A stretch of DNA of 57,209 bases from a virus, in IMG/VR virus record IMGVR_UViG_3300020220_000057, positions 1-57,209 of that record. One strand, written 5' to 3'. The notes under the pieces were generated by a model. The model saw nothing but the letters and a program-made list of their open reading frames with translations. It had not been told where the DNA came from and did no database searches. Both the position numbers and the translations under genes were made by a program. Shown piece by piece: positions 1-57,209 of this stretch. Position 1 is the stretch's first letter, and each line of letters starts with the position of its first letter.

Positions 1-2
1 AA

Positions 3-1967
3 CCTGAAATTACAGAAGAGCAAAGGGTGCGCATTGAAATGCGTAAACGTCTTTTGTTTACTGTTTGTGAAACAAAAGAAGAGCTTCAACAATTCATTAA
101 GACTTTCCTTAAGTTAGACTTGCCAGAGTGTACAGTAGACGAAATGTCTACTTCTAATCCCATGGAAGCTGTCTGGCAAATTTACCTCACAATGAAGACC
201 AACAAGGGTGCCCACCGTGTAGTCGTGGCTGCCTCTCGTAACTCGATGAAGACGGTTATGTCGGCAGTTATTCATTGGTTGGCAATGATTCACTTCAGAA
301 GGTCATGTCTACAGATTGCCGCCATTAAAGACCAATCCTACAAAGCAATCAAGTACCTCAAGAAGTTCCTTCGTATTCCAGAGCTTCAAGAACACTTTGA
401 AACAAACCGAGCGGGAGAGCTACGACTCTTTAATTTGCCTCCAAATTCGTATACAGCCAAAGACGACGCTGACGTGTTTGTCACGGCAGCTACGCTAGAA
501 GGTGCCAACTCATCTCGTGCCTCTATTATCATCCGAGACGAATGTGACTTGACCCCTAGAGAAATTCTCTCTGAGGTTGCCATGGTTGCCGACCCCACGC
601 AAGACGAGCATGGCTTTGAGCCAATTACTATCTCGTTGTCTTCTCGCAAGACTTCTCAAGGGCCACTCCAAGAACTAATGGAAGAGGCCGAAAAGGGCGA
701 CGACCTAGATATTAGGCTAGACAAGTGGTCGGCTGTAGACTTTATGAGAAAGTGCCTTCCAGAAACTCACGGAGAGAAGAGACTCAAGGCGTATCTTCAT
801 ACTGAAAATCTTAAAGTCAGATGGGATGAAGAGTTATTCCAAGAAGAGCCAGAAGCAATCAAAGTTAAGTATAAAGAAATACTGGCTTACGAAGGATGTA
901 TGACATGCCCTGCGTTTATTGCTTGTCAGGCTCGCGCCCCCAAACAAACAGGCAAGTCTAAAACACTCAGAACTATTGCCTTCATTGGTAACTTCATCAA
1001 AGAAACTAAAGAAGCTAATAAGATTATTGCCCAGATTCTGAATTGGCGTCCAGAAACAGGGGGACTAGTCTTCCCTACATTTAACAGAATGAATCACGTA
1101 CGCAGTCCTGCAGAGACTTGGCTTTGGATGACTGGCCAGCAATGGAAGGCCAATAGGAAATGCACTAAACAAGACATCTATGCTTGGGCAGTAACTAATA
1201 AATGGGAAGTAAGTTTCGGAGTAGACTGGGGAGTCAGAGATGCCGCCGTGGTGGGAGTTACCCTATACTCTCAGTCACAAGGAAGAGCGATAGTCTTACA
1301 TGTTAGAACGGCCACGGGCTACCCTAACTCTCAGTGGGCGCAGACTATTAGAGAAAAAGAATGTTTGATGTTTCCTCCAGACATTATCTGCCCCGACATG
1401 GCAGACGCGGGCTCTACTCATTACTTTCAGCCATACGGGTTCCCAGTTAAAAACAAGAAGCCAACTAACATCGAAACAGGCGTGGTACAAATTCAGTCTC
1501 TTTTGTGGAACGTAGAGAGGCAAGAAGCTGATATGATTTTTTGTAAAGAAGAGAGCGACAGCGGGATGGAATATGCTATTGAGTCTATGACGAACTGGAT
1601 GCACAAGAAAGACCCTCGCGGGGAATTTGATACGAGTCGATTTGAAGATGATGATAATACTCACTTTTGTGATAACCTACGGTATTCGTTGGACAAATAC
1701 CGCACCGCAGTCGAAATTAAGATTAGCAGTGCTTCTAAACACATCGGCGCTGCCGCTCCCATGAGTCGCGAACAGCAGTATCAAAAAGAGCTAGAGTCAG
1801 CTATGTATGATACCTATAAAGATATGGGCGTACCCATCATGCCATCTCAACTAGCTGATATGACTATGGACGCTTATAAAAGAGCGGGCATGGGACATTT
1901 GATTGAGGGTGATTCTAAAGGTTCTGCCCCAGAACCAAAGAAAAAACTTATTAAGTTTAGTATCTGA
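3..1967 (+). CDS. terL: Terminase large subunit (5' end outside window)
   Basis: This is the DNA-packaging motor ATPase/nuclease, which translocates genome DNA into the prohead and cuts it. The frame is open from the first full codon of the window. The first possible start inside it is a GTG at 27 with no convincing Shine-Dalgarno site, so the true N-terminus is probably upstream. Counting from that GTG, a deviant Walker A (ASRNSMKT, about residues 69-76) is followed by a Walker B strand ending in acidic residues (IIIRDECD, about 167-174). An RNase H-like nuclease strand (GVDWGVRDAAVVGV, near residue 400) and a later DMADAGS segment supply acidic residues typical of the C-terminal nuclease. 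About 650 residues is normal for T4 gp17-like terminases. It heads the plus-strand virion gene block. Confidence 0.9.
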   Translation, partial: PEITEEQRVRIEMRKRLLFTVCETKEELQQFIKTFLKLDLPECTVDEMSTSNPMEAVWQIYLTMKTNKGAHRVVVAASRNSMKTVMSAVIHWLAMIHFRRSCLQIAAIKDQSYKAIKYLKKFLRIPELQEHFETNRAGELRLFNLPPNSYTAKDDADVFVTAATLEGANSSRASIIIRDECDLTPREILSEVAMVADPTQDEHGFEPITISLSSRKTSQGPLQELMEEAEKGDDLDIRLDKWSAVDFMRKCLPETHGEKRLKAYLHTENLKVRWDEELFQEEPEAIKVKYKEILAYEGCMTCPAFIACQARAPKQTGKSKTLRTIAFIGNFIKETKEANKIIAQILNWRPETGGLVFPTFNRMNHVRSPAETWLWMTGQQWKANRKCTKQDIYAWAVTNKWEVSFGVDWGVRDAAVVGVTLYSQSQGRAIVLHVRTATGYPNSQWAQTIREKECLMFPPDIICPDMADAGSTHYFQPYGFPVKNKKPTNIETGVVQIQSLLWNVERQEADMIFCKEESDSGMEYAIESMTNWMHKKDPRGEFDTSRFEDDDNTHFCDNLRYSLDKYRTAVEIKISSASKHIGAAAPMSREQQYQKELESAMYDTYKDMGVPIMPSQLADMTMDAYKRAGMGHLIEGDSKGSAPEPKKKLIKFSI

Positions 1968-2045
1968 TGTTAAAATAATCTCACTAAATGGCATTTAAAG
2001 TCTGCGTTTTATTTGTGGACTATATAAACAAAAAGGTGAGAAAAA

Positions 2046-5000
2046 ATGGCACTAAAGGACAAAACCAAACTACATATCAGGTACAGCCTAGCTAATCAGG
2101 ACGCGGCTGAAGACTTAATTAATAGCGTCGAGCAAAGATCGGATGCCGATATCGCAGCCGATGCAGAGCTGTTTGCTGCCATTCAGAATGAACAAGCGGC
2201 TAGAATTGCTTCGGATTCTACAATTCATAATAAAATCAACGCCGAAGCGGCTGCACGCAATAACTCTCTAGCTTCCGAGTCCGAAGCTCGCCGCGTTGCC
2301 GACGAAGAGTTAGAAGAGCGCTTGGATGTGGTACAGGGCTCGGATGCAGTTTCGGGCTCTATAGCAAATTCTCTAAAAAATGCAAAAATTTATACGGACA
2401 GTTCTGTTAGCGCGGAAAGCGCAAGGGCAATTAACGCCGAAGCGTCTTTAAGTGCAAAAATTAACAATATGGCGTCAAATGTAGATCCTGCCGCCCTAGA
2501 CTCTTTGTCTGAGATTGTAAGCGCATTTCAAGACGCTGACTTAAACCTAAACGGCACTATTACTACCTTGGCTAACAATGGTACCGCTAATTTAAATGCA
2601 GAAAAAACTGTTCGCATGGCAGCCGATGCTTTGTTGAGCGGTCGTTTGGATGTTTTAGAAGGCTCTGATACTATTACGGGTTCTGTCGCCAAAGCCCTTA
2701 AAGACGCCAAGGATTACACGGACTCAGAAAAGGCAGAAAGAATCGCTGCAGATTCTGCTGAAAAAAATAGTCGTGTAGCTGCAGTCGACGCCGAAGCAGC
2801 AGCAAGAGAGCTTGCTGATAATATTGAAAAAACAGAAAGAATTGCAGCGGATTTGGCTGAAAAAAACTCTCGCGTTGCAGCTGTCAGCACAGAAGCGCAG
2901 TCCCGCAGAGATGCAGATGGTCTGCTGCAAGCCTCGATAGTTAATACCGAATTGTCTCTTACGGAATCATTAAATAATCAAAAAAATACACTTGAAGCAC
3001 TAATTAATAGTGAGGTTGCGGCTCGCACGCAGGCAGATGCGAATATTTCGTCTTCTCTTTCTATCGAAGTAAATCGTGCTCAGGCTGTCGAATCTAGCTT
3101 ATCAAATGCTATTTTTGCAGAGGTTGCGCGTGCCCAAACCGTTGAGGCTGCACTTCAATCTTCTTTGGATACGGAGATTTCAGTAAGACAAGCCAACGAT
3201 ATGGACATGTCTGCTCTTCTCAGTGCAGAGCAAACTGCTCGCCAAAATGCAGATGCAATCTTGCAAGCCAATGTTTTGTCTGAGCAGGCGGCTAGGGTAG
3301 CGGCTGATAATCAATTGCAAAACGCAATTAATGTTGAATCAACGGCTCGCAAAGCCGAAATTGCTGAAGAGATGTTAGCAAGGGTTATCAATCAAACGAA
3401 CCTTCAAAACATGATTGCGCTCGAAGGCACCCAGAGAGCGGAAGCTGATTCGGCAATTCAAAATAGCCTTGCTTTGGAGTCGGCTTCTCGACAAAACTCT
3501 GAAAATGCTATACAAACTAACCTGAATGCTGAAATTGTTTTAAGGCAAAACGCCCTGGCAACCGAAGCCGCTGCTCGTCAAAGTGCGGACTTGGTTTTGC
3601 AAGGAAATATCAATGCTGAAAAAACAGCACGCGAAAATGCTGATAATTCTTTACAAGTAGCTATTAATAATGAAGTTTTAGCTAGACAATCTGCTGTTTC
3701 GGCAGAAGCCGCCGCTCGTCAGGCCGCCGATGCTGCCCTTCAGTCAAGTATTAATAATGTTTTGTCTAACTTAGACACAGGCGCTCTCGATTCGTTATCA
3801 GAAATAGTTGCGGCATTTCAAGATGCTGACTCTAATCTTCAAGGTGCGATTTCTAGTCTCGCTGTTAATAGTTCATCCAAAGTAGACGACGAGACAACTG
3901 CAAGAATTTTTGCAGACAGCTCTCTTGCGGCGGCTATTGAACTAGAAGCCCAAGAAAGAGACGAGGCGTATCAGTCACTTCAAAGTCAGATGGACAGCGA
4001 AATTTCAACTCGTCAAGATGAGGTCGATGCAGAAATTACCGCTCGTCAAAACGCAGACTTATCTCTAGAGGCGACTATTACTGCAGAGCAGTCTAGCCGA
4101 GTTTCTGGAGATGGCTTTTTGCAAATGCAAGTAGATGAGCTTGAGAACTATTTTAAGACACAACAACAGGCATCCAACGTATCGTCCGCAAATGCTCTTA
4201 GTACGGAAGTATCTTTGCGCCAAAGCGGCGACGAGGCTCTTCAGGCAGCGATTAGCTCTGAAGTTGCTCGTGCTCTTGCTGCAGAATCTGCACTCGCAGT
4301 AAGAATTGACAATGTTCTTTCAAATATTGATCCAGACGCTCTCGATTCATTGGCAGAGGCTGTAACTGCGTTTCAGGCTGCTGATTCCGAAATTCAGGAC
4401 GCTATTTTTAATCTTGCCTCATCGAGCGCAGCTGATCTAAGTGACGAACAATTTGCTCGCGCTGCCGGCGATGCTGCTTTGGAAGCAAGCTTGTCTGCTG
4501 AGGTTGCAACTCGCGAATTGGAAGACGCTAGCATTCGGTTAGCCTTAAGTGCTGAAAATGCCGCCAGAGAAGCGTCTGATTTTGCCGAAATGTCTAATCG
4601 TATTTCTGCAGACAACTCAGAAACTGCGGCTCGTATAGCGGCTGATAGTGATTTGTCAAATCGTATTGACGTTTTAGAAGGTTCAGACACTGTTGTCGGT
4701 TCGGTTGCAAAAGCTTTTAAAGACGCCAAGCTGTATGCAGATGCGGAAGTGTCTGCCGAGCAGCAAAGAGCAATAGCTGCGGAATCTGCACTTGCTGCAA
4801 GGGTCGACGCGGTTCTTACAAATATTGACCCAGATGCTCTTGATTCCCTGTCTGAAATTGTAACCGCATTTCAGGCAGCCGATGCCAACATTCAGGGAAC
4901 AATTTCAGAGCTTGCTAATAATAGTTCAAACAATATTCAATCAGAAGCGTTGGCTCGCGAAGCGGCTGACTTTGCTGAAGAGTCTGCACGTATTGCTGGC

Positions 5001-8000
5001 GACCTAGAAGAAAAAACAGCTCGCATGGCTGCTGTATCTGCCGAAGAAGCTGCACGAGGGGCTGCTGATTTGGCAGAACAATCCGCTCGTATTGTGGGAG
5101 ATGAGGCGGAAGCTTCTGCTCGCCTTGCTGCCGACGATGCAATCATGGTGGCTCTTGATGCAGAAGTATCCGCTCGTATGGCCGCAGACGCATCTCTTCA
5201 GTCTGCATTAGATGCAGAATCTGCCGCTCGTATTGCTGCAGACCTAATTGAGAAGACAGCGCGTATTGCTGCTGACGAAACGCTCAGAATGTTTATTGAT
5301 GAGATTGAACTTTCCCTTAAAACACAACAACAGGCTGCCAGCACAGACCTTTCTGGCTCGTTGGTGGCTGAAGCTGCTTCTCGCCAAGCTGCTGACCTAG
5401 CTGAGCAGTCTGCCCGTATTGCCGCTGATGCTGCTCTTCAGGCTGCGCTTGACGCAGAAGTTACTGCTCGTATGGCTGCTGTATCTGCAGAAGAATCTGC
5501 ACGTATTGCTGCTGATTTGGCAGAAAAAACTCGCGCAATGGCTGCGGAATCTGCTCTTGGCGTAAGAATTGACAACGTGTTGTCAAACATCGACCCAGAA
5601 GCTTTAGATTCATTAACAGAAGTTGTAGCTGCATTCCAGTCTGCCGATGGAAGCATTAATAGCGCAATCAGCACTCTCGCAAGCAATAGTACAGCCAACC
5701 TCAATGCAGAGATTACCTCTCGTATGGCTGCAGTATCTGCTGAAGAAGCTGCTCGCATGGCTGCCGACTCCGCAGAAGCCGCTTCTCGCCAAGCTGCGGA
5801 TTTAGTTGAGCAGTCTGCTCGTATGGCTGCTGATGCGGCTCTACAGGCTGGATTGGATGCAGAAGTATCTGCCCGTATGGCAGACGTAGACGCAGAAGAA
5901 GCTGCACGTATTGCTGGCGACAGCGCCCTATCTGAAGCCCTCAGTGCAGAAGCCGCTTCTCGTCAAGCTGCTGACCAATCTGAAATGGCCGCTCGTCAAG
6001 CTGGTGACGCTGCTCTTCAATCTGCATTAGATGCAGAAGCTGCTTCTCGCCAAGCTGCTGTATCTGCTGAGGCTGCCGCTCGTGAAGCTGCTGACCTTGT
6101 AGAAAAAACTGCTCGCATGGCTGCTGACTCTGCAGAGGCTGCTTCCCGTCAAGCTGCTTTGTCTGCTGAAGAAGCTGCTCGTATTGCCGCTGACTTAGAA
6201 GAAAAAACAGCTCGCATGGCTGCCGTATCTGCTGAAGTTGCCGCTCGCGAAGCTGCAGTATCCGCAGAAGCTGCTTCTCGTCAAGCTGCTGACCTAGCTG
6301 AGCAGTCTGCTCGTATGGCTGCTGATGCAGCAGAACAAGCTGCCCGTGAAGCTGCTGTATCTGCAGAAGAGGCCGCACGAGTTGCTGGTGACGTTGCAGA
6401 AGCTGCTTCTCGTCAAGCTGCTGACCTAGCTGAGCAGTCTGCTCGTATTGCTGCTGACTCAGCAGAACAAGCTGCCCGTGAAGCTGCTGACCTTGTAGAA
6501 AAAACTGCTCGCATGGCTGCAGACCTGGCTGAACAGTCTGCACGTATTGCTGCTGATAATGCTTTGCAGGCAGCCGTTGCTTCTCTCGAAGGACAGGTAG
6601 GAACCAACCTTCAGTCGGCAATCTCCGACCTACAAAATGCAGACCTAGCTGAGCAGTCTGCTCGTATTGCTGCTGATGCTGCTCTTCAGGCTGCACTTAG
6701 TGCAGAAGCATCTAGCCGCCAAGCTGCTGACTCTGCAGAGGCTGCCGCTCGTCAAGCTGGTGACGCTGCTCTTCAGTCTGCATTAGATGCAGAATCTGCT
6801 GCTCGTGTTGCCGCTGACTTAGAAGAAAAATCTGCTCGTATGGCTGCTGATGCAGCTCTACAGGCTGCCCTTGACGCTGAAGCCGCTGCTCGCCAAGCTG
6901 CTGATTTGGTTGAAAAAACTGAGCGTATGGCTGCTGATGCAGCTCTACAGTCCTCCCTCAGCGCTGAGGCTGCTTCTCGTCAAGCTGCTGACCTAGCTGA
7001 GCAGTCTGCTCGTATTGCTAGTGACGATGCTCTCGACGCTCGTCTAGACGTTCTTGAGGGTGACGATTCAACTGTTGGCTCCGTTGCTAAGGCTCTTAAA
7101 GATGCTAAGGCTTATGCTGACTCCGAAGTTGAAGCAGAAATGTCACGTGCACTTGCAGCAGAATCTGCTCTTGGCGTAAGAATTGATAACGTACTTTCTA
7201 ATATTGACCCAACCGCTCTCGACTCACTAACGGAAGTTGTAGCTGCATTCCAGGCTGCCGACGGAAGCCTTAATAGCGCGATTAGCTTGTTGGCTGGCAA
7301 TAGCTCAACTAATCTAGATGGCGAAATTTCTGCACGTATTGCCGGAGATGAGGCTCTTGACGCTCGTCTTGATATCCTTGAGGGCGCTGATACGGTTGTA
7401 GGCTCAGTTGCTAAGGCTCTTAAAGACGCTAAAGACTATACTGACACCGAAGTTACAGACGAAGAAAATGCACGTATTGCTGCTGACCTAGCTGAGCAAT
7501 CTGCCCGTATTGCTAGTGACGATGCTCTTCAGACCGCCGTTGACGCTGAAGAGTCTGCACGTATTGCTGGCGACCTAACTGAAAAATCTCGCGCAATGGC
7601 TGCCGAAGCTACCCTTCAGGTTGCTCTTAATGAAGAGGCTTCTGTTCGCCAAACTGCAGACAATGCACTTGGTAGCGCTCTTGATGTTGAGAAAACTGCT
7701 CGTATTGCCGCTGATAACGTACTTCAGGGCAATATTGACACTGAGCAGAATGCGCGTATTGCTGCTGACGCTGCAGAACAATCTGCACGTATTGCTGCCG
7801 ACTCCGCAGAAGCCGCTTCTCGCCAAGCTGCGGATTTAGTTGAGCAGTCTGCTCGTATGGCTGCTGATGGTGCCCTTGATGCTCGTGTTCTTCCTATTGA
7901 AAAGCGGTATCAAGTAAATCATTTTGCTATTTATGAAAACAATGCTCAGGCTTACGCTAACGGACAACCTGGGGTCGAGGACCCTTCTGGTCAGCTTCGC

Positions 8001-9770
8001 GATGGTTGGTACTACACCAATGCTTCTGCAGGTCAAAAAATCAATTGGTACTACTTTGACGGTATCAACAATGCGACAATTGCTCTAAGCAACCTAAACG
8101 CTTATGCTGTAATGACCTTTGATGGTCTTGGTTCTATGCCTATTTTGGGCGTCTACACCAAACCAACTGGCTCAGGCGATATTATGCCTGGATTTGCTCG
8201 CTCTAAAGTTGCTTACTCTGGCTCTTCAGCTGGGCTTGCAATTGGCAAGAAATACTTAGTTTATTTTGGAGAAAACCCAACTGTTCATCCAGAGCTCCCT
8301 AGAGTTGAACTAGTTAAGTCAGCTAGCTCTTCAGGCGGCCCACAAGTAGCATCTGAAGAAGTATTGACTGTTTCTTTTGGTTCTAACTCAGGAGCCTCAG
8401 TTGGTTCAGTTAAGTTTATGACTGAGTCGCTAGGTATTTGGTCTGCAAGCTATAAACATGAAATTGACCTTAGAATTAGCCATGCAAGCCAACTAGCTCT
8501 TAATAATGAGATTACAGCTCGTATTGCCGCTGATGCTGCCGAAGCTGCTTTTCGTCAAGCTGCTGTATCTGCTGAGGAATCTGCACGTGTGGCGGCTGAT
8601 AGTGCAATTACAGCCGCACTCGATGCTGAAATTACCAGCAGAACCGCTGGGGATGCACAGTCTGTACAAACAGCTAAGAGCTACACAGACGCTCAGATTG
8701 CAGCACTTAATTACGTTTCGTCAGTAAATGGTCTGGTCGGAGCGGTTAGCTTAGGTTCTGACCAAATTTCTGAAGGTTCGCAAAATCTTTACTTTACTGA
8801 AACGCGAGCAAAAAGCGCCGCAGTTATTAATAATATGTCTGGCTTGCAATCAGATGTGGCTCCGTCTGTGTCTGCCGTTAAAGATTACGCTGCGCAATAT
8901 ATGAAAAAAGGCTCTGCAATTTGGTGCCTAGCCGGAGGCGAATACCCAACCTTGCAAGCAGCTATTGACGCGGCATCTCCAGGGCAAGTTATCTTACTCG
9001 GCGAAGGCGTTTGGGGAGATGCAACGCTCAAGGGGCGCGTTGATATTATTGGATTGGGTGCGCCAAGAAACATCGGTATTGTTGTTGGCAAGCTTAGCTT
9101 TGCTCCAACGAGTGGTTCAGCTGTAGACAACCAAGTGTTTATTTCAAATATACTCATTAGTGCCAGTTCTGCAGCCAGCGGCATTTCACTTGGCGGCACA
9201 GCTCCAGTACGCCTTAATCTAAGTGGTTGCTATGTGTACAGAGGATCTGGAACATCGAGCTTGGTAAGTCTAACAAATACAGACACATCTGCTACAAGTG
9301 TCAGAATGGACGGATGTATTATTAATTCTGGTGGTGCAAACGGAATGTTGGTCACAACCAGTGTAAGATTTTTAAGAATTACTAATTCTGACCTTTATGG
9401 AGCCTCAAAAGCATTGGTTGTAAACGGTGGCCTTGCGCAAGTTGCATTTTCGGGTATTGAAACCAATTCTGCTACTGAAATCATTCAGGTTGCGGCGGGA
9501 GCGACATGTGCAATTAGTTCATCCCTTGTTCGTAACCTAACCGCAAACGGAAGCGGAGTTTCTGTTGCTACAAATGGTGCGTTTGTCGCTTCTACTCTTA
9601 CTATGTTTGATGTGGCAAGTGGCACAGGATACTGCGTAAGAGGTACCGGAACAATGATTTATGATGTTATTTCTTTTAATCATATTAATGGTTTGCAGCC
9701 AAGAAATATAAAATTGCAAAATACTCTTGGGATTGTTCAATTGCCTTCTACTCCTACCTTGGTGCCATAA
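2046..9770 (+). CDS. Giant Ala-rich coiled-coil tail fibre, 2574 aa
   Basis: This is a predicted receptor-binding or long tail fibre protein. AGGTGAG stands just before the ATG. Residues from about 20 to 1950 are dominated by short repeats of the type AARQAAD/AEQSARIAAD, expected to form a long trimeric coiled coil. Two larger modules punctuate it. One reads NVLSNIDPDALDSL..V.AFQ and occurs six times (near nt 2470, 3750, 4305, 4800, 5565, 7185). The other reads LDVLEGSDTVVGSVAKAL and occurs five times (near nt 2325, 2645, 4665, 7045, 7365). From nt 7900 a non-repetitive domain begins (DGWYYTN, INWYYFDG). An SSVNGLVGAVSL...SEGSQNLYFT motif common in phage fibres follows near nt 8720. The C-terminus (nt 8920-9767) starts YPTLQAAIDAASPGQVI and looks like a right-handed beta-helix. 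Function is inferred from architecture. Confidence 0.88.
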   Translation: MALKDKTKLHIRYSLANQDAAEDLINSVEQRSDADIAADAELFAAIQNEQAARIASDSTIHNKINAEAAARNNSLASESEARRVADEELEERLDVVQGSDAVSGSIANSLKNAKIYTDSSVSAESARAINAEASLSAKINNMASNVDPAALDSLSEIVSAFQDADLNLNGTITTLANNGTANLNAEKTVRMAADALLSGRLDVLEGSDTITGSVAKALKDAKDYTDSEKAERIAADSAEKNSRVAAVDAEAAARELADNIEKTERIAADLAEKNSRVAAVSTEAQSRRDADGLLQASIVNTELSLTESLNNQKNTLEALINSEVAARTQADANISSSLSIEVNRAQAVESSLSNAIFAEVARAQTVEAALQSSLDTEISVRQANDMDMSALLSAEQTARQNADAILQANVLSEQAARVAADNQLQNAINVESTARKAEIAEEMLARVINQTNLQNMIALEGTQRAEADSAIQNSLALESASRQNSENAIQTNLNAEIVLRQNALATEAAARQSADLVLQGNINAEKTARENADNSLQVAINNEVLARQSAVSAEAAARQAADAALQSSINNVLSNLDTGALDSLSEIVAAFQDADSNLQGAISSLAVNSSSKVDDETTARIFADSSLAAAIELEAQERDEAYQSLQSQMDSEISTRQDEVDAEITARQNADLSLEATITAEQSSRVSGDGFLQMQVDELENYFKTQQQASNVSSANALSTEVSLRQSGDEALQAAISSEVARALAAESALAVRIDNVLSNIDPDALDSLAEAVTAFQAADSEIQDAIFNLASSSAADLSDEQFARAAGDAALEASLSAEVATRELEDASIRLALSAENAAREASDFAEMSNRISADNSETAARIAADSDLSNRIDVLEGSDTVVGSVAKAFKDAKLYADAEVSAEQQRAIAAESALAARVDAVLTNIDPDALDSLSEIVTAFQAADANIQGTISELANNSSNNIQSEALAREAADFAEESARIAGDLEEKTARMAAVSAEEAARGAADLAEQSARIVGDEAEASARLAADDAIMVALDAEVSARMAADASLQSALDAESAARIAADLIEKTARIAADETLRMFIDEIELSLKTQQQAASTDLSGSLVAEAASRQAADLAEQSARIAADAALQAALDAEVTARMAAVSAEESARIAADLAEKTRAMAAESALGVRIDNVLSNIDPEALDSLTEVVAAFQSADGSINSAISTLASNSTANLNAEITSRMAAVSAEEAARMAADSAEAASRQAADLVEQSARMAADAALQAGLDAEVSARMADVDAEEAARIAGDSALSEALSAEAASRQAADQSEMAARQAGDAALQSALDAEAASRQAAVSAEAAAREAADLVEKTARMAADSAEAASRQAALSAEEAARIAADLEEKTARMAAVSAEVAAREAAVSAEAASRQAADLAEQSARMAADAAEQAAREAAVSAEEAARVAGDVAEAASRQAADLAEQSARIAADSAEQAAREAADLVEKTARMAADLAEQSARIAADNALQAAVASLEGQVGTNLQSAISDLQNADLAEQSARIAADAALQAALSAEASSRQAADSAEAAARQAGDAALQSALDAESAARVAADLEEKSARMAADAALQAALDAEAAARQAADLVEKTERMAADAALQSSLSAEAASRQAADLAEQSARIASDDALDARLDVLEGDDSTVGSVAKALKDAKAYADSEVEAEMSRALAAESALGVRIDNVLSNIDPTALDSLTEVVAAFQAADGSLNSAISLLAGNSSTNLDGEISARIAGDEALDARLDILEGADTVVGSVAKALKDAKDYTDTEVTDEENARIAADLAEQSARIASDDALQTAVDAEESARIAGDLTEKSRAMAAEATLQVALNEEASVRQTADNALGSALDVEKTARIAADNVLQGNIDTEQNARIAADAAEQSARIAADSAEAASRQAADLVEQSARMAADGALDARVLPIEKRYQVNHFAIYENNAQAYANGQPGVEDPSGQLRDGWYYTNASAGQKINWYYFDGINNATIALSNLNAYAVMTFDGLGSMPILGVYTKPTGSGDIMPGFARSKVAYSGSSAGLAIGKKYLVYFGENPTVHPELPRVELVKSASSSGGPQVASEEVLTVSFGSNSGASVGSVKFMTESLGIWSASYKHEIDLRISHASQLALNNEITARIAADAAEAAFRQAAVSAEESARVAADSAITAALDAEITSRTAGDAQSVQTAKSYTDAQIAALNYVSSVNGLVGAVSLGSDQISEGSQNLYFTETRAKSAAVINNMSGLQSDVAPSVSAVKDYAAQYMKKGSAIWCLAGGEYPTLQAAIDAASPGQVILLGEGVWGDATLKGRVDIIGLGAPRNIGIVVGKLSFAPTSGSAVDNQVFISNILISASSAASGISLGGTAPVRLNLSGCYVYRGSGTSSLVSLTNTDTSATSVRMDGCIINSGGANGMLVTTSVRFLRITNSDLYGASKALVVNGGLAQVAFSGIETNSATEIIQVAAGATCAISSSLVRNLTANGSGVSVATNGAFVASTLTMFDVASGTGYCVRGTGTMIYDVISFNHINGLQPRNIKLQNTLGIVQLPSTPTLVP

Positions 9771-9919
9771 TGATTGTTGGCCACTTAAAAGATGAACTTC
9801 TGGATCATGTTGAAAAAGATGAATTAACAGAACAAGATCGTAATATGTATAAAGAAACTAGTCAATGTTCACAGGGGCATGAAGGTTCTGTTGTTCTTGT
9901 TGAAGAAAAGAAAGACTAG
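9770..9919 (+). CDS. Small protein coupled to the fibre gene, 49 aa
   Basis: The ATG overlaps the stop codon of the giant fibre gene (TAATG), indicating translational coupling. The 49-residue product begins MIVGHLKDELLDHVEKDELT, is acidic and hydrophilic, and ends EEKKD before an amber (TAG) stop. No family is recognised. The same frame stays open for another 56 codons after the amber codon, up to a TAA at 10088. Position right after a fibre suggests a small virion or fibre-assembly protein, but that is inference. Confidence 0.6.
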   Translation: MIVGHLKDELLDHVEKDELTEQDRNMYKETSQCSQGHEGSVVLVEEKKD

Positions 9920-10090
9920 TATATTAAATTTATAATTTTTAAAATTAATCAAAATGAATTCAAATCTCCAGTGTTTGAAACAAAATCATTAAATAAATGT
10001 TTAAATTTTATATATACACAAATTTCTGAATATTTATTTTCTATTGAAAAGAATGATGATTTTAAAAATGAGTTAGGTTATTTAACCTAA
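9920..10090 (+). other. Open frame continuing after amber codon, 56 codons
   Basis: After the TAG at 9917-9919 the reading frame of the 49-residue gene continues without a stop to TAA at 10088-10090. The conceptual peptide (YIKFIIFKINQNEFKSPVFE at its start, ELGYLT at its end) has an amphipathic, protein-like composition rather than the look of random AT-rich translation. It has no ATG at its head; an ATT at 9923 is the only early near-start codon. It could be an amber readthrough extension, a separately started gene with a rare start codon, or the decaying 3' part of a once longer gene. Confidence 0.3.
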
Positions 10091-10091
10091 C
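10072..10091. repeat. Inverted repeat, 9-bp stem with 2-nt loop
   Basis: GTTAGGTTA and TAACCTAAC face each other across TT, a perfect 9-bp stem. It spans the TAA that ends the post-amber frame. No T-run follows, so a classical intrinsic terminator is not evident. It may be an operator, an RNA-stability hairpin or a weak terminator between the fibre gene and the collagen-like genes. Confidence 0.5.
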
Positions 10092-10121
10092 AATTGTGAT
10101 ATATTTTATGTGTAATACTTA

Positions 10122-10135
10122 CACGTTTAAACGTG
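10122..10135. promoter_or_regulatory. 14-bp palindrome before collagen-like gene
   Basis: CACGTTTAAACGTG is perfectly self-complementary and lies a few bases upstream of the AGAAAGG ribosome binding site of the gene starting at 10154. An AT-rich stretch with TGATATATTT precedes it; the same TGATATATTT occurs upstream of the right-hand collagen-like gene (about 54975). The palindrome could bind a dimeric regulator, or form an mRNA hairpin that controls access to the ribosome binding site. Confidence 0.4.
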
Positions 10136-10153
10136 AACAGAAAGGTAACAATA

Positions 10154-10810
10154 ATGGCTCTTTCTAGTAAAGCTCGTAAAGTACTTGAAGTAGGTTTGGC
10201 AAATAGATCAGTCGCTCGTGAAATTGCAGATGCAATCGACTCGGGCGGAGGCGGAGGCGTTGCTGGTCCACAAGGTCCTGCTGGTGCCGTTGGTCCACAA
10301 GGTCCTGCTGGTGCTGCTGGTCCACAAGGTCCTGCTGGTGCTGCTGGTCCACAAGGTCCTGCTGGTGCTGCTGGTGCTGCTGGTCCACAAGGTCCTGCTG
10401 GTGCCGCTGGTGGAGCTCCGGTATCTAAATTTATAGAATTATCATCCGGCGCAAGAGTTAGAATCTCTGCTTTTGGATCTCAATCAGATGTAAATAGCGT
10501 ATCAATGGTTTTATCAGGTGGCAATACGCTTACAATAAGCAACGTTGCAAGTTCTCTTGTGTTGCATGATGTAACTATCTCATACGACGCAGGCATTAAT
10601 GCATCTGCTAGTTTTAGTTTAGTTTATCCAGAGCCACATGCTCAAACCGACCTTCTTCTTACAAAGTTTCCTATAATGCAGCATTTTAATGCAGTTGGTG
10701 TTATACAGCTATCTAATAGCATAGCCGTAGCAAACAATGCTGGTGTTGTTACTGTAAGTAAGAGTAGTTTGGCTTCTGGTTCAGGCGCATTTTTTAAAGT
10801 ACATTTTTAA
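10154..10810 (+). CDS. Collagen-like virion protein, 218 aa
   Basis: Chosen start is the ATG at 10154, eight bases after AAAGG; an in-frame GTG at 10133 lacks such a site. Residues 1-34 form a helical head ending in a Gly run ([10 protein letters not shown]). Residues about 35-90 are Gly-X-Y collagen repeats, mainly GPQGPAGAA, and the remainder is a beta-rich domain of about 125 residues. Phage collagen-like segments form trimeric rods in fibres and fibritins. The head ([25 protein letters not shown]) resembles in layout the head of the right-hand collagen protein at 55008, which suggests a shared attachment mode. Exact virion location is unknown. Confidence 0.75.
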
Positions 10811-10826
10811 TTAAGGAAAAAACACA

Positions 10827-13800
10827 ATGTCACAACCTATTTTAAACGCCAAGATAACATTAAATTCAGTTGCTCCTGTCGGTGTTGGTAATATTTCTTG
10901 GAATGTTAGTTTTTCTGTTTTAGATTTAGAAGGTGTTTTTAGTGGGTTGGATGTTGCTGTTAATGATATTCTTTTACTAGATACATCAGGCGACACACTT
11001 GGAACTGTTACTCAATATAAAATTACTAATATTTCTAGCAAAACTTTTGCACAAGTTTCTTGTACTGTTTCGTTAGATGATGACAACGTATCTGCTCCAG
11101 ATTTAAATGCAGCATTAGGTTTAGACGGAGCTGTTATTAGACAGACAGCTAACAAACGATTAAACATCGTTCCCGCACCAGGTGTTCAAGGTCTTCCTGA
11201 TAAATTTGCTATTTATCCACTCAACTCTAATTCAAAATCAAAAATAGATGTATTAGTTGGAGCTCAAGGAGAAGCTGGTCCACAGGGTCCACAAGGCGAA
11301 ATGGGCCCACAAGGCCCACAGGGTCCACAAGGTCCGCAGGGTGAAATAGGTCTGCAAGGTCCTGCCGGAGTAAATGGCTCCAACGGCCAAGATGGAGCCC
11401 AAGGTGAAATGGGCCCACAGGGTCCACAAGGTCCGCAGGGTGAAATAGGTCTGCAAGGTCCTGCCGGAGTAAATGGCTCCAACGGCCAAGATGGAGCCCA
11501 AGGTGAAATGGGCCCACAAGGTCCGCAAGGCGTACAAGGCGAAATGGGTCCACAAGGTCCGCAAGGCGTACAAGGTGCTCAGGGTCTTAAGGGCGACAAA
11601 GGCGATCAAGGTGAAATTGGTCCACAAGGTCCAGCTGGAGTAGACGGTTTGCCAGGGGCAACTGGTGCAGTTGGTGAAATTGGTCCACAAGGTCCACAAG
11701 GCGAAATGGGTCCACAAGGTCCACAAGGCGAAATGGGTCCACAGGGTCCACAGGGTTCGCAAGGTCCGGTTGGGTCTGCTGGAGATAGATACCATACTAC
11801 ATCAGTTTCTGAATTTACAATACAAGCAAGTGGTCAGTTTTCTGTAATGACCGATGATTTAGGTTTAGATTATTCCATAGCTCAAACTGTAATTTTAGCC
11901 TATGATCTAAATAATCATCAACATGCAAAAGTAGTTAGTTATAATAAAATAACTGGAGAATTAGTTTTAGAAAGAACAGATTCGTCTGGAAGCGGTACAT
12001 ATTCTAGTTGGAGTATCAACTTAGATGGAGCAGTGGGAATCGAAGGTCCACAGGGTCCAATGGGCCCACAAGGTCTTCAAGGCGTTCCAGGAATCCAAGG
12101 TCCACAAGGTATTCAAGGTGCCCAGGGCGCAGCAGGAAGCAATGCTGTAATAACAGGTGCGGCTTCTTCTGTTGTTGATAGTGATTTAGATTCATTAAAG
12201 GTTGTTGTTTCTGATATTTCTGGAAAAATAGATTCTTCATTAGTGTCTGTTGATGAATTGAATCATTTATCTGGTGTTGTTTCACCGCTACAAGCTCAAT
12301 TAAATGCTGAAGCATCTGCTCGCCAAGCAGCAGATTCAGCTCTCCAATCTGACATAGATGCAGAAGAAGCTAGAGCACTAGCGGCCGAAGCAGCCGAAGC
12401 ATCTGCTCGCCAAGCTGCAGATTCAGCTCTCCAATCTGACATAGATGCAGAAGAAGCTAGAGCACTAGCGGCCGAAGCAGCCGAAGCATCTGCTCGCCAA
12501 GCAGCAGATTCAGCTCTCCAATCTGACATAGATGCAGAAGAAATTAGAGCATTAGCAGCCGAAGCAGCAGAAGCATCTGCTCGCCAAGCAGCAGATTCAG
12601 CAGAAGCATCTGCTCGCCAAGCAGCAGTTTCTGCTCTTCAGTCTGATATAAATGATGAAGCATCTGCTCGCCAAGCTGCAGATTCAGCAGAAGCATCTGC
12701 TCGCCAAGCAGCAGATTCAGCTCTCCAATCTGATATAGATGCAGAAGAAGCTAGAGCACTAGCGGCCGAAGCAGCCGAAGCATCTGCACGTCAAGCAGCA
12801 GATTCAGCTCTCCAATCTGATATAGATGCAGAAGAAGCTAGAGCACTAGCAGCCGAAGCAGCTCTTCAATCTGATATAGATGCAGAAGAAATTAGAGCAT
12901 TAGCAGCCGAAGCAGCCGAAGCATCTGCTCGCCAAGCTGCAGATTCAGCTCTCCAATCTGACATAGATGCAGAAGAAGCTAGAGCACTAGCAGCTGAAGC
13001 AGCAGAAGCATCAGCTCGTCAAGCAGCAGATTCAGCCGAAGCATCTGCTCGCCAAGCAGCAGATTCAGCTCTCCAATCTGATATAGATGCAGAAGAAGCT
13101 AGAGCACTAGCAGCCGAAGCAGCAGAAGCATCTGCTCGCCAAGCAGCTGATGCAGCAGAAGCATCAGCTCGTCAAGCTGCAGATTCAGCAGAAGCATCTG
13201 CACGTCAAGCAGCAGATTCAGCTCTCCAATCTGACATAGATGCAGAAGAAATTAGAGCATTAGCAGCCGAAGCAGCTCTTCAGTCTGACATAGATGCAGA
13301 AATTTTAGCTCGTCAAGCAGCTATATCTCAAGAGGTGTTAGATAGAAATGCAGCAATACAAACTGCAGTGACTGAATCGATAATTCCAAGAACTGATGTT
13401 ACTTATGACTTAGGTAGTCCTACTAAAAGATTTAAGGATCTTTATTTAAGTGGAAATAGTATTATCTTAGGCGATACAATAATTTCCTCAGACGCTGGTG
13501 CATTGGATCTTTCTGCGGGTGCAAAAGTTGGCGGTGTTTTAATAGCATCAACAGATTTTGTAAATGGTGCAATAACTAACTTAGTTGGCGGTGCTCCTGA
13601 GTTATTGAACACATTAAATGAACTTGCTGCTGCAATTAACGATGATGAGAGTTTTGCGACAACCGTTGCAAATAGTATAGCATCTGTTCAATCGGGGTTA
13701 GATGCAGAAGAAGCTAGAGCACTAGCAGCTGAAGCAGCAGAAGCATCTGCACGTCAAGCAGCAGATACTACTTTGCAAAATGATATAAATGATGAAGTAT

Positions 13801-15401
13801 CTGCTCGCCAAGCAGCAGATTCAGCAGAAGCATCTGCTCGCCAAGCAGCAGATACTACTTTGCAAAATGATATAAATGATGAAGTATCTGCTCGTCAAGC
13901 GGCAGATACTACTTTGCAAAATGATATAGATGCAGAAGTATCTGCTCGTCAAGCGGCAGATACTACTTTGCAAAACAATATCAACAACAAACAAGACACT
14001 GTTACAGGTGCTGCAACTTCAGTTGTTTCTTCTGATTTGACAGCTTCTAGAGCAATGGTTTCAGATGCATCTGGTAAAATAGCTGCTTCTTCAGTAACTT
14101 CTACTGAACTTGGGCATTTATCTGGTGTTACTTCTGGAATACAGTCACAGTTAAATGGTAAACAAGCTACTATTACGGGTGCTGCAACTTCAGTTGTTTC
14201 TTCTGATTTGACAGCTTCTAGAGCAATGGTTTCAGATGCATCTGGTAAAATAGCTGCTTCTTCAGTAACTTCTACTGAACTTGGGCATTTATCTGGTGTA
14301 ACTTCTGGAATACAGTCACAGTTTAGTTCAGTAAACACATCACTAGGTGGTAAACAAGCTACTATTACGGGTGCTGCAACTTCAGTTGTTTCTTCTGATT
14401 TGACAGCTTCTAGAGCAATGGTTTCAGATGCGCTTGGTAAAATAGCTGCTTCTTCAGTAACTTCTACTGAACTTAGTTATGTTTCTGGTGTAACTTCTGG
14501 AATACAGTCACAGTTAAATGGTAAAGAACCAGCAATTACTGGTGCTGCAACCTCGATTGTTTCTAGTGACTTGTTAGCTTCTAGAGTGGTTGTTTCAAGT
14601 GCCTCTGGCAAGATAACTACTGCTACCTGTACAGCTACTGAACTTAACTATGTTTCTGGTGTTACTTCTGGAATACAGTCGCAGTTTGGTTCAGTAAACA
14701 CATCACTAGGTGGTAAACAAGCTACTATTACGGGTGCTGCAACTTCAGTTACAAATAGCGATTTAGTAGCCTCTAGAGCAGTGGTTTCAGATGCATCTGG
14801 TAAAATAGCTGTTTCTTCAGTAACTTCTACTGAACTTGGCTATGTTTCTGGTGTAACTTCTGGAATACAATCACAGTTAAATGGTAAACAAGCTACTATT
14901 ACGGGTGCTGCAACTTCAGTTGCTTCTTCTAATTTGACAGCTTCTAGAGCAATGGTTTCAGATTCATCTGGTAAAATAGCTGCTTCTTCAGTAACTTCTA
15001 CTGAACTTGGGCATTTATCTGGTGTAACTTCGGCTATTCAAACTCAATTAGATGCAAAAGCTAGCAAAGATGCAAATGGATCACTGCAGGCAACTGGTTT
15101 TATATATGGAGCAAACTCTATAAATGTTAAAACCGGAGCATATACACTAACTTCTGCTGATAATGGAAAAACAATTGTTGTTAATAGTGCATCTGCAGTA
15201 AATATTACAGTTCCTTCTGGTCTTCCTGCATTTTTCAACTGTATGGTTATTCAAGTAGGAGCAGGTCAAGTTACTATGGTTGCAAGCAGTACAACATTAA
15301 ATTCAGCAAATGGTCTTAAGACATCTGCTCAATTTGCAGCGTTGTCATTACTTGCATATGATACTAATATTTTCTGTGTATCTGGCTCTACTTCTGTTTA
15401 A
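10827..15401 (+). CDS. Collagen/coiled-coil tail fibre, 1524 aa
   Basis: This is a modular fibre protein starting after AAGGAAAAAACACA. In order: an N-terminal beta domain (about residues 1-145); a collagen region (nt 11263-11780) including a 99-bp tandem repeat; a roughly 90-residue insert domain (GDRYHTT...[13 protein letters not shown], nt 11770-12045); a second short collagen run; an Ala-rich coiled coil of [19 protein letters not shown] repeats (nt 12300-13340); an [13 protein letters not shown] segment; and an [17 protein letters not shown] segment (nt 13570). Six copies follow of a roughly 58-residue [28 protein letters not shown] unit (nt 14000-15045), with a seventh related copy near nt 12150. 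The C-terminal beta domain contains [19 protein letters not shown], typical of phage fibre tips. A receptor-binding role is inferred. Confidence 0.85.
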
Positions 15402-15437
15402 TTTTAATTTAATAACTATTAACGAGGAGAACATAGT

Positions 15438-18400
15438 ATGTTCACCGTACCAAGTATGCGCGGTTTTTCTAGCAAACCTGGCTTTATTTTACAGACAATA
15501 CCAAATATCTCATTTAATGGAACAGTAAACGATGCAGTTGAAAGTGCTGATTCTATTTATATAGGCGGTAATTTCACAGCTGCTTCTAATAATGTAACAA
15601 AAGCAGCTGTTGTGTTTGATAAGTCAACAGCTACTTCTTTATATAGTACAAAATTCAACTCAAGTGTTATTACTTTTACTGTCGATACTAGTTTTACATA
15701 TTATGTAGGTTATTTTACAGAATATAATGGGACAACAGTTAATAAAATAGTTAGAATTAGCAACACAACTGGAGTTATTGATACTAGTTTTAATTATTTC
15801 CCAGCATCTAACTCCTGGGGGGCCTCAAATTTCGACACCCCTCAATGTGTAGCAATAGATGGAGACAATTTGTATATTGGTGGCTCTTTCTCCTCTTTTA
15901 AAAGCAATCCTAGTAATAAATATTTAATAAAAATGAGTAAATCAACCGGGGTTGTTGATAATAGTTTTTTACCAAATCTTAATGGTTCTGTTTCTAAAAT
16001 TGTTGTAGATGGTACTGATTTATATATTTCAGGTAATTTTACGACTGTAAATGGAACAACTAGACAATATTTAGCTAAAATAGACAAAGCAACTGGAGCT
16101 CTGAATACGACATTTGACACAAGTAACGCTGGTGGATCTGAACCATATAGTTTTTCAGTAGATTCTACAAGTATATACATATGGGGTGGTTTTACTAGTT
16201 ATAAAGGTCTAACTAGACAAAATTTAGTAAAAATAGATAAAAATACCGCCGCTGTAGATACTGCATTCGATACTTCTAGTGGTTTTGGTTCTATCGTTCG
16301 TGCTGTTGCAATTGATGGAAATGATATGTATGTTGGTGGTAATTTTACTAACTATAAAGGAAATACTAGATATTATTTTGCTAAAATTAATAAAGATACA
16401 GCTGCAGAAGTAGATGCATCTGGTACCGGATGGAGTACTACTAATTATATTTTTGGTAATACTGTTTGGGATATAGTTGTAGATGGCACCAGTTTATATG
16501 TAGGTGGTGATTTTACCCATTATAAAGGACGCAATAACGTAGGAAGAATAATAAAAATAGATAAAATAACTGGAAATGAAATCGATGCTGCCGGAACAAA
16601 TTGGTCAGCACCCACCCTATCAGATTCATACATATCACAAATATTTATTCAATCTAGTAGAATTTTTGCAATAGGTGCAAGTATAACTATTGCAGGTGGA
16701 TTTCCTGTAAATAGATTAGTTAAAGTAAATAAGTCAACAAATTTAATAGACACTGCATTTAATTCTAATTTAGGAAGTGGGTTTAATGGAGAGGTTTTTT
16801 GTTTATGCTTAGATTCCAGTGATTTATATGTTGGTGGTTCTTTTGATTCTTATAAAGGAAACACTAGACAACGTATTGTTAAAATAGATAAAACAACAGC
16901 AGCAGAAGTAGATGCAAATGGTACTGGTTTTGCAATAACCACTGGTTTTACAGGAAATGGAACTGTAAATACTTTTCTTATTGACGGAACTAGTTTATAT
17001 GTAGGTGGTGATTTTAGTGGCTATAAAGGAGCATCTAATAATATGTCTTCTTTAGTAAGATTAGACAAGACTTCTGGAAATCCTATTGCTGGCTTTTCTA
17101 CCCATAACGTTGTTAGAAAATTTGTAAATGAACTTAGCTATGGAAATGGTCAAGTTTTAACACTCGCATTAGATGGAAATAATCTTTACGTAGGTGGTAG
17201 ATTTGTTACATTTAACAACAAATGTAGATATAATATATTAAAATTAGATAAAACGACTGGCAATGAAGTCGACGCAAACGGGTCGGGTTTTAGTAAACCA
17301 AATGCTGGCTTTGACGGTTATATTAATAAAATTGTATTAAATGGAAATGATTTGTATATAGGTGGAGCATTTAAAGGACAAAAATTAAATTCACTATGTT
17401 CAGGTACTAGTTTAATTTCTAAAACAACTGGTGGAATAAATTCTTCGATAACAGTTGGATATGACGCAACAATGGGTCGAAGTGTCAGATGCGCCGTAGT
17501 AAGCGGAGATTATGCATATCTAGGCGGTGAATTTATCAGTTGGAATGGTGAAGATGCTTATGGTATTGTAAAAATATACATACCAACTGGAGAAAGAGTT
17601 GCTGCTTTTGATACGACAACTGGAGTTGATATATTACCAGGAAGTACTGGTAACAGTGGATCTGTAGAGTGTATTGTTTTAGATGGTAGTAATTTATATA
17701 TAGGTGGAACCTTTACCTCCTATAAGGGAACATCTGCACGAGCTATTGCAAAAATCGACGCAACAACAGGCGCATTGATTACTGCTTTTGATACGACAAC
17801 AGGTTTTCTCAATCAAAATTCCTGGAACCCCACGGAAACTAATCCTGGTATTGTTTCTACGCTTGCTTTATCTGCAGATGGTTTGAGTTTATATGTGGGA
17901 GGTTCCTTTGGTCTTTACAAAGGCACAACTAGACAAAATTTAGCTAAAATAAGTACAACAAATGCTGCATTAGATACGACATTTAACACAGCCGTAGGCA
18001 CCAATAATCAAGTTTTAACACTTGCTCTTGATAATACACTCAACGTCCTATATGCAGGTGGATGGTTTAGTACATATAAAGGCAACAATAGAAATCATAT
18101 AATTAAAATAAACACATCTACAGCGGCAGAAATAGACAACAATGGCTCTGGTCTTAGTGTTGCTAATATTTTTAACGGCAGTGTAAATAAAATAAAAATA
18201 GATGCAAGTAGCAATGTATATTGCGCAGGTTCGTTTTTAATGTTCAACAACACAACAACAAGACAACGTCTTGCAAAATTTAGCGCAGGAACAAACTCTG
18301 TAACATTAGATTCTACGTTCGATACATCTAGTGGATTTAATAATGTTGCTGAAGATTTTTTTATAGATGGAAATGACCTATATGTTTGTGGTGGATTTTC

Positions 18401-20312
18401 TAATTATAAAGGAATTGATAGATATAATATTGTTAAAATAAATAAAGACACAGCTGTTGAAGTTTCAACTAATAATCCATTTGTAAATAAATACGATGCA
18501 ACGGATTATGGTCCAAATAATTATAATTCTACTAGAATTAGAACAATAGTGAATTCACCTTATGGTATAATAATTGGTCCTGAAAATAGTTTTCCACTTA
18601 TTTCTTACAAATACAAAGGAAATAGATCTACTGATTCTGCTTGCTTGGCTAAAATAAACAAAACAACAGCTATATCTTCTGCCATTTCTAATTCTTCTTT
18701 AGAAAAAGGTATTGGTTTTGACCTGGCCTCTCATAGAGTAACAATGTTTAGCTGGCGTCCAAATGGTGTAGGCACTGAAGTTCGTGCTATAAAAGATTTA
18801 ACAATAGATGGCAATAACATTTTTGCAAGCGGAAACTTTTCAGTATTTTTTAATTTTAAAAATGGATCTGCAAGCAGTATTAGTGTTTTAGATAAAACAA
18901 ATGGCTCTATTACAAATGTTGTTTTAAGTAAAATGATTTTTGATCAACAACCAAGTTGTTGCGTTGTTGATGGTGATTATTTATATCTTGCTGGTAAATT
19001 TCAATCTTATAAAAACAGTATTTTTTCTCATAATATAATAAAAATACATATTCCAACTTCAGAAATTGATTTGTCTTTTTCAACACTCAGAGGATTTTTA
19101 CAACAAAAAGGTAAAAGTCAAATGCAATCAAGTCCAGACAGCAGTGGAACAATAAATAAAATGATAATAAATGGAGACAATCTATATGTATGTGGTAGTT
19201 TTAATTATTATCAAGGAGAAACTAGACAAAATATATTAAAACTTAATAAAATAACTGGAAATGAAGCAGATCCCATGAATACTGGTTTTAGTACTACTAG
19301 TGGCTTTAATGGTTCAGTGAATGATATGGAAATTGACGCGTCTGGAGATTTGTATGCAGTTGGTTCCTTTACCTCCTATAAAGGAACAACAAGACAATAT
19401 GTTGCTAAAATAAATGGTCAAACTGCTGCTTTAGACACGACTTTTGATACAGCAAGTGGATTTAATAGTACATTAAATTGTATAACTTTAGACAGCACTA
19501 GTTTATATGTGGGAGGTTCCTTTGGTCTTTACAAAGGCACAACTAGACAAAATTTAGCTAAAATAAATAAAACAAATGCTGCGTTAGATACGACATTTAA
19601 CACAGCTACTGCGGTTAATAGTCAAACAAATTGTATAACTTTAGATGGAAATAATTTATATATTGGTGGTTATTTTACTAGCTATAAAGGACAAAGTAGA
19701 GGTTATATAGTTAAAATAGATAAAACAACCGCAGCAGAAGTAGATGCATCTGGTACTGGCTTTAGTACAAATAGTGGGTTTAATACTACAGTTATGTCTA
19801 TTTTATCAGATGGACTTGGGTCGTTGTATGTAAATGGTCAATTTAATAGTTATAAAGGAACAACGAGGCCGCATCTTGCAAAAATAAATACTTCAGATGC
19901 GACATTGGATACGGGTTTTAATGCATCTATTCCACACTCGGGTTCTGTTGTATTTCCTGGTAGAATGCTTTTATTATCAAACGATATTATTTGTCCATTT
20001 TTACCAACCTCTCAAGCCTCAAATCGTTATAATGTTGCGAGAGTATTTAAATTTTCATTAGAAAATTATGATATTAGTTTTAATACTAAAATGGGTCTTG
20101 GTCAAACAGGTTTTACTTCAAATCAATATTGGGCAAATAAAATATTAAAAATACCTGAGCAAGTAGCCGGACAAGGTGCTAGATATTACGTATTTGGTTC
20201 GTTTTTGTCATATGAAACTACTTATCCAGCAAATGGTTTTTCTAGTGATGGAAAAACAATTGCTAGAGCTGTTGTTTTTAATGACAGTGGAAAAAATATT
20301 TTTCAACTTTAA
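15438..20312 (+). CDS. Giant DUF5122-type beta-propeller protein, 1624 aa
   Basis: ACGAGGAGAACATAGT precedes the ATG. The protein starts MFTVPSMRGFSSKPGFI and then consists almost wholly of repeats of about 50-65 residues with the core LYVGGSFTSYKGTTRQ.LAKI followed by TTAALDTTFDTASGF. This is the signature of DUF5122 (delta-60) beta-propeller repeats. Each repeat should form propeller blades, so the chain may hold several propellers. No enzyme motif or membrane segment is visible. Its place after two fibre genes and next to a paralogue suggests a surface adhesin or host-binding virion component. Codon use is richer in ATA/TTA than in the fibre genes upstream. Confidence 0.75.
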   Translation: MFTVPSMRGFSSKPGFILQTIPNISFNGTVNDAVESADSIYIGGNFTAASNNVTKAAVVFDKSTATSLYSTKFNSSVITFTVDTSFTYYVGYFTEYNGTTVNKIVRISNTTGVIDTSFNYFPASNSWGASNFDTPQCVAIDGDNLYIGGSFSSFKSNPSNKYLIKMSKSTGVVDNSFLPNLNGSVSKIVVDGTDLYISGNFTTVNGTTRQYLAKIDKATGALNTTFDTSNAGGSEPYSFSVDSTSIYIWGGFTSYKGLTRQNLVKIDKNTAAVDTAFDTSSGFGSIVRAVAIDGNDMYVGGNFTNYKGNTRYYFAKINKDTAAEVDASGTGWSTTNYIFGNTVWDIVVDGTSLYVGGDFTHYKGRNNVGRIIKIDKITGNEIDAAGTNWSAPTLSDSYISQIFIQSSRIFAIGASITIAGGFPVNRLVKVNKSTNLIDTAFNSNLGSGFNGEVFCLCLDSSDLYVGGSFDSYKGNTRQRIVKIDKTTAAEVDANGTGFAITTGFTGNGTVNTFLIDGTSLYVGGDFSGYKGASNNMSSLVRLDKTSGNPIAGFSTHNVVRKFVNELSYGNGQVLTLALDGNNLYVGGRFVTFNNKCRYNILKLDKTTGNEVDANGSGFSKPNAGFDGYINKIVLNGNDLYIGGAFKGQKLNSLCSGTSLISKTTGGINSSITVGYDATMGRSVRCAVVSGDYAYLGGEFISWNGEDAYGIVKIYIPTGERVAAFDTTTGVDILPGSTGNSGSVECIVLDGSNLYIGGTFTSYKGTSARAIAKIDATTGALITAFDTTTGFLNQNSWNPTETNPGIVSTLALSADGLSLYVGGSFGLYKGTTRQNLAKISTTNAALDTTFNTAVGTNNQVLTLALDNTLNVLYAGGWFSTYKGNNRNHIIKINTSTAAEIDNNGSGLSVANIFNGSVNKIKIDASSNVYCAGSFLMFNNTTTRQRLAKFSAGTNSVTLDSTFDTSSGFNNVAEDFFIDGNDLYVCGGFSNYKGIDRYNIVKINKDTAVEVSTNNPFVNKYDATDYGPNNYNSTRIRTIVNSPYGIIIGPENSFPLISYKYKGNRSTDSACLAKINKTTAISSAISNSSLEKGIGFDLASHRVTMFSWRPNGVGTEVRAIKDLTIDGNNIFASGNFSVFFNFKNGSASSISVLDKTNGSITNVVLSKMIFDQQPSCCVVDGDYLYLAGKFQSYKNSIFSHNIIKIHIPTSEIDLSFSTLRGFLQQKGKSQMQSSPDSSGTINKMIINGDNLYVCGSFNYYQGETRQNILKLNKITGNEADPMNTGFSTTSGFNGSVNDMEIDASGDLYAVGSFTSYKGTTRQYVAKINGQTAALDTTFDTASGFNSTLNCITLDSTSLYVGGSFGLYKGTTRQNLAKINKTNAALDTTFNTATAVNSQTNCITLDGNNLYIGGYFTSYKGQSRGYIVKIDKTTAAEVDASGTGFSTNSGFNTTVMSILSDGLGSLYVNGQFNSYKGTTRPHLAKINTSDATLDTGFNASIPHSGSVVFPGRMLLLSNDIICPFLPTSQASNRYNVARVFKFSLENYDISFNTKMGLGQTGFTSNQYWANKILKIPEQVAGQGARYYVFGSFLSYETTYPANGFSSDGKTIARAVVFNDSGKNIFQL

Positions 20313-20372
20313 TTTATTAAAATTAAAAAATATTTTTGCTATTTAAAATAAATCAAGTAGGATGGAATAAAA

Positions 20373-22808
20373 ATGTTTTCTGTTTCCTCATTAAGAGGAT
20401 TGCATAGTAAAAGTAGCACTAATTCAATTATTAGTGTTCCAGGTTTTTACACTGATGGAATAGTGTATTCACAAATAAACTCTGGAGATTATTTATACAT
20501 AGGTGGTGAATTTTCAAAAGTTGGTTCTTTATCTGATCTAAAGGTAAGTAGAGCTGCTTTTATAAACACATCTAATGCGAATCTACATTCGACATTGAAT
20601 TTATCTTTATTCGATGGAGATGTTAATTGTTCAGTTATAAGTGGTAACTTTATATATGTTGGTGGAAAATTTACAGCTTATAATGGAACAAGGTCTTATA
20701 ATTTAGCAAAAATATCATTATTAACTGGTCAAATAGATACAACCTTTAACACTGGTTACGGATTTAACACTGGCTATCAAGAGCCAGCAAAAATCGGAGA
20801 GGTTCTTGCAATAGAAATAGACGGTACAGATCTCTATGTGTGTGGTGATTTTTCTTATTACAATGGAACAAACAGTGCATCAAAACTTGCTAAATTAAAT
20901 GCAAATACTGGAGTTTTTGATTCTACGTTTAATACAGTTAATGCTTTTGCCTATGGCCATCCCTATCACCTTGCTGTTGATTCTAGTGGCTTGTATGTTT
21001 CTGGTTCTTTTACTTCTTACAAGGGGACAACTAGACAATATTTAGTTAAATTAAATAAAACAAATGCTACTTTAGATACTAATTTTGATAATTTAACTGG
21101 ATTTAATAGTAATGTAAGTTCTATTGTAATCGACAGTACTCATTTATATGTGGGTGGAAGTTTCACTTCTTATAAAGGAACAACGAGACAACGTGTAGCC
21201 AAAATAGACAAAACAACAGGGGCGTTGGATACTGGTTTCGATACTGCAAATGGATTTGATTCCTCTGTTAATTCATTATTATTAGATGGAAACAATCTAT
21301 ATGTTGGTGGTAGTTTTACTACTTATAAAGGAAACACTAGACAACGTATTGTTAAAATAGATAAAACAACAGCAGCAGAAGTAGATGCATCTGGTACTGG
21401 CTTTAGTACAACTAGTGGATTTGATTCGGGTGTTACTAGTATTAAGTTGGATGCATCTGGGTTTTTGTATGCAGGTGGTTTTTTTACTTCTTATAAAGGA
21501 AACACTAGACAACTTATTGCAAAAATAGATAAAACAACCGCAATATTAGATGTTTCTTTTGATAGTTCTAACGGTTTTTCTGGAACATCGACAAACTACG
21601 GCGTGAGTGCCGCAAGTGTAAGAACAATATCTATAGCATCTGGAGTTTTGTTTGCTGGAGGTTATAATTGTCTTGATTATCGATCTGTTAACAATGCTTT
21701 TAGCAGACGGGGTTTGGCAAAGATACATATCCCAACTGGAACAGTTGATACTATTTTTAATACCAGTAGTGGAATTTCTTCATATGGTGTGATTTTTTCG
21801 ATGATATTAGACGGCAACAATCTATATGCAGGTGGTGAATTTACTACTTATAAAGGAAACACTAGACAACGAATTGTTAAAATAGATAAAACAACAGCAG
21901 CAGAAGTGGATCCAAATGGTACTGGTTTTAGTACTACTAGTGGATTTCCTAGTGGAACAATTAATTCATTATTATTAGACGGCAATAATCTATATGTTGG
22001 TGGTAATTTTGGTTCTTATAAAGGAAACACTAGACAACGTATTGTTAAAATAGATAAAACAACAGCAGCAGAAGTAGATGCAAATGGTACTGGTTTTAGT
22101 ACTACTAGTGGATTTGATAATACAGTTTATTCAATGGCATTATATGGAAACAATCTATATGTTGGTGGAAGTTTCACTTCCTACAAAGGAAACACTAGAC
22201 AACGAATTGTTAAAATAGATAAAACAACAGCAGCAGAAGTGGATCCAAATGGTACTGGTTTTAGCACAACTAGTGGGTTTAATAATTGGGTAGAGTCAAT
22301 AGTTCCAGATGGTTTAGGAGAATTGTATGTAGGAGGCATGTTTTCCTCTTATAAAGGAACAACGAGATTATGTATAGCTAAAATAAATGCAACAACAGCT
22401 TCTCTTACGACTGCATTTAATGGTTCAGCTTCCTGGTTACCAGGTGGTTTTTATGCAGAAGTTAAATGCATATTATACACAAATGGACAATTATTTATAG
22501 GTGGCTTTTTCAATAATTATAATTCAACTTTTAGGGTTAAAATAGCTAAAATAAATCCAACAACAGGTGATCTTGATACTCTTTTTGTGCCAGATCAGTT
22601 ACTTGAAAGCGGAACAAGATGGTATCCAGGATTGCATGGAAATGCAACAACATATCAAACACCAGGCTATCAATCTACAGATGCTGTATTTTCACTTGTA
22701 GACATAGGCGGGAGTAGGATAGTAGTCTCAGGAAGACATAACTCATATAGAGGATTGATTCAACCTGGAATAAGTATATTAAAAACTACAACAGCAGACC
22801 CTGTCTAA
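20373..22808 (+). CDS. DUF5122-type beta-propeller protein, 811 aa
   Basis: This is a paralogue of the preceding 1624-residue protein. It shares the N-terminal pattern (MFSVSSLRGLHSKS against MFTVPSMRGFSSKP) and the repeat LYVGGSFT.YKGNTRQRIVKI with DKTTAAEVDANGTGFSTTSG. Near-identical DNA repeats at nt 21290-21400, 21830-21940, 22000-22110 and 22150-22270 point to recent amplification. AGTAGGATGG lies upstream of the ATG. The C-terminal 150 residues depart from the repeat. It ends in a convergent overlap with the minus-strand gene at 22805. A host-surface binding role is inferred from position. Confidence 0.75.
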   Translation: MFSVSSLRGLHSKSSTNSIISVPGFYTDGIVYSQINSGDYLYIGGEFSKVGSLSDLKVSRAAFINTSNANLHSTLNLSLFDGDVNCSVISGNFIYVGGKFTAYNGTRSYNLAKISLLTGQIDTTFNTGYGFNTGYQEPAKIGEVLAIEIDGTDLYVCGDFSYYNGTNSASKLAKLNANTGVFDSTFNTVNAFAYGHPYHLAVDSSGLYVSGSFTSYKGTTRQYLVKLNKTNATLDTNFDNLTGFNSNVSSIVIDSTHLYVGGSFTSYKGTTRQRVAKIDKTTGALDTGFDTANGFDSSVNSLLLDGNNLYVGGSFTTYKGNTRQRIVKIDKTTAAEVDASGTGFSTTSGFDSGVTSIKLDASGFLYAGGFFTSYKGNTRQLIAKIDKTTAILDVSFDSSNGFSGTSTNYGVSAASVRTISIASGVLFAGGYNCLDYRSVNNAFSRRGLAKIHIPTGTVDTIFNTSSGISSYGVIFSMILDGNNLYAGGEFTTYKGNTRQRIVKIDKTTAAEVDPNGTGFSTTSGFPSGTINSLLLDGNNLYVGGNFGSYKGNTRQRIVKIDKTTAAEVDANGTGFSTTSGFDNTVYSMALYGNNLYVGGSFTSYKGNTRQRIVKIDKTTAAEVDPNGTGFSTTSGFNNWVESIVPDGLGELYVGGMFSSYKGTTRLCIAKINATTASLTTAFNGSASWLPGGFYAEVKCILYTNGQLFIGGFFNNYNSTFRVKIAKINPTTGDLDTLFVPDQLLESGTRWYPGLHGNATTYQTPGYQSTDAVFSLVDIGGSRIVVSGRHNSYRGLIQPGISILKTTTADPV

Positions 22809-22818
22809 TTGTTAGACA
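22802..22818. terminator. Hairpin at convergent gene ends
   Basis: TGTCTAA and TTAGACA form a perfect 7-bp stem around TTG. The stem contains the stop codons of both converging genes (plus-strand TAA and minus-strand TAG). It is well placed to act as a bidirectional terminator, although neither side has a clear T-run. Confidence 0.4.
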
Positions 22819-22981
22819 AAGAATTTAATTCTGTTATACCGCCAACTATTTTAGTTAATTCTATATTAATTTCTTCAATTCTCTTAGATAGAGAATCTCT
22901 TTCTTCAACTAAAAGTTGTATTTTTTCTTTTAATTCTTCTATTCTATTTTGAATTTTTTCATATAACATATCTTCATTCAT
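22805..22981 (-). CDS. Small coiled-coil protein, 58 aa
   Basis: The chosen ATG at 22981 overlaps the stop of the upstream zinc-motif gene (TAATG); a longer frame upstream would bury itself in that gene. The product (MNEDMLYEKIQNRIEELKEK at its start) is highly charged with heptad-spaced Leu/Ile, so a short coiled coil is likely. Function is unknown. Its stop overlaps the end of the plus-strand propeller gene. Confidence 0.6.
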   Translation of the reverse strand: MNEDMLYEKIQNRIEELKEKIQLLVEERDSLSKRIEEINIELTKIVGGITELNSLSNN

Positions 22982-23265
22982 TAGCAAAAACCTTCTCCAT
23001 TGCAAGTTGGACAATAGCCATGATACCAAACGTAATTGCCATCTAAGTTTTTATTTAGAGTTTGAATTGCTTCCCAACCAGATCCACTGCAACTTTTACA
23101 TTTATATATTGATGCTTTATTTATTATCTTTAATATCTTCAGTAGATAAATAAGCTTTCGCAAGATTGAAAAACCATTCCGGCTTTTCTCTTTTTGTCCA
23201 TTTTGGTTTGATTTTATCTTTAGACCATTTGATGAGAAAGCCAAATCTGTAAGCTTCGATGACAT
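22981..23265 (-). CDS. DnaJ-type CxxCxGxG zinc-motif protein
   Basis: The C-terminal 40 residues carry two CxxCxGxG motifs (CKSCSGSG and CPTCNGEG), the zinc-binding pattern of DnaJ-like fingers. No ATG lies after the end of the upstream gene. The best start is an ATG at 23265, eight bases after AAAGGA, which puts the first half inside the 172-residue gene in another frame (149-bp overlap). A short version with a non-ATG start near 23125 is possible. The finger region is well supported; the N-terminus is not. It may be a chaperone-like or RNA-binding accessory protein. Confidence 0.5.
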   Translation of the reverse strand: MSSKLTDLAFSSNGLKIKSNQNGQKEKSRNGFSILRKLIYLLKILKIINKASIYKCKSCSGSGWEAIQTLNKNLDGNYVWYHGYCPTCNGEGFC

Positions 23266-23635
23266 TTTCAATGTCCTTTCTCAAAGAACAATTGGGAAAA
23301 GGGGTAAGATCTCCCTTTTCAACTAGATGTCTTTGATTATACAAAGAATCAAATGTCACTGTATAAGTTTTATGAATTTTTCCGTATCGATGTGTGTACT
23401 CATTGCTCATTGCAAGTAATAGTTCAAGATGCCATTCGTAATTAGAATTAGTATCACCGGTCCAGATAGTGCAAGGATGCTTTTTCCACGCCACTCGATA
23501 CGGAGCAATTCCACCATGTCTATCGATTGCAGTTGACAACATTTGAGCAGATTCGATTATCATCTTGTTTAATCTTTTGTCATCTAGATGCTGTGCACAT
23601 TCTATAGGATCATCGGACGTAAAGAAGATATTCAT
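23117..23635 (-). CDS. Conserved phage protein, pyrimidine-dimer-glycosylase-like family, 172 aa
   Basis: The sequence has the pattern of a widespread phage family sometimes annotated as pyrimidine dimer DNA glycosylase-like: an N-terminal DDPIECAQHLDDKRLNKMII segment, then ESAQMLSTA, KKHPCTIWTGDTNSNYEWHL, EYTHRYGKIHKT and a C-terminal KPKWTKREKPEWF. The conserved His, Asp, Arg and Trp positions are present. The biochemical activity of this family is not firmly established, so DNA repair is a tentative role. Start is the ATG at 23635. Confidence 0.65.
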   Translation of the reverse strand: MNIFFTSDDPIECAQHLDDKRLNKMIIESAQMLSTAIDRHGGIAPYRVAWKKHPCTIWTGDTNSNYEWHLELLLAMSNEYTHRYGKIHKTYTVTFDSLYNQRHLVEKGDLTPFPNCSLRKDIENVIEAYRFGFLIKWSKDKIKPKWTKREKPEWFFNLAKAYLSTEDIKDNK

Positions 23636-23652
23636 CGAATCTGCCCCGTGTT

Positions 23653-23964
23653 TTATTCAGTTACCTTACGAACACTTGTAACTAGAAAAGAAACAGGTGA
23701 ACCAACAGATGGTGAGCGAAAACCACTCGGCCATTCTGATGCCGTAAGAGTACTAAGAGCACGACGATTTACACGAAACAAAACCGTGCTGCTTTTTCCA
23801 GAATATTTACTCTTAATAGTTACACGATACTGTTGTCCATATTTAAGCTTAGAACGATCAAGACCAAGTTGACCTGGCGTTGTTCCAACCGTGCTACCTC
23901 CTGCTTCGTTAAGATGAAAAGTACCAAGATTTCCACTGCTTAGATTGCTAGATACGTTACCCAT
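23653..23964 (-). CDS. Hypothetical protein, 103 aa
   Basis: A strong AGGAGATATATAT precedes the ATG. The product (MGNVSSNLSSGNLGTFHLNE at its start) is Ser/Gly/Thr-rich at the N-terminus, then basic and beta-like (YRVTIKSKYSGKSSTVLFRV). No family is recognised. Relatively high GC and a good ribosome site suggest solid expression. An OB- or SH3-like small beta-barrel would fit but is a guess. Confidence 0.6.
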   Translation of the reverse strand: MGNVSSNLSSGNLGTFHLNEAGGSTVGTTPGQLGLDRSKLKYGQQYRVTIKSKYSGKSSTVLFRVNRRALSTLTASEWPSGFRSPSVGSPVSFLVTSVRKVTE

Positions 23965-24064
23965 ATATATATCTCCTCTTGTTTGGGTTTTTTAAATCTC
24001 TAAGATATTTTTACCTCAAAAATATTAACACTAGCTAATTAAATCATTAAATCCTCCCATTAAA

Positions 24065-24529
24065 TTATCTAACTTTATAAATTAGTTCTATATAACCTTC
24101 TTCTGTTAAAGAAGATTCTATTTTTAAATCTGCCATTGTCATTATTTCATTAAAGTCTTTATATATATCTTTTGCTATTATTTTTCTAACTCCACATTGC
24201 CAAAGCATCCTCATACACCTGCAACAGGGTGTCATTGTACAAACAACAAAAGTATTTTCCATTGATATCCCATGTTGAGCTGCGTTGCATATTAAATTTT
24301 CTTCTGAATGAATCATGTATTTATATTTATCAGGTCTCGTTGACGGCAGTATGCTATCGTTTGTACCTCTAACAAAACCATTACATCCGGTTGCAATAAT
24401 TGCACCAGAAGATTCTTTTACCAAGACAGAGCCAACCTTTGTTTCCATATCATGACTTCTCAATGAAGCCACTTGTGCAAAATTCATGTAAAAAGAATTT
24501 TTAGACAATCGAGAAATCATCAAGTCCAA
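24065..24529 (-). CDS. Deoxycytidylate (dCMP) deaminase family protein
   Basis: This is a zinc-dependent deaminase that would convert dCMP to dUMP for thymidylate synthesis. The HSEEN motif supplies the zinc His and catalytic Glu, and TPCCRC supplies the two zinc Cys. The GSVLVKESSGAIIATGCNGF strand-turn is typical. The 154-residue length suits phage dCMP deaminases. The first start is a TTG six bases after GAGAGG, and an ATG nine bases further on is an alternative. The start lies inside the end of the next gene upstream (29-bp overlap). The T4-type extra zinc-binding insert is not obvious. Confidence 0.8.
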   Translation of the reverse strand: MDLMISRLSKNSFYMNFAQVASLRSHDMETKVGSVLVKESSGAIIATGCNGFVRGTNDSILPSTRPDKYKYMIHSEENLICNAAQHGISMENTFVVCTMTPCCRCMRMLWQCGVRKIIAKDIYKDFNEIMTMADLKIESSLTEEGYIELIYKVR

Positions 24530-25196
24530 TTGGAACCTCTCTTGAGAAAAAATGCTTTCGATTATATCTATTTTCTAATATTCTTTCTATATCTATAACT
24601 CTATGAATATTTAAGATATTATAGCCTAATAAAACAACACCGGATTTTAAATCCATATTTAAAATTGTATATTTTTTATTTTTCAATGTTAACAAAGAAT
24701 CAGATACATAAATAGTATCTCCAGCTTTTAACTGATTAAAAAATATCACAAATTTTTCTTTAGTCCAATTTTGAGAATTTTGTGATATTTTTTTATTATA
24801 TCTATTTATTTTTGCAATAGTTTTTCTTCTTTCTTTATGTTTTTCTTGTTGCTCTTTCATGTAGTTATGATTTTGATCTATTAAAGTAGAAACCAATTGA
24901 TTTTCATCTGTTTTTAAATTTAAATATTCATTTAAACATCTAGGTTTTCCATAATTCTTTCCATCTTGCAACAACTGTCTGCCTATTACAAGACCTGGTT
25001 CTACTACTTCATCGACTATAAAAAGTGTATTATCTATTCTTTGACCTCTAGAATCAACACGATAAACATGATCCCCATTTTTTGGTAAAATTTGATTTTT
25101 TAAAAAATTATAAAGATCAATAAATCTATATAATTTTTTATCTTTAAGCATAGCTTCTTTAAAAGAGGCATGTTTATCTTTAAACAAGATCGTCAT
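24501..25196 (-). CDS. Hypothetical protein, 231 aa
   Basis: The ATG at 25196 is preceded by GAGG at five bases and lies within the last codons of the upstream gene. The product is basic and Lys/Asn/Asp-rich. It has a middle segment VDEVVEPGLVIGRQLLQDGK and a C-terminal beta segment (AGDTIYVSDSLLTLKNKKY) that resembles a small barrel. No catalytic motif is seen. It may bind nucleic acid, given its charge, but no family is recognised. Confidence 0.6.
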   Translation of the reverse strand: MTILFKDKHASFKEAMLKDKKLYRFIDLYNFLKNQILPKNGDHVYRVDSRGQRIDNTLFIVDEVVEPGLVIGRQLLQDGKNYGKPRCLNEYLNLKTDENQLVSTLIDQNHNYMKEQQEKHKERRKTIAKINRYNKKISQNSQNWTKEKFVIFFNQLKAGDTIYVSDSLLTLKNKKYTILNMDLKSGVVLLGYNILNIHRVIDIERILENRYNRKHFFSREVPIGLDDFSIV

Positions 25197-25401
25197 TAAG
25201 TTCCTCTTTGTCTTTAAGAAAGTCATATTCATAGTTTATTTGTTTATCTGGTATTTTTTGAGACTTGTATCTAAGTCCTTTTACCTTTTGAGTAATCTTA
25301 CCTCTAATAGGACAATTGTATGTTATTTCAACCCATATTTCAGATTCTATTAATTGATTTTCTGGTTGTGTTATTTTTTCTTTTTGTTTTTTTTTGCTCA
25401 T
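25180..25401 (-). CDS. Hypothetical protein, 73 aa
   Basis: The ATG overlaps the TGA of the upstream gene (ATGA), and the end overlaps the next gene by 17 bases, so it sits in a coupled string of genes. The product is Lys/Glu-rich with a central EIWVEITYNCPIRGKITQKV strand pair. No homology is recognised. Confidence 0.55.
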   Translation of the reverse strand: MSKKKQKEKITQPENQLIESEIWVEITYNCPIRGKITQKVKGLRYKSQKIPDKQINYEYDFLKDKEELNDDLV

Positions 25402-25958
25402 CTAATACAACCTCTTCCTAATTCATAAATGTTTCCGTATTCTGCTATTAATATGTTTTTTATTGCACCTTGATAAATAGAAACAATTTTTGGAGCAGAT
25501 TTTGATTCTACAAACTCAACCCAAGTGCACAAGTCTCCATACGCAAGACCTTCCCAATATGCTGCAATTGGAGTTGTTAATGTTGCAACAAATCTATCGC
25601 AATTATCTTCAGCATATGCTTTTTGATTAAGCATCAATGCTTCATTAGTGTTTTTAATAGACTCAGATATATCTTTATCATTTTCCATTTTTCCAGATTT
25701 TATATGCTCAATAGAAGGATTAAAGGCCGAATTTCTCGGCGCAGACAAATCTACAACAAGATGAAATCTTGTCATGGTCAACAAGACGGCTATTGGGCAT
25801 TTTATAGATACGACAACACGTGGTATCGAAAGTATTGATGGTTTAAAGACATTAGAATAATATTGATTAAGTATGTGTTTGGTTTTTTCCCCATCTGGAG
25901 AAGAAGAAAATAAATAAACATATCCACTATCTAACACGGGCAATAGATAAGGCTTCAT
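25398..25958 (-). CDS. Unknown protein with faint ThyX resemblance, 186 aa
   Basis: Start is an ATG in an ATGA overlap, preceded by GAGGAAGATAA. The protein is not confidently assigned. Two stretches run parallel to the phage's own ThyX at 38158: MTRFHLVVDLSAPR against MTHRVFSRNAASSR (14 residues each), and NCDRF...TWVEFVESKSAP against HCNRL...NFFVLRDHEDAQP with similar spacing. The catalytic RHRxxSxNxxSxR residues are not kept. If the fold is shared it would be a degenerate, non-thymidylate-forming relative. The alternative is simple coincidence. Confidence 0.5.
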   Translation of the reverse strand: MKPYLLPVLDSGYVYLFSSSPDGEKTKHILNQYYSNVFKPSILSIPRVVVSIKCPIAVLLTMTRFHLVVDLSAPRNSAFNPSIEHIKSGKMENDKDISESIKNTNEALMLNQKAYAEDNCDRFVATLTTPIAAYWEGLAYGDLCTWVEFVESKSAPKIVSIYQGAIKNILIAEYGNIYELGRGCIR

Positions 25959-26356
25959 TTATCTTCCTCTGATGAGTTTTCTATTATTTTAGCCTTACTA
26001 GTATACTCTGTGCTATCGAATGTCTGCAGCATACGCTCGAGTAAGATATCGGCAGCTCTAAATTGAACATATTCAGTTGTGTCTATATCTAACCATCTGC
26101 AGGCTTTTTTATAATCTTTATTTAAGATATAAACTTTTGCATTATTTTGATCTTCTGTCCACATTCTAGATACTTCTTGTACCATTTCATCAAATGAATA
26201 AGGACCGTGTATTGTTGTACAAATAAATCTACCCTTATCTCTTGGGCCCGATGACACTGCTACGGTGAACACTTCACTATGTAGGTTTGACAAATCCATA
26301 TGTTCTGTTAGAGGATTAAATACTGTTTCTAATTCTAGAGATTCTTCTGTATTCAT
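25955..26356 (-). CDS. Hypothetical protein, 133 aa
   Basis: The ATG at 26356 follows GGGGGAGAAAA; an upstream in-frame ATG lacks this site. The product is acidic (MNTEESLELETVFNPLTEHM at its start) with a VAVSSGPRDKGRFICTTIHG segment and no recognised family. The TCCGATTC motif sits 30 bases upstream, so it may begin a transcript that runs on through the dCMP deaminase gene. It overlaps the next gene by ATGA. Confidence 0.6.
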   Translation of the reverse strand: MNTEESLELETVFNPLTEHMDLSNLHSEVFTVAVSSGPRDKGRFICTTIHGPYSFDEMVQEVSRMWTEDQNNAKVYILNKDYKKACRWLDIDTTEYVQFRAADILLERMLQTFDSTEYTSKAKIIENSSEEDK

Positions 26357-26386
26357 TTTTCTCCCCCACAACATTTTTATATAAAA

Positions 26387-26394
26387 GAATCGGA
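26387..26394 (-). promoter_or_regulatory. TCCGATTC element, upstream of 25955-26356
   Basis: Minus-strand sequence GATCCGATTCTTTTATA. It ends 30 bases before the ATG at 26356 and lies just before the stop of the upstream hydroxymethylase gene. It is one of 11 exact copies in the window. Confidence 0.55.
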
Positions 26395-26395
26395 T

Positions 26396-27166
26396 CTAAC
26401 CTATCATTTTTAAAATAACTGAAAGATCTTTTTCATACATATGCATCGAATGAGCTATATGAGTATATGAGCCTGTTTTTAAATTTGGATATTTATCTAA
26501 TAATTCTAGAGTCATTTTATTTTGTAAATAAACAAAAAATGGAACATCATAAACTGTTCCTCTTAATACATCATTGCTGCGCATTACCGCGGTCATGTTT
26601 AAATTTTCATTTCTTATACTAAAAGAAACATGCATCGTACATGGAAAATCTTTATTACCAATCCACGCATGATAAGGTTTGTTTATTCTCATTACTGCTT
26701 GTCTTGAATCTTTGTCATTCAATAAGCTCTGTTTAGCCCATTCCCATGGGGTTCTTTTAAACGAAGACATATCACATGCAAGAGTATTTGGATATGATTC
26801 ATACGAGCCGTCGCCTTCGCTGTGATCTTTCATTGTTAAAAAACCATAGTTAGAATTTACAGTACCATCTGGATTTGCTATTTTATTCCAAAACTTACTT
26901 ATCTTAGTGGCCGACTCCACTGATCTAAAACCAGACAGATACCATTCCATTTCTTTTATAGTATAGTCTTTTATTATTGTATTTCTTTCTAAATCATTTG
27001 TAATAATAGATTCTGAAGTAGGTTTTTTTACTTCAAAAATATAATTAGATATTTCTCTAATCAATTGCCCACGTGGAGACGACAGATTTTCATAATTTTC
27101 AACTATATTTTTTAATAAATCTAAATACGCCTCACTAGTTGTCGTATATGTTAATTTGTTATTCAT
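26396..27166 (-). CDS. dCMP hydroxymethylase (T4 gp42-like), 256 aa
   Basis: This belongs to the thymidylate synthase fold family. It is closest in pattern to T4 gp42, which converts dCMP with methylene-THF to 5-hydroxymethyl-dCMP. Matching segments include EMEWYLSG (gp42: ELEWYKSK), the TVNSNYGF stretch (gp42: EINSNYGW) and the MRSNDV phosphate-binding motif at residues 195-200. The catalytic Cys is C176 (FPCTMHVSFSI). The residue corresponding to thymidylate synthase Asn177 is Asp (D207 in TVYDVPF), the substitution that selects dCMP over dUMP. HSMHMYEKD supplies the sugar-binding His/Tyr. A separate ThyX in this genome covers dTMP, consistent with this gene being devoted to cytosine modification. 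Methylase rather than hydroxymethylase activity cannot be excluded. Confidence 0.8.
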   Translation of the reverse strand: MNNKLTYTTTSEAYLDLLKNIVENYENLSSPRGQLIREISNYIFEVKKPTSESIITNDLERNTIIKDYTIKEMEWYLSGFRSVESATKISKFWNKIANPDGTVNSNYGFLTMKDHSEGDGSYESYPNTLACDMSSFKRTPWEWAKQSLLNDKDSRQAVMRINKPYHAWIGNKDFPCTMHVSFSIRNENLNMTAVMRSNDVLRGTVYDVPFFVYLQNKMTLELLDKYPNLKTGSYTHIAHSMHMYEKDLSVILKMIG

Positions 27167-27168
27167 GA

Positions 27169-27360
27169 TTACTTCTTGATATTAAGATTAGCCGTTGAAG
27201 AACAAAGATTATCGTATGCTTCGTTTAAAATATATGATGCTTTTGTTATTTCATAATTATACTCTTGAAGAACAGCTGCTCTTCCATATACATATCCACA
27301 TGTGAAGATAAGAGACGTACATATAACAATAATCCAGTTTCTCTTATCTCTATTACTCAT
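27169..27360 (-). CDS. Small membrane protein, 63 aa
   Basis: A Lys/Arg-rich start (MSNRDKRNW) is followed by one hydrophobic segment (IIVICTSLIFTCGYVYG, about residues 10-26) and a polar tail with one Cys. It is probably a signal-anchor inner-membrane protein with a small periplasmic domain. AAGGAAACTCAAG precedes the ATG, which overlaps the end of the upstream gene by 8 bases. Function is unknown. Confidence 0.55.
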   Translation of the reverse strand: MSNRDKRNWIIVICTSLIFTCGYVYGRAAVLQEYNYEITKASYILNEAYDNLCSSTANLNIKK

Positions 27361-27727
27361 CTTGAGTTTCCTTCAGTATTTTTTCTATTTGATGATGCCA
27401 AACTCCATAACCATATCTTTTTTTTGTTATTCTTTTTAAGAGTTGACCGCCTCGATTAAAGATATGAGTAAAAATAAAAGTAGATTCTTTTACAGAGAGT
27501 CCACTTGGAGTTTTGTGATTTGGATTGTATTTTTGCAAAGCAACAAAAACCTCAGTCAGTAAATACTGACGAATATCTTTTATTGTAAGACCAGAGTTTC
27601 CAAGAAAAACATCTTGTTTATCTTTGTTAAGAGATGCCTCTCTCCAATTTTTTATAACTGATTTTCTAATATATGAATCAACCATTGATGTGTATTTTTT
27701 CACATCTTCATCGGTTATTTTTCTCAT
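27353..27727 (-). CDS. Sigma-70 region 2-like protein (possible phage sigma factor), 124 aa
   Basis: The central part (LTIKDIRQYLLTEVFVALQKYNP, residues about 47-69) followed by FIFTHIFNRGGQLLKRITKKRYG has the layout of sigma factor region 2: a D-x-x-Q helix, an aromatic/hydrophobic helix and a basic DNA-melting helix. T4 gp55 (late sigma) shows the same arrangement in EASIKGLHNFDE...[20 protein letters not shown]. No region 4 is visible, as in gp55. If correct, it would redirect host RNA polymerase to phage promoters. A fortuitous helical resemblance is possible. Confidence 0.5.
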   Translation of the reverse strand: MRKITDEDVKKYTSMVDSYIRKSVIKNWREASLNKDKQDVFLGNSGLTIKDIRQYLLTEVFVALQKYNPNHKTPSGLSVKESTFIFTHIFNRGGQLLKRITKKRYGYGVWHHQIEKILKETQDE

Positions 27728-27728
27728 T

Positions 27729-28238
27729 TTAGCCGCCGTATTTTTTATTTAAATCTTTGCACAATTGTAAAAGAACTTTTTCATTCATTTTTTCTTTTTG
27801 ATTTGTTTCATATATGGCAATAATTAGATTAATTAATTCCTGATTGTTCGTTAAACAATGTTCCATTGAGCCGTATAAAGATAGATGTGAAGCTTGTTTA
27901 TTGATTAGATTAACAAAATAAACTCTTTTATCTAATCTAGAACCTTTTTGAGAAGCTTTCATGTCATCGAGCTGACTTGTCAATGAGGTTAGGGCATGGA
28001 TCATTGTTTTGATTTTGTTTACAGAATATTCATTGTTTTCTGTTTGTAATTGTATATTTTTACGTACTAAATTATAAAAATTTTCACTAATATCAAACTG
28101 ATCTGGCATTGCGTTTATAAAAGCACTGTTTTTAGGATAAAAAACATTTTTAGTAGAAGACAAAACCATGACTCTGGATGGTGGTACTATTTTTTCTACA
28201 ATTTTAAGTAATTTTTCTAAATAGACAAAATTGCTCAT
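27729..28238 (-). CDS. Hypothetical protein, 169 aa
   Basis: GGAGGTATT precedes the ATG, which overlaps the previous stop. The product is mostly helical by composition (MSNFVYLEKLLKIVEKIVPP at its start; Lys/Asn/Leu-rich), with no motif recognised. It lies directly upstream of the sigma-like gene in the same coupled string, so joint expression is likely. Confidence 0.55.
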   Translation of the reverse strand: MSNFVYLEKLLKIVEKIVPPSRVMVLSSTKNVFYPKNSAFINAMPDQFDISENFYNLVRKNIQLQTENNEYSVNKIKTMIHALTSLTSQLDDMKASQKGSRLDKRVYFVNLINKQASHLSLYGSMEHCLTNNQELINLIIAIYETNQKEKMNEKVLLQLCKDLNKKYGG

Positions 28239-28990
28239 AATACCTCCTGAATAGAATAAATCGCTTTACCTGAGTGCGTCATTAATTTAAATCTAGTAAG
28301 ATTAGTGTAGGCCGCAAGATCTCCTGTTTTTACATAACTATCACACCATTCTGCTATAGATTTCATTACTTCATATTTTCTTATTCTAAATAAATTATTT
28401 TGTATATTTACATATATACCTTCGCGCAATTGAAATCCTAGTGATCTATTGTCTTTACTTCTTGTTGAAGAAGCAATTCCAAAAATATCACACAATTCTA
28501 ATATTCTTTTTCTTTCATAATATTTATAGTCAAAATAATTCCATCTATAAAAATGTTGCAATCTATGCATTGCATACTCTAATAGATCCTCGTTATCTAT
28601 AGAGGTTTTTTTCTTTTTAAGAAAAATATCATGACTTGATTCTCCGGTAAAGATATCTATTTCTGTGTCTTTATGTAATTCTATTTCAAACAATAATTTA
28701 AAACGAACTGGATCGACCACATAATCACTTAATTCTGTTAAAAATTTACTTGGATTAGATGCTTTCATAATTGCAATTGTTTCAGTAATTGCGCTATTGC
28801 AACTGTGTAGCATGTCTATAGAAGCGTATCTAGGATCGGTTGTTGCAGATTTTAAAATATGTTCTTTTGATAATTTTACAATATCTGGAAAATTAGAATA
28901 TAAACTTTCTACATTGTCAACAAATGGCTCTGTTGCTTGGCTAATGAAATCAAGGTTTTCATAAAAATCATCTTTATAAATAGAATTCAT
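28235..28990 (-). CDS. Hypothetical protein, 251 aa
   Basis: AGGGAGGGCAT precedes the ATG, and a TCCGATTC element ends 22 bases upstream of it, so this is probably the first gene of a transcript that continues into the sigma-like gene. The protein is acidic at the N-terminus and mainly helical. It contains an aromatic block (HRLQHFYRWNYFDYKYYERK) and a basic C-terminal region. No family is recognised. Confidence 0.6.
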   Translation of the reverse strand: MNSIYKDDFYENLDFISQATEPFVDNVESLYSNFPDIVKLSKEHILKSATTDPRYASIDMLHSCNSAITETIAIMKASNPSKFLTELSDYVVDPVRFKLLFEIELHKDTEIDIFTGESSHDIFLKKKKTSIDNEDLLEYAMHRLQHFYRWNYFDYKYYERKRILELCDIFGIASSTRSKDNRSLGFQLREGIYVNIQNNLFRIRKYEVMKSIAEWCDSYVKTGDLAAYTNLTRFKLMTHSGKAIYSIQEVL

Positions 28991-29012
28991 ATGCCCTCCC
29001 TGGAAAAGAATA

Positions 29013-29020
29013 GAATCGGA
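29013..29020 (-). promoter_or_regulatory. TCCGATTC element, upstream of 28235-28990
   Basis: Minus-strand sequence TTTCCGATTCTATTC. It ends 22 bases before the ATG at 28990, just before the AGGGAGG ribosome site, and partly within the 32-base gap between genes. Confidence 0.6.
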
Positions 29021-29022
29021 AA

Positions 29023-29316
29023 TTACTCCGGCATTGAATATCCTAGTTCTTTAGCTTTCTTCATAGAAAGCGAACCTCGTTCTTCTCCAGGTCTTTTTGT
29101 TCTTTCAACGCCAAATTTATCAAAATTTACATAACGACCTTCTAATTCAACTAATTGATATACTGTTCCAAATTGATCTTGAAAATGATGATTAACACCT
29201 TGTTGTTTTACTAACTCTTTAATTATTGATTGATATTCTTCAAAAAATCTTTTTACTTCTTCTTTTTTTCTATCCAATTCAATCAACCTTAAATGAAGCT
29301 CAGTCAAGTGATTCAT
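29023..29316 (-). CDS. Hypothetical coiled-coil protein, 97 aa
   Basis: The ATG overlaps the previous stop (TAATG). The first 45 residues are helical and charged (LRLIELDRKKEEVKRFFEEY). The second half is beta-like (FGTVYQLVELEGRYVNFDKF) and ends in a basic segment with RTKRPGEERGSLS. No family is recognised. Confidence 0.55.
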   Translation of the reverse strand: MNHLTELHLRLIELDRKKEEVKRFFEEYQSIIKELVKQQGVNHHFQDQFGTVYQLVELEGRYVNFDKFGVERTKRPGEERGSLSMKKAKELGYSMPE

Positions 29317-29534
29317 TAATCAAAATCTCCCATTATTAGTTGAACAATGTCTAATTCATGGTCTTGCTTTTTCTCAGCAGGGCCATATTGACCTGTGTCT
29401 AAAAACCAATACCCGCCTTGTTTTGGTTTACTAGGTTCAATAATTATTCCATATGCATATATAGAACTTTGATCAAATATTTCGACTTCTATTCCATTGC
29501 GACATTCATATATGCCGCCCTGATCAATTTTCAT
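29316..29534 (-). CDS. Hypothetical protein, 72 aa
   Basis: The product starts MKIDQGGIYECRNGIEVEIF and is acidic and beta-rich with several Gly and Tyr, like a small barrel. It is coupled to its neighbours by near-zero spacing. No family is recognised. Confidence 0.55.
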   Translation of the reverse strand: MKIDQGGIYECRNGIEVEIFDQSSIYAYGIIIEPSKPKQGGYWFLDTGQYGPAEKKQDHELDIVQLIMGDFD

Positions 29535-29535
29535 T

Positions 29536-29775
29536 TTATGCTTCTTCTTTTCTTGCTTTTAAATATAAATTTGCAAGATTTACTGCTTGTTCTAGTGAAA
29601 GAATACTAGTGTCATCGCGATCAACTGACCATTCTAAATCTGTACATAAAAACTCATCTGTTTCATTTTGAACAACATACATATATTTGTTTGGTCTAAT
29701 TTTTCTGATCCAAATGCCATGTTTTGAATCAACAAGAAATTCTGTAGCAATTTTAATCATTAATTTCGTATCCAT
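29536..29775 (-). CDS. Hypothetical protein, 79 aa
   Basis: The ATG at 29775 has AGGAGATTCT just upstream and is preferred over an in-frame start 24 bases earlier that lies inside the upstream gene. The product has one Trp-Ile-Arg-Lys beta strand region and a helical C-terminus (LSLEQAVNLANLYLKARKEE). Function is unknown. Confidence 0.55.
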   Translation of the reverse strand: MDTKLMIKIATEFLVDSKHGIWIRKIRPNKYMYVVQNETDEFLCTDLEWSVDRDDTSILSLEQAVNLANLYLKARKEEA

Positions 29776-29783
29776 AGAATCTC

Positions 29784-30107
29784 CTATATAACAAACCAAT
29801 CATTTTTCTTCTTATCAACTATTTCATATAGTTCTTCTTTTGATATGTCCATTATCTTGGAAGCAAAATCAATAGAGATCATATCTTTAGATACCATTCT
29901 AATTAAAATTTCATTTCCAGATGGGAATGGAATCGGATCTAACTGGTTTTGTTCTAAAAGCCAGTTGTGCATTGTCCATTTTATTTCAAAATTCTTTTTA
30001 TCATCAATATTGGCAGATGACCACAGTGCTATGGCATACCATTTTTTGCATTGCTCATATAAGATTTTATATGAACGTTTTTTATTCTTCTTTTTCTGAG
30101 TCGTCAT
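29784..30107 (-). CDS. Hypothetical protein, 107 aa
   Basis: The protein starts with a very basic stretch (TTQKKKNKKRSYK) and continues as a helical domain with several Trp residues. No good Shine-Dalgarno lies next to the ATG, but a TCCGATTC element ends 33 bases upstream, inside the end of the preceding gene. Another copy of the octamer (29930-29937) lies inside this gene. No family is recognised. Confidence 0.5.
   Translation of the reverse strand: MTTQKKKNKKRSYKILYEQCKKWYAIALWSSANIDDKKNFEIKWTMHNWLLEQNQLDPIPFPSGNEILIRMVSKDMISIDFASKIMDISKEELYEIVDKKKNDWFVI
29930..29937 (-). promoter_or_regulatory. TCCGATTC element inside a gene
   Basis: Minus-strand sequence GATCCGATTCCATTC within the coding region of 29784-30107. 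The next start codon is about 155 bases away, so this copy may be fortuitous or may serve an internal transcript. Confidence 0.3.
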
Positions 30108-30417
30108 CAGATCTTACAACCCTTAATTTAGAATTGTTTAGAATCGGATCTAACTTTTCTCTATTTATTTTTTCTAATGGTTTTATTTTTTTTGAATTAT
30201 TTTTCATCTCTGGAGATTTGCATAAATCATAAATAGCAGTTGGAGAATATCCTTTTGCCCTAAGTATCTCTGTGGTTGCAGTTGTATATAGTTTTTCGTA
30301 TTTAATCTTCCAATCATCATCGCTTTTTATTTGACCATATAAAAAAGACACTCTGGCAACACATCCGATAATAATAAGTAAACATGTCACACTGAAAATA
30401 AGAGATAATAAAACCAT
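30082..30417 (-). CDS. Membrane-anchored hypothetical protein, 111 aa
   Basis: GGGAGGTTTT precedes the ATG. A single N-terminal hydrophobic segment (LLSLIFSVTCLLIIIGCVAR, residues about 3-22) looks like a signal anchor, followed by a helical, highly charged soluble part ending SDDDSEKEE. No family is recognised. It overlaps the next gene by 26 bases. Confidence 0.55.
   Translation of the reverse strand: MVLLSLIFSVTCLLIIIGCVARVSFLYGQIKSDDDWKIKYEKLYTTATTEILRAKGYSPTAIYDLCKSPEMKNNSKKIKPLEKINREKLDPILNNSKLRVVRSDDDSEKEE
30141..30148 (-). promoter_or_regulatory. TCCGATTC element, upstream of 29784-30107
   Basis: Minus-strand sequence GATCCGATTCTAAAC. It ends 33 bases before the ATG at 30107, although it lies within the coding end of 30082-30417 (encoding LDPIL). 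Confidence 0.5.
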
Positions 30418-30467
30418 AAAACCTCCCTTATTTGAGATTATACTTTTTATATTTTATATAAGTTAAA

Positions 30468-30944
30468 TTATTTGTTTTTTAATTTATTTTTCCAGTTTTT
30501 TAGTTTTTTCTCATCAACGTCGTGACGACCTCGATTTAAATTTTCTGGAACTGCTCTAACATTTGATGATTCATAGCCTTTTCCATTGTCTTTTCTATCT
30601 GGGCTAAGTTTTTGTCCAGTTTTACTTTCTGCATTTTTTATTTTATTAACTATTTCTTTTCTAGTTCCATTGCCCCTAGTCGTGCCCTTTGCAGTCGGAT
30701 GGCCTCCAGCTTTGCCTTTTTGACGGCGTAGGGCATCATCTGCTTTTGTTTGCGCCCTTTGCCAATGTCCTGGCGTTTTCTTAGCCCTAGCTAACTTATC
30801 TAAACAAGCACGACATCTTCCAGATGGGTTTGAAGAATCCGCAGACTTGCCTCCACAACGAGGGCAGGATTTTGATAGAATTTGTAAAGCTAACAAATCT
30901 ATTTTTGAAAAAGATTCTTCTTCAGATGTTTCTATATTGTTCAT
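30468..30944 (-). CDS. Zinc-ribbon, HNH-like conserved phage protein, 158 aa
   Basis: An N-terminal CPRCGG...CRAC four-cysteine ribbon (about residues 30-57) is followed by a basic linker (KTPGHWQRAQTKADDALRRQ). A C-terminal LSPDRKDNGKGYESSNVRAV stretch then NLNRGRHDVD resembles the second half of HNH nuclease domains (D-R-x-D-N-x-x-G-Y...N-x-R). The first HNH histidine pair is not obvious, so nuclease activity is uncertain. DNA binding is likely from the charge. AGGGGCACAAT precedes the ATG. Confidence 0.6.
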   Translation of the reverse strand: MNNIETSEEESFSKIDLLALQILSKSCPRCGGKSADSSNPSGRCRACLDKLARAKKTPGHWQRAQTKADDALRRQKGKAGGHPTAKGTTRGNGTRKEIVNKIKNAESKTGQKLSPDRKDNGKGYESSNVRAVPENLNRGRHDVDEKKLKNWKNKLKNK

Positions 30945-30984
30945 ATTGTGCCCCTATTAAATAATACCACACGCTATCGGTGTA

Positions 30985-31623
30985 TCATTTACTAGCAAGA
31001 ACTATTTGGCATATATGCTCAAGTCTCTCTATATGCTCAAAAGCAGCCCACGGATTTGGGCCTACTGCAACAACGCCATGTCTATCTAGGCCGCATATAT
31101 CAACAGTTGGGTTCTTGAACCAGTCAATGTCACCCCCGTCTGATTCGATTAATTGGCTCTGATTTGTCATGTAGGCATAAGTATACTGAGCTAGTTCTTT
31201 TGATATGGCTGGTTTAAAAGGCACGTTCTCACCAACGATGGTGTATCTGTTTATTTCTGGGAATAAAGAAGCTATGTTTTTCAGGCTATAACCTGAATAC
31301 ATAGCTGCTATTATATAAGTGGGATGAAGATGCACAACAGCTCTGCATTCGTTAGAAGATCTCTGAAGAAGTTCGTGCATTTCTAATTCGCCACTTGGTT
31401 TGTCAGAGTCTGACACTGTTACGTGGTGTTTTTTTTGAGTTTCATCTATTTGCCATTTCATTTTAATAACAGATTCTGGCTGTATCGTCGGTTTTCTAAC
31501 TCCAGACGGAGTTATATAAAGTACTTTTGAATTTTTACGATGCAAAGAAATATTACCATCTCTAGTTGAGATCCAACCTCGTTTATAAGCTTCTCTCATT
31601 ACATCGCCAATTGCGGTTAGCAT
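30985..31623 (-). CDS. Class II aldolase/adducin-family protein, 212 aa
   Basis: This is a sugar-phosphate aldolase/epimerase-type enzyme (family of FucA, AraD and MtnB). Seen motifs are RGWISTRDGNIS (substrate phosphate loop), ITPSGV, the zinc pair HLHPTY (about residues 98-103), and the third zinc His in DRHGVVAVG. The Ser/Gly-rich turn PSGELEMHELL carries the usual catalytic Glu. The length is typical. AAGGAAAGATT precedes the ATG. The exact substrate cannot be told from sequence. Such genes are rare in phages; beside GMP reductase it may be an auxiliary metabolic gene. Confidence 0.8.
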   Translation of the reverse strand: MLTAIGDVMREAYKRGWISTRDGNISLHRKNSKVLYITPSGVRKPTIQPESVIKMKWQIDETQKKHHVTVSDSDKPSGELEMHELLQRSSNECRAVVHLHPTYIIAAMYSGYSLKNIASLFPEINRYTIVGENVPFKPAISKELAQYTYAYMTNQSQLIESDGGDIDWFKNPTVDICGLDRHGVVAVGPNPWAAFEHIERLEHICQIVLASK

Positions 31624-31632
31624 AATCTTTCC

Positions 31633-32643
31633 TTATTTGCCGTGTGCATAATTTTCTTTTATAGAGCTATTGCTAATTAAATTAAATATTGCTTTTTCTC
31701 TAAATTGTCTTAAATCAACAGCTCCGACATATGTCAGTGCGGATCTTATCCCACCATCGATATCTTTTATAATCTCTACAACAGAGCCCTTATAGGGTGT
31801 TTTAAACAACTCTCCTTCTGCACAGCTCCAATCTTTGCCTTGATCAACATAAGATTCTTTAGAAGCAGATCCTCTGTATATTTTATATGCTTTTCCTTCG
31901 ATGATGGAAATGTTTCCCGGTGTTTCTTTTGTTCCTGCGATCATTCCACCAAGCATCACCATGCGAGCGCCCGCAGCTAAGGCTTTTGCAACATCGCCAG
32001 AGGTTCTTATTCCACCATCTGCTATCATTGGTATATTTGTTTGATTACAACTAATTAATGCTGAAATTTGAGGGACACCGCATCCAGTTTTAATTCTAGT
32101 TGTGCATGCAGAGCCAGGTCCAATTCCAACTTTTATAGCATCTGGTTTGTATCCAAGATGATTACAAAATTTCTCAACACTGTTTTTATTTCCAAAATTT
32201 CCAACAATTAAAAATACGTGTGGAAATTTTAATTTAACATATTTATAAAAATTAACAACCTGCATTTGAGCAGCGTGTGCAACATCTATCGTTACTATTT
32301 CTGCTCCTACGTCTATTAAACTTTCTAATCTTTGTTTTTCTAAATCAGAAATACCAATAGATACCCATGGTGCTTTATTGGTATGTTTTTTAACTTTTAA
32401 AAAGTTAATTACATTTTCTTCAATTGTACAAAAACGATGAAGACAACCCATGGCACCAGTGGATATAAGTGTCTCAGCCATCTCTGGTCCACATACTGTA
32501 TCCATATTTGCTGCGACTATAGGTAATTGTAATTTTGTTTTTTCATCATTTAAACAAGATACTGTATTTACTTCTTTTCTACTTGAAACAGTGGAAAAAG
32601 AAGGCTCGATCAACACGTCATCAAAGGTTATTAATTTATCCAT
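31633..32643 (-). CDS. guaC: GMP reductase / IMP dehydrogenase family (GuaC-like), 336 aa
   Basis: This is a TIM-barrel nucleotide oxidoreductase. The phosphate/catalytic loop reads [11 protein letters not shown] with Cys180. [20 protein letters not shown] and the flap segment [12 protein letters not shown] follow, and the C-terminus [12 protein letters not shown] is close to E. coli GMP reductase (GGLRSACTYVGA). There is no CBS pair, and the length (336) matches GMP reductases rather than IMP dehydrogenases of about 490. It probably deaminates GMP to IMP using NADPH, shifting purine pools. IMPDH activity is the alternative. AGAAAGGCAAA precedes the ATG. Confidence 0.85.
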
Positions 32644-32655
32644 TTTGCCTTTCTA

Positions 32656-32925
32656 TTAATCGTATTCACCATATGAATATTGTGAATGTTTAAAGCCAAT
32701 GTATTCGCTATCGCCCTTGTCTTTTGTACTTTTTCTATTTGGACAATTTTTTGGAAAATGCGTTTTCATGCATAATTTACATCCCAGATCATTTGGGTTT
32801 TCTTTTTTTGAAAGCTTGGCATAGTGATCAACCATAAGCCAAGAAGTGTCTCCTATCTTATCTTGATCTTCTAAAAGTTTTCGAAGTTCATCTTTTTCTT
32901 TTTCTGTTAGTCTCGGTGTTGTCAT
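32656..32925 (-). CDS. Zinc-knuckle-like small protein, 89 aa
   Basis: The ATG at 32925 overlaps the stop of the upstream lipoprotein gene (ATGA). The middle has CKLCMKTHFPKNCP, a C-x2-C-x3-H-x4-C arrangement close to CCHC zinc knuckles, followed by a basic stretch. The N-terminal half is helical and charged. Nucleic-acid binding is plausible; no family is recognised. Confidence 0.55.
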   Translation of the reverse strand: MTTPRLTEKEKDELRKLLEDQDKIGDTSWLMVDHYAKLSKKENPNDLGCKLCMKTHFPKNCPNRKSTKDKGDSEYIGFKHSQYSYGEYD

Positions 32926-33125
32926 TGTGAGCATACCTGTTCTGATAATACTGGATATTCTTTCAATGTTTTAATACGATTTCCCTTTCTAGAAACAGCA
33001 GTAACTCCACACAAACCCTTACCGTCACATCCGCCAATAGAGTCGATATAATAAGTATCAGTACAACCATGCCTAAGCCCAACGCATCCAGTTGTAAAAA
33101 AAAACAATATTAACAATGATCTCAT
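32922..33125 (-). CDS. Small lipoprotein, 67 aa
   Basis: The N-terminus MRSLLILFFFTTGCVG is a short lipoprotein signal with a lipobox-like TTGC, so the mature protein would be lipidated at Cys14. The mature part is Cys- and Gly-rich (CTDTYYIDSIGGCDGKGLCG). It could be an entry-exclusion or lysis-related lipoprotein, but no family is recognised. Confidence 0.6.
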   Translation of the reverse strand: MRSLLILFFFTTGCVGLRHGCTDTYYIDSIGGCDGKGLCGVTAVSRKGNRIKTLKEYPVLSEQVCSQ

Positions 33126-33134
33126 TTTAACCTC

Positions 33135-34148
33135 TTAAAAATCGTCATCTACGTAGTTAAAACCTAATCTACTATCGCTTTTACGATGTGAAGATTCTTC
33201 TGCTTTTTTTCTTTGTTCTAATAATTCCTCTACTGCTTTTTCTAAAGGCATATCGTATAATTCATGACGAAGAACCGCTTCCTTTGAATATGCAGGAGTC
33301 ATTTTTGTGCCTTTAAAGGCTTCTTTTTCTGAGTCGTTTAATTTTCTTTCTATGAATTTTTCAACAAGCCAAATAATCTCTTCGTCTTTCGGTCTTTCAA
33401 CCTCTCTGACAATATCAAATCTACCTGGTCTGCTTGTTAGAGTCTTATTCAGACTGTCTAAGTAGTTTGTTGTGGCAACTATCATTGTTGGAATCTTAAA
33501 TAAATCAGAGTTGCCATCAAGAAAGTTTAACATAGAAGGATCGACTCTTTCTGCTCTTTGATCAAGTCCAGATCCTCCAATGTCTTCTATTACTAGTACA
33601 ATAAAATCAACCTTTGAAGCATCTGAGGCCATAAACATATCTGTTATTGTCTCAAAACTAACTTCATCTGAGTCGATTCTTAATATACATATTTTTTCAA
33701 GTTTGTTCATTTGTCTACAAAAAAAGTTTATCAAAGAGCTTTTTCCAACACCTGGCTCTGATCCAAAAAGAAAACCACGTTTTGGTGGAATATTTCTCTT
33801 ACGATACGTATTTATATTTTTTCTAAAAACTTCAAAATGTTTCATTAATTCTTTTGAAGAATCAGTTTCGTAATAAGTAAAGTCTATTAAATCCATTTTA
33901 ATTAGACCTTCTTGAGGAGTTATTCTCCATGCTCCAGGTGTTATTTCATACGATTGTTTTTTCTTTTTGCTTGAAATAACATCCATGTCTAACAGATATG
34001 GTTCGCTTATCTGCGAAACTCTTCCACTTTCTTTTACTTCTTCAATTGTTTTATTTACAACTAATTGATAGTTGCCAAGTTCTATTTCAATGCCAGGTTT
34101 TAGACGAGTTATAGATCTAACTTTTGCTATTTTTTTATTTTCACTCAT
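33135..34148 (-). CDS. AAA+ ATPase, 337 aa
   Basis: A 120-residue N-terminal region is followed by a classical AAA domain. It has Walker A GSEPGVGKSS (129-138), Walker B IVLVIEDIGG (183-192), sensor 1 ATTNY (225-229) and the TSRPGRFD box (238-245) seen in FtsH/BCS1/proteasomal ATPases. There is no protease or helicase domain, so it probably remodels a protein substrate. GGGAGAAAAA precedes the ATG. Its target is not evident. Confidence 0.8.
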   Translation of the reverse strand: MSENKKIAKVRSITRLKPGIEIELGNYQLVVNKTIEEVKESGRVSQISEPYLLDMDVISSKKKKQSYEITPGAWRITPQEGLIKMDLIDFTYYETDSSKELMKHFEVFRKNINTYRKRNIPPKRGFLFGSEPGVGKSSLINFFCRQMNKLEKICILRIDSDEVSFETITDMFMASDASKVDFIVLVIEDIGGSGLDQRAERVDPSMLNFLDGNSDLFKIPTMIVATTNYLDSLNKTLTSRPGRFDIVREVERPKDEEIIWLVEKFIERKLNDSEKEAFKGTKMTPAYSKEAVLRHELYDMPLEKAVEELLEQRKKAEESSHRKSDSRLGFNYVDDDF

Positions 34149-34467
34149 TTTTTCTCCCTGTCTCTACTGTTGAATTCCTCAACGGAGACTCCATGCAAGA
34201 AAATTCTTCCACAGAATCAGGATCACACATCGAGTTGTTGTAAAACAAGTAAGTGTATCTTTTAGAGTTTTTTATTAAACTAAGTTGATATGCTGCTGAT
34301 ATTTTTTCATTATCAAATTTAAACTCAAATATAGAAACTTTTTTAAGCGTAGATGCAATTGAGTTATCTACCATTTTTGAATCGTTTTCTATTTGCTGCG
34401 CGGATCCGACAAAAAAAGTCAAAGACGAATCTCTCTCTAATTCGTCTTCTTCATTATTTAAGATCAT
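34141..34467 (-). CDS. Hypothetical protein, 108 aa
   Basis: This is an acidic N-terminus (MILNNEEDELERDSSLTFFV) followed by a beta-like region (SIFEFKFDNEKISAAYQLSL). It overlaps the upstream gene by 14 and the downstream AAA+ gene by 8 bases, so it is likely cotranslated with the AAA+ protein and may be an adaptor. No family is recognised. Confidence 0.5.
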   Translation of the reverse strand: MILNNEEDELERDSSLTFFVGSAQQIENDSKMVDNSIASTLKKVSIFEFKFDNEKISAAYQLSLIKNSKRYTYLFYNNSMCDPDSVEEFSCMESPLRNSTVETGRKNE

Positions 34468-34843
34468 TTAACAACTCCGGAAAATCAGCGCAAGAAATTA
34501 TGTTTTCTTTATAAAAAGGAAACTTGTCTATTGCTTTTTTATATGCTTTTTTGTAAAGCCAACAATGATATGGGATGATTATTTTATTTAATAAAGATGC
34601 AATACGAACACCTATAAGAAAATCTATTTTTGTAAGCCATTTAGGATATCTATAATACATATAACCCGGATGAGTTATTGAATGTATGTTGTAAAAACCC
34701 AAAGTACAGTAAACACGAACCGTTCCATATTTTTCTTTTGCTTGAAAAACATTAACTCGTCCGTATTTTTTTAAATATGTCGCTATCATATGTGCAGCTT
34801 CTTCTGCAATACGAGTATCTATATCTTCTTCTCTTAGGAACAT
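34454..34843 (-). CDS. Hypothetical protein, 129 aa
   Basis: This contains AKEKYGTVRVYC (similar phage proteins often read QIKEKFGTLRFY) and an aromatic, basic C-terminal half with many Tyr and Lys. It probably belongs to a conserved phage family of unknown function. Its ATG directly follows the aminotransferase gene stop. Confidence 0.55.
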   Translation of the reverse strand: MFLREEDIDTRIAEEAAHMIATYLKKYGRVNVFQAKEKYGTVRVYCTLGFYNIHSITHPGYMYYRYPKWLTKIDFLIGVRIASLLNKIIIPYHCWLYKKAYKKAIDKFPFYKENIISCADFPELLNDLK

Positions 34844-34844
34844 T

Positions 34845-35864
34845 TTATCCCCTGTTTTCTAATACTTTTACAAATCCCTTCCAAGTGTTTGTACTTACTG
34901 CTAAATTCAACCTAATTTGATTAGGAAATCCGCCGCATTTAGAACCGGGTGTTGATTTTATATTTAATTCGTTTAATTTGTAAAATATAGAATTGTCATC
35001 AGTCGACACCCAGGCAAACATACCTGGCGCTGCATCATATTGCCATTTATGTAATTTACACATTTCTAATAATTGTTTTTTTCTATATTTTAGAGTTTCT
35101 TCTATTTGTTTTAGAGCTTTTTCCCAATTTTTATTATCTAAAACATTAGACATTATTTCTTCTGTTTTTAATTGAGTATCAAAACCAAGTCCACCAGATT
35201 CATATTCCATATAATCGCATATTTCGTTATACAAATCTTCATCATCTACAAGTGCCCATCCAAAACGAACACCGCAATGTCCTGTCATTTTTGATAAACT
35301 AAAAATCATTGCTTTTTTAGGAGCTGTTGTTATTTGTTTTAATGCATTTTCATAAGTATCTTTTTCCATATACCATGGCCATAAATATACAGCGTCATAC
35401 CAATCGCTCGACCTTTCGCCCGTTTGAAGTTTTCCATCTGGATTATTAGGATATGTTATGAGTTTTGTGTAAAAATCGTTGTTTAAACGATTCGAATCGT
35501 TATCAAGATGATTCGAATCGTTGTTTAACTGTTCTATAAGCAGTAATTCAGAATTCTTCATCGAGGACATAACTGGAATTCTAAACCAATAAGGGCTTGT
35601 TATTTTTACTTTTTTATTTATGTGAAAAAAACAACTTATTAATTGACTAGCTCCACTGCCTATAACTATTTTGGTAGTGGGTTTTATTAAACCTGGATGA
35701 AATTTTTCATGAATTTTGTATATTGTTTCTACTACAAAAGAAAGTGGACCATTTTTATTATAAGGCATTCCAGACAAAATATCTGACTCTAAGAATGAAT
35801 CTTGAATATATTTTTCTAAAATTTCTTTTAAAAGATCTGCGCTACCTACACCCAGGTCGATCAT
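34845..35864 (-). CDS. PLP-dependent aminotransferase, alliinase/TAA1-like, 339 aa
   Basis: This is a fold-type I PLP enzyme. The lysine that should bind PLP is K192 in SLSKMTGHCGVRFGWAL, which matches the alliinase/tryptophan aminotransferase (TAA1) signature SK(I/L)TGHAGSR.GWA. YPNNPDG (138-144) and YDAVYLWPWY (156-165; D-x-x-Y-x-W-P in that family) fit as well. The ATG at 35864 follows GGAG at six bases; another ATG 12 bases earlier is possible. Residues 112-130 are an Asn/Asp-rich low-complexity insert encoded by palindromic DNA. The substrate is unknown; an amino acid is expected. Such an enzyme is very unusual in a phage. Confidence 0.8.
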   Translation of the reverse strand: MIDLGVGSADLLKEILEKYIQDSFLESDILSGMPYNKNGPLSFVVETIYKIHEKFHPGLIKPTTKIVIGSGASQLISCFFHINKKVKITSPYWFRIPVMSSMKNSELLLIEQLNNDSNHLDNDSNRLNNDFYTKLITYPNNPDGKLQTGERSSDWYDAVYLWPWYMEKDTYENALKQITTAPKKAMIFSLSKMTGHCGVRFGWALVDDEDLYNEICDYMEYESGGLGFDTQLKTEEIMSNVLDNKNWEKALKQIEETLKYRKKQLLEMCKLHKWQYDAAPGMFAWVSTDDNSIFYKLNELNIKSTPGSKCGGFPNQIRLNLAVSTNTWKGFVKVLENRG

Positions 35865-35876
35865 AAATGTCTCCAT

Positions 35877-37277
35877 TCATTTTGCACCTTTAGGTATTTG
35901 AATAGTGTCGCCCAAACGAGAAATTGGATGATCAGACGAGCCGCCACGAGAAATTATCCACAAAACTTGCGGAAAATTTTGACCAGGTTTTAACCATTGC
36001 TCAAACTTTACGTCGGAATAATAACCATCTGTTATTACGATGTTTAAATCTGATTTAGTATTTAACATGTGAGTTAGAGAATCTGACAAACATGTTCCAC
36101 CCATTTTTACTTCTTTTTTAAGAGGCTCTCTATCGCCTATTTTATACTTAGATGAAAAATAATTAACATCAGAAAACAAATTTATGGAACAACGTCGATT
36201 GCCTACTTTAAGAAATTCATCAACTGTGTCTAAAAATTCATTCATTTCTTCTTGCGATATCGAACCAGACGTGTCGATGTACATTGCCAACTTTGGCAAG
36301 TCTCCTTCTTTTGTTCCGGGTGCTTTATTGCCAAATCTACGAGATTTTCTTGCCCATGAATATTTTCTATCAATACCCGTTGCCGATCTCTTAATTGCAG
36401 CTAAAATTAATTGACGATAATTTAATTCAGCTTTTCTTATTTTAATGTCTTCAAGAAGATCTTTGATACTAGATGGGAGATCGTCCCAGCTCATTGATTG
36501 CTTGACCATTGCGCGTTTTACAAGATCTTCTGTTGCATTTAGCACATCAGATTCTTCTGCATTGGCATGCCATTCATGACTGTCAAATTGCCTAGGCGCA
36601 TTCTTTGCATCTCCATCTTGACCATCTTTATTATCTTCATTGTCTTCTTCTTCGTATAGTTCCATTAATTTCTCAAAATAAAACTCCATTGTCTTTCCAT
36701 TTTGCCATGGAGTTTTTTTCTTACTTTTTTCATCTTCATCATAAAAATTCGATGGCAACATAGCGTGACCACAGCATAAGTCATTGGAACATTGAGCTCC
36801 TTGCTTCATCTCTTCTAAAGGAGGACATTGTCTACAACCTTGCGGTAGATTTTTAATCAATGTATTAATCGACATGTCGCCTGCGATATTTAACAAGCGT
36901 CTTTTATGATCACTTACCTTCATAAAAGGAACACGAATCAAATGTTTGTGAGTTATGTGACAGATTTCATGAATTAAAACAGCAACTCGCTGCTCAGGCG
37001 ACAAAGCTTTGCAAAAAAAACGCGGATTTATAAACATCTCATATCGTGCGTTGTCTGGACTAAAACTAACACCCGCTGTTGGAACCATGTATGAATATTG
37101 AATATTCATCAACGAAAGCATAGCACCGTAAAATGTATGATATTTGTTTACTTCATAAAGTGCGGTTGCTAGACATTGTTTTTTTAGCTCTTCTGATGTG
37201 TCATCTTTTGCAACCATAACTAAAGCTTTTTTCTTTGTAACGCTATTGTCAGCGGTTGCAACTGCCTGAGTAGACAT
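35877..37277 (-). CDS. Metallopeptidase-like plus VWA-like domain protein, 466 aa
   Basis: The ATG at 37277 follows GGAGGTATGT. The N-terminal domain contains HEICHITHKH (HExxH at 103-107) like putative DUF2201-type metallopeptidases, then a Cys-rich segment (CRQCPP...CSNDLCCGH, 148-171) and an acidic linker (about 208-228). The C-terminal domain has a MIDAS-type DTSGS (335-339) typical of VWA-like domains, followed by FSDVNYF and a GGTCLSD turn. Such proteins work with MoxR AAA+ ATPases, and one is encoded nearby at 40127-41242. A TCCGATTC element ends 27 bases upstream. Confidence 0.8.
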   Translation of the reverse strand: MSTQAVATADNSVTKKKALVMVAKDDTSEELKKQCLATALYEVNKYHTFYGAMLSLMNIQYSYMVPTAGVSFSPDNARYEMFINPRFFCKALSPEQRVAVLIHEICHITHKHLIRVPFMKVSDHKRRLLNIAGDMSINTLIKNLPQGCRQCPPLEEMKQGAQCSNDLCCGHAMLPSNFYDEDEKSKKKTPWQNGKTMEFYFEKLMELYEEEDNEDNKDGQDGDAKNAPRQFDSHEWHANAEESDVLNATEDLVKRAMVKQSMSWDDLPSSIKDLLEDIKIRKAELNYRQLILAAIKRSATGIDRKYSWARKSRRFGNKAPGTKEGDLPKLAMYIDTSGSISQEEMNEFLDTVDEFLKVGNRRCSINLFSDVNYFSSKYKIGDREPLKKEVKMGGTCLSDSLTHMLNTKSDLNIVITDGYYSDVKFEQWLKPGQNFPQVLWIISRGGSSDHPISRLGDTIQIPKGAK

Positions 37278-37304
37278 ACATACCTCCATGTTTATTATTT
37301 AATA

Positions 37305-37312
37305 GAATCGGA
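37305..37312 (-). promoter_or_regulatory. TCCGATTC element, upstream of metallopeptidase-VWA gene
   Basis: Minus-strand sequence AATCCGATTCTATTA. It ends 27 bases before the ATG at 37277 and sits in the intergenic gap directly before the GGAGG site. Confidence 0.65.
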
Positions 37313-37316
37313 TTTT

Positions 37317-37586
37317 TTATTTCTCTGGAAGTCTTCGACTAAGAATCTCTAATACAGAATCTATCATTTTAGATGATGTTGCATCGTTTTTTGATGCATT
37401 AATGGTCTCAGCAAGTCTATCTGCAAGTATTCCAACCACTTCCTTAGGATGCAAACCGTTTGAAATTGCACCTTTTATTGAGTCATCTACGTTAGATGCA
37501 AAACGCCAAGCGACTAAGGTTTTACGATCAACTGTTCCATCTGGTTTTCTAAGAGGAATCACCTTGCCGTTTTGCTTTTTATCCAT
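37317..37586 (-). CDS. Hypothetical protein, 89 aa
   Basis: This starts with a basic segment (MDKKQNGKVIPLRKPDG) and continues as a helical domain with regular hydrophobic spacing (KEVVGILADRLAETINASKN). No family is recognised. It directly precedes the metallopeptidase-VWA gene but is separated from it by a TCCGATTC element. Confidence 0.55.
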   Translation of the reverse strand: MDKKQNGKVIPLRKPDGTVDRKTLVAWRFASNVDDSIKGAISNGLHPKEVVGILADRLAETINASKNDATSSKMIDSVLEILSRRLPEK

Positions 37587-37859
37587 TTAAGTTCTTTCTG
37601 ATTTAGAATCATTTTTTTTCTTAAGATAACTTCTACTTGGCATAAGTGGCTCAAGGGGTTTTTTAAAAATAGCATACTTTGGATCGTTTTCTTTTTCTTT
37701 TTCTATCTCTTGCTCAACGACTTTATCTCTATGCTGCGACCAGTGAACAAATTCTTCTGTATCTTCTTGTTTTTTTCTTATTGAATCTTCTAAAAACAAA
37801 TAATATTCTTCTTGTTCTATGCGTTCTGTTTTATGCTTTTTTTTATTTCTAGACCCCAT
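37587..37859 (-). CDS. Hypothetical highly charged protein, 90 aa
   Basis: GGGGAGTGCTCC precedes the ATG. Lys and Glu make up a large part of the sequence (VVEQEIEKEKENDPKYAIFK), suggesting long helices or disorder. No family is recognised. The stop abuts the next ATG. Confidence 0.5.
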   Translation of the reverse strand: MGSRNKKKHKTERIEQEEYYLFLEDSIRKKQEDTEEFVHWSQHRDKVVEQEIEKEKENDPKYAIFKKPLEPLMPSRSYLKKKNDSKSERT

Positions 37860-37922
37860 GGAGCACTCCCCTTTTTTACTTGTGGCTAGATATGTCTATC
37901 TTATCACAAGCTCGACAGAGAG

Positions 37923-38165
37923 TTATGTAATTATGCAAGATTTAAAACCTCCTTTAATGACACTGTTTGTGTTTTTGCAAATATTATGTTTTTCTATCTT
38001 AATAGTTTTTAATCTTGTTTTTCTTAATCTCATGTCTATTTTGTCAAAAGTATCAAAATGATTATTGTTTTTCCAATAATAAACTACATTATATTTAATG
38101 TTTTCCTCCTCTCCTCCTTCTTCCTCAATAAGGTCTTCATATACCTCAATCAACTCTTCATTCAT
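37923..38165 (-). CDS. Hypothetical protein, 80 aa
   Basis: The ATG overlaps the end of thyX by 8 bases and has GGAG seven bases upstream, so it is coupled to thyX. It has an acidic N-terminus (EELIEVYEDLIEEEGGEEEN) and a basic C-terminal half. An overlapping plus-strand frame of similar length exists but has no ribosome site and breaks the operon logic. Function is unknown. Confidence 0.5.
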   Translation of the reverse strand: MNEELIEVYEDLIEEEGGEEENIKYNVVYYWKNNNHFDTFDKIDMRLRKTRLKTIKIEKHNICKNTNSVIKGGFKSCIIT

Positions 38166-39039
38166 TAGAAATCTCCATTAAATTATTTTTAATAAGATCA
38201 ATGGTTTGAGGTGCTTCTTCTAATATTTGACGAAACTGTGTCCAGCCTCTAAAGTTTCTAGAAAAATAATCAAGCTCATCTTCAGGTATTGCTATATGCT
38301 CAAACGGCGAGGCGTGAATTGGTTTTGATTCGCCTAGTTGCAAAAATATTCTAAGGTCATTGTTTAAATCAGATGCTCCACCATCTATCTTGTCATAAGA
38401 AACACGCGCACATCTAGCGACTGATTTTACAATCAAGGACGATAGGAATTTTGGATCGCTGATGTCTCCTGCGTTTTTCTCATCTTCTGTCACAAAAGGC
38501 AAATGCATATCATTGTGATCTGTTTTTAAAATTGAGCAACTAGAATCTAATTGCTTTTTCATATTTTTAGCAAGCTCAGCCAATTCAGGTTGTGCGTCTT
38601 CATGATCTCTTAAAACAAAAAAATTGTCAAATTCAGTTGCTGTAACAACCATTTTCATGTGTACAAATGGTTCAAGTAATCTATTACAATGTTGTTTATG
38701 CACCCCAATGTCTGCCAGTGCTCTTGCACAGCTTATCATTTCATCTCTTGCCTTTCTCCAAATAATCTTTGCCTGTGCCTCTTGCTCGGGCAATAAATAC
38801 TCAGATGCCTGCATCCCTTTTTTATTTTTAGAAAATCTGATTGGAAGCGCTGTGTCTTCTATAATTCTATCTACAAAAGTTTTAAGTGGTATTGCTCTAG
38901 AAGACGCAGCATTTCTAGAAAAAACTCTATGTGTCATTATTTCAGCATGGATAAAACGAGGATATATTAATACAAAGGTTGTTATTCTATTTCCAAAATT
39001 ATTTATAGAATCTGCTATTATTTCTGATTTTATAGTCAT
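38158..39039 (-). CDS. thyX: Flavin-dependent thymidylate synthase ThyX, 293 aa
   Basis: ThyX methylates dUMP to dTMP using FAD, NADPH and methylene-THF. The ThyX motif RHRxxSxNxxSxR is present as THRVFSRNAASSR (residues 36-48), with the first Arg replaced by Thr. The helix HCNRLLEPFVHMKMVVTATE followed by NFFVLRDHEDAQPEL supplies the family's Arg and the AQ-E helix. AGGTAAAAA precedes the ATG. With dCMP deaminase and RNR in the window it completes a route from cytidine nucleotides to dTTP. Confidence 0.9.
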   Translation of the reverse strand: MTIKSEIIADSINNFGNRITTFVLIYPRFIHAEIMTHRVFSRNAASSRAIPLKTFVDRIIEDTALPIRFSKNKKGMQASEYLLPEQEAQAKIIWRKARDEMISCARALADIGVHKQHCNRLLEPFVHMKMVVTATEFDNFFVLRDHEDAQPELAELAKNMKKQLDSSCSILKTDHNDMHLPFVTEDEKNAGDISDPKFLSSLIVKSVARCARVSYDKIDGGASDLNNDLRIFLQLGESKPIHASPFEHIAIPEDELDYFSRNFRGWTQFRQILEEAPQTIDLIKNNLMEISNE

Positions 39040-39062
39040 TTTTTACCTACGTATTTATTCAA

Positions 39063-39740
39063 TTATTCCTCTGACACTTTCTTCATTTGGGCGTCTGCTT
39101 TATCTTTTAAATAAAGCCATTTTACAACATAAGAAGAGCTTTCAACATTTGTAATATTTTTTAGAGATTTTAATTGTTTAAGTTGATCAGATGCTAATCC
39201 GGCATTATAGGCAACAAGAGCAGCTGCTGTATTTCCATTAAAATTATCAAGCAAAGCTTTAAATCTACATGCACCAACTAATAAATTGATATCTGGATTC
39301 TTAAGATCCTCTGGTCGAACATCATTCATTCCGCATCGTTCGGCAAATTCTTTTGCATATTTTGGAATTACCTGTGTCAACCCCACGGCTCCTGCGCTTG
39401 AGACAGCATCGGTGTTGAATTTTGATTCAATAGCTATCATTGTTACAAAATGCTTTTTTTCTTCTAAAGAAGAAAAAATATCATTAGAAACATTTACTAT
39501 ACTTCTTGCGATCACGTTCTTTTTTGCAAAAGAAGCATTGGTATTTACGATATTCATCATTAATAATACATAATTGCCTAAAACATGATCAGTATTTACT
39601 GATTCTTTTGATTGAATTGATGTTTTTTCAAAATTTACGTCTTTTTTTGGGTTTTCTTTTAAAGGACTTGCCCCTTTTGTTTCGCAAGATAGATTTATCA
39701 TTGCCATTGATATCAGAATTGTTTTTGATAAAAGCTTCAT
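39063..39740 (-). CDS. Secreted lytic transglycosylase (SLT-like), 225 aa
   Basis: This is a peptidoglycan-cleaving enzyme of the Slt/MltC type. The chosen ATG (39740) yields MKLLSKTILISMAMINLSCE, a short signal with a Cys at position 19 that may be lipidated although the lipobox is imperfect. The catalytic motif is AIESKFNTDAVSSAGAVGLT (E-S...G-x-G-L-T/Q), followed by ACRFKALLDNFNGNTAAALV and AYNAG, all typical of the family. It could be an early-acting cell-wall enzyme or part of lysis. Its first 113 bases overlap the 3' end of the neighbouring gene in another frame. Confidence 0.8.
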   Translation of the reverse strand: MKLLSKTILISMAMINLSCETKGASPLKENPKKDVNFEKTSIQSKESVNTDHVLGNYVLLMMNIVNTNASFAKKNVIARSIVNVSNDIFSSLEEKKHFVTMIAIESKFNTDAVSSAGAVGLTQVIPKYAKEFAERCGMNDVRPEDLKNPDINLLVGACRFKALLDNFNGNTAAALVAYNAGLASDQLKQLKSLKNITNVESSSYVVKWLYLKDKADAQMKKVSEE

Positions 39741-40119
39741 TTGTCTTGTTCCCCTTTGCATCGCCAAACAGAGAGTCTTCAAATATTTTAGATCTCACAT
39801 TTGATAAGCTTATTATTTTTTCAGATTCAATTGAGTTTATATTTATGGTTATTTCTTCTTTTTTATTTTCAGAACCACCATAAGATCTATTTCTATCATC
39901 TCTCAAATGAAAACGAATTTTAATATTACCTAATTTTTCATAATAAGATCTAGATACTTTTTTAGTTGATAGAAAAATCTTTAATAGACTATCTATTTTT
40001 TCAACAAGAATCTTAACAAGATCGTCTGCATTGGCGTGTTTGTTATATCTTACACGATACTGATCAAGTAAGCGCATATCTAATATAATTTTTACGATAT
40101 TGTCGCTAACTTGATCCAT
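39628..40119 (-). CDS. Hypothetical protein with basic tail, 163 aa
   Basis: The N-terminal 110 residues are mixed alpha/beta (MDQVSDNIVKIILDMRLLDQ at its start, KIRFHLRDDRNRSYGGSEN in the middle). The last 40 residues are Asn/Lys/Arg-rich, ending KRKPKKRRKF. That tail is encoded in the same DNA as the transglycosylase signal peptide, in a different frame. No family is recognised; the tail suggests nucleic-acid or membrane-surface binding. Confidence 0.5.
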   Translation of the reverse strand: MDQVSDNIVKIILDMRLLDQYRVRYNKHANADDLVKILVEKIDSLLKIFLSTKKVSRSYYEKLGNIKIRFHLRDDRNRSYGGSENKKEEITININSIESEKIISLSNVRSKIFEDSLFGDAKGNKTNEAFIKNNSDINGNDKSILRNKRGKSFKRKPKKRRKF

Positions 40120-40126
40120 GCGTGTC

Positions 40127-41242
40127 TCACTTTTTTACATTATTAAGTTTAATGTTTTGCTTAAGAATGTTCACAAGATCCGGATGTTTTTTGGAAAAAT
40201 CTGTAAATGCATCATTGATATTTGTCTTTGCAGTTTTAATAATACACTCCTTGATTAAGGTCAATGCTTGATCAGAATTAATTACCTTTGCAACCTCCAC
40301 CATTACATCTTCGCCGACCTGCTCCTCAGAAGGACTTGTACCTCCGTATGCCTTGATGAGAGATTCAACCGTGACAGCAATCATGTCGCCTTGATACTTG
40401 TCAGGTTGAGATTGTTGCTTGAGTTTGTTAAGAGCTTTCTTCTTATCGCTTAAAAGATCTTGAGCTGTTACAGGAGCATCATCGTGTACGAATTTCCAGA
40501 ATTCAGCACCAGTATCTTTGCCTAAGATAGACAGGGCGATAGTACGATGTAGGGCTTTATCTTCTAGCGAGCCGGCTTCATGTGCTGCATTCAGCTGAGC
40601 CCATGTGCGTGGAGATACATAACGTCCATCTTTGCCAAGAGATGATGCGTCTTTGTATGTCCATGTCCCTGATTTGACAAACATTTGAATCGTATTGCAG
40701 AAGCTTTTGTTAGTCATATATTCTACAAATGTATTGTGATCATATTCTACGTCAAAAGACACAAAACGATTTCTAAGAGCAGTATCCATTGAATTAACAT
40801 CATACTCAGCAGATTCCGGATTAATGCATGCGGCAATAATCCATCCATCTGGAAGACTATAATTATGAATTGTCCTATCTGTAAGAAGCTGCATCATTGT
40901 ATTCATAATTGCAGTAGTTCCACGATTAGGCTCCTCAAGGAGAAGAAGGCCTTCTCCCTCTGTTGGCCAAAAGTCGGGAAGATGATGAACAGTTCGTTGA
41001 CGACCGTATGGATCGACTTCACTAGAAGGAAAACCAATGATATCAGGGGCTTCCATGTACGCAAGACGAAGATCGATAAAACCAAAAGATGAATTCTTTT
41101 TTCGTTTTTGCTCTACCCATTGTTGACAAATTTGAGACTTGCCGATGCCTGCTGCACCTGCAAACAATGGATTAAAAATCTGACCTTTTTTACGAGCTTC
41201 ATATGTAAGATCAAGGACTTCTACGATTCTGGATGGTTTCAT
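40127..41242 (-). CDS. MoxR-type AAA+ ATPase, 371 aa
   Basis: AAGGAGGCGAC precedes the ATG. Walker A is GAAGIGKSQ (29-37), Walker B LLLLEEPNRG (about 97-106), and sensor 1 is in IIAACINPES. The arrangement NRGTTAIMNTMMQLLTDRTI is typical of MoxR and CbbQ/NorQ-like ATPases. They act as chaperones for VWA-domain partners; the metallopeptidase-VWA protein at 35877-37277 is the obvious candidate. Two TCCGATTC elements lie upstream. Confidence 0.85.
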   Translation of the reverse strand: MKPSRIVEVLDLTYEARKKGQIFNPLFAGAAGIGKSQICQQWVEQKRKKNSSFGFIDLRLAYMEAPDIIGFPSSEVDPYGRQRTVHHLPDFWPTEGEGLLLLEEPNRGTTAIMNTMMQLLTDRTIHNYSLPDGWIIAACINPESAEYDVNSMDTALRNRFVSFDVEYDHNTFVEYMTNKSFCNTIQMFVKSGTWTYKDASSLGKDGRYVSPRTWAQLNAAHEAGSLEDKALHRTIALSILGKDTGAEFWKFVHDDAPVTAQDLLSDKKKALNKLKQQSQPDKYQGDMIAVTVESLIKAYGGTSPSEEQVGEDVMVEVAKVINSDQALTLIKECIIKTAKTNINDAFTDFSKKHPDLVNILKQNIKLNNVKK

Positions 41243-41266
41243 GTCGCCTCCTTATGTTTTAAAATA

Positions 41267-41274
41267 GAATCGGA
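41267..41274 (-). promoter_or_regulatory. TCCGATTC element, upstream of MoxR gene
   Basis: Minus-strand sequence CATCCGATTCTATTT. It ends 24 bases before the MoxR ATG at 41242, followed by AAGGAGG. Confidence 0.65.
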
Positions 41275-41282
41275 TGACATAG

Positions 41283-41300
41283 CTATAAGAATATTGACAT
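41283..41300 (-). CDS. Possible 5-codon leader ORF (MSIFL)
   Basis: GAAGGAGGAA followed at once by ATG TCA ATA TTC TTA TAG. A full Shine-Dalgarno site and a TCCGATTC element 20 bases upstream stand in front of an ORF of only five codons, between two promoter-like elements. It could be a regulatory leader for the MoxR gene or the scar of a deleted gene. Confidence 0.3.
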   Translation of the reverse strand: MSIFL

Positions 41301-41320
41301 TTCCTCCTTCAATAGAAATA

Positions 41321-41328
41321 GAATCGGA
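41321..41328 (-). promoter_or_regulatory. TCCGATTC element, distal copy before MoxR gene
   Basis: Minus-strand sequence AATCCGATTCTATTT, in the divergent gap between the MoxR gene and the secreted ClpP-like gene. It ends 20 bases before the mini-ORF ATG. Confidence 0.6.
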
Positions 41329-41340
41329 TTTACTTTTTTA

Positions 41341-41347
41341 GTATAAC
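41341..41347 (+). promoter_or_regulatory. Possible -10 element for secreted ClpP-like gene
   Basis: GTATAAC lies about 50 bases before the ATG at 41398. The same GTATAAC stands 30 bases upstream of the second ClpP-like gene (42765-42771), and GTATAAG is upstream of 49038. No matching -35 box is evident, so this is a weak call. Confidence 0.3.
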
Positions 41348-41397
41348 TTAATTTAATTTGCTGCAAATCAACGTAAGCAAACACGGGGATCCTTGTG

Positions 41398-42210
41398 ATG
41401 AAAAAAGTTATTAGTCTATTTAGTACGTTTATTAGTTTAGCTTTTCCGCTTGTTTCAAGTGCTTCCTCGCCACAAGAGGTTCTTGTTCTCGATAAAGATA
41501 ATCATATTCTTTTAAATGGAGAAATAAATTCAAAAATGTCAAGTGAGTTTATTTCTCAAATGTTGAAAACAAAATCTGACAATTTAGTTGTGTACATAAA
41601 TTCTCCCGGTGGCTCTGTTATCTCTGGTATGAAAATTGTTCAAACTGCAAAAGATATTAAAGCAAATAATAGTAATTTAAAAATAACATGCTATGTTGAC
41701 TTTGCGGCATCAATGGCTTTTGTAATAACACAAACAATATGCGATGAGAGAATAGTTGGTGAAACCTCTGTTCTAATGCAGCATCAAGCAACTTTTGGAG
41801 TACAAGGAAGAACCGGTGAAATAGCTGCAAGAACTGGTATGGTTCTTTCTATTTTAGATGTTATGGACTCTGCTCAGGCAAAAAGATTGAAAATCACAAA
41901 AGATGAACTTCGTAAAAAATCAAAAGACGAATGGTGGCTAGTTGGTAAAAATGCAGTAAAAAACAACGCAGCAGATAAAAAAGGCTCTGTTGTTTGCACT
42001 GCGGAATTGGTTGATTTAATTAAAAAAGAAACTCTAATAATATTGGGAGCAAAAATAGAATTATCATGGTCTAGTTGTCCGTTGGTTGAATATCCAGTTA
42101 AAATTGAAGTAAATAGAAAAGATATTTCACCAGAAGAAAAAACTAAAATAGAAAACAAAATCTATGAATCTATAGAAAATAGAAAAAAGATATTTACAAC
42201 AAGTCCTTAA
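41398..42210 (+). CDS. Secreted ClpP/SppA-like serine protease, 270 aa
   Basis: A classical signal peptide (MKKVISLFSTFISLAFPLVS then SASS) starts at the ATG at 41398 after GGGGAT; an adjoining GTG is the alternative. The crotonase/ClpP fold is shown by VVYINSPGGSVISGM, the nucleophile Ser in DFAASMAFVI, the His in LMQHQA, and a late Asp in VKNNAADK. The C-terminal 90 residues lie outside the ClpP core. A ClpP-like protease with a Sec signal would act in the periplasm without Clp ATPases, as SppA-type enzymes do. It is one of two such paralogues within 1.5 kb and is on the plus strand against the local trend. Confidence 0.8.
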   Translation: MKKVISLFSTFISLAFPLVSSASSPQEVLVLDKDNHILLNGEINSKMSSEFISQMLKTKSDNLVVYINSPGGSVISGMKIVQTAKDIKANNSNLKITCYVDFAASMAFVITQTICDERIVGETSVLMQHQATFGVQGRTGEIAARTGMVLSILDVMDSAQAKRLKITKDELRKKSKDEWWLVGKNAVKNNAADKKGSVVCTAELVDLIKKETLIILGAKIELSWSSCPLVEYPVKIEVNRKDISPEEKTKIENKIYESIENRKKIFTTSP

Positions 42211-42485
42211 TTCATAATGGCATCGGACGGACGATCTGGATCTCCGTCCATCATTAACTTTTCTACTAGCATAGAAGCCATTACTGATTTTGTTTTGTAT
42301 CTTTTAGATACATTTATGTTCAATTCTGCATTGTTATTTGACAGTGATTCATATATTTTTTGTGCAAAATTGGTTATTTCTATCAAGCTTGCTAATTCTT
42401 CCGTCGTAAAATAAATCTCTACAAACCCTCCAGATTCAGAGGCGAATAGAGTTGGACGTTTAACCTTACCTGATAATTCATCCAT
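42207..42485 (-). CDS. Hypothetical protein, 92 aa
   Basis: The product has a beta strand (GGFVEIYFTTEELASLIEIT) followed by helices. Its stop overlaps the stop region of the plus-strand protease gene, a tight convergent junction. The ATG lies inside the last codons of the upstream gene. No family is recognised. Confidence 0.55.
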   Translation of the reverse strand: MDELSGKVKRPTLFASESGGFVEIYFTTEELASLIEITNFAQKIYESLSNNNAELNINVSKRYKTKSVMASMLVEKLMMDGDPDRPSDAIMN

Positions 42486-42747
42486 CTATTTTGATTCCTC
42501 TTTTTCGAAGTTTTTCTAGCAAATCATGAGGAAGATTAGAATTATCAACCTTGATAGGTTTTTTCTCTCTTTTTTCCAAAGTAGAAAAATATAATTCACC
42601 TTCCGACAGATCCATTATACATCCTACCATGTTTACTAACACTTCTTGCCTGTTCTTTTTAGGTTCTATATATTCCAAGGTTTGTTTCTTGCCACCTCTA
42701 GCTAAAAACTGCTCAATCGTTTCTGCTTCTACAACCTGCTTGTCCAT
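42478..42747 (-). CDS. Hypothetical protein with FLARGGKKQ motif, 89 aa
   Basis: The ATG at 42747 follows GAGGAGAATAT; an earlier in-frame start is poorer. The N-terminus AETIEQFLARGGKKQTLEYI resembles a short IxxFLxxGGK motif found in many small phage proteins. A conserved-looking C-terminus (SNLPHDLLEKLRKRGIKI) follows. Function is unknown; a small regulator or adaptor is possible. Confidence 0.55.
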   Translation of the reverse strand: MDKQVVEAETIEQFLARGGKKQTLEYIEPKKNRQEVLVNMVGCIMDLSEGELYFSTLEKREKKPIKVDNSNLPHDLLEKLRKRGIKIDG

Positions 42748-42764
42748 ATATTCTCCTCGCATAG

Positions 42765-42771
42765 GTATAAC
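42765..42771 (+). promoter_or_regulatory. Possible -10 element for cytosolic ClpP-like gene
   Basis: GTATAAC within ATAGGTATAACAATGATG, about 30 bases before the ATG at 42801. It is similar to AAGGTATAAGATGATTAAG upstream of the gene at 49038. No clear -35 box is present. Confidence 0.35.
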
Positions 42772-42800
42772 AATGATGTTGAGATTTAACAGAGGTCGCC

Positions 42801-43565
42801 ATGTCTGATAAAAATAAACTTGATGAACTTGTATCTACTGGAATAGATTGGGATAAGCGTAGAATCTATTTTGGAAGTATAGATTCGGGAGAGGATGGTG
42901 GTGAATTTTCTTGGCATACTGTAGAAAGAGCTATCAGAGCTATTCATAAAATGAGTGAAATAAATATAAATCCGATTGAAATTCACATGAATTCCGAAGG
43001 CGGCAATCCATATGACATGCTTAGACTCGTTGATGAGATTGAAGCAGCGCCTGTTCAAATAAAATTCATAGGCGGAGGTATGATTGCTAGTTGTGCAACA
43101 TGGGTTATGGCCGTATGTGATCATAGGTATCTCCATAAAAACACAACTGTATTGGTTCATGATGGGAATGACGGAATATCTGGAACACATACAGATGGTC
43201 AAATTCAAGCACAGCATTTGAAAAAAATGCAGGATAGACTTTATGATATTTATGAATCAAATTCAAGAATGCCAAAGTCTTTTTGGCAAGATTTATGCCA
43301 AAGAGATTTATATTTAAAGGCAGAAGAAGCTGTTTTATTAGGTTTGGCTGATGAGATTATAGACTCAAGAAAACGTGGTAATGTAAGAAAATCTAGAACA
43401 AAAAGACTAAACGGACAACCAAACGCAAAAGAAATGCAAGATCTCATAAAAGACCTTTATAAAAGAATAGAAAGAAGTCGAGTACCAAAGCTTGCAATGA
43501 ATGAAAGTAAAGAAGAATTTGATGATTCTTTAACTAATCCTTTTGAGGCTCAAGACAACCAATAG
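42801..43565 (+). CDS. ClpP-like protease, cytosolic, 254 aa
   Basis: This has the ClpP/crotonase fold without a signal peptide. HMNSEGGNPYDMLRLVDEI is the oxyanion region. The nucleophile Ser is in GGGMIASCATWVMA, the His in TTVLVHDG, and the Asp in EEAVLLGLADEII, so the triad looks complete. A basic segment (KRGNVRKSRTKRLNGQPN) and an acidic tail extend past the ClpP core. The ATG has only AGAGG close by. It might be a head-maturation-type protease or a Clp-like peptidase recruited by a phage AAA+ protein. It lies alone on the plus strand among minus-strand genes. Confidence 0.8.
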   Translation: MSDKNKLDELVSTGIDWDKRRIYFGSIDSGEDGGEFSWHTVERAIRAIHKMSEININPIEIHMNSEGGNPYDMLRLVDEIEAAPVQIKFIGGGMIASCATWVMAVCDHRYLHKNTTVLVHDGNDGISGTHTDGQIQAQHLKKMQDRLYDIYESNSRMPKSFWQDLCQRDLYLKAEEAVLLGLADEIIDSRKRGNVRKSRTKRLNGQPNAKEMQDLIKDLYKRIERSRVPKLAMNESKEEFDDSLTNPFEAQDNQ

Positions 43566-43812
43566 CTTTGTCATTATTATAAATGTAAATAACAGCAGGT
43601 AGTTTTCCACAAACCACCTCTGTTTTTATATTTTCATAGTTTTCATCTATAAAATTTTTATCATTTTGACTACAAAATTTATAAAATTCATTAATTATCT
43701 GCTCTTTGCATGGCAGCAATGGTAAGTTACAGTATCCTAGGTTTCCATAATTTCCATAATAACCAGTAGTTAAATCTAATACTTTGTATTTATACATTGT
43801 GCCAAATTTCAT
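43534..43812 (-). CDS. Hypothetical protein, 92 aa
   Basis: CAAGGAGCAAAAA precedes the ATG. The protein is Tyr/Asn/Cys-rich (MKFGTMYKYKVLDLTTGYYG at its start) with several Cys residues. It converges with and overlaps the plus-strand ClpP-like gene by 32 bases. No family is recognised. Confidence 0.55.
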   Translation of the reverse strand: MKFGTMYKYKVLDLTTGYYGNYGNLGYCNLPLLPCKEQIINEFYKFCSQNDKNFIDENYENIKTEVVCGKLPAVIYIYNNDKAIGCLEPQKD

Positions 43813-44027
43813 TTTTTGCTCCTTGTTAATAACAGTTTTAAATAACTTAGAACAGGCACTAAGGATTTGGCTTGGTCTTTATATTTTGAAGAGCCCATGC
43901 TAGACAAACTGTTGATGTCTTTTTCAAGACGATCAATGGCGGCTTCTAAATCTAAGCAATTAGGAACATCGGATTTATCTATTAAAATATATTCTCCAAG
44001 ACTTTTGTTTTCAGGTTTTTGATTCAT
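43809..44027 (-). CDS. Hypothetical protein, 72 aa
   Basis: This is a mostly helical small protein (CLDLEAAIDRLEKDINSLSS) ending with KSLVPVLSYLKLLLTRSKK. It is coupled to neighbours by overlaps of a few bases. No family is recognised. Confidence 0.5.
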   Translation of the reverse strand: MNQKPENKSLGEYILIDKSDVPNCLDLEAAIDRLEKDINSLSSMGSSKYKDQAKSLVPVLSYLKLLLTRSKK

Positions 44028-44328
44028 ATTCTCTGATACCAGATGGGGTTATTATTGTTATCTTACATCTTTCTACGGGGAGTATTGTCCATTCGTATTC
44101 AAGTAAATCTATTTTTCCATCTTTAGATGCTTTTTCTAAAGCGAGAAGTAGCTCTTCCTCTTTTTCTCTATTTGAACAGATTTGATTAAATGTAGAATCG
44201 GAAAAAACTCCAGAAATTTTTAATTCATTCGCTATATGAGCAACAGATACTGAATATTTTGTTATATTTTTAATTACTTGTAATTTTCTTAGACTCTTCT
44301 TCGAAGGTACGTTTTCCGTGTGTTCCAT
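44011..44328 (-). CDS. Hypothetical protein, 105 aa
   Basis: The ATG at 44328 follows GAGGTTGACT. The helical N-terminal part (RKLQVIKNITKYSVSVAHIA) resembles a DNA-binding helix pair but is not assigned. The C-terminus is beta-like. It overlaps the upstream gene by 59 bases. A TCCGATTC copy lies inside it. Confidence 0.5.
   Translation of the reverse strand: MEHTENVPSKKSLRKLQVIKNITKYSVSVAHIANELKISGVFSDSTFNQICSNREKEEELLLALEKASKDGKIDLLEYEWTILPVERCKITIITPSGIREYESKT
44195..44202 (-). promoter_or_regulatory. TCCGATTC element inside a gene
   Basis: Minus-strand sequence TTTCCGATTCTACAT within 44011-44328. It is about 167 bases from the next start codon (44027), so its role is doubtful. Confidence 0.3.
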
Positions 44329-44500
44329 AGTCAACCTCTAAACAATAGTTTATACCAGAAAAAGAAGACATGAACCTGATGGCCCATTCTAACGCCTCGT
44401 GTTCTTCGTCGAATCTTAACTCGGAAAGGCTGAAGCCTTTATCGGAGACGATAGCCCATGTATTTAGGTCCTTTGTCCTTTTTAGGACTATTCGTCTCAT
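44270..44500 (-). CDS. Hypothetical protein, 76 aa
   Basis: The ATG at 44500 follows AAGGAAAACATA and is preferred to a start further upstream. The protein has the look of a small alpha/beta domain (MRRIVLKRTKDLNTWAIVSD at its start, EALEWAIRFMSSFSGINYCL in the middle). It lies between DNA ligase and unknown genes. No family is recognised. Confidence 0.5.
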   Translation of the reverse strand: MRRIVLKRTKDLNTWAIVSDKGFSLSELRFDEEHEALEWAIRFMSSFSGINYCLEVDYGTHGKRTFEEESKKITSN

Positions 44501-44510
44501 TATGTTTTCC

Positions 44511-45383
44511 TTACAAGTCGTCTTTGTGACGAAAACCTTCAAAAATTGGAAAACGTGGTCTGTCCAATGCGCCGCATGGTTGATGTCTGTACTTAATTAT
44601 AGTACCAAGTAAGGTGTCTTTAGCATTCCAAAAATCAATTCTTTGCCGCTCGGTCAGCCCTGTTGATACTGCAAATTCTATTTTTGTATTAATATCTCTT
44701 ACCAAAAAGGCGCCAAGCATGCCAGATGAAACCATACCATCTAGCGAGGTTGATCTTTTTGTTTTTCCAAAAGCATCCACTTCGATCGGATTTGTATTGT
44801 GCATCATTTCTTCTGTTCCAATTATCTCTGCTTCCGAATCAGTAAATCTTTTTACTTTTAAAAGCAATCCTTCTTTAAAAGAAGATCTACCAAATTTATA
44901 ATGACCCTTTGGATCTCTCAACATCAAACCTTCAAAACCTAATTTAAAGCATTCTTCTTCATAGGCAGAGAGTTCTTCGTGACATCTTATTATTTTTTGC
45001 TCTACTGCTTTTAATGAAGGATGTATTTTTGAAATATCATTTAATGAACTGATTCTTTTTGCAAAAGGATCAAGTGGATTTGATATACAATCAAAAACAT
45101 AATAAGTAAAATCAGGTTTTCCATCTCTACTCATTATGGCAGAAGATGATTCATTAAAAGAAAAACCAGATACAAGCTCGCCATCTAATGCAAAATCAAT
45201 TGATAATTTTTCAAGCGTTTCTCTAATGTGTCGATTTGGTATTGGTTTAAATGTTCTAGAAACTAAAGAATTTGATTGTAAAATAGCTCGTATTCCATCT
45301 AATTTTGGACTTGCTATTAACGGATATTTTAATTTAACAAAATCTTCAACAGCAGAGGCAAGCATTGGACGAGTAATTATCAT
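44511..45383 (-). CDS. ATP-dependent DNA ligase, 290 aa
   Basis: This seals DNA nicks using ATP. The ATG at 45383 is preceded by GGAGGCTTTT; a longer frame upstream has no such site. The adenylation motif I is SPKLDGIRA with Lys27. Motif Ia/III-type segments follow (ALDGELVSG, TYYVFDCI), then motif IV LGFEGLMLRDP and motif V GLLLKVKRF. The C-terminal part matches a short OB-fold domain (GMLGAFLVRDIN). The size is that of minimal phage ligases such as T7 and relatives. Confidence 0.87.
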   Translation of the reverse strand: MIITRPMLASAVEDFVKLKYPLIASPKLDGIRAILQSNSLVSRTFKPIPNRHIRETLEKLSIDFALDGELVSGFSFNESSSAIMSRDGKPDFTYYVFDCISNPLDPFAKRISSLNDISKIHPSLKAVEQKIIRCHEELSAYEEECFKLGFEGLMLRDPKGHYKFGRSSFKEGLLLKVKRFTDSEAEIIGTEEMMHNTNPIEVDAFGKTKRSTSLDGMVSSGMLGAFLVRDINTKIEFAVSTGLTERQRIDFWNAKDTLLGTIIKYRHQPCGALDRPRFPIFEGFRHKDDL

Positions 45384-45396
45384 AAAAGCCTCCGTT

Positions 45397-45696
45397 TTAT
45401 GGACAGTCATTAACCCTTTTTGATATTTTTTCAAGAATCTTAAAATCACCGGCTCCAGTTGATAGTTCCGTATCCCATTTGTTTTCTAAATACCATCTAT
45501 AATAATATCTATTATTTGCTATTTTTTCAATTCTTACTCTATGACGAGACTTTGTCTCGCCATTGGGCAAATCAACAATCATTAAACAATCTCCAACATT
45601 GTATTTATGATTATTGTTAGACGGTGAATTTTTATCAAAATAAACACTAGTTGTCTTGCAACCAGTTAATAGCAAAAACACAAATAAAAAATGCAT
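45397..45696 (-). CDS. Small lipoprotein, 99 aa
   Basis: MHFLFVFLLLTGCKT is a lipoprotein signal with lipobox LTGC. The mature part contains a compact beta region (YNVGDCLMIVDLPNGETKSR). It is the second small lipoprotein of the block. Function is unknown. No clear Shine-Dalgarno lies directly before the ATG, so translation may depend on the upstream gene. Confidence 0.6.
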   Translation of the reverse strand: MHFLFVFLLLTGCKTTSVYFDKNSPSNNNHKYNVGDCLMIVDLPNGETKSRHRVRIEKIANNRYYYRWYLENKWDTELSTGAGDFKILEKISKRVNDCP

Positions 45697-45699
45697 GTT

Positions 45700-46080
45700 T
45701 TATTTATTTTCCATTAAGTTTTCTTCTATTGTTTTTGAAAAATCATTAAATAACACAATTTGTCTAGCGTTTTCTATTGCGTTAGAAAGCAATTCTTCTT
45801 GAAAGACTGGTTCTTCTTTAATATCATAAATAGCACGACACAATGCTACTCTAAAATTATTTTGTGAAATTAAAACTTGATCTTGATTTGCTTTTTTATT
45901 TTCAGCATCATCTAACATCTGTGAATAATCATCACATGCTTTTTTAAGATACGGAGGAACTGTTATATTCCATGTTTTGAAAAAATCAAAAACAACAAAA
46001 ACATCATCTGAGTCTGTCAAAACTTCTGCCAATGGCTCGCGTTGAAATTTATTATCATCGTCGTCATAACTAGTGCTCAT
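45700..46080 (-). CDS. Hypothetical protein, 126 aa
   Basis: AATGGAGATTTGTT precedes the ATG. The product is acidic (MSTSYDDDDNKFQREPLAEV at its start) and helical, ending in IEENLMENK. A TCCGAATC variant of the repeated element ends 30 bases upstream. No family is recognised. It separates the RNR genes from the lipoprotein and ligase genes. Confidence 0.55.
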   Translation of the reverse strand: MSTSYDDDDNKFQREPLAEVLTDSDDVFVVFDFFKTWNITVPPYLKKACDDYSQMLDDAENKKANQDQVLISQNNFRVALCRAIYDIKEEPVFQEELLSNAIENARQIVLFNDFSKTIEENLMENK

Positions 46081-46110
46081 AACAAATCTCCATTGTTGTT
46101 AATGATCATA

Positions 46111-46118
46111 GATTCGGA
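46111..46118 (-). promoter_or_regulatory. TCCGAATC, one-mismatch copy of the repeated element
   Basis: Minus-strand sequence TATCCGAATCTATGA. It ends 30 bases before the ATG at 46080, the same spacing as the exact copies. Confidence 0.4.
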
Positions 46119-46124
46119 TATTGC

Positions 46125-47816
46125 TTAAGAATGACAAGCAACGCATTCTTCGTTGCCCCTTGAAGAGATATCGGCTCTTAATACAGAACTAGAGCGAACA
46201 TAATATAGTCCATTTAAACCTTTTTCATATGCCCTCATGTGAACATCGTGAAAATATTGAGGATCGACGTCTGCTGGGAAAAATAAATTCAAACTCTGAC
46301 CTTGGCATATATATTTTTGTCTATCACCAGCAAGATCTATCAATGTGCGTTGATCTATTTCAAATGCTGTTTTAAATACATTTTTTTCATGGTCATTAAG
46401 AAAATTTAAATTTCTAACAGACCCACCGTCTTCTATTATACTTTTCCATGTTGTATCGTTGTCTTGAGATTTTGATGCAAGAAGAGATTTTAATTGTGGA
46501 TTAAATTCAATAAATGTCCCTTTAGATGTTTTCTTTACATATGCATTGGCATTTATAGGTTCTATTCCTGCAGATACATTTCCAGATATTATTGAATTAG
46601 ATGCGGTTGGTGCAACAGCTAATAAGTGAGTATTCCTCATACCTGTGTTTTTGCACCATTCAGGTTCTCCATAAACTTTTGCCATATCTTTGCTGGCTCT
46701 TAATGCTTCTTGTTTTAACCTTTTAAATATTGCTTTATTTAAAATAGAAGCTCTAAATTCATCTATTGCTGTCATTTCTAATTGCAAAAGAGTATGCCAG
46801 CCAAGAACTCCTAATCCAAGTGCTCTTCCTTTTGTAGCATGTCTGACCGCAGCCTCGAATCCAGGTCTATTTTTAGCTTTTTCTATAAATTCATTCATTG
46901 CACCTTCAAGAAGCCAAGTAGAAAGATAAACCGCATCGGTGTCTTTCCATTCATTCCATTTTGCAAGATTCATTGAACTTAAACAGCATACAAAAGTATG
47001 ATCTGGATCTGTGTGTAAATATATCTCATTGCATATATTAGATGTATGTACTTGCAAATTATTTTTTACATATGCTTCTGGTCTGTTTCTGTTAACGTTA
47101 TCAGTCATAAACCAATAAGGCTCACCTGTTTCTAGTCTTGTTTTGTACATTTCAAGACAAAAGTCTCTGGTTTTTTCATCGCCAGATTTTAGTTTTTCAA
47201 AAAAAGAATCATCAAGACAAACGCCATGGTGAAGATTTAGACATTGTCTGTTTACATCTCCCTCTGGTCTTCTCATTCTCATAAAGGAACTAATGTCGCC
47301 ATGATTCCATGGAATATATACTGCAGCAGCTCCTCTTCTCATATTGCCTTGAGACACGCCGATTATTGTTGAATCATATACTTTTGCAAACGGAATAAGA
47401 CCTTCTGTTGTTCCGCCAGTAGCTATTTTAGCTCCTGCAGGTCTTATGTCGCCCATGTAGACGCCGACACCTCCACCGTATTTTGATAACATTGCTAATT
47501 CATGATTTTTTGTAAATATATTATCAGTTGAATCTCCAACATGTATTGAATAACAACTTATAGGAAGACCTCTTTCTGTTCCCATGTTTGAAAAACACGG
47601 AGTAGATAAACAAAGCCATCCATTCCACATTATGTTAAAAAACTTATTTGCAAAGTCGGGTCTGTCTAATCTATTTGCGGCTGACACTGCTACACGTAGC
47701 CACGCAGACTTTGGGGTTTCATTATCTAACAAATAACCACCGCGCAAGGTTTGAAAGCCAGGTTCTGTCAACCACTGCGGAGCTTCGCCCGCTGCCTTCA
47801 ACTCTTCTAATTTCAT
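46125..47816 (-). CDS. nrdA: Class I ribonucleotide reductase large subunit, 563 aa
   Basis: NrdA reduces ribonucleoside diphosphates. The start is in an ATGA overlap with nrdB and has AGGA seven bases upstream. Active-site features seen are STPCFSNMG (first redox Cys), the SNICNEIYL segment carrying the N-x-C-x-E triad, and the radical-transfer and C-terminal redox pair (ECVACHS at the end, C-x-x-C). There is no N-terminal ATP-cone, so the protein is shorter than the 761-residue E. coli enzyme and is probably not inhibited by dATP through that site. It pairs with the nrdB gene just upstream. Confidence 0.92.
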   Translation of the reverse strand: MKLEELKAAGEAPQWLTEPGFQTLRGGYLLDNETPKSAWLRVAVSAANRLDRPDFANKFFNIMWNGWLCLSTPCFSNMGTERGLPISCYSIHVGDSTDNIFTKNHELAMLSKYGGGVGVYMGDIRPAGAKIATGGTTEGLIPFAKVYDSTIIGVSQGNMRRGAAAVYIPWNHGDISSFMRMRRPEGDVNRQCLNLHHGVCLDDSFFEKLKSGDEKTRDFCLEMYKTRLETGEPYWFMTDNVNRNRPEAYVKNNLQVHTSNICNEIYLHTDPDHTFVCCLSSMNLAKWNEWKDTDAVYLSTWLLEGAMNEFIEKAKNRPGFEAAVRHATKGRALGLGVLGWHTLLQLEMTAIDEFRASILNKAIFKRLKQEALRASKDMAKVYGEPEWCKNTGMRNTHLLAVAPTASNSIISGNVSAGIEPINANAYVKKTSKGTFIEFNPQLKSLLASKSQDNDTTWKSIIEDGGSVRNLNFLNDHEKNVFKTAFEIDQRTLIDLAGDRQKYICQGQSLNLFFPADVDPQYFHDVHMRAYEKGLNGLYYVRSSSVLRADISSRGNEECVACHS

Positions 47817-48805
47817 ACGTAGGTCCTCTTGTCAAAATTTACAATATCCCATGATATGTGGCCTTTAGAGTAGGCAGTTGGTTTTACTGCAAAAAAATCA
47901 GCATGCTCACCACCGCTGACCATAATATCGAACCAATTTGTTATGCGATTAACAGATTGCATATCGATATTTTTCCAGTTTCTTTTAAGACCAAGATCTT
48001 CTAATTTAGTATTTGCCCTAAATCGTATATATGTCTTAAGATCTTTAGAAGACAATCCCTCAATCTCTCCATCTGAGAAAACAGAATCTATGTAGTCGTC
48101 TTCAAGATCAACTGTTTCTCTTGCCGAATTTATTATTCTTTGTCTAAGCTCTTCTGTCATTAATTCTGGATGCTCTTCTATTAATTTTCTAAACAACCAA
48201 CATCCAGCTTCTGAATGAAGAGACTCGTCTCTAACAGACCATGCTACTATATTAGCAACACCCTTTAATTTGCCAAATCTAGAAAAAGACATTAATACTG
48301 CAAAAGAAGAAAAAAGAGATACGCCTTCTGTAAAAGCAGAAAACACAGCAAGACTTACTGCTTTATCTTCAAGTGTCTCAGAGCAGGTTAACGTTTCTGC
48401 AAGTCTGTGTTTCTTTGCTCTCATAGCGGGATCATTAAGAAATGCCTCATACTCAGATAGAGGAAGACCTAAACTTTGAGATAAATAATCATATGCCCAA
48501 ATATGCACAGCTTCCATTCCGCCGTTTTGACATGCCATTTGTTGTATCTCGGGATGAGGAAACCACTTTGCAACATACCCAGACCAATATTCTTCTGCAT
48601 CTATTTCTATAGTTGTAAACAAACGAAGAATTTTTATTACTGCTTTTTTTTCTGTTTCTGTAAGATTTTGATTATAATCTCTTATGTCCGCAGCCATAGA
48701 AACCTCTGTGGGGATCCAGTGGGCCATTGCTTGTTTTGTAAAATACTCAAACGCTTCTGGATATCTAAATGGACGATATGCTGCCCTTGGTACCGTTAGC
48801 ATCAT
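47813..48805 (-). CDS. nrdB: Class I ribonucleotide reductase small subunit, 330 aa
   Basis: NrdB holds the dinuclear metal centre and tyrosyl radical. E-x-x-H-x-x-x-Y is seen as EAVHIWAY, so the radical Tyr is present. Further ligands are in FSAFTEGVSLF and SVRDESLHSEAG. Two adjacent ATG codons start the gene; AAAGG lies three bases before the first and six before the second, so the second (48802) may be the one used. The start overlaps the TGA of a 16-codon leader ORF. It leads the nrdB-nrdA pair at a divergent junction. Confidence 0.92.
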   Translation of the reverse strand: MMLTVPRAAYRPFRYPEAFEYFTKQAMAHWIPTEVSMAADIRDYNQNLTETEKKAVIKILRLFTTIEIDAEEYWSGYVAKWFPHPEIQQMACQNGGMEAVHIWAYDYLSQSLGLPLSEYEAFLNDPAMRAKKHRLAETLTCSETLEDKAVSLAVFSAFTEGVSLFSSFAVLMSFSRFGKLKGVANIVAWSVRDESLHSEAGCWLFRKLIEEHPELMTEELRQRIINSARETVDLEDDYIDSVFSDGEIEGLSSKDLKTYIRFRANTKLEDLGLKRNWKNIDMQSVNRITNWFDIMVSGGEHADFFAVKPTAYSKGHISWDIVNFDKRTYV

Positions 48806-48852
48806 AGGCCTTTCTTTAGAGAAGACAATACTCCTAGAGGCAAAACTCTCAT
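48802..48852 (-). CDS. Possible 16-aa leader ORF coupled to nrdB
   Basis: ATG at 48852 encodes MRVLPLGVLSSLKKGL, and its TGA lies within the double ATG of nrdB (ATGATG), a typical coupling overlap. Its own ribosome site is weak (AAGAAG). It may be a translational coupling device for nrdB or chance. Confidence 0.35.
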   Translation of the reverse strand: MRVLPLGVLSSLKKGL

Positions 48853-48867
48853 GAGAAATCTTCTTTT

Positions 48868-48939
48868 TTAGTTTATTGTTTTAATGGGATAAAGATTTAA
48901 AGCAGCATTTTTATTAAGATGGGGATTTGTTGAAAACAT
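48868..48939 (-). CDS. Short leader peptide ORF upstream of nrdB, 23 aa
   Basis: A very strong AAGGAGGAAAA precedes the ATG at 48939. The 23-codon ORF (MFSTNPHLNKNAALNLYPIK at its start) ends in TAA, 65 bases before nrdB. Because the ribosome site is among the best in the window it is likely translated. It could regulate nrdBA or be a tiny protein in its own right. Confidence 0.45.
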   Translation of the reverse strand: MFSTNPHLNKNAALNLYPIKTIN

Positions 48940-49004
48940 TTTTCCTCCTTGCTGCCTATGAATCTAATTGTACCTCTTTTATAGGTTAGACTATGTCTTA
49001 CAAG

Positions 49005-49011
49005 GTATAAG
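49005..49011 (+). promoter_or_regulatory. Possible -10 element for the gene at 49038
   Basis: GTATAAG in CAAGGTATAAGATGATTAAG, 26 bases before the ATG. It matches the GTATAAC placed before both ClpP-like genes. On the other strand this 230-base divergent gap also holds TATAAA (about 48976-48981), a possible -10 for the nrdB transcript. Confidence 0.3.
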
Positions 49012-49037
49012 ATGATTAAGATTTACTGGAGAATAAA

Positions 49038-49340
49038 ATGCCATTAATAGCAGCAAAACTAAAGTCAGCAATAAAAACAAGAGTTTACAATGCTCTTGAA
49101 AAAGAATTTTCAAGTGATGCAAAAGACAATCCAAAAGCAAAAGAGTATTGGAAAAAATTAGCTTCTGCAATTTCAGAAATGGCAGAAGACATAGTTGATA
49201 CATTGCAACAAGATGCACAAGTTGCCGCCGGCATACAAGTTGTTGTAAATCCTGGTCAGGTTGTGGCAACGCCAGCTGGTCCTGGTTCTACTTCAACTCC
49301 AGGAACAGCCAGCACAACCTCACCAGGTAAGATTATTTAA
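49038..49340 (+). CDS. Small probable structural protein, 100 aa
   Basis: CTGGAGAATAAA precedes the ATG. The N-terminal 70 residues are helical (AAKLKSAIKTRVYNALEKEF, then AISEMAEDIVDTLQQDAQVA). The C-terminus is Pro/Gly/Thr/Ser-rich and ends TSPGKII. This layout is common in small phage virion proteins, and the plus orientation matches the virion genes. No firm family is assigned. It converges with the minus gene at 49333 with an 8-base overlap. Confidence 0.6.
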   Translation: MPLIAAKLKSAIKTRVYNALEKEFSSDAKDNPKAKEYWKKLASAISEMAEDIVDTLQQDAQVAAGIQVVVNPGQVVATPAGPGSTSTPGTASTTSPGKII

Positions 49341-49542
49341 TTCTATAAGAGCGCAAAACTGATTCGTTATTTTTTCTGCGTTCTTCTTGCATTTTCTTTT
49401 TCTTTTCTTCAAAAGAAGAATCAATAATGTTTTTTTCACAATCGCAATCAAAAATAGTATTAAATGAAATTTCTTCTTTTGAAGAAACACTTTCAATATC
49501 ACCAGAGTTCTTCTTCTTGAATTCCAGAATCTTCGCTGTCAT
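49333..49542 (-). CDS. Hypothetical protein, 69 aa
   Basis: GAGGAAGATTTAA precedes the ATG. The product is Lys/Glu-rich (MTAKILEFKKKNSGDIESVS at its start), with a FDCDCEKN motif and a strongly charged helix after it. Function is unknown. Confidence 0.5.
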   Translation of the reverse strand: MTAKILEFKKKNSGDIESVSSKEEISFNTIFDCDCEKNIIDSSFEEKKKKMQEERRKNNESVLRSYRIK

Positions 49543-49711
49543 TTAAATCTTCCTCCATCGAATCCACCGTGTCCTTTAAATCCCATAAACAATTGGACAC
49601 CTTAACCATATTGGATTTCAACTCCCCATCTGCCGATGGGTTGCTTGCAAAAAAATCGGTCATCATTTCTAACATCTTAGATATAAGATAACTTTCTTTT
49701 ACTTTTTTCAT
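49499..49711 (-). CDS. Hypothetical protein, 70 aa
   Basis: The ATG at 49711 overlaps the upstream TGA (ATGA). The product is helical with an acidic C-terminus (DLKDTVDSMEEDLNDSEDSG). No family is recognised. Confidence 0.5.
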   Translation of the reverse strand: MKKVKESYLISKMLEMMTDFFASNPSADGELKSNMVKVSNCLWDLKDTVDSMEEDLNDSEDSGIQEEELW

Positions 49712-50058
49712 TTCCATGCTCTGCCAATAAAAGCATTTGTTTGTCTTTGGTTTTCTAGTTCTAGTTCTTGACTTGTTATTTTTTGTATATCATTACATAT
49801 TTTTTGTTTATTTTCACCATCTAATTTTAAATACATATTTATACAATAATCAATTATCATGCACATATCTGGCGTTAGGACAGTGGATGAAACAACGCCG
49901 CAGTCTACAACATGCCAATTGTGGCATATTTTTTTACACAAAACTACTGCGGTTCGTCTATTGATTTTATTTGTTAAACTATATTTAATAACAGTTGTCG
50001 ATAAGACTTCCACTGAATGTTCGTCATCTGCAATGCAAACTACGTTTGTAAAATGCAT
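49708..50058 (-). CDS. Hypothetical protein, 116 aa
   Basis: The ATG at 50058 follows TTGGAGGATATCTAT and is clearly better than an earlier frame start. A TCCGATTC element ends 28 bases upstream. The protein begins MHFTNVVCIADDEHSVEVLS, has several Cys, and ends in a basic AFIGRAWK. No family is recognised. Confidence 0.55.
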   Translation of the reverse strand: MHFTNVVCIADDEHSVEVLSTTVIKYSLTNKINRRTAVVLCKKICHNWHVVDCGVVSSTVLTPDMCMIIDYCINMYLKLDGENKQKICNDIQKITSQELELENQRQTNAFIGRAWK

Positions 50059-50086
50059 ATAGATATCCTCCAACAAGGATATATTG

Positions 50087-50094
50087 GAATCGGA
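50087..50094 (-). promoter_or_regulatory. TCCGATTC element, upstream of 49708-50058
   Basis: Minus-strand sequence TTTCCGATTCCAATA in the gap after the 50101-50376 gene. It ends 28 bases before the ATG at 50058. Confidence 0.55.
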
Positions 50095-50100
50095 AAACAC

Positions 50101-50376
50101 TTACAATGTTTTAGAACTAAAACCTAAAAACATAAAAAGTCTTTTTAACAAAGAAGGAGGTTCTACTTCAGTTTCGTACATTTTACTTAAATGTTTCAAT
50201 GAAGCAAGTTCTAATGAAAGACTAGTTTCAACAAACTCAATCGCACGCGTGTGTTCAACTGAGCCATCGAAATTTGATACCAAAAACTGTAATCTTTCTA
50301 AAGTTTCTTTTAAACTTGACCTAGAAGAAGAAATTGACTTAAGCAATTCAGATTTGAGAGATACTTTATTTTCCAT
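50101..50376 (-). CDS. Hypothetical helical protein, 91 aa
   Basis: CGGAGGACATATCG precedes the ATG. Most of the sequence is predicted helix with Leu/Ser/Glu (SRSSLKETLERLQFLVSNFD), ending in a hydrophobic LLKRLFMFLGFSS tail that might contact membrane. No family is recognised. Confidence 0.5.
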   Translation of the reverse strand: MENKVSLKSELLKSISSSRSSLKETLERLQFLVSNFDGSVEHTRAIEFVETSLSLELASLKHLSKMYETEVEPPSLLKRLFMFLGFSSKTL

Positions 50377-50596
50377 CGATATGTCCTCCGTTTTTGATTT
50401 GTTTTATGTTTTCATTCATAAAATTTGCTTTTGTATAATATGCAATTTGCTTTACTTCACTTTCGCTATAAAAAGAAGGTTGAATCATATGTTTGTTTTT
50501 AGACGATTTTTTTGCTTTAGATGCAACATTATCTATATAGACAATTGCGATCCAATAAAGTACCATAAATAAAAATATATACAACACTATATCCAT
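50366..50596 (-). CDS. Small membrane protein, 76 aa
   Basis: An N-terminal transmembrane segment (IVLYIFLFMVLYWIAIVYID, residues about 3-22) is followed by a basic stretch (KAKKSSKNK) and a polar tail. It is probably N-out or N-in single-span. It sits with other membrane or exported small proteins, which may form a lysis or envelope-modification group. Confidence 0.55.
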   Translation of the reverse strand: MDIVLYIFLFMVLYWIAIVYIDNVASKAKKSSKNKHMIQPSFYSESEVKQIAYYTKANFMNENIKQIKNGGHIDGK

Positions 50597-50841
50597 TATT
50601 TTTTCCTACATTGAATATGTCCAAGATACAGGCCTTTATTATCTAATAAAGAAGTAATTGTTTTGTTTTTTTGTGAACAGTTAACTATTATCTTTCCAGA
50701 TTCACAAGCCAAAATAACAATTGGTTTAACTGGTCTAACTTCCACGGTGGGAGAGATACATCTTTCGAGATGAACAGAAACATCTGCAGAATAAGGACTA
50801 CTCATTGCTATTGTAAAAGTATGAATTAATGTTGTTATCAT
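50596..50841 (-). CDS. Hypothetical protein, 81 aa
   Basis: AGGTTTCAAAAC lies somewhat far upstream, so translation may rely on the ATGA overlap with the preceding gene. The N-terminus (MITTLIHTFTIAMSSPYSAD) is mildly hydrophobic and could be a weak signal peptide. The rest has four Cys. No family is recognised. Confidence 0.45.
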   Translation of the reverse strand: MITTLIHTFTIAMSSPYSADVSVHLERCISPTVEVRPVKPIVILACESGKIIVNCSQKNKTITSLLDNKGLYLGHIQCRKK

Positions 50842-51080
50842 TTTTGTTTTGAAACCTCATTCATTGAAATAGCAAGACTTTTTGCTCCCGCGGCAGCACC
50901 TGCAATGTATCTGGGTATGCCACCTAACCACATTGCAAAAAGTATACTTGAGTCTATGTTAAACAAAACAAATAAAAGAACGGATAAAAGACCATCTATT
51001 AATAGATATTTGCCTAAATTATGTAGTATTAAATTTTTCCAAAAACCTATTATTATTTTCTGCAGACCATCTTCATCCAT
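50838..51080 (-). CDS. Small two-span membrane protein, possible holin-like, 80 aa
   Basis: CAGAGGTTCTTAA precedes the ATG. Two hydrophobic segments are visible (LLIDGLLSVLLFVLFNI and ILFAMWLGGIPRYIAGAAAG). Size and topology are compatible with a holin, but no specific holin family is recognised and no endolysin is adjacent. Treat as a membrane protein of unknown role. Confidence 0.5.
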   Translation of the reverse strand: MDEDGLQKIIIGFWKNLILHNLGKYLLIDGLLSVLLFVLFNIDSSILFAMWLGGIPRYIAGAAAGAKSLAISMNEVSKQK

Positions 51081-51374
51081 TTAAGAACCTCTGTTTTGAA
51101 TTGACAACATTTTTTTATTGTTCCAATATTTTGCATTTTTTACTGTTCTAAGAACATCATTTAAATAATTAACAAAAACTTTATTATTATTATCTTTTGC
51201 AATAGAAACAATAGCTGATATTGATTCTTTATCTCTAAAAGATTTGACAATAAATTTATCATTTATCAATCTAACTTTTAGATTTTCTTTTTGGATCTTT
51301 TCAATTTGTTTATTTGACAATTCAAACATTTTGTTATTTTTCATAGAAATATCCAAATAACAAATTTTTGTCAT
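51081..51374 (-). CDS. Hypothetical protein, 97 aa
   Basis: The ATG at 51374 overlaps the upstream TAA (TAATG) with GGGGAGAAATG just before. The protein is basic and Asn/Lys-rich (NKQIEKIQKENLKVRLINDK). No family is recognised. Confidence 0.5.
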   Translation of the reverse strand: MTKICYLDISMKNNKMFELSNKQIEKIQKENLKVRLINDKFIVKSFRDKESISAIVSIAKDNNNKVFVNYLNDVLRTVKNAKYWNNKKMLSIQNRGS

Positions 51375-51877
51375 TACATTTCTCCCCAAAGAGATATTAC
51401 ATTATTTTTAGAAACACATTGTCCATCTTTCATTTTTAATACAGCTGGACCGATTATCGTAATTGGAGCAAGCATAAATAAAACATCATTTACATGAGAG
51501 TGTACAGCTATCCAAATTGGAGTAGAGTTTTCTACTTTATAAGTAAACAAGTTAATTGGATTCTTTACATCAATAAAGACACATTTATTATCCAACATCC
51601 TGAGATCTAAGATGTTGCTTACCAATGAATCATACATAGGCGCACATGATTTGCACATCAAGTACATTGAATTATTAGTAACATCATGACACAATGTTGC
51701 TATTTCTAGCACGCATTCAAACGCGTCCATATAAAGCATCTCTGCTTCTACAGAGGCAATTTGTTCAGTGTTTTTACACACACTTAACAACTCGCCATAG
51801 GTTATTGTATCGTTTACAGATATCACCGTGTGCATTTCGTATTCGTTACTGGATTTATCAATTGCATTTTCGAGCAT
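51374..51877 (-). CDS. Hypothetical protein, 167 aa
   Basis: AGGGAAACAACTAC precedes the ATG, which lies 55 bases inside the end of the upstream secreted-protein gene. The sequence is Cys/Met/Val-rich (CVLEIATLCHDVTNNSMYLM, CKSCAPMYDSLVSN) and beta-like at the C-terminus. No family is recognised. Confidence 0.5.
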   Translation of the reverse strand: MLENAIDKSSNEYEMHTVISVNDTITYGELLSVCKNTEQIASVEAEMLYMDAFECVLEIATLCHDVTNNSMYLMCKSCAPMYDSLVSNILDLRMLDNKCVFIDVKNPINLFTYKVENSTPIWIAVHSHVNDVLFMLAPITIIGPAVLKMKDGQCVSKNNVISLWGEM

Positions 51878-52062
51878 GTAGTTGTTTCCCTAAGTAGTGT
51901 TAATCTTGCATAATTAATATAAGAACAATCTAAAGTAATTGTATTGCACTCATACACAGAGTTTACGCTTTCATCTATTAAAATTAGATGATTTCCACAT
52001 ACTTGTTTTATATAGCATAAGCTTAGAAACGAGATGGTTAAATAAATATTTATGTTTTTCAT
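51823..52062 (-). CDS. Exported Cys-rich small protein, 79 aa
   Basis: CATGGAGAAACA precedes the ATG. The N-terminal hydrophobic stretch (INIYLTISFLSLCYIKQVCG) looks like a signal peptide. The mature part has several Cys that could form disulfides in the periplasm. The last 55 bases also encode the start of the next gene. Function is unknown. Confidence 0.5.
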   Translation of the reverse strand: MKNINIYLTISFLSLCYIKQVCGNHLILIDESVNSVYECNTITLDCSYINYARLTLLRETTTCSKMQLINPVTNTKCTR

Positions 52063-52085
52063 TGTTTCTCCATGTATTTTACAAA

Positions 52086-52709
52086 TTATTTTTTCTGACT
52101 TAAATCTTTAAAAGTATCTTCATGAGTTAGAATTAAATCTAAATCATGTTTTTCATTTGGTAATCTTTTAATATCAAAAAGTTTTTTAACTAAAATTTTC
52201 CAATAACTACCGTAATCTTCTTCTTCCATCATGTATGGATTCATAAGATCTAAAGAATTTACTGTAGTATGATCTTGACCAAGTAGACAATGACCAAGTT
52301 CATGAAACACCAAACCTTTCATAGAAAGAGAATCCACATCCGCAAAGCCCTTTAAAATCTGAACTGTTCTAGGAACAGACAGAGTTATTCCATAAAAACA
52401 TCTTCCAACTACATTTGGGCTATCATTGAAGGCATCGACATATTCAACTTTATTTAAAGCAAGAAGCCTTTTTTCACATTGAATAGTAAACTCACCGCCA
52501 ACTAAAGAACACATTGAAACGAATTCAACTACGTGTGAATATAATTCTTTATCAACTTTTACATTAGTAAATAAATGATTAATCATTCTTTGTTGAGTGT
52601 TTTCTTTATCATATTTTGTTGAAGGCGGAGGTGATACTGTTTTTTCATCATCCAATGATCCACATGCTGTTAAAAACAAACTTAGAATTATAATTGTTTT
52701 TATTTTCAC
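52086..52709 (-). CDS. Lipoprotein metzincin-type metalloprotease, 207 aa
   Basis: The start is GTG at 52709 after GGAG. MKIKTIIILSLFLTACGS is a lipoprotein signal with lipobox LTAC, so the mature protein begins at Cys16 and is membrane-anchored. The zinc site reads HELGHCLLGQDH (136-147), the HExxHxxGxxH motif of metzincins, followed by DLMNPYM with Met156 as a likely Met-turn. The region upstream holds four Cys. Expected role is an extracytoplasmic endopeptidase acting on host or phage surface proteins. Phage-encoded lipoprotein metzincins are not something I recognise from well-known phages. Confidence 0.8.
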   Translation of the reverse strand: MKIKTIIILSLFLTACGSLDDEKTVSPPPSTKYDKENTQQRMINHLFTNVKVDKELYSHVVEFVSMCSLVGGEFTIQCEKRLLALNKVEYVDAFNDSPNVVGRCFYGITLSVPRTVQILKGFADVDSLSMKGLVFHELGHCLLGQDHTTVNSLDLMNPYMMEEEDYGSYWKILVKKLFDIKRLPNEKHDLDLILTHEDTFKDLSQKK

Positions 52710-52712
52710 AAA

Positions 52713-53099
52713 TTAAATCTCCAATAGCTTTTTTTCTAAAACATTATTAATTGCCTGATCAACGTGACATGGGGCAAAGGTTTTGATTTTATTCTTTTTG
52801 TCTTTATCTCTCATTGTTATAGAAACAGCATATATGGTGTTTTTCCATTCATCAGTGTCTTTCCACCAATTTCTGTAAAAAACATAATTTATTTGCACCG
52901 AATTGCCATTGCCAGTCAGTATTAGTTTTTTAGTAAATGTTCTTTGTTCATACTTTTTTTCTTTCAAATCTGATTTAAAATAAGATACTTTTGCTAATAA
53001 TTCGTTTAACAAATCTGACTCTTTGACTTTTAAAAGTAATGAAATATATTTTACTTCTAAACTGTTTATTTTTATATGACATCTGTGATGTAGTTTCAT
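52713..53099 (-). CDS. Hypothetical protein, 128 aa
   Basis: GAGGTTGTAAA precedes the ATG. The sequence is basic (MKLHHRCHIKINSLEVKYIS at its start) with a beta-like middle (LILTGNGNSVQINYVFYRNW) and a C-terminal helix. A one-mismatch TTCGATTC element ends 22 bases upstream. No family is recognised. Confidence 0.5.
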   Translation of the reverse strand: MKLHHRCHIKINSLEVKYISLLLKVKESDLLNELLAKVSYFKSDLKEKKYEQRTFTKKLILTGNGNSVQINYVFYRNWWKDTDEWKNTIYAVSITMRDKDKKNKIKTFAPCHVDQAINNVLEKKLLEI

Positions 53100-53121
53100 T
53101 TTACAACCTCTTTTTCAATTA

Positions 53122-53129
53122 GAATCGAA
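53122..53129 (-). promoter_or_regulatory. TTCGATTC, one-mismatch copy of the repeated element
   Basis: Minus-strand sequence TTTTCGATTCTAATT. It ends 22 bases before the ATG at 53099, the usual spacing for this element. Confidence 0.4.
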
Positions 53130-53133
53130 AAGA

Positions 53134-53331
53134 CTATATTAATTCTATTTGTTTAAGAAGTTTTTTAAGACTTTCAATTGCAGATTCTGGTGATCTTGCA
53201 GATATTTGAAAATTTGTTAATGTTTTTTTATAAGCTGTATAATTAGCACTACATGTTGCAGACGCTATCCACTCATTTGTATCTTCATCAAAGAAAATAC
53301 TAATACTTATGTCTTCTTTACTTATTCGCAC
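53134..53331 (-). CDS. Hypothetical protein, 65 aa
   Basis: The start is GTG at 53331 after GGAGATAAA. The compact beta-beta-beta-alpha layout (ISISIFFDEDTNEWIASATC, then SPESAIESLKKLLKQIELI) resembles HicB-like or double-stranded-RNA-binding-like small folds, but no clear match is seen. It overlaps the deaminase gene by 10 bases. Confidence 0.5.
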   Translation of the reverse strand: MRISKEDISISIFFDEDTNEWIASATCSANYTAYKKTLTNFQISARSPESAIESLKKLLKQIELI

Positions 53332-53732
53332 TTTATCTCCATAGCGTAACCATTTTCAGTAGTATATGCAAATTTTATTATTCCAAATTTAGACGCAAGA
53401 TTCTGACAACCGCTGCATGGATATGCTATTGCTGGTCGTCCGTCTTTTGATTTTCTATATGTAACCATTATTAATTTTCTTCTATCAGATTCAGATAAAT
53501 TAAGAAGAAAATTTCTAGCTTTTGCAATTGCATTTGCTTCAGCGTGCACGGTCACTGGCCTTCCATATATATCATGATTGCACAGTGGGTGAGTTTTTGT
53601 TATATTGTTACAGCCAGTAGATACAAGATGATTTTTAAAAAATAAAGCAGCACCAATTTTATATTGATCGTGTTCAGCTCTTTCGCTGGCATCGATTGCT
53701 GGTTTAAACACTCTTGGCAACAAGTTTTCCAT
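53322..53732 (-). CDS. Cytidine/deoxycytidylate deaminase-like protein, 136 aa
   Basis: The ATG at 53732 follows GGAGGAGAT; an in-frame GTG 15 bases earlier is less likely. The zinc site is HAEANAIAKA (His and catalytic Glu) and YPCSGCQN (two Cys). GAALFFKNHLVSTGCNNITK is the preceding strand. It is a second deaminase, distinct from the one at 24065. Substrate could be dCMP, deoxycytidine or a modified base. Confidence 0.75.
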   Translation of the reverse strand: MENLLPRVFKPAIDASERAEHDQYKIGAALFFKNHLVSTGCNNITKTHPLCNHDIYGRPVTVHAEANAIAKARNFLLNLSESDRRKLIMVTYRKSKDGRPAIAYPCSGCQNLASKFGIIKFAYTTENGYAMEIKCE

Positions 53733-53783
53733 ATCTCCTCCACTCACGCCAAAGCATACTCTTAGTGCCTGATAGTTGGCTTA

Positions 53784-53808
53784 GCCTACCATCATAAAGA
53801 TGGTAGGC
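53784..53808. repeat. 10-bp hairpin overlapping the tRNA 3' end
   Basis: GCCTACCATC and GATGGTAGGC form a perfect 10-bp stem around ATAAA. The right arm (53799-53808) includes the tRNA 3' CCA end and part of its acceptor stem, so this hairpin would compete with the tRNA fold. It may serve as a processing or termination structure. No T-run follows. Confidence 0.5.
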
Positions 53809-53876
53809 CCGGGTGGAATTGAACCACCTACCAACTGCTTATAAGGCAGCTGCTCTGACCGGTGAGCTACGGGCCT
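53801..53876 (-). tRNA. trnI: tRNA-Ile (anticodon UAU)
   Basis: The 76-base cloverleaf is complete. The acceptor stem AGGCCCG pairs with CGGGCCT, with discriminator A and encoded CCA. The D-stem is GCTC/GAGC. The anticodon stem GCTGC/GCAGT encloses loop CTTATAA, and the T-arm is GGTGG TTCAATT CCACC. The loop gives anticodon TAT (positions 53841-53843), reading the rare bacterial Ile codon AUA. It would support the AUA-rich phage genes in this window. Confidence 0.93.
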
Positions 53877-53916
53877 ATTTATCTTTTACTCATTGAAGTA
53901 ATCAATAAGTAATTCA

Positions 53917-54219
53917 TTAAGCATAAATATCTTCAGGTTCTTGAAACCAAAAATCTTCTTCTACTGCTTTATAATATTCGTTGTACATATCTTCAAGACA
54001 ATCATGATCTTCTGCATAAACCACATTGCCTGCATTGTATAGTTCTTCGATGCCATCTGTTCTTAAGACTTCATTTCTAATCTCATCCAAAAATCTTGCA
54101 CTTGCCTGGTCAATGTGTCCGCTTGTTACATAATCTTGAAATTTATTTTCTGGATTATAAGGAACACACAATGTTCTTGTTGCATAGCTCATTAATTCAT
54201 AAGCAATACTTCTTTTCAT
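53917..54219 (-). CDS. Hypothetical protein, 100 aa
   Basis: GAAGGAGGATAT precedes the ATG and a TCCGATTC element ends 27 bases upstream. The protein is helical and acidic at the C-terminus (EDHDCLEDMYNEYYKAVEED). No family is recognised. Confidence 0.6.
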   Translation of the reverse strand: MKRSIAYELMSYATRTLCVPYNPENKFQDYVTSGHIDQASARFLDEIRNEVLRTDGIEELYNAGNVVYAEDHDCLEDMYNEYYKAVEEDFWFQEPEDIYA

Positions 54220-54246
54220 ATATCCTCCTTCTTATGAAGAAAAATA

Positions 54247-54254
54247 GAATCGGA
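54247..54254 (-). promoter_or_regulatory. TCCGATTC element, upstream of 53917-54219
   Basis: Minus-strand sequence AATCCGATTCTATTT in the gap between genes. It ends 27 bases before the ATG at 54219. Confidence 0.65.
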
Positions 54255-54278
54255 TTTTACTAATGAGCTAATAATGAA

Positions 54279-54401
54279 TTATTTATTTACTGGATTTTTT
54301 ATAGCAATTTTTTTGTTACCAATTTTAACAACTACTACGTTGATTTTGCCTTCTTTTTTAGAATCTTGGACAATGCCTTTTCTAAATTGCTGACGTGCCA
54401 T
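54279..54401 (-). CDS. Small basic protein, 40 aa
   Basis: TTAAGGATACAAA precedes the ATG at 54401. The 40-residue product (MARQQFRKGIVQDSKKEGKI at its start) is strongly basic and ends IKNPVNK. A good ribosome site and fit between neighbours make it a real gene candidate. Small basic phage proteins often bind nucleic acid or host enzymes; the role here is unknown. Confidence 0.6.
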   Translation of the reverse strand: MARQQFRKGIVQDSKKEGKINVVVVKIGNKKIAIKNPVNK

Positions 54402-54410
54402 TTTGTATCC

Positions 54411-54623
54411 TTAATAAGTTAAATTTAATAATTTACCAATCATAACTAAAACAGGATGCTCTGCTTGCATGCAGACTGGGACTAAAAAACCAGGAATCCC
54501 AGGAAAGTCATCTATACATTTCTCTGCAGCATGTAGTAAAAATTGATAACCCACATACGCCATGAGTTTTGTAAAAACAATTCCAGATAAAAAGCATAAT
54601 ACATATTTTTTCAAAGGTCTCAT
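54411..54623 (-). CDS. Small membrane protein, 70 aa
   Basis: The ATG at 54623 follows GGAGATCTTA. An N-terminal hydrophobic segment (YVLCFLSGIVFTKLMAYVGY, residues about 7-26) and a second one (VLVMIGKLLNL) flank a loop with Pro/Gly. It is probably membrane-associated. No family is recognised. Confidence 0.55.
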   Translation of the reverse strand: MRPLKKYVLCFLSGIVFTKLMAYVGYQFLLHAAEKCIDDFPGIPGFLVPVCMQAEHPVLVMIGKLLNLTY

Positions 54624-54700
54624 TAAGATCTCCATATATCTAATTCAAATAAATTATACTTTCTATATCTATGTGTTTTGGGTAGTCTTTCATGGTAGAA

Positions 54701-54859
54701 TTAACTTTTTAAATTACCACGTTTAAGACGATGGCGAATTAGATTATATAGAAATCTACTTATTTCAACTGCAAAACCGATAAAGATCATGTATAAACAA
54801 ACTTTTAACAGTAAAAAAGATATTCCCACAAAGTTTATAATATAAACAAAAACTTCCAT
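54701..54859 (-). CDS. Small membrane protein, 52 aa
   Basis: TTAAGGGTATTT precedes the ATG at 54859. The product is two-thirds hydrophobic (MEVFVYIINFVGISFLLLKV at its start), then amphipathic and basic (LIRHRLKRGNLKS). A single or double membrane span is likely. It lies in the divergent region next to the right-hand fibre gene. Confidence 0.55.
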   Translation of the reverse strand: MEVFVYIINFVGISFLLLKVCLYMIFIGFAVEISRFLYNLIRHRLKRGNLKS

Positions 54860-54867
54860 AAATACCC

Positions 54868-54930
54868 TTAATATATGGTAAAAAAATAAACTATTACCAA
54901 TATGAGTCCTATTAAAAACAACTCGTCCAT
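54868..54930 (-). CDS. Possible 20-aa membrane peptide
   Basis: ATG at 54930, 15 bases after a TCCGATTC element, encodes MDELFLIGLILVIVYFFTIY, almost wholly hydrophobic. The ribosome site is weak (AAGAGA). It immediately precedes another small membrane protein, suggesting a tiny membrane-peptide pair. It might be noise. Confidence 0.35.
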   Translation of the reverse strand: MDELFLIGLILVIVYFFTIY

Positions 54931-54945
54931 ATTTATCTCTTATAA

Positions 54946-54953
54946 GAATCGGA
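54946..54953 (-). promoter_or_regulatory. TCCGATTC element at right divergent junction
   Basis: Minus-strand sequence TTTCCGATTCTTATA. It is the first copy met when reading the minus-strand block from its start, 15 bases before the ATG at 54930. Confidence 0.5.
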
Positions 54954-55007
54954 AATATATTAAACCATTTGCTATGATATATTTATTATACATACATTGA
55001 GGCAAAT

Positions 55008-57209
55008 ATGGCATATTTATCTAATAAATTAAAAAGAAGAATAGTTATTGCCGTTACCAGTGAGAAATATGGTAAAGAATTGATAGATGCCATAGAGGGC
55101 GTGTCAAGTAGCAGTGTCGGTCCACAAGGTCCGCAGGGCGAACAAGGTCCAATTGGGCCGCAAGGGATTCAGGGAATTCAAGGTCTCACTGGCCTACAGG
55201 GTGTCCAGGGCCCCAAGGGAGATCAGGGCGTTCAAGGACCACAAGGTTTACAAGGAGAGACTGGTGCAGCATTAACTGTTATGGGATCATATAACACTTT
55301 ACAAGATTTTTTAAGTGGGGCTGGTAGTTTAGCTGGGGACCCTGGTGAAGCTTGGATAATATCATCAGATGGTTCTTTATATGTTTGGAATGTTTATACT
55401 TATTCGTGGACAAATGCAGGATCGATTCAAGGACCTCAAGGCCCACAGGGTCTGCAGGGGATTCAGGGACCAAGTGGAGCACAAGGCGCACAAGGTGAAG
55501 TTGGCCCACAAGGTCTTCAAGGTGAACAAGGCGTCCAAGGTCTCAAGGGCGATAAAGGCGATCAAGGCGACGTTGGTTCAACTGGTCCTCAAGGAACTCA
55601 AGGTCCTCAAGGTCCTCAAGGGCCTCAGGGAATTCAAGGTATTCAAGGTATTCAAGGTGCCACTGGTCTTCAAGGTGCCAAGGGTGACAAGGGCGACCAA
55701 GGAGAAGTAGGTCCTCAAGGTCCTCAAGGTCCTCAAGGTATTCAAGGCGCTACTGGTCTTCAAGGTGCCAAAGGCGATAAGGGTGATCAAGGTAACGTTG
55801 GCTCAGCAGGAGACAGGTACCACACCACTTCGTCGTCGTCGTTTACTATTCAAAACAGTGGTCAGTTTACAGTAACTACAGATGATTTAGATTTAGACTA
55901 TTCTATAGCTCAAACTGTGATTTTGGCCTATGATGCCAATAATCACCAACATGCTTCTGTCGTTAGTTACAACCCGTCGACTGGCGAGTTGGCACTAGAC
56001 AGAACAGATTCTAGTGGCGCTGGTACTTATAGTAGTTGGAGTATTAATTTAAGTGGAGCTGTCGGTATCAAGGGCGATAAGGGCGACCAAGGAGAAGTAG
56101 GTCCTCAAGGTCCTCAAGGTCCCCAAGGCCCTCAAGGTGTTCAAGGTGCCACTGGTCTTCAAGGCGCCAAGGGCGATAAGGGCGACCAAGGAGAAGTAGG
56201 TCCTCAAGGTCCTCAAGGCCCTCAAGGTACCCAGGGCGCCAAGGGCGACCAGGGCGACACAGGTCCTCAAGGTGCTCAAGGCGACACAGGCCCTCAAGGC
56301 CCTCAAGGCCCTCAAGGTGTTCAAGGTGCCACTGGTCTTCAAGGCACCAAGGGTGATAAGGGCGATCAGGGCGACACAGGTCCTCAGGGCGATCAGGGTG
56401 ACACAGGTCCTCAAGGCCCTCAAGGTGTCCAGGGTGCTCAAGGTGTCCAGGGTGCTCAAGGTGTCCAGGGTGCCAAGGGCGACCAGGGTGATAAGGGAGA
56501 TCAGGGAGACACAGGTCCTCAAGGTCCTCAAGGCCCTCAAGGCCCTCAAGGTGTCCAGGGTGCTCAAGGTGCCACTGGTCTTCAAGGTACCAAGGGTGAT
56601 AAGGGCGATCAAGGAGAAGTAGGCCCTCAAGGCCCTCAGGGTCCTCAAGGTACTAAGGGAGATCAGGGCGACACAGGTCCTCAAGGTGCTCAAGGCGACA
56701 CAGGCCCTCAAGGTACCCAGGGTGCCCAGGGCGATAAGGGCGACCAAGGAGAAGTAGGTCCTCAAGGTCCTCAAGGTCCTCAAGGTCCTCAAGGCCTTCA
56801 AGGCCCTCAAGGTACCCAAGGTGCCCAGGGTGCCAAGGGCGACCAAGGAGAAGTAGGTCCTCAAGGTCCTCAAGGTCCTCAAGGTACTAAGGGAGATCAG
56901 GGCGACACAGGTCCTCAAGGTGCTCAAGGCGACACAGGCCCTCAAGGCCCTCAAGGTACCCAGGGTGCCCAGGGCGATAAGGGCGACCAAGGAGAAGTAG
57001 GTCCTCAAGGTCCTCAAGGTCCTCAAGGTCCTCAAGGTCCTCAAGGTCCTCAAGGTCCTCAAGGTCCTCAAGGCCCTCAAGGTGCCCAGGGTGCCAAGGG
57101 CGACCAAGGAGAAGTAGGTCCTCAAGGTCCTCAAGGTACCCAGGGTGCCACTGGTGATGCTGGCCCGCAAGGTCCGCAAGGTGTTACTGGTGCGCGAGCA
57201 TACACTGTT
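55008..57209 (+). CDS. Collagen-like tail fibre (3' end outside window), at least 734 aa
   Basis: TTGAGGCAAAT precedes the ATG and the frame stays open to the last base. Residues 1-36 form a head ([20 protein letters not shown] at its start). A collagen run of about 45 residues follows, then a roughly 55-residue insert ([14 protein letters not shown]...[16 protein letters not shown]). Another collagen run leads to an insert of about 90 residues (GDRYHTT...[13 protein letters not shown], nt 55797-56076) shared with the fibre at 10827. About 1.1 kb of further Gly-X-Y repeats follow, mainly GPQGPQG and GDKGDQGE, where DNA repeats of GGTCCTCAA are very long. The last residues GARAYTV probably enter the receptor-binding tip. 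Trimeric rod structure is inferred. Confidence 0.82.

Follow-up and report, generated by a model that had tools for sequence, protein, structure and literature searches.

A phage gene for a putative lipid-anchored, metzincin-like zinc peptidase with a lengthened zinc motif

A single IMG/VR virus record spanning 57,209 bases (the whole stretch of DNA analysed, in the following "the window") encodes a predicted lipoprotein with a zinc-peptidase site. Directly supported are its export signal, the conservation of the site, its membership of a family, its recurrence among viral contigs and selection on it. Our preferred reading, held with about even confidence, is a zinc endopeptidase that is anchored by a lipid, belongs to a small zincin family not yet characterised and cleaves envelope proteins, most likely in aid of release. 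Zincin proteases as such are a known kind; what appears to be new here, judged from sequences and structure models, is a metzincin-like zincin that is lipid-anchored, has a lengthened zinc motif and recurs in phages. The family is almost unannotated, its altered zinc motif having been overlooked by annotation pipelines. Should the phage-encoded members prove to act on the envelope, they would constitute a class of exported phage protease alongside the usual lysis proteins.

Gene, export signal and closest homologue

The predicted gene (52086..52709) encodes 207 amino acids and starts with GTG. An initial annotation had proposed this open reading frame without giving its strand; the frame is real and lies on the minus strand, as indicated by direct reading, by its relatives and by a pN far below pS in the comparison described below. 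A ribosome-binding-like GGAG (52719..52722, minus strand) is located 9 nt 5' of the GTG. The gene directly upstream (52713..53099, minus strand), separated by a 3-nt gap, encodes a protein of 128 amino acids that has a counterpart in L002, another viral contig, and gave no match in family-profile searches. Judged by their spacing, the two genes would form one transcription unit. Downstream, after 23 nt, follows the gene of a Cys-rich protein of 79 amino acids with a signal-peptide-like N-terminus (51823..52062, minus strand). This protein and a second small Cys-rich one (50596..50841, minus strand) are, like the lipoprotein, conserved in L002, and neither gave a significant family match. In the 79-residue protein the Cys positions are largely kept, and it is a possible partner or substrate of the lipoprotein.

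The N-terminus (MKIKTIIILSLFLTAC followed by GS) has a K-rich start, then a hydrophobic core and the lipobox LTAC with Cys16. We assign a type II signal peptide to residues 1-15 (MKIKTIIILSLFLTA; 52665..52709, minus strand), with the hydrophobicity maximum at residues 6-17, and the lipobox to 52662..52673 (minus strand), with Cys16 as the predicted lipidated residue and Gly at position +2. The lipobox noted initially (FLTACGS) is thus present. Lipobox calls, here and in the relatives, were made by sequence pattern; a lipobox was found in 111 of the 119 relatives tallied, and in L002 it is spelled LNGC.

The L002 homologue is 61% identical and lies within a syntenic cluster; it was the only match in whole-protein queries of viral contigs. 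Its zinc site is identical to that of the window protein, and it also retains a lipobox and the second Cys, C104 in GRC. These features recur in more than 100 cellular and ~19 further viral relatives. Comparison of the two genes gave a pN of 0.25 and a pS of 0.71, which indicates purifying selection.

Zinc site and cysteines

The zinc site HELGHCLLGQDH (residues 136-147; 52269..52304, minus strand) reads HExxHxxxGxxH and falls on the active-site helix (residues 113-128) of the mature-protein model. His136, His140 and His147 are the predicted zinc ligands and Glu137 the predicted catalytic residue. HELGH at residues 136-140 and the numbering of Glu137 agree with the initial annotation. The motif HExxHxxGxxH given there does not hold: HELGHCLLGQDH has 12 letters, and its Gly follows the second His after three intervening residues, which places the third His at +11 instead of the canonical +10. 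In a six-frame scan of the window the canonical motif did not occur at all, and HExxHxxxGxxH occurred once. None of 200 residue shuffles produced the latter, whereas bare HExxH came up 2.8 times on average; a chance origin of the 12-residue motif in the window is not expected.

A Met downstream of HExxH had also been noted. It is Met156 (52242..52244, minus strand) in the segment SLDLMNPY, a candidate Met-turn that aligns with the Met of the family segment S[IL]M. The aligned Met is invariant among 41 aligned members; in the window model this segment reaches a pLDDT of only ~54-60.

Upstream of the zinc site, GRC (residues 102-104; 52398..52406, minus strand) corresponds to the family GxC and lies on the edge strand (residues 85-91) of the model; its Cys is invariant across 40 aligned members. 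Because one conserved Cys is thus found on the edge strand and another directly after HExxH, a disulfide beside the zinc site suggests itself, and Cys104 and Cys141 probably form such a bond, tying the edge strand to the zinc-site helix. A disulfide in this place would fit an exported protein. Cys67 (52509..52511, minus strand) and Cys78 (52476..52478, minus strand), both conserved in the L002 alignment, are candidate partners of a further disulfide.

Fold and clan

As modelled (pLDDT 80.6, pTM 0.76), the mature window protein shows the zincin order of elements with HExxH on the active-site helix; only three sheet strands are assigned, and confidence is low between His147 and Met156. The succession of sheet, backing helix, active-site helix and C-terminal helix fits that of the metzincin domain, here and in the cellular member described next. 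Its best matches in the fold library are mostly zincins, from several clans. A compact cellular member of the family was modelled with higher confidence (pLDDT 91.9, pTM 0.87) and is likewise a zincin. Its near full-length matches include snapalysin (1kuh, 4hx3) and EcxA (4l6t), with TM-scores of ~0.45-0.50, a probability of ~0.9 and E-values of ~0.03-0.1. These metzincins are the only near full-length solved matches of the cellular-member model, and they lie below significance; neither model had a fold-library match at E<=0.001. Snapalysin and other metzincins have a canonically spaced zinc motif and lack a lipid anchor. In a profile search of solved chains, adamalysin/atrolysin ranked first (E 0.04), and in this alignment the extra motif residue appears as a one-position gap directly after HELGH.

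None of the metzincin sequence profiles passes its threshold (Pfam M10 reaches 12.4 bits vs a cut-off of 24), the fragilysin model scores far under its cut-off against L002, and no family profile reaches its cut-off with the window protein. The metzincin-defining motif HExxHxxG/NxxH/D comprises 11 residues, from which HELGHCLLGQDH departs by its length. Igalysin-family IgAse, a solved metzincin, offers a precedent: its motif, HExxHxxxGxx(D), is likewise lengthened by one residue ahead of the Gly, which half a helical turn accommodates, and it has a Met-turn CIM (PMC12237041). Since a solved metzincin has this very insertion, metzincin-like chemistry is plausible for the window protein. The two differ in that the third ligand of IgAse is Asp, where His is predicted here, and in that IgAse is a large multidomain enzyme with a catalytic domain of 313 residues (PMC12237041); a sequence match between IgAse and the window protein was not found.

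An alternative, which we regard as rather unlikely though it fares best among those considered, is that the protein is a zincin outside the metzincins (SprT-like, minigluzincin or PF18894-type) that resembles them just around HExxH; it would still be an envelope protease. Selecase/minigluzincin and SPRTN are indeed among the top fold matches, but these cover a partial domain of 72-100 columns, whereas those to snapalysin and EcxA span the whole domain. PF18894 (PhageMetallopep) scores 11.5 bits with the window protein (cut-off 23.7). It matches 65 of 76 aligned family members at E<=0.01, and some cellular relatives, L022 among them, exceed the cut-off; the match spans only the region around HExxH. 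A weak match to a SprT-like protein of Vibrio phage EniLVp02 points the same way; this protein, SprT-like and only weakly matched, was set aside. It has the GHGxxF segment after HExxH that is typical of SprT and absent from the window protein. Against this alternative, the conserved Met of S[IL]M and the position of the third His (+11) agree with a metzincin carrying one insertion and not with the SprT pattern. We therefore call the window protein metzincin-like, its membership of the clan being plausible, not established. What stands of the initial metzincin assignment, and of the structure comparison proposed along with it, is the zincin fold with metzincins as the best near full-length matches; the longer motif, the lack of a profile match and the absence of any fold match at E<=0.001 speak against it.

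A family of small cellular lipoproteins

When 84,980 species genomes were scanned with the 48 residues around the zinc site, 80 loci were obtained, nearly all in Bacteroidota and Bdellovibrionota, whose genes mostly encode proteins of 150-220 amino acids with a lipobox in nearly all. Among 119 distinct ORFs tallied, Cys follows HExxH in 116 and His stands at offset 11 in 117, the metzincin offset being 10; the exceptions include at least two ORFs, in L051 and L135, that are apparently unrelated. At motif offset 9, Arg is usual (110/119) and was not counted as family-defining; the window protein and L002 have Gln instead. The pattern of the genome scan contained HELGHC, so that the 80 loci are biased towards it. 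A profile built from the two phage proteins only, and hence not seeded with HELGHC, matched 30 of 291 Bdellovibrionota genomes and recovered members with the same features in the proteins read out, which answers this concern. The family profile matched 76 of 281 Bdellovibrionota genomes and 3 of 200 Gemmatimonadota genomes, one of them strongly. A plasmid search gave one weak Bdellovibrio relative, used as support only.

With its lipobox, the upstream GxC and HELGHC with the third His at +11, the window protein is a member of a family of small lipoproteins, GxC...HELGHCxLxRxH...S[IL]M, which is coherent and nearly devoid of annotation. These features and its size are shared with L022, L040, L012 and BFD64874.1 (from a Bdellovibrio sp. 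HM001 plasmid), and the Met segment and a C-terminal helix with an ELF-like end are also common to the window protein and the cellular HELGHC lipoproteins. Unlike these, the phage protein is extended at its N-terminus by a segment containing an additional Cys pair, carries Gln where they usually have Arg, and has a loop to the Met of 9 instead of usually 14 residues; identity between the two is only 16-28%.

Viral relatives

A motif-centred query of viral contigs led to 21 loci, the contig of L002 among them. Beyond L002 we count ~19 further viral loci, of which ~18 are non-redundant (L171 and L173 carry an identical protein). Nearly all of these members have the lipobox and the His at +11, and their neighbourhoods vary. 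The third His is lost in L162, and L158 and L168 are without the S[IL]M segment. Since none of the other window proteins tested matched the fetched flanks of these further relatives, the gene appears to travel as a single accessory gene, and on this sequence evidence it is a recurrent phage accessory gene.

In a tree including the viral sequences, phage and cellular members are interspersed with weak support. The best tree has eight label changes, of which well-supported branches force only one; the notion of repeated capture therefore rests mostly on the differing neighbourhoods. The pair formed by the window protein and L002 groups with L157 and L166 (SH-aLRT 88). The protease tree of cellular members weakly favours a Bdellovibrionota host (SH-aLRT 81), but the window groups with other phages once the viral rows are included. 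Somewhat more tentatively than our main reading, we propose a lipoprotein branch of the metzincins, marked by the 12-residue motif and a Cys beside HExxH tied to the edge strand; widespread among Bdellovibrionota and Bacteroidota, it would repeatedly have been captured by phages as an envelope effector.

In two of the related phages the metallo-lipoprotein gene adjoins a gene for an apparently exported protein (L169, 4205-4984, minus strand; L172, 2888-3520, minus strand). One of the two neighbour proteins matches a phage protease family, and the other resembles S49/ClpP-type proteases by eye.

Proposed function

The idea of a membrane-anchored extracytoplasmic metalloprotease, put forward in the initial annotation, gains support from the conserved lipobox and Cys pair, the invariant catalytic residues, the zincin fold and purifying selection. 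Given lipobox and conserved Cys pair, a protease anchored to the envelope is the simplest account. For zinc binding, proteolysis, disulfides, substrate and stage of infection we infer the following course. After export, the protein would be cleaved by signal peptidase II and anchored on the host envelope via Cys16. Zinc would be bound by His136, His140 and His147, with Glu137 activating the water; the extra motif residue, which adjoins Cys141, could be absorbed as in IgAse, and Cys141 would probably form a disulfide with Cys104 on the edge strand. During infection, one or more envelope proteins of the host (or phage) may then be cleaved. The likeliest benefit would be an envelope weakened for release, and we rank a block to superinfection second.

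A phage-derived metzincin of Listeria, Mtz, which is paired with the lipoprotein Tim, raises phage lysis (PMC8235301). It is, as we propose for the window protein, phage-derived, extracytoplasmic and metzincin-type (PMC8235301). Mtz differs in being secreted, in its canonical motif, in that the lipoprotein there is the partner Tim, and in its Gram-positive host. Searches of the open literature turned up no publication on the motif string, on lipoprotein metalloproteases of lysis cassettes or on phage lipoproteins of this type. Endolysin-type genes lie within ~4 genes of the lipoprotein gene in L156, L157 (one of the nearest relatives of the window) and L174. Such neighbours in 3 of ~18 non-redundant viral loci, picked by eye, compare with ~2 expected under an estimate of ~1 endolysin per 70 genes, which is not significant. 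In the window no endolysin is found beside the lipoprotein gene, the SLT transglycosylase gene being 12 kb off.

Instead of aiding release, the protease could act early in superinfection exclusion or receptor shaving, clipping the receptor of the phage itself or other surface proteins and so blocking adsorption of further virions. We regard this reading as rather unlikely. The location as a lipoprotein is compatible with it, and so is the genomic context: the gene sits on the minus strand in a cluster with NrdAB, dCMP deaminase and numerous small genes, a setting typical of early or middle takeover genes, and its neighbours include further small proteins of exported or membrane type. However, the settings of the viral relatives are diverse, without consistent placement in early clusters. 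Improbable, in our estimate, is that the gene is a moron, a copied host lipoprotein gene that serves the fitness of infected or lysogenic cells and has no role in the lytic cycle. The family is common on Bdellovibrionota and Bacteroidota chromosomes and its phage members are dispersed through the cellular part of the tree, but no integrase was seen among the window proteins examined, and the broad set of nucleotide-metabolism genes is usual in lytic phages, neither point being decisive. Less probable still is a binding or decoy lipoprotein of zincin fold that has lost protease activity or has a non-protein target, as might be read from the Arg to Gln exchange in the motif and from the losses in L162, L158 and L168, since the window protein and L002 keep all predicted ligands, Glu137 and the Met under purifying selection.

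Other features of the window

Genes of the window include those for a tail fibre, a head maturation protease, ribonucleotide reductase, thymidylate synthase, a ligase and a transglycosylase. The nearest match of NrdA is in Myxococcus phage Mx1. A tail-like protein of 1624 amino acids has matches in 61 of 291 Bdellovibrionota and 70 of 287 Bacteroidota genomes; a host assignment from this protein was rejected, as it does not discriminate between the two phyla. Should the hosts prove to be of these groups, the lipoprotein family would offer a way into the study of phages that infect predatory bacteria or Bacteroidota.

A second metallopeptidase-like protein (35877..37289, minus strand) combines a putative DUF2201_N metallopeptidase domain with a VWA-like domain. 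An AAA ATPase gene is located nearby (33135..34148); together the two may form a phage-encoded pair of MoxR/VWA-like type. Two ClpP-like genes lie close together (41395..42210 and 42801..43565, both plus strand), one matching head maturation protease families and the other Pfam CLP_protease. An IMP dehydrogenase/GMP reductase gene was found at 31633..32643 (minus strand, E 1.6e-86), and two genes (26396..27166 and 38158..39039) match thymidylate synthase. Large repeat proteins are encoded at 15438..20312 and 20373..22808 (plus strand; phrog_5490), the second with DUF5122 repeats; the first is related to proteins of the Leptospira phage LE1 and of many Bdellovibrionota and Bacteroidota genomes. 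Finally, a collagen-like protein with Gly-x-y repeats (55008..57209, plus strand) runs off the contig end, and its L002 homologue starts similarly.
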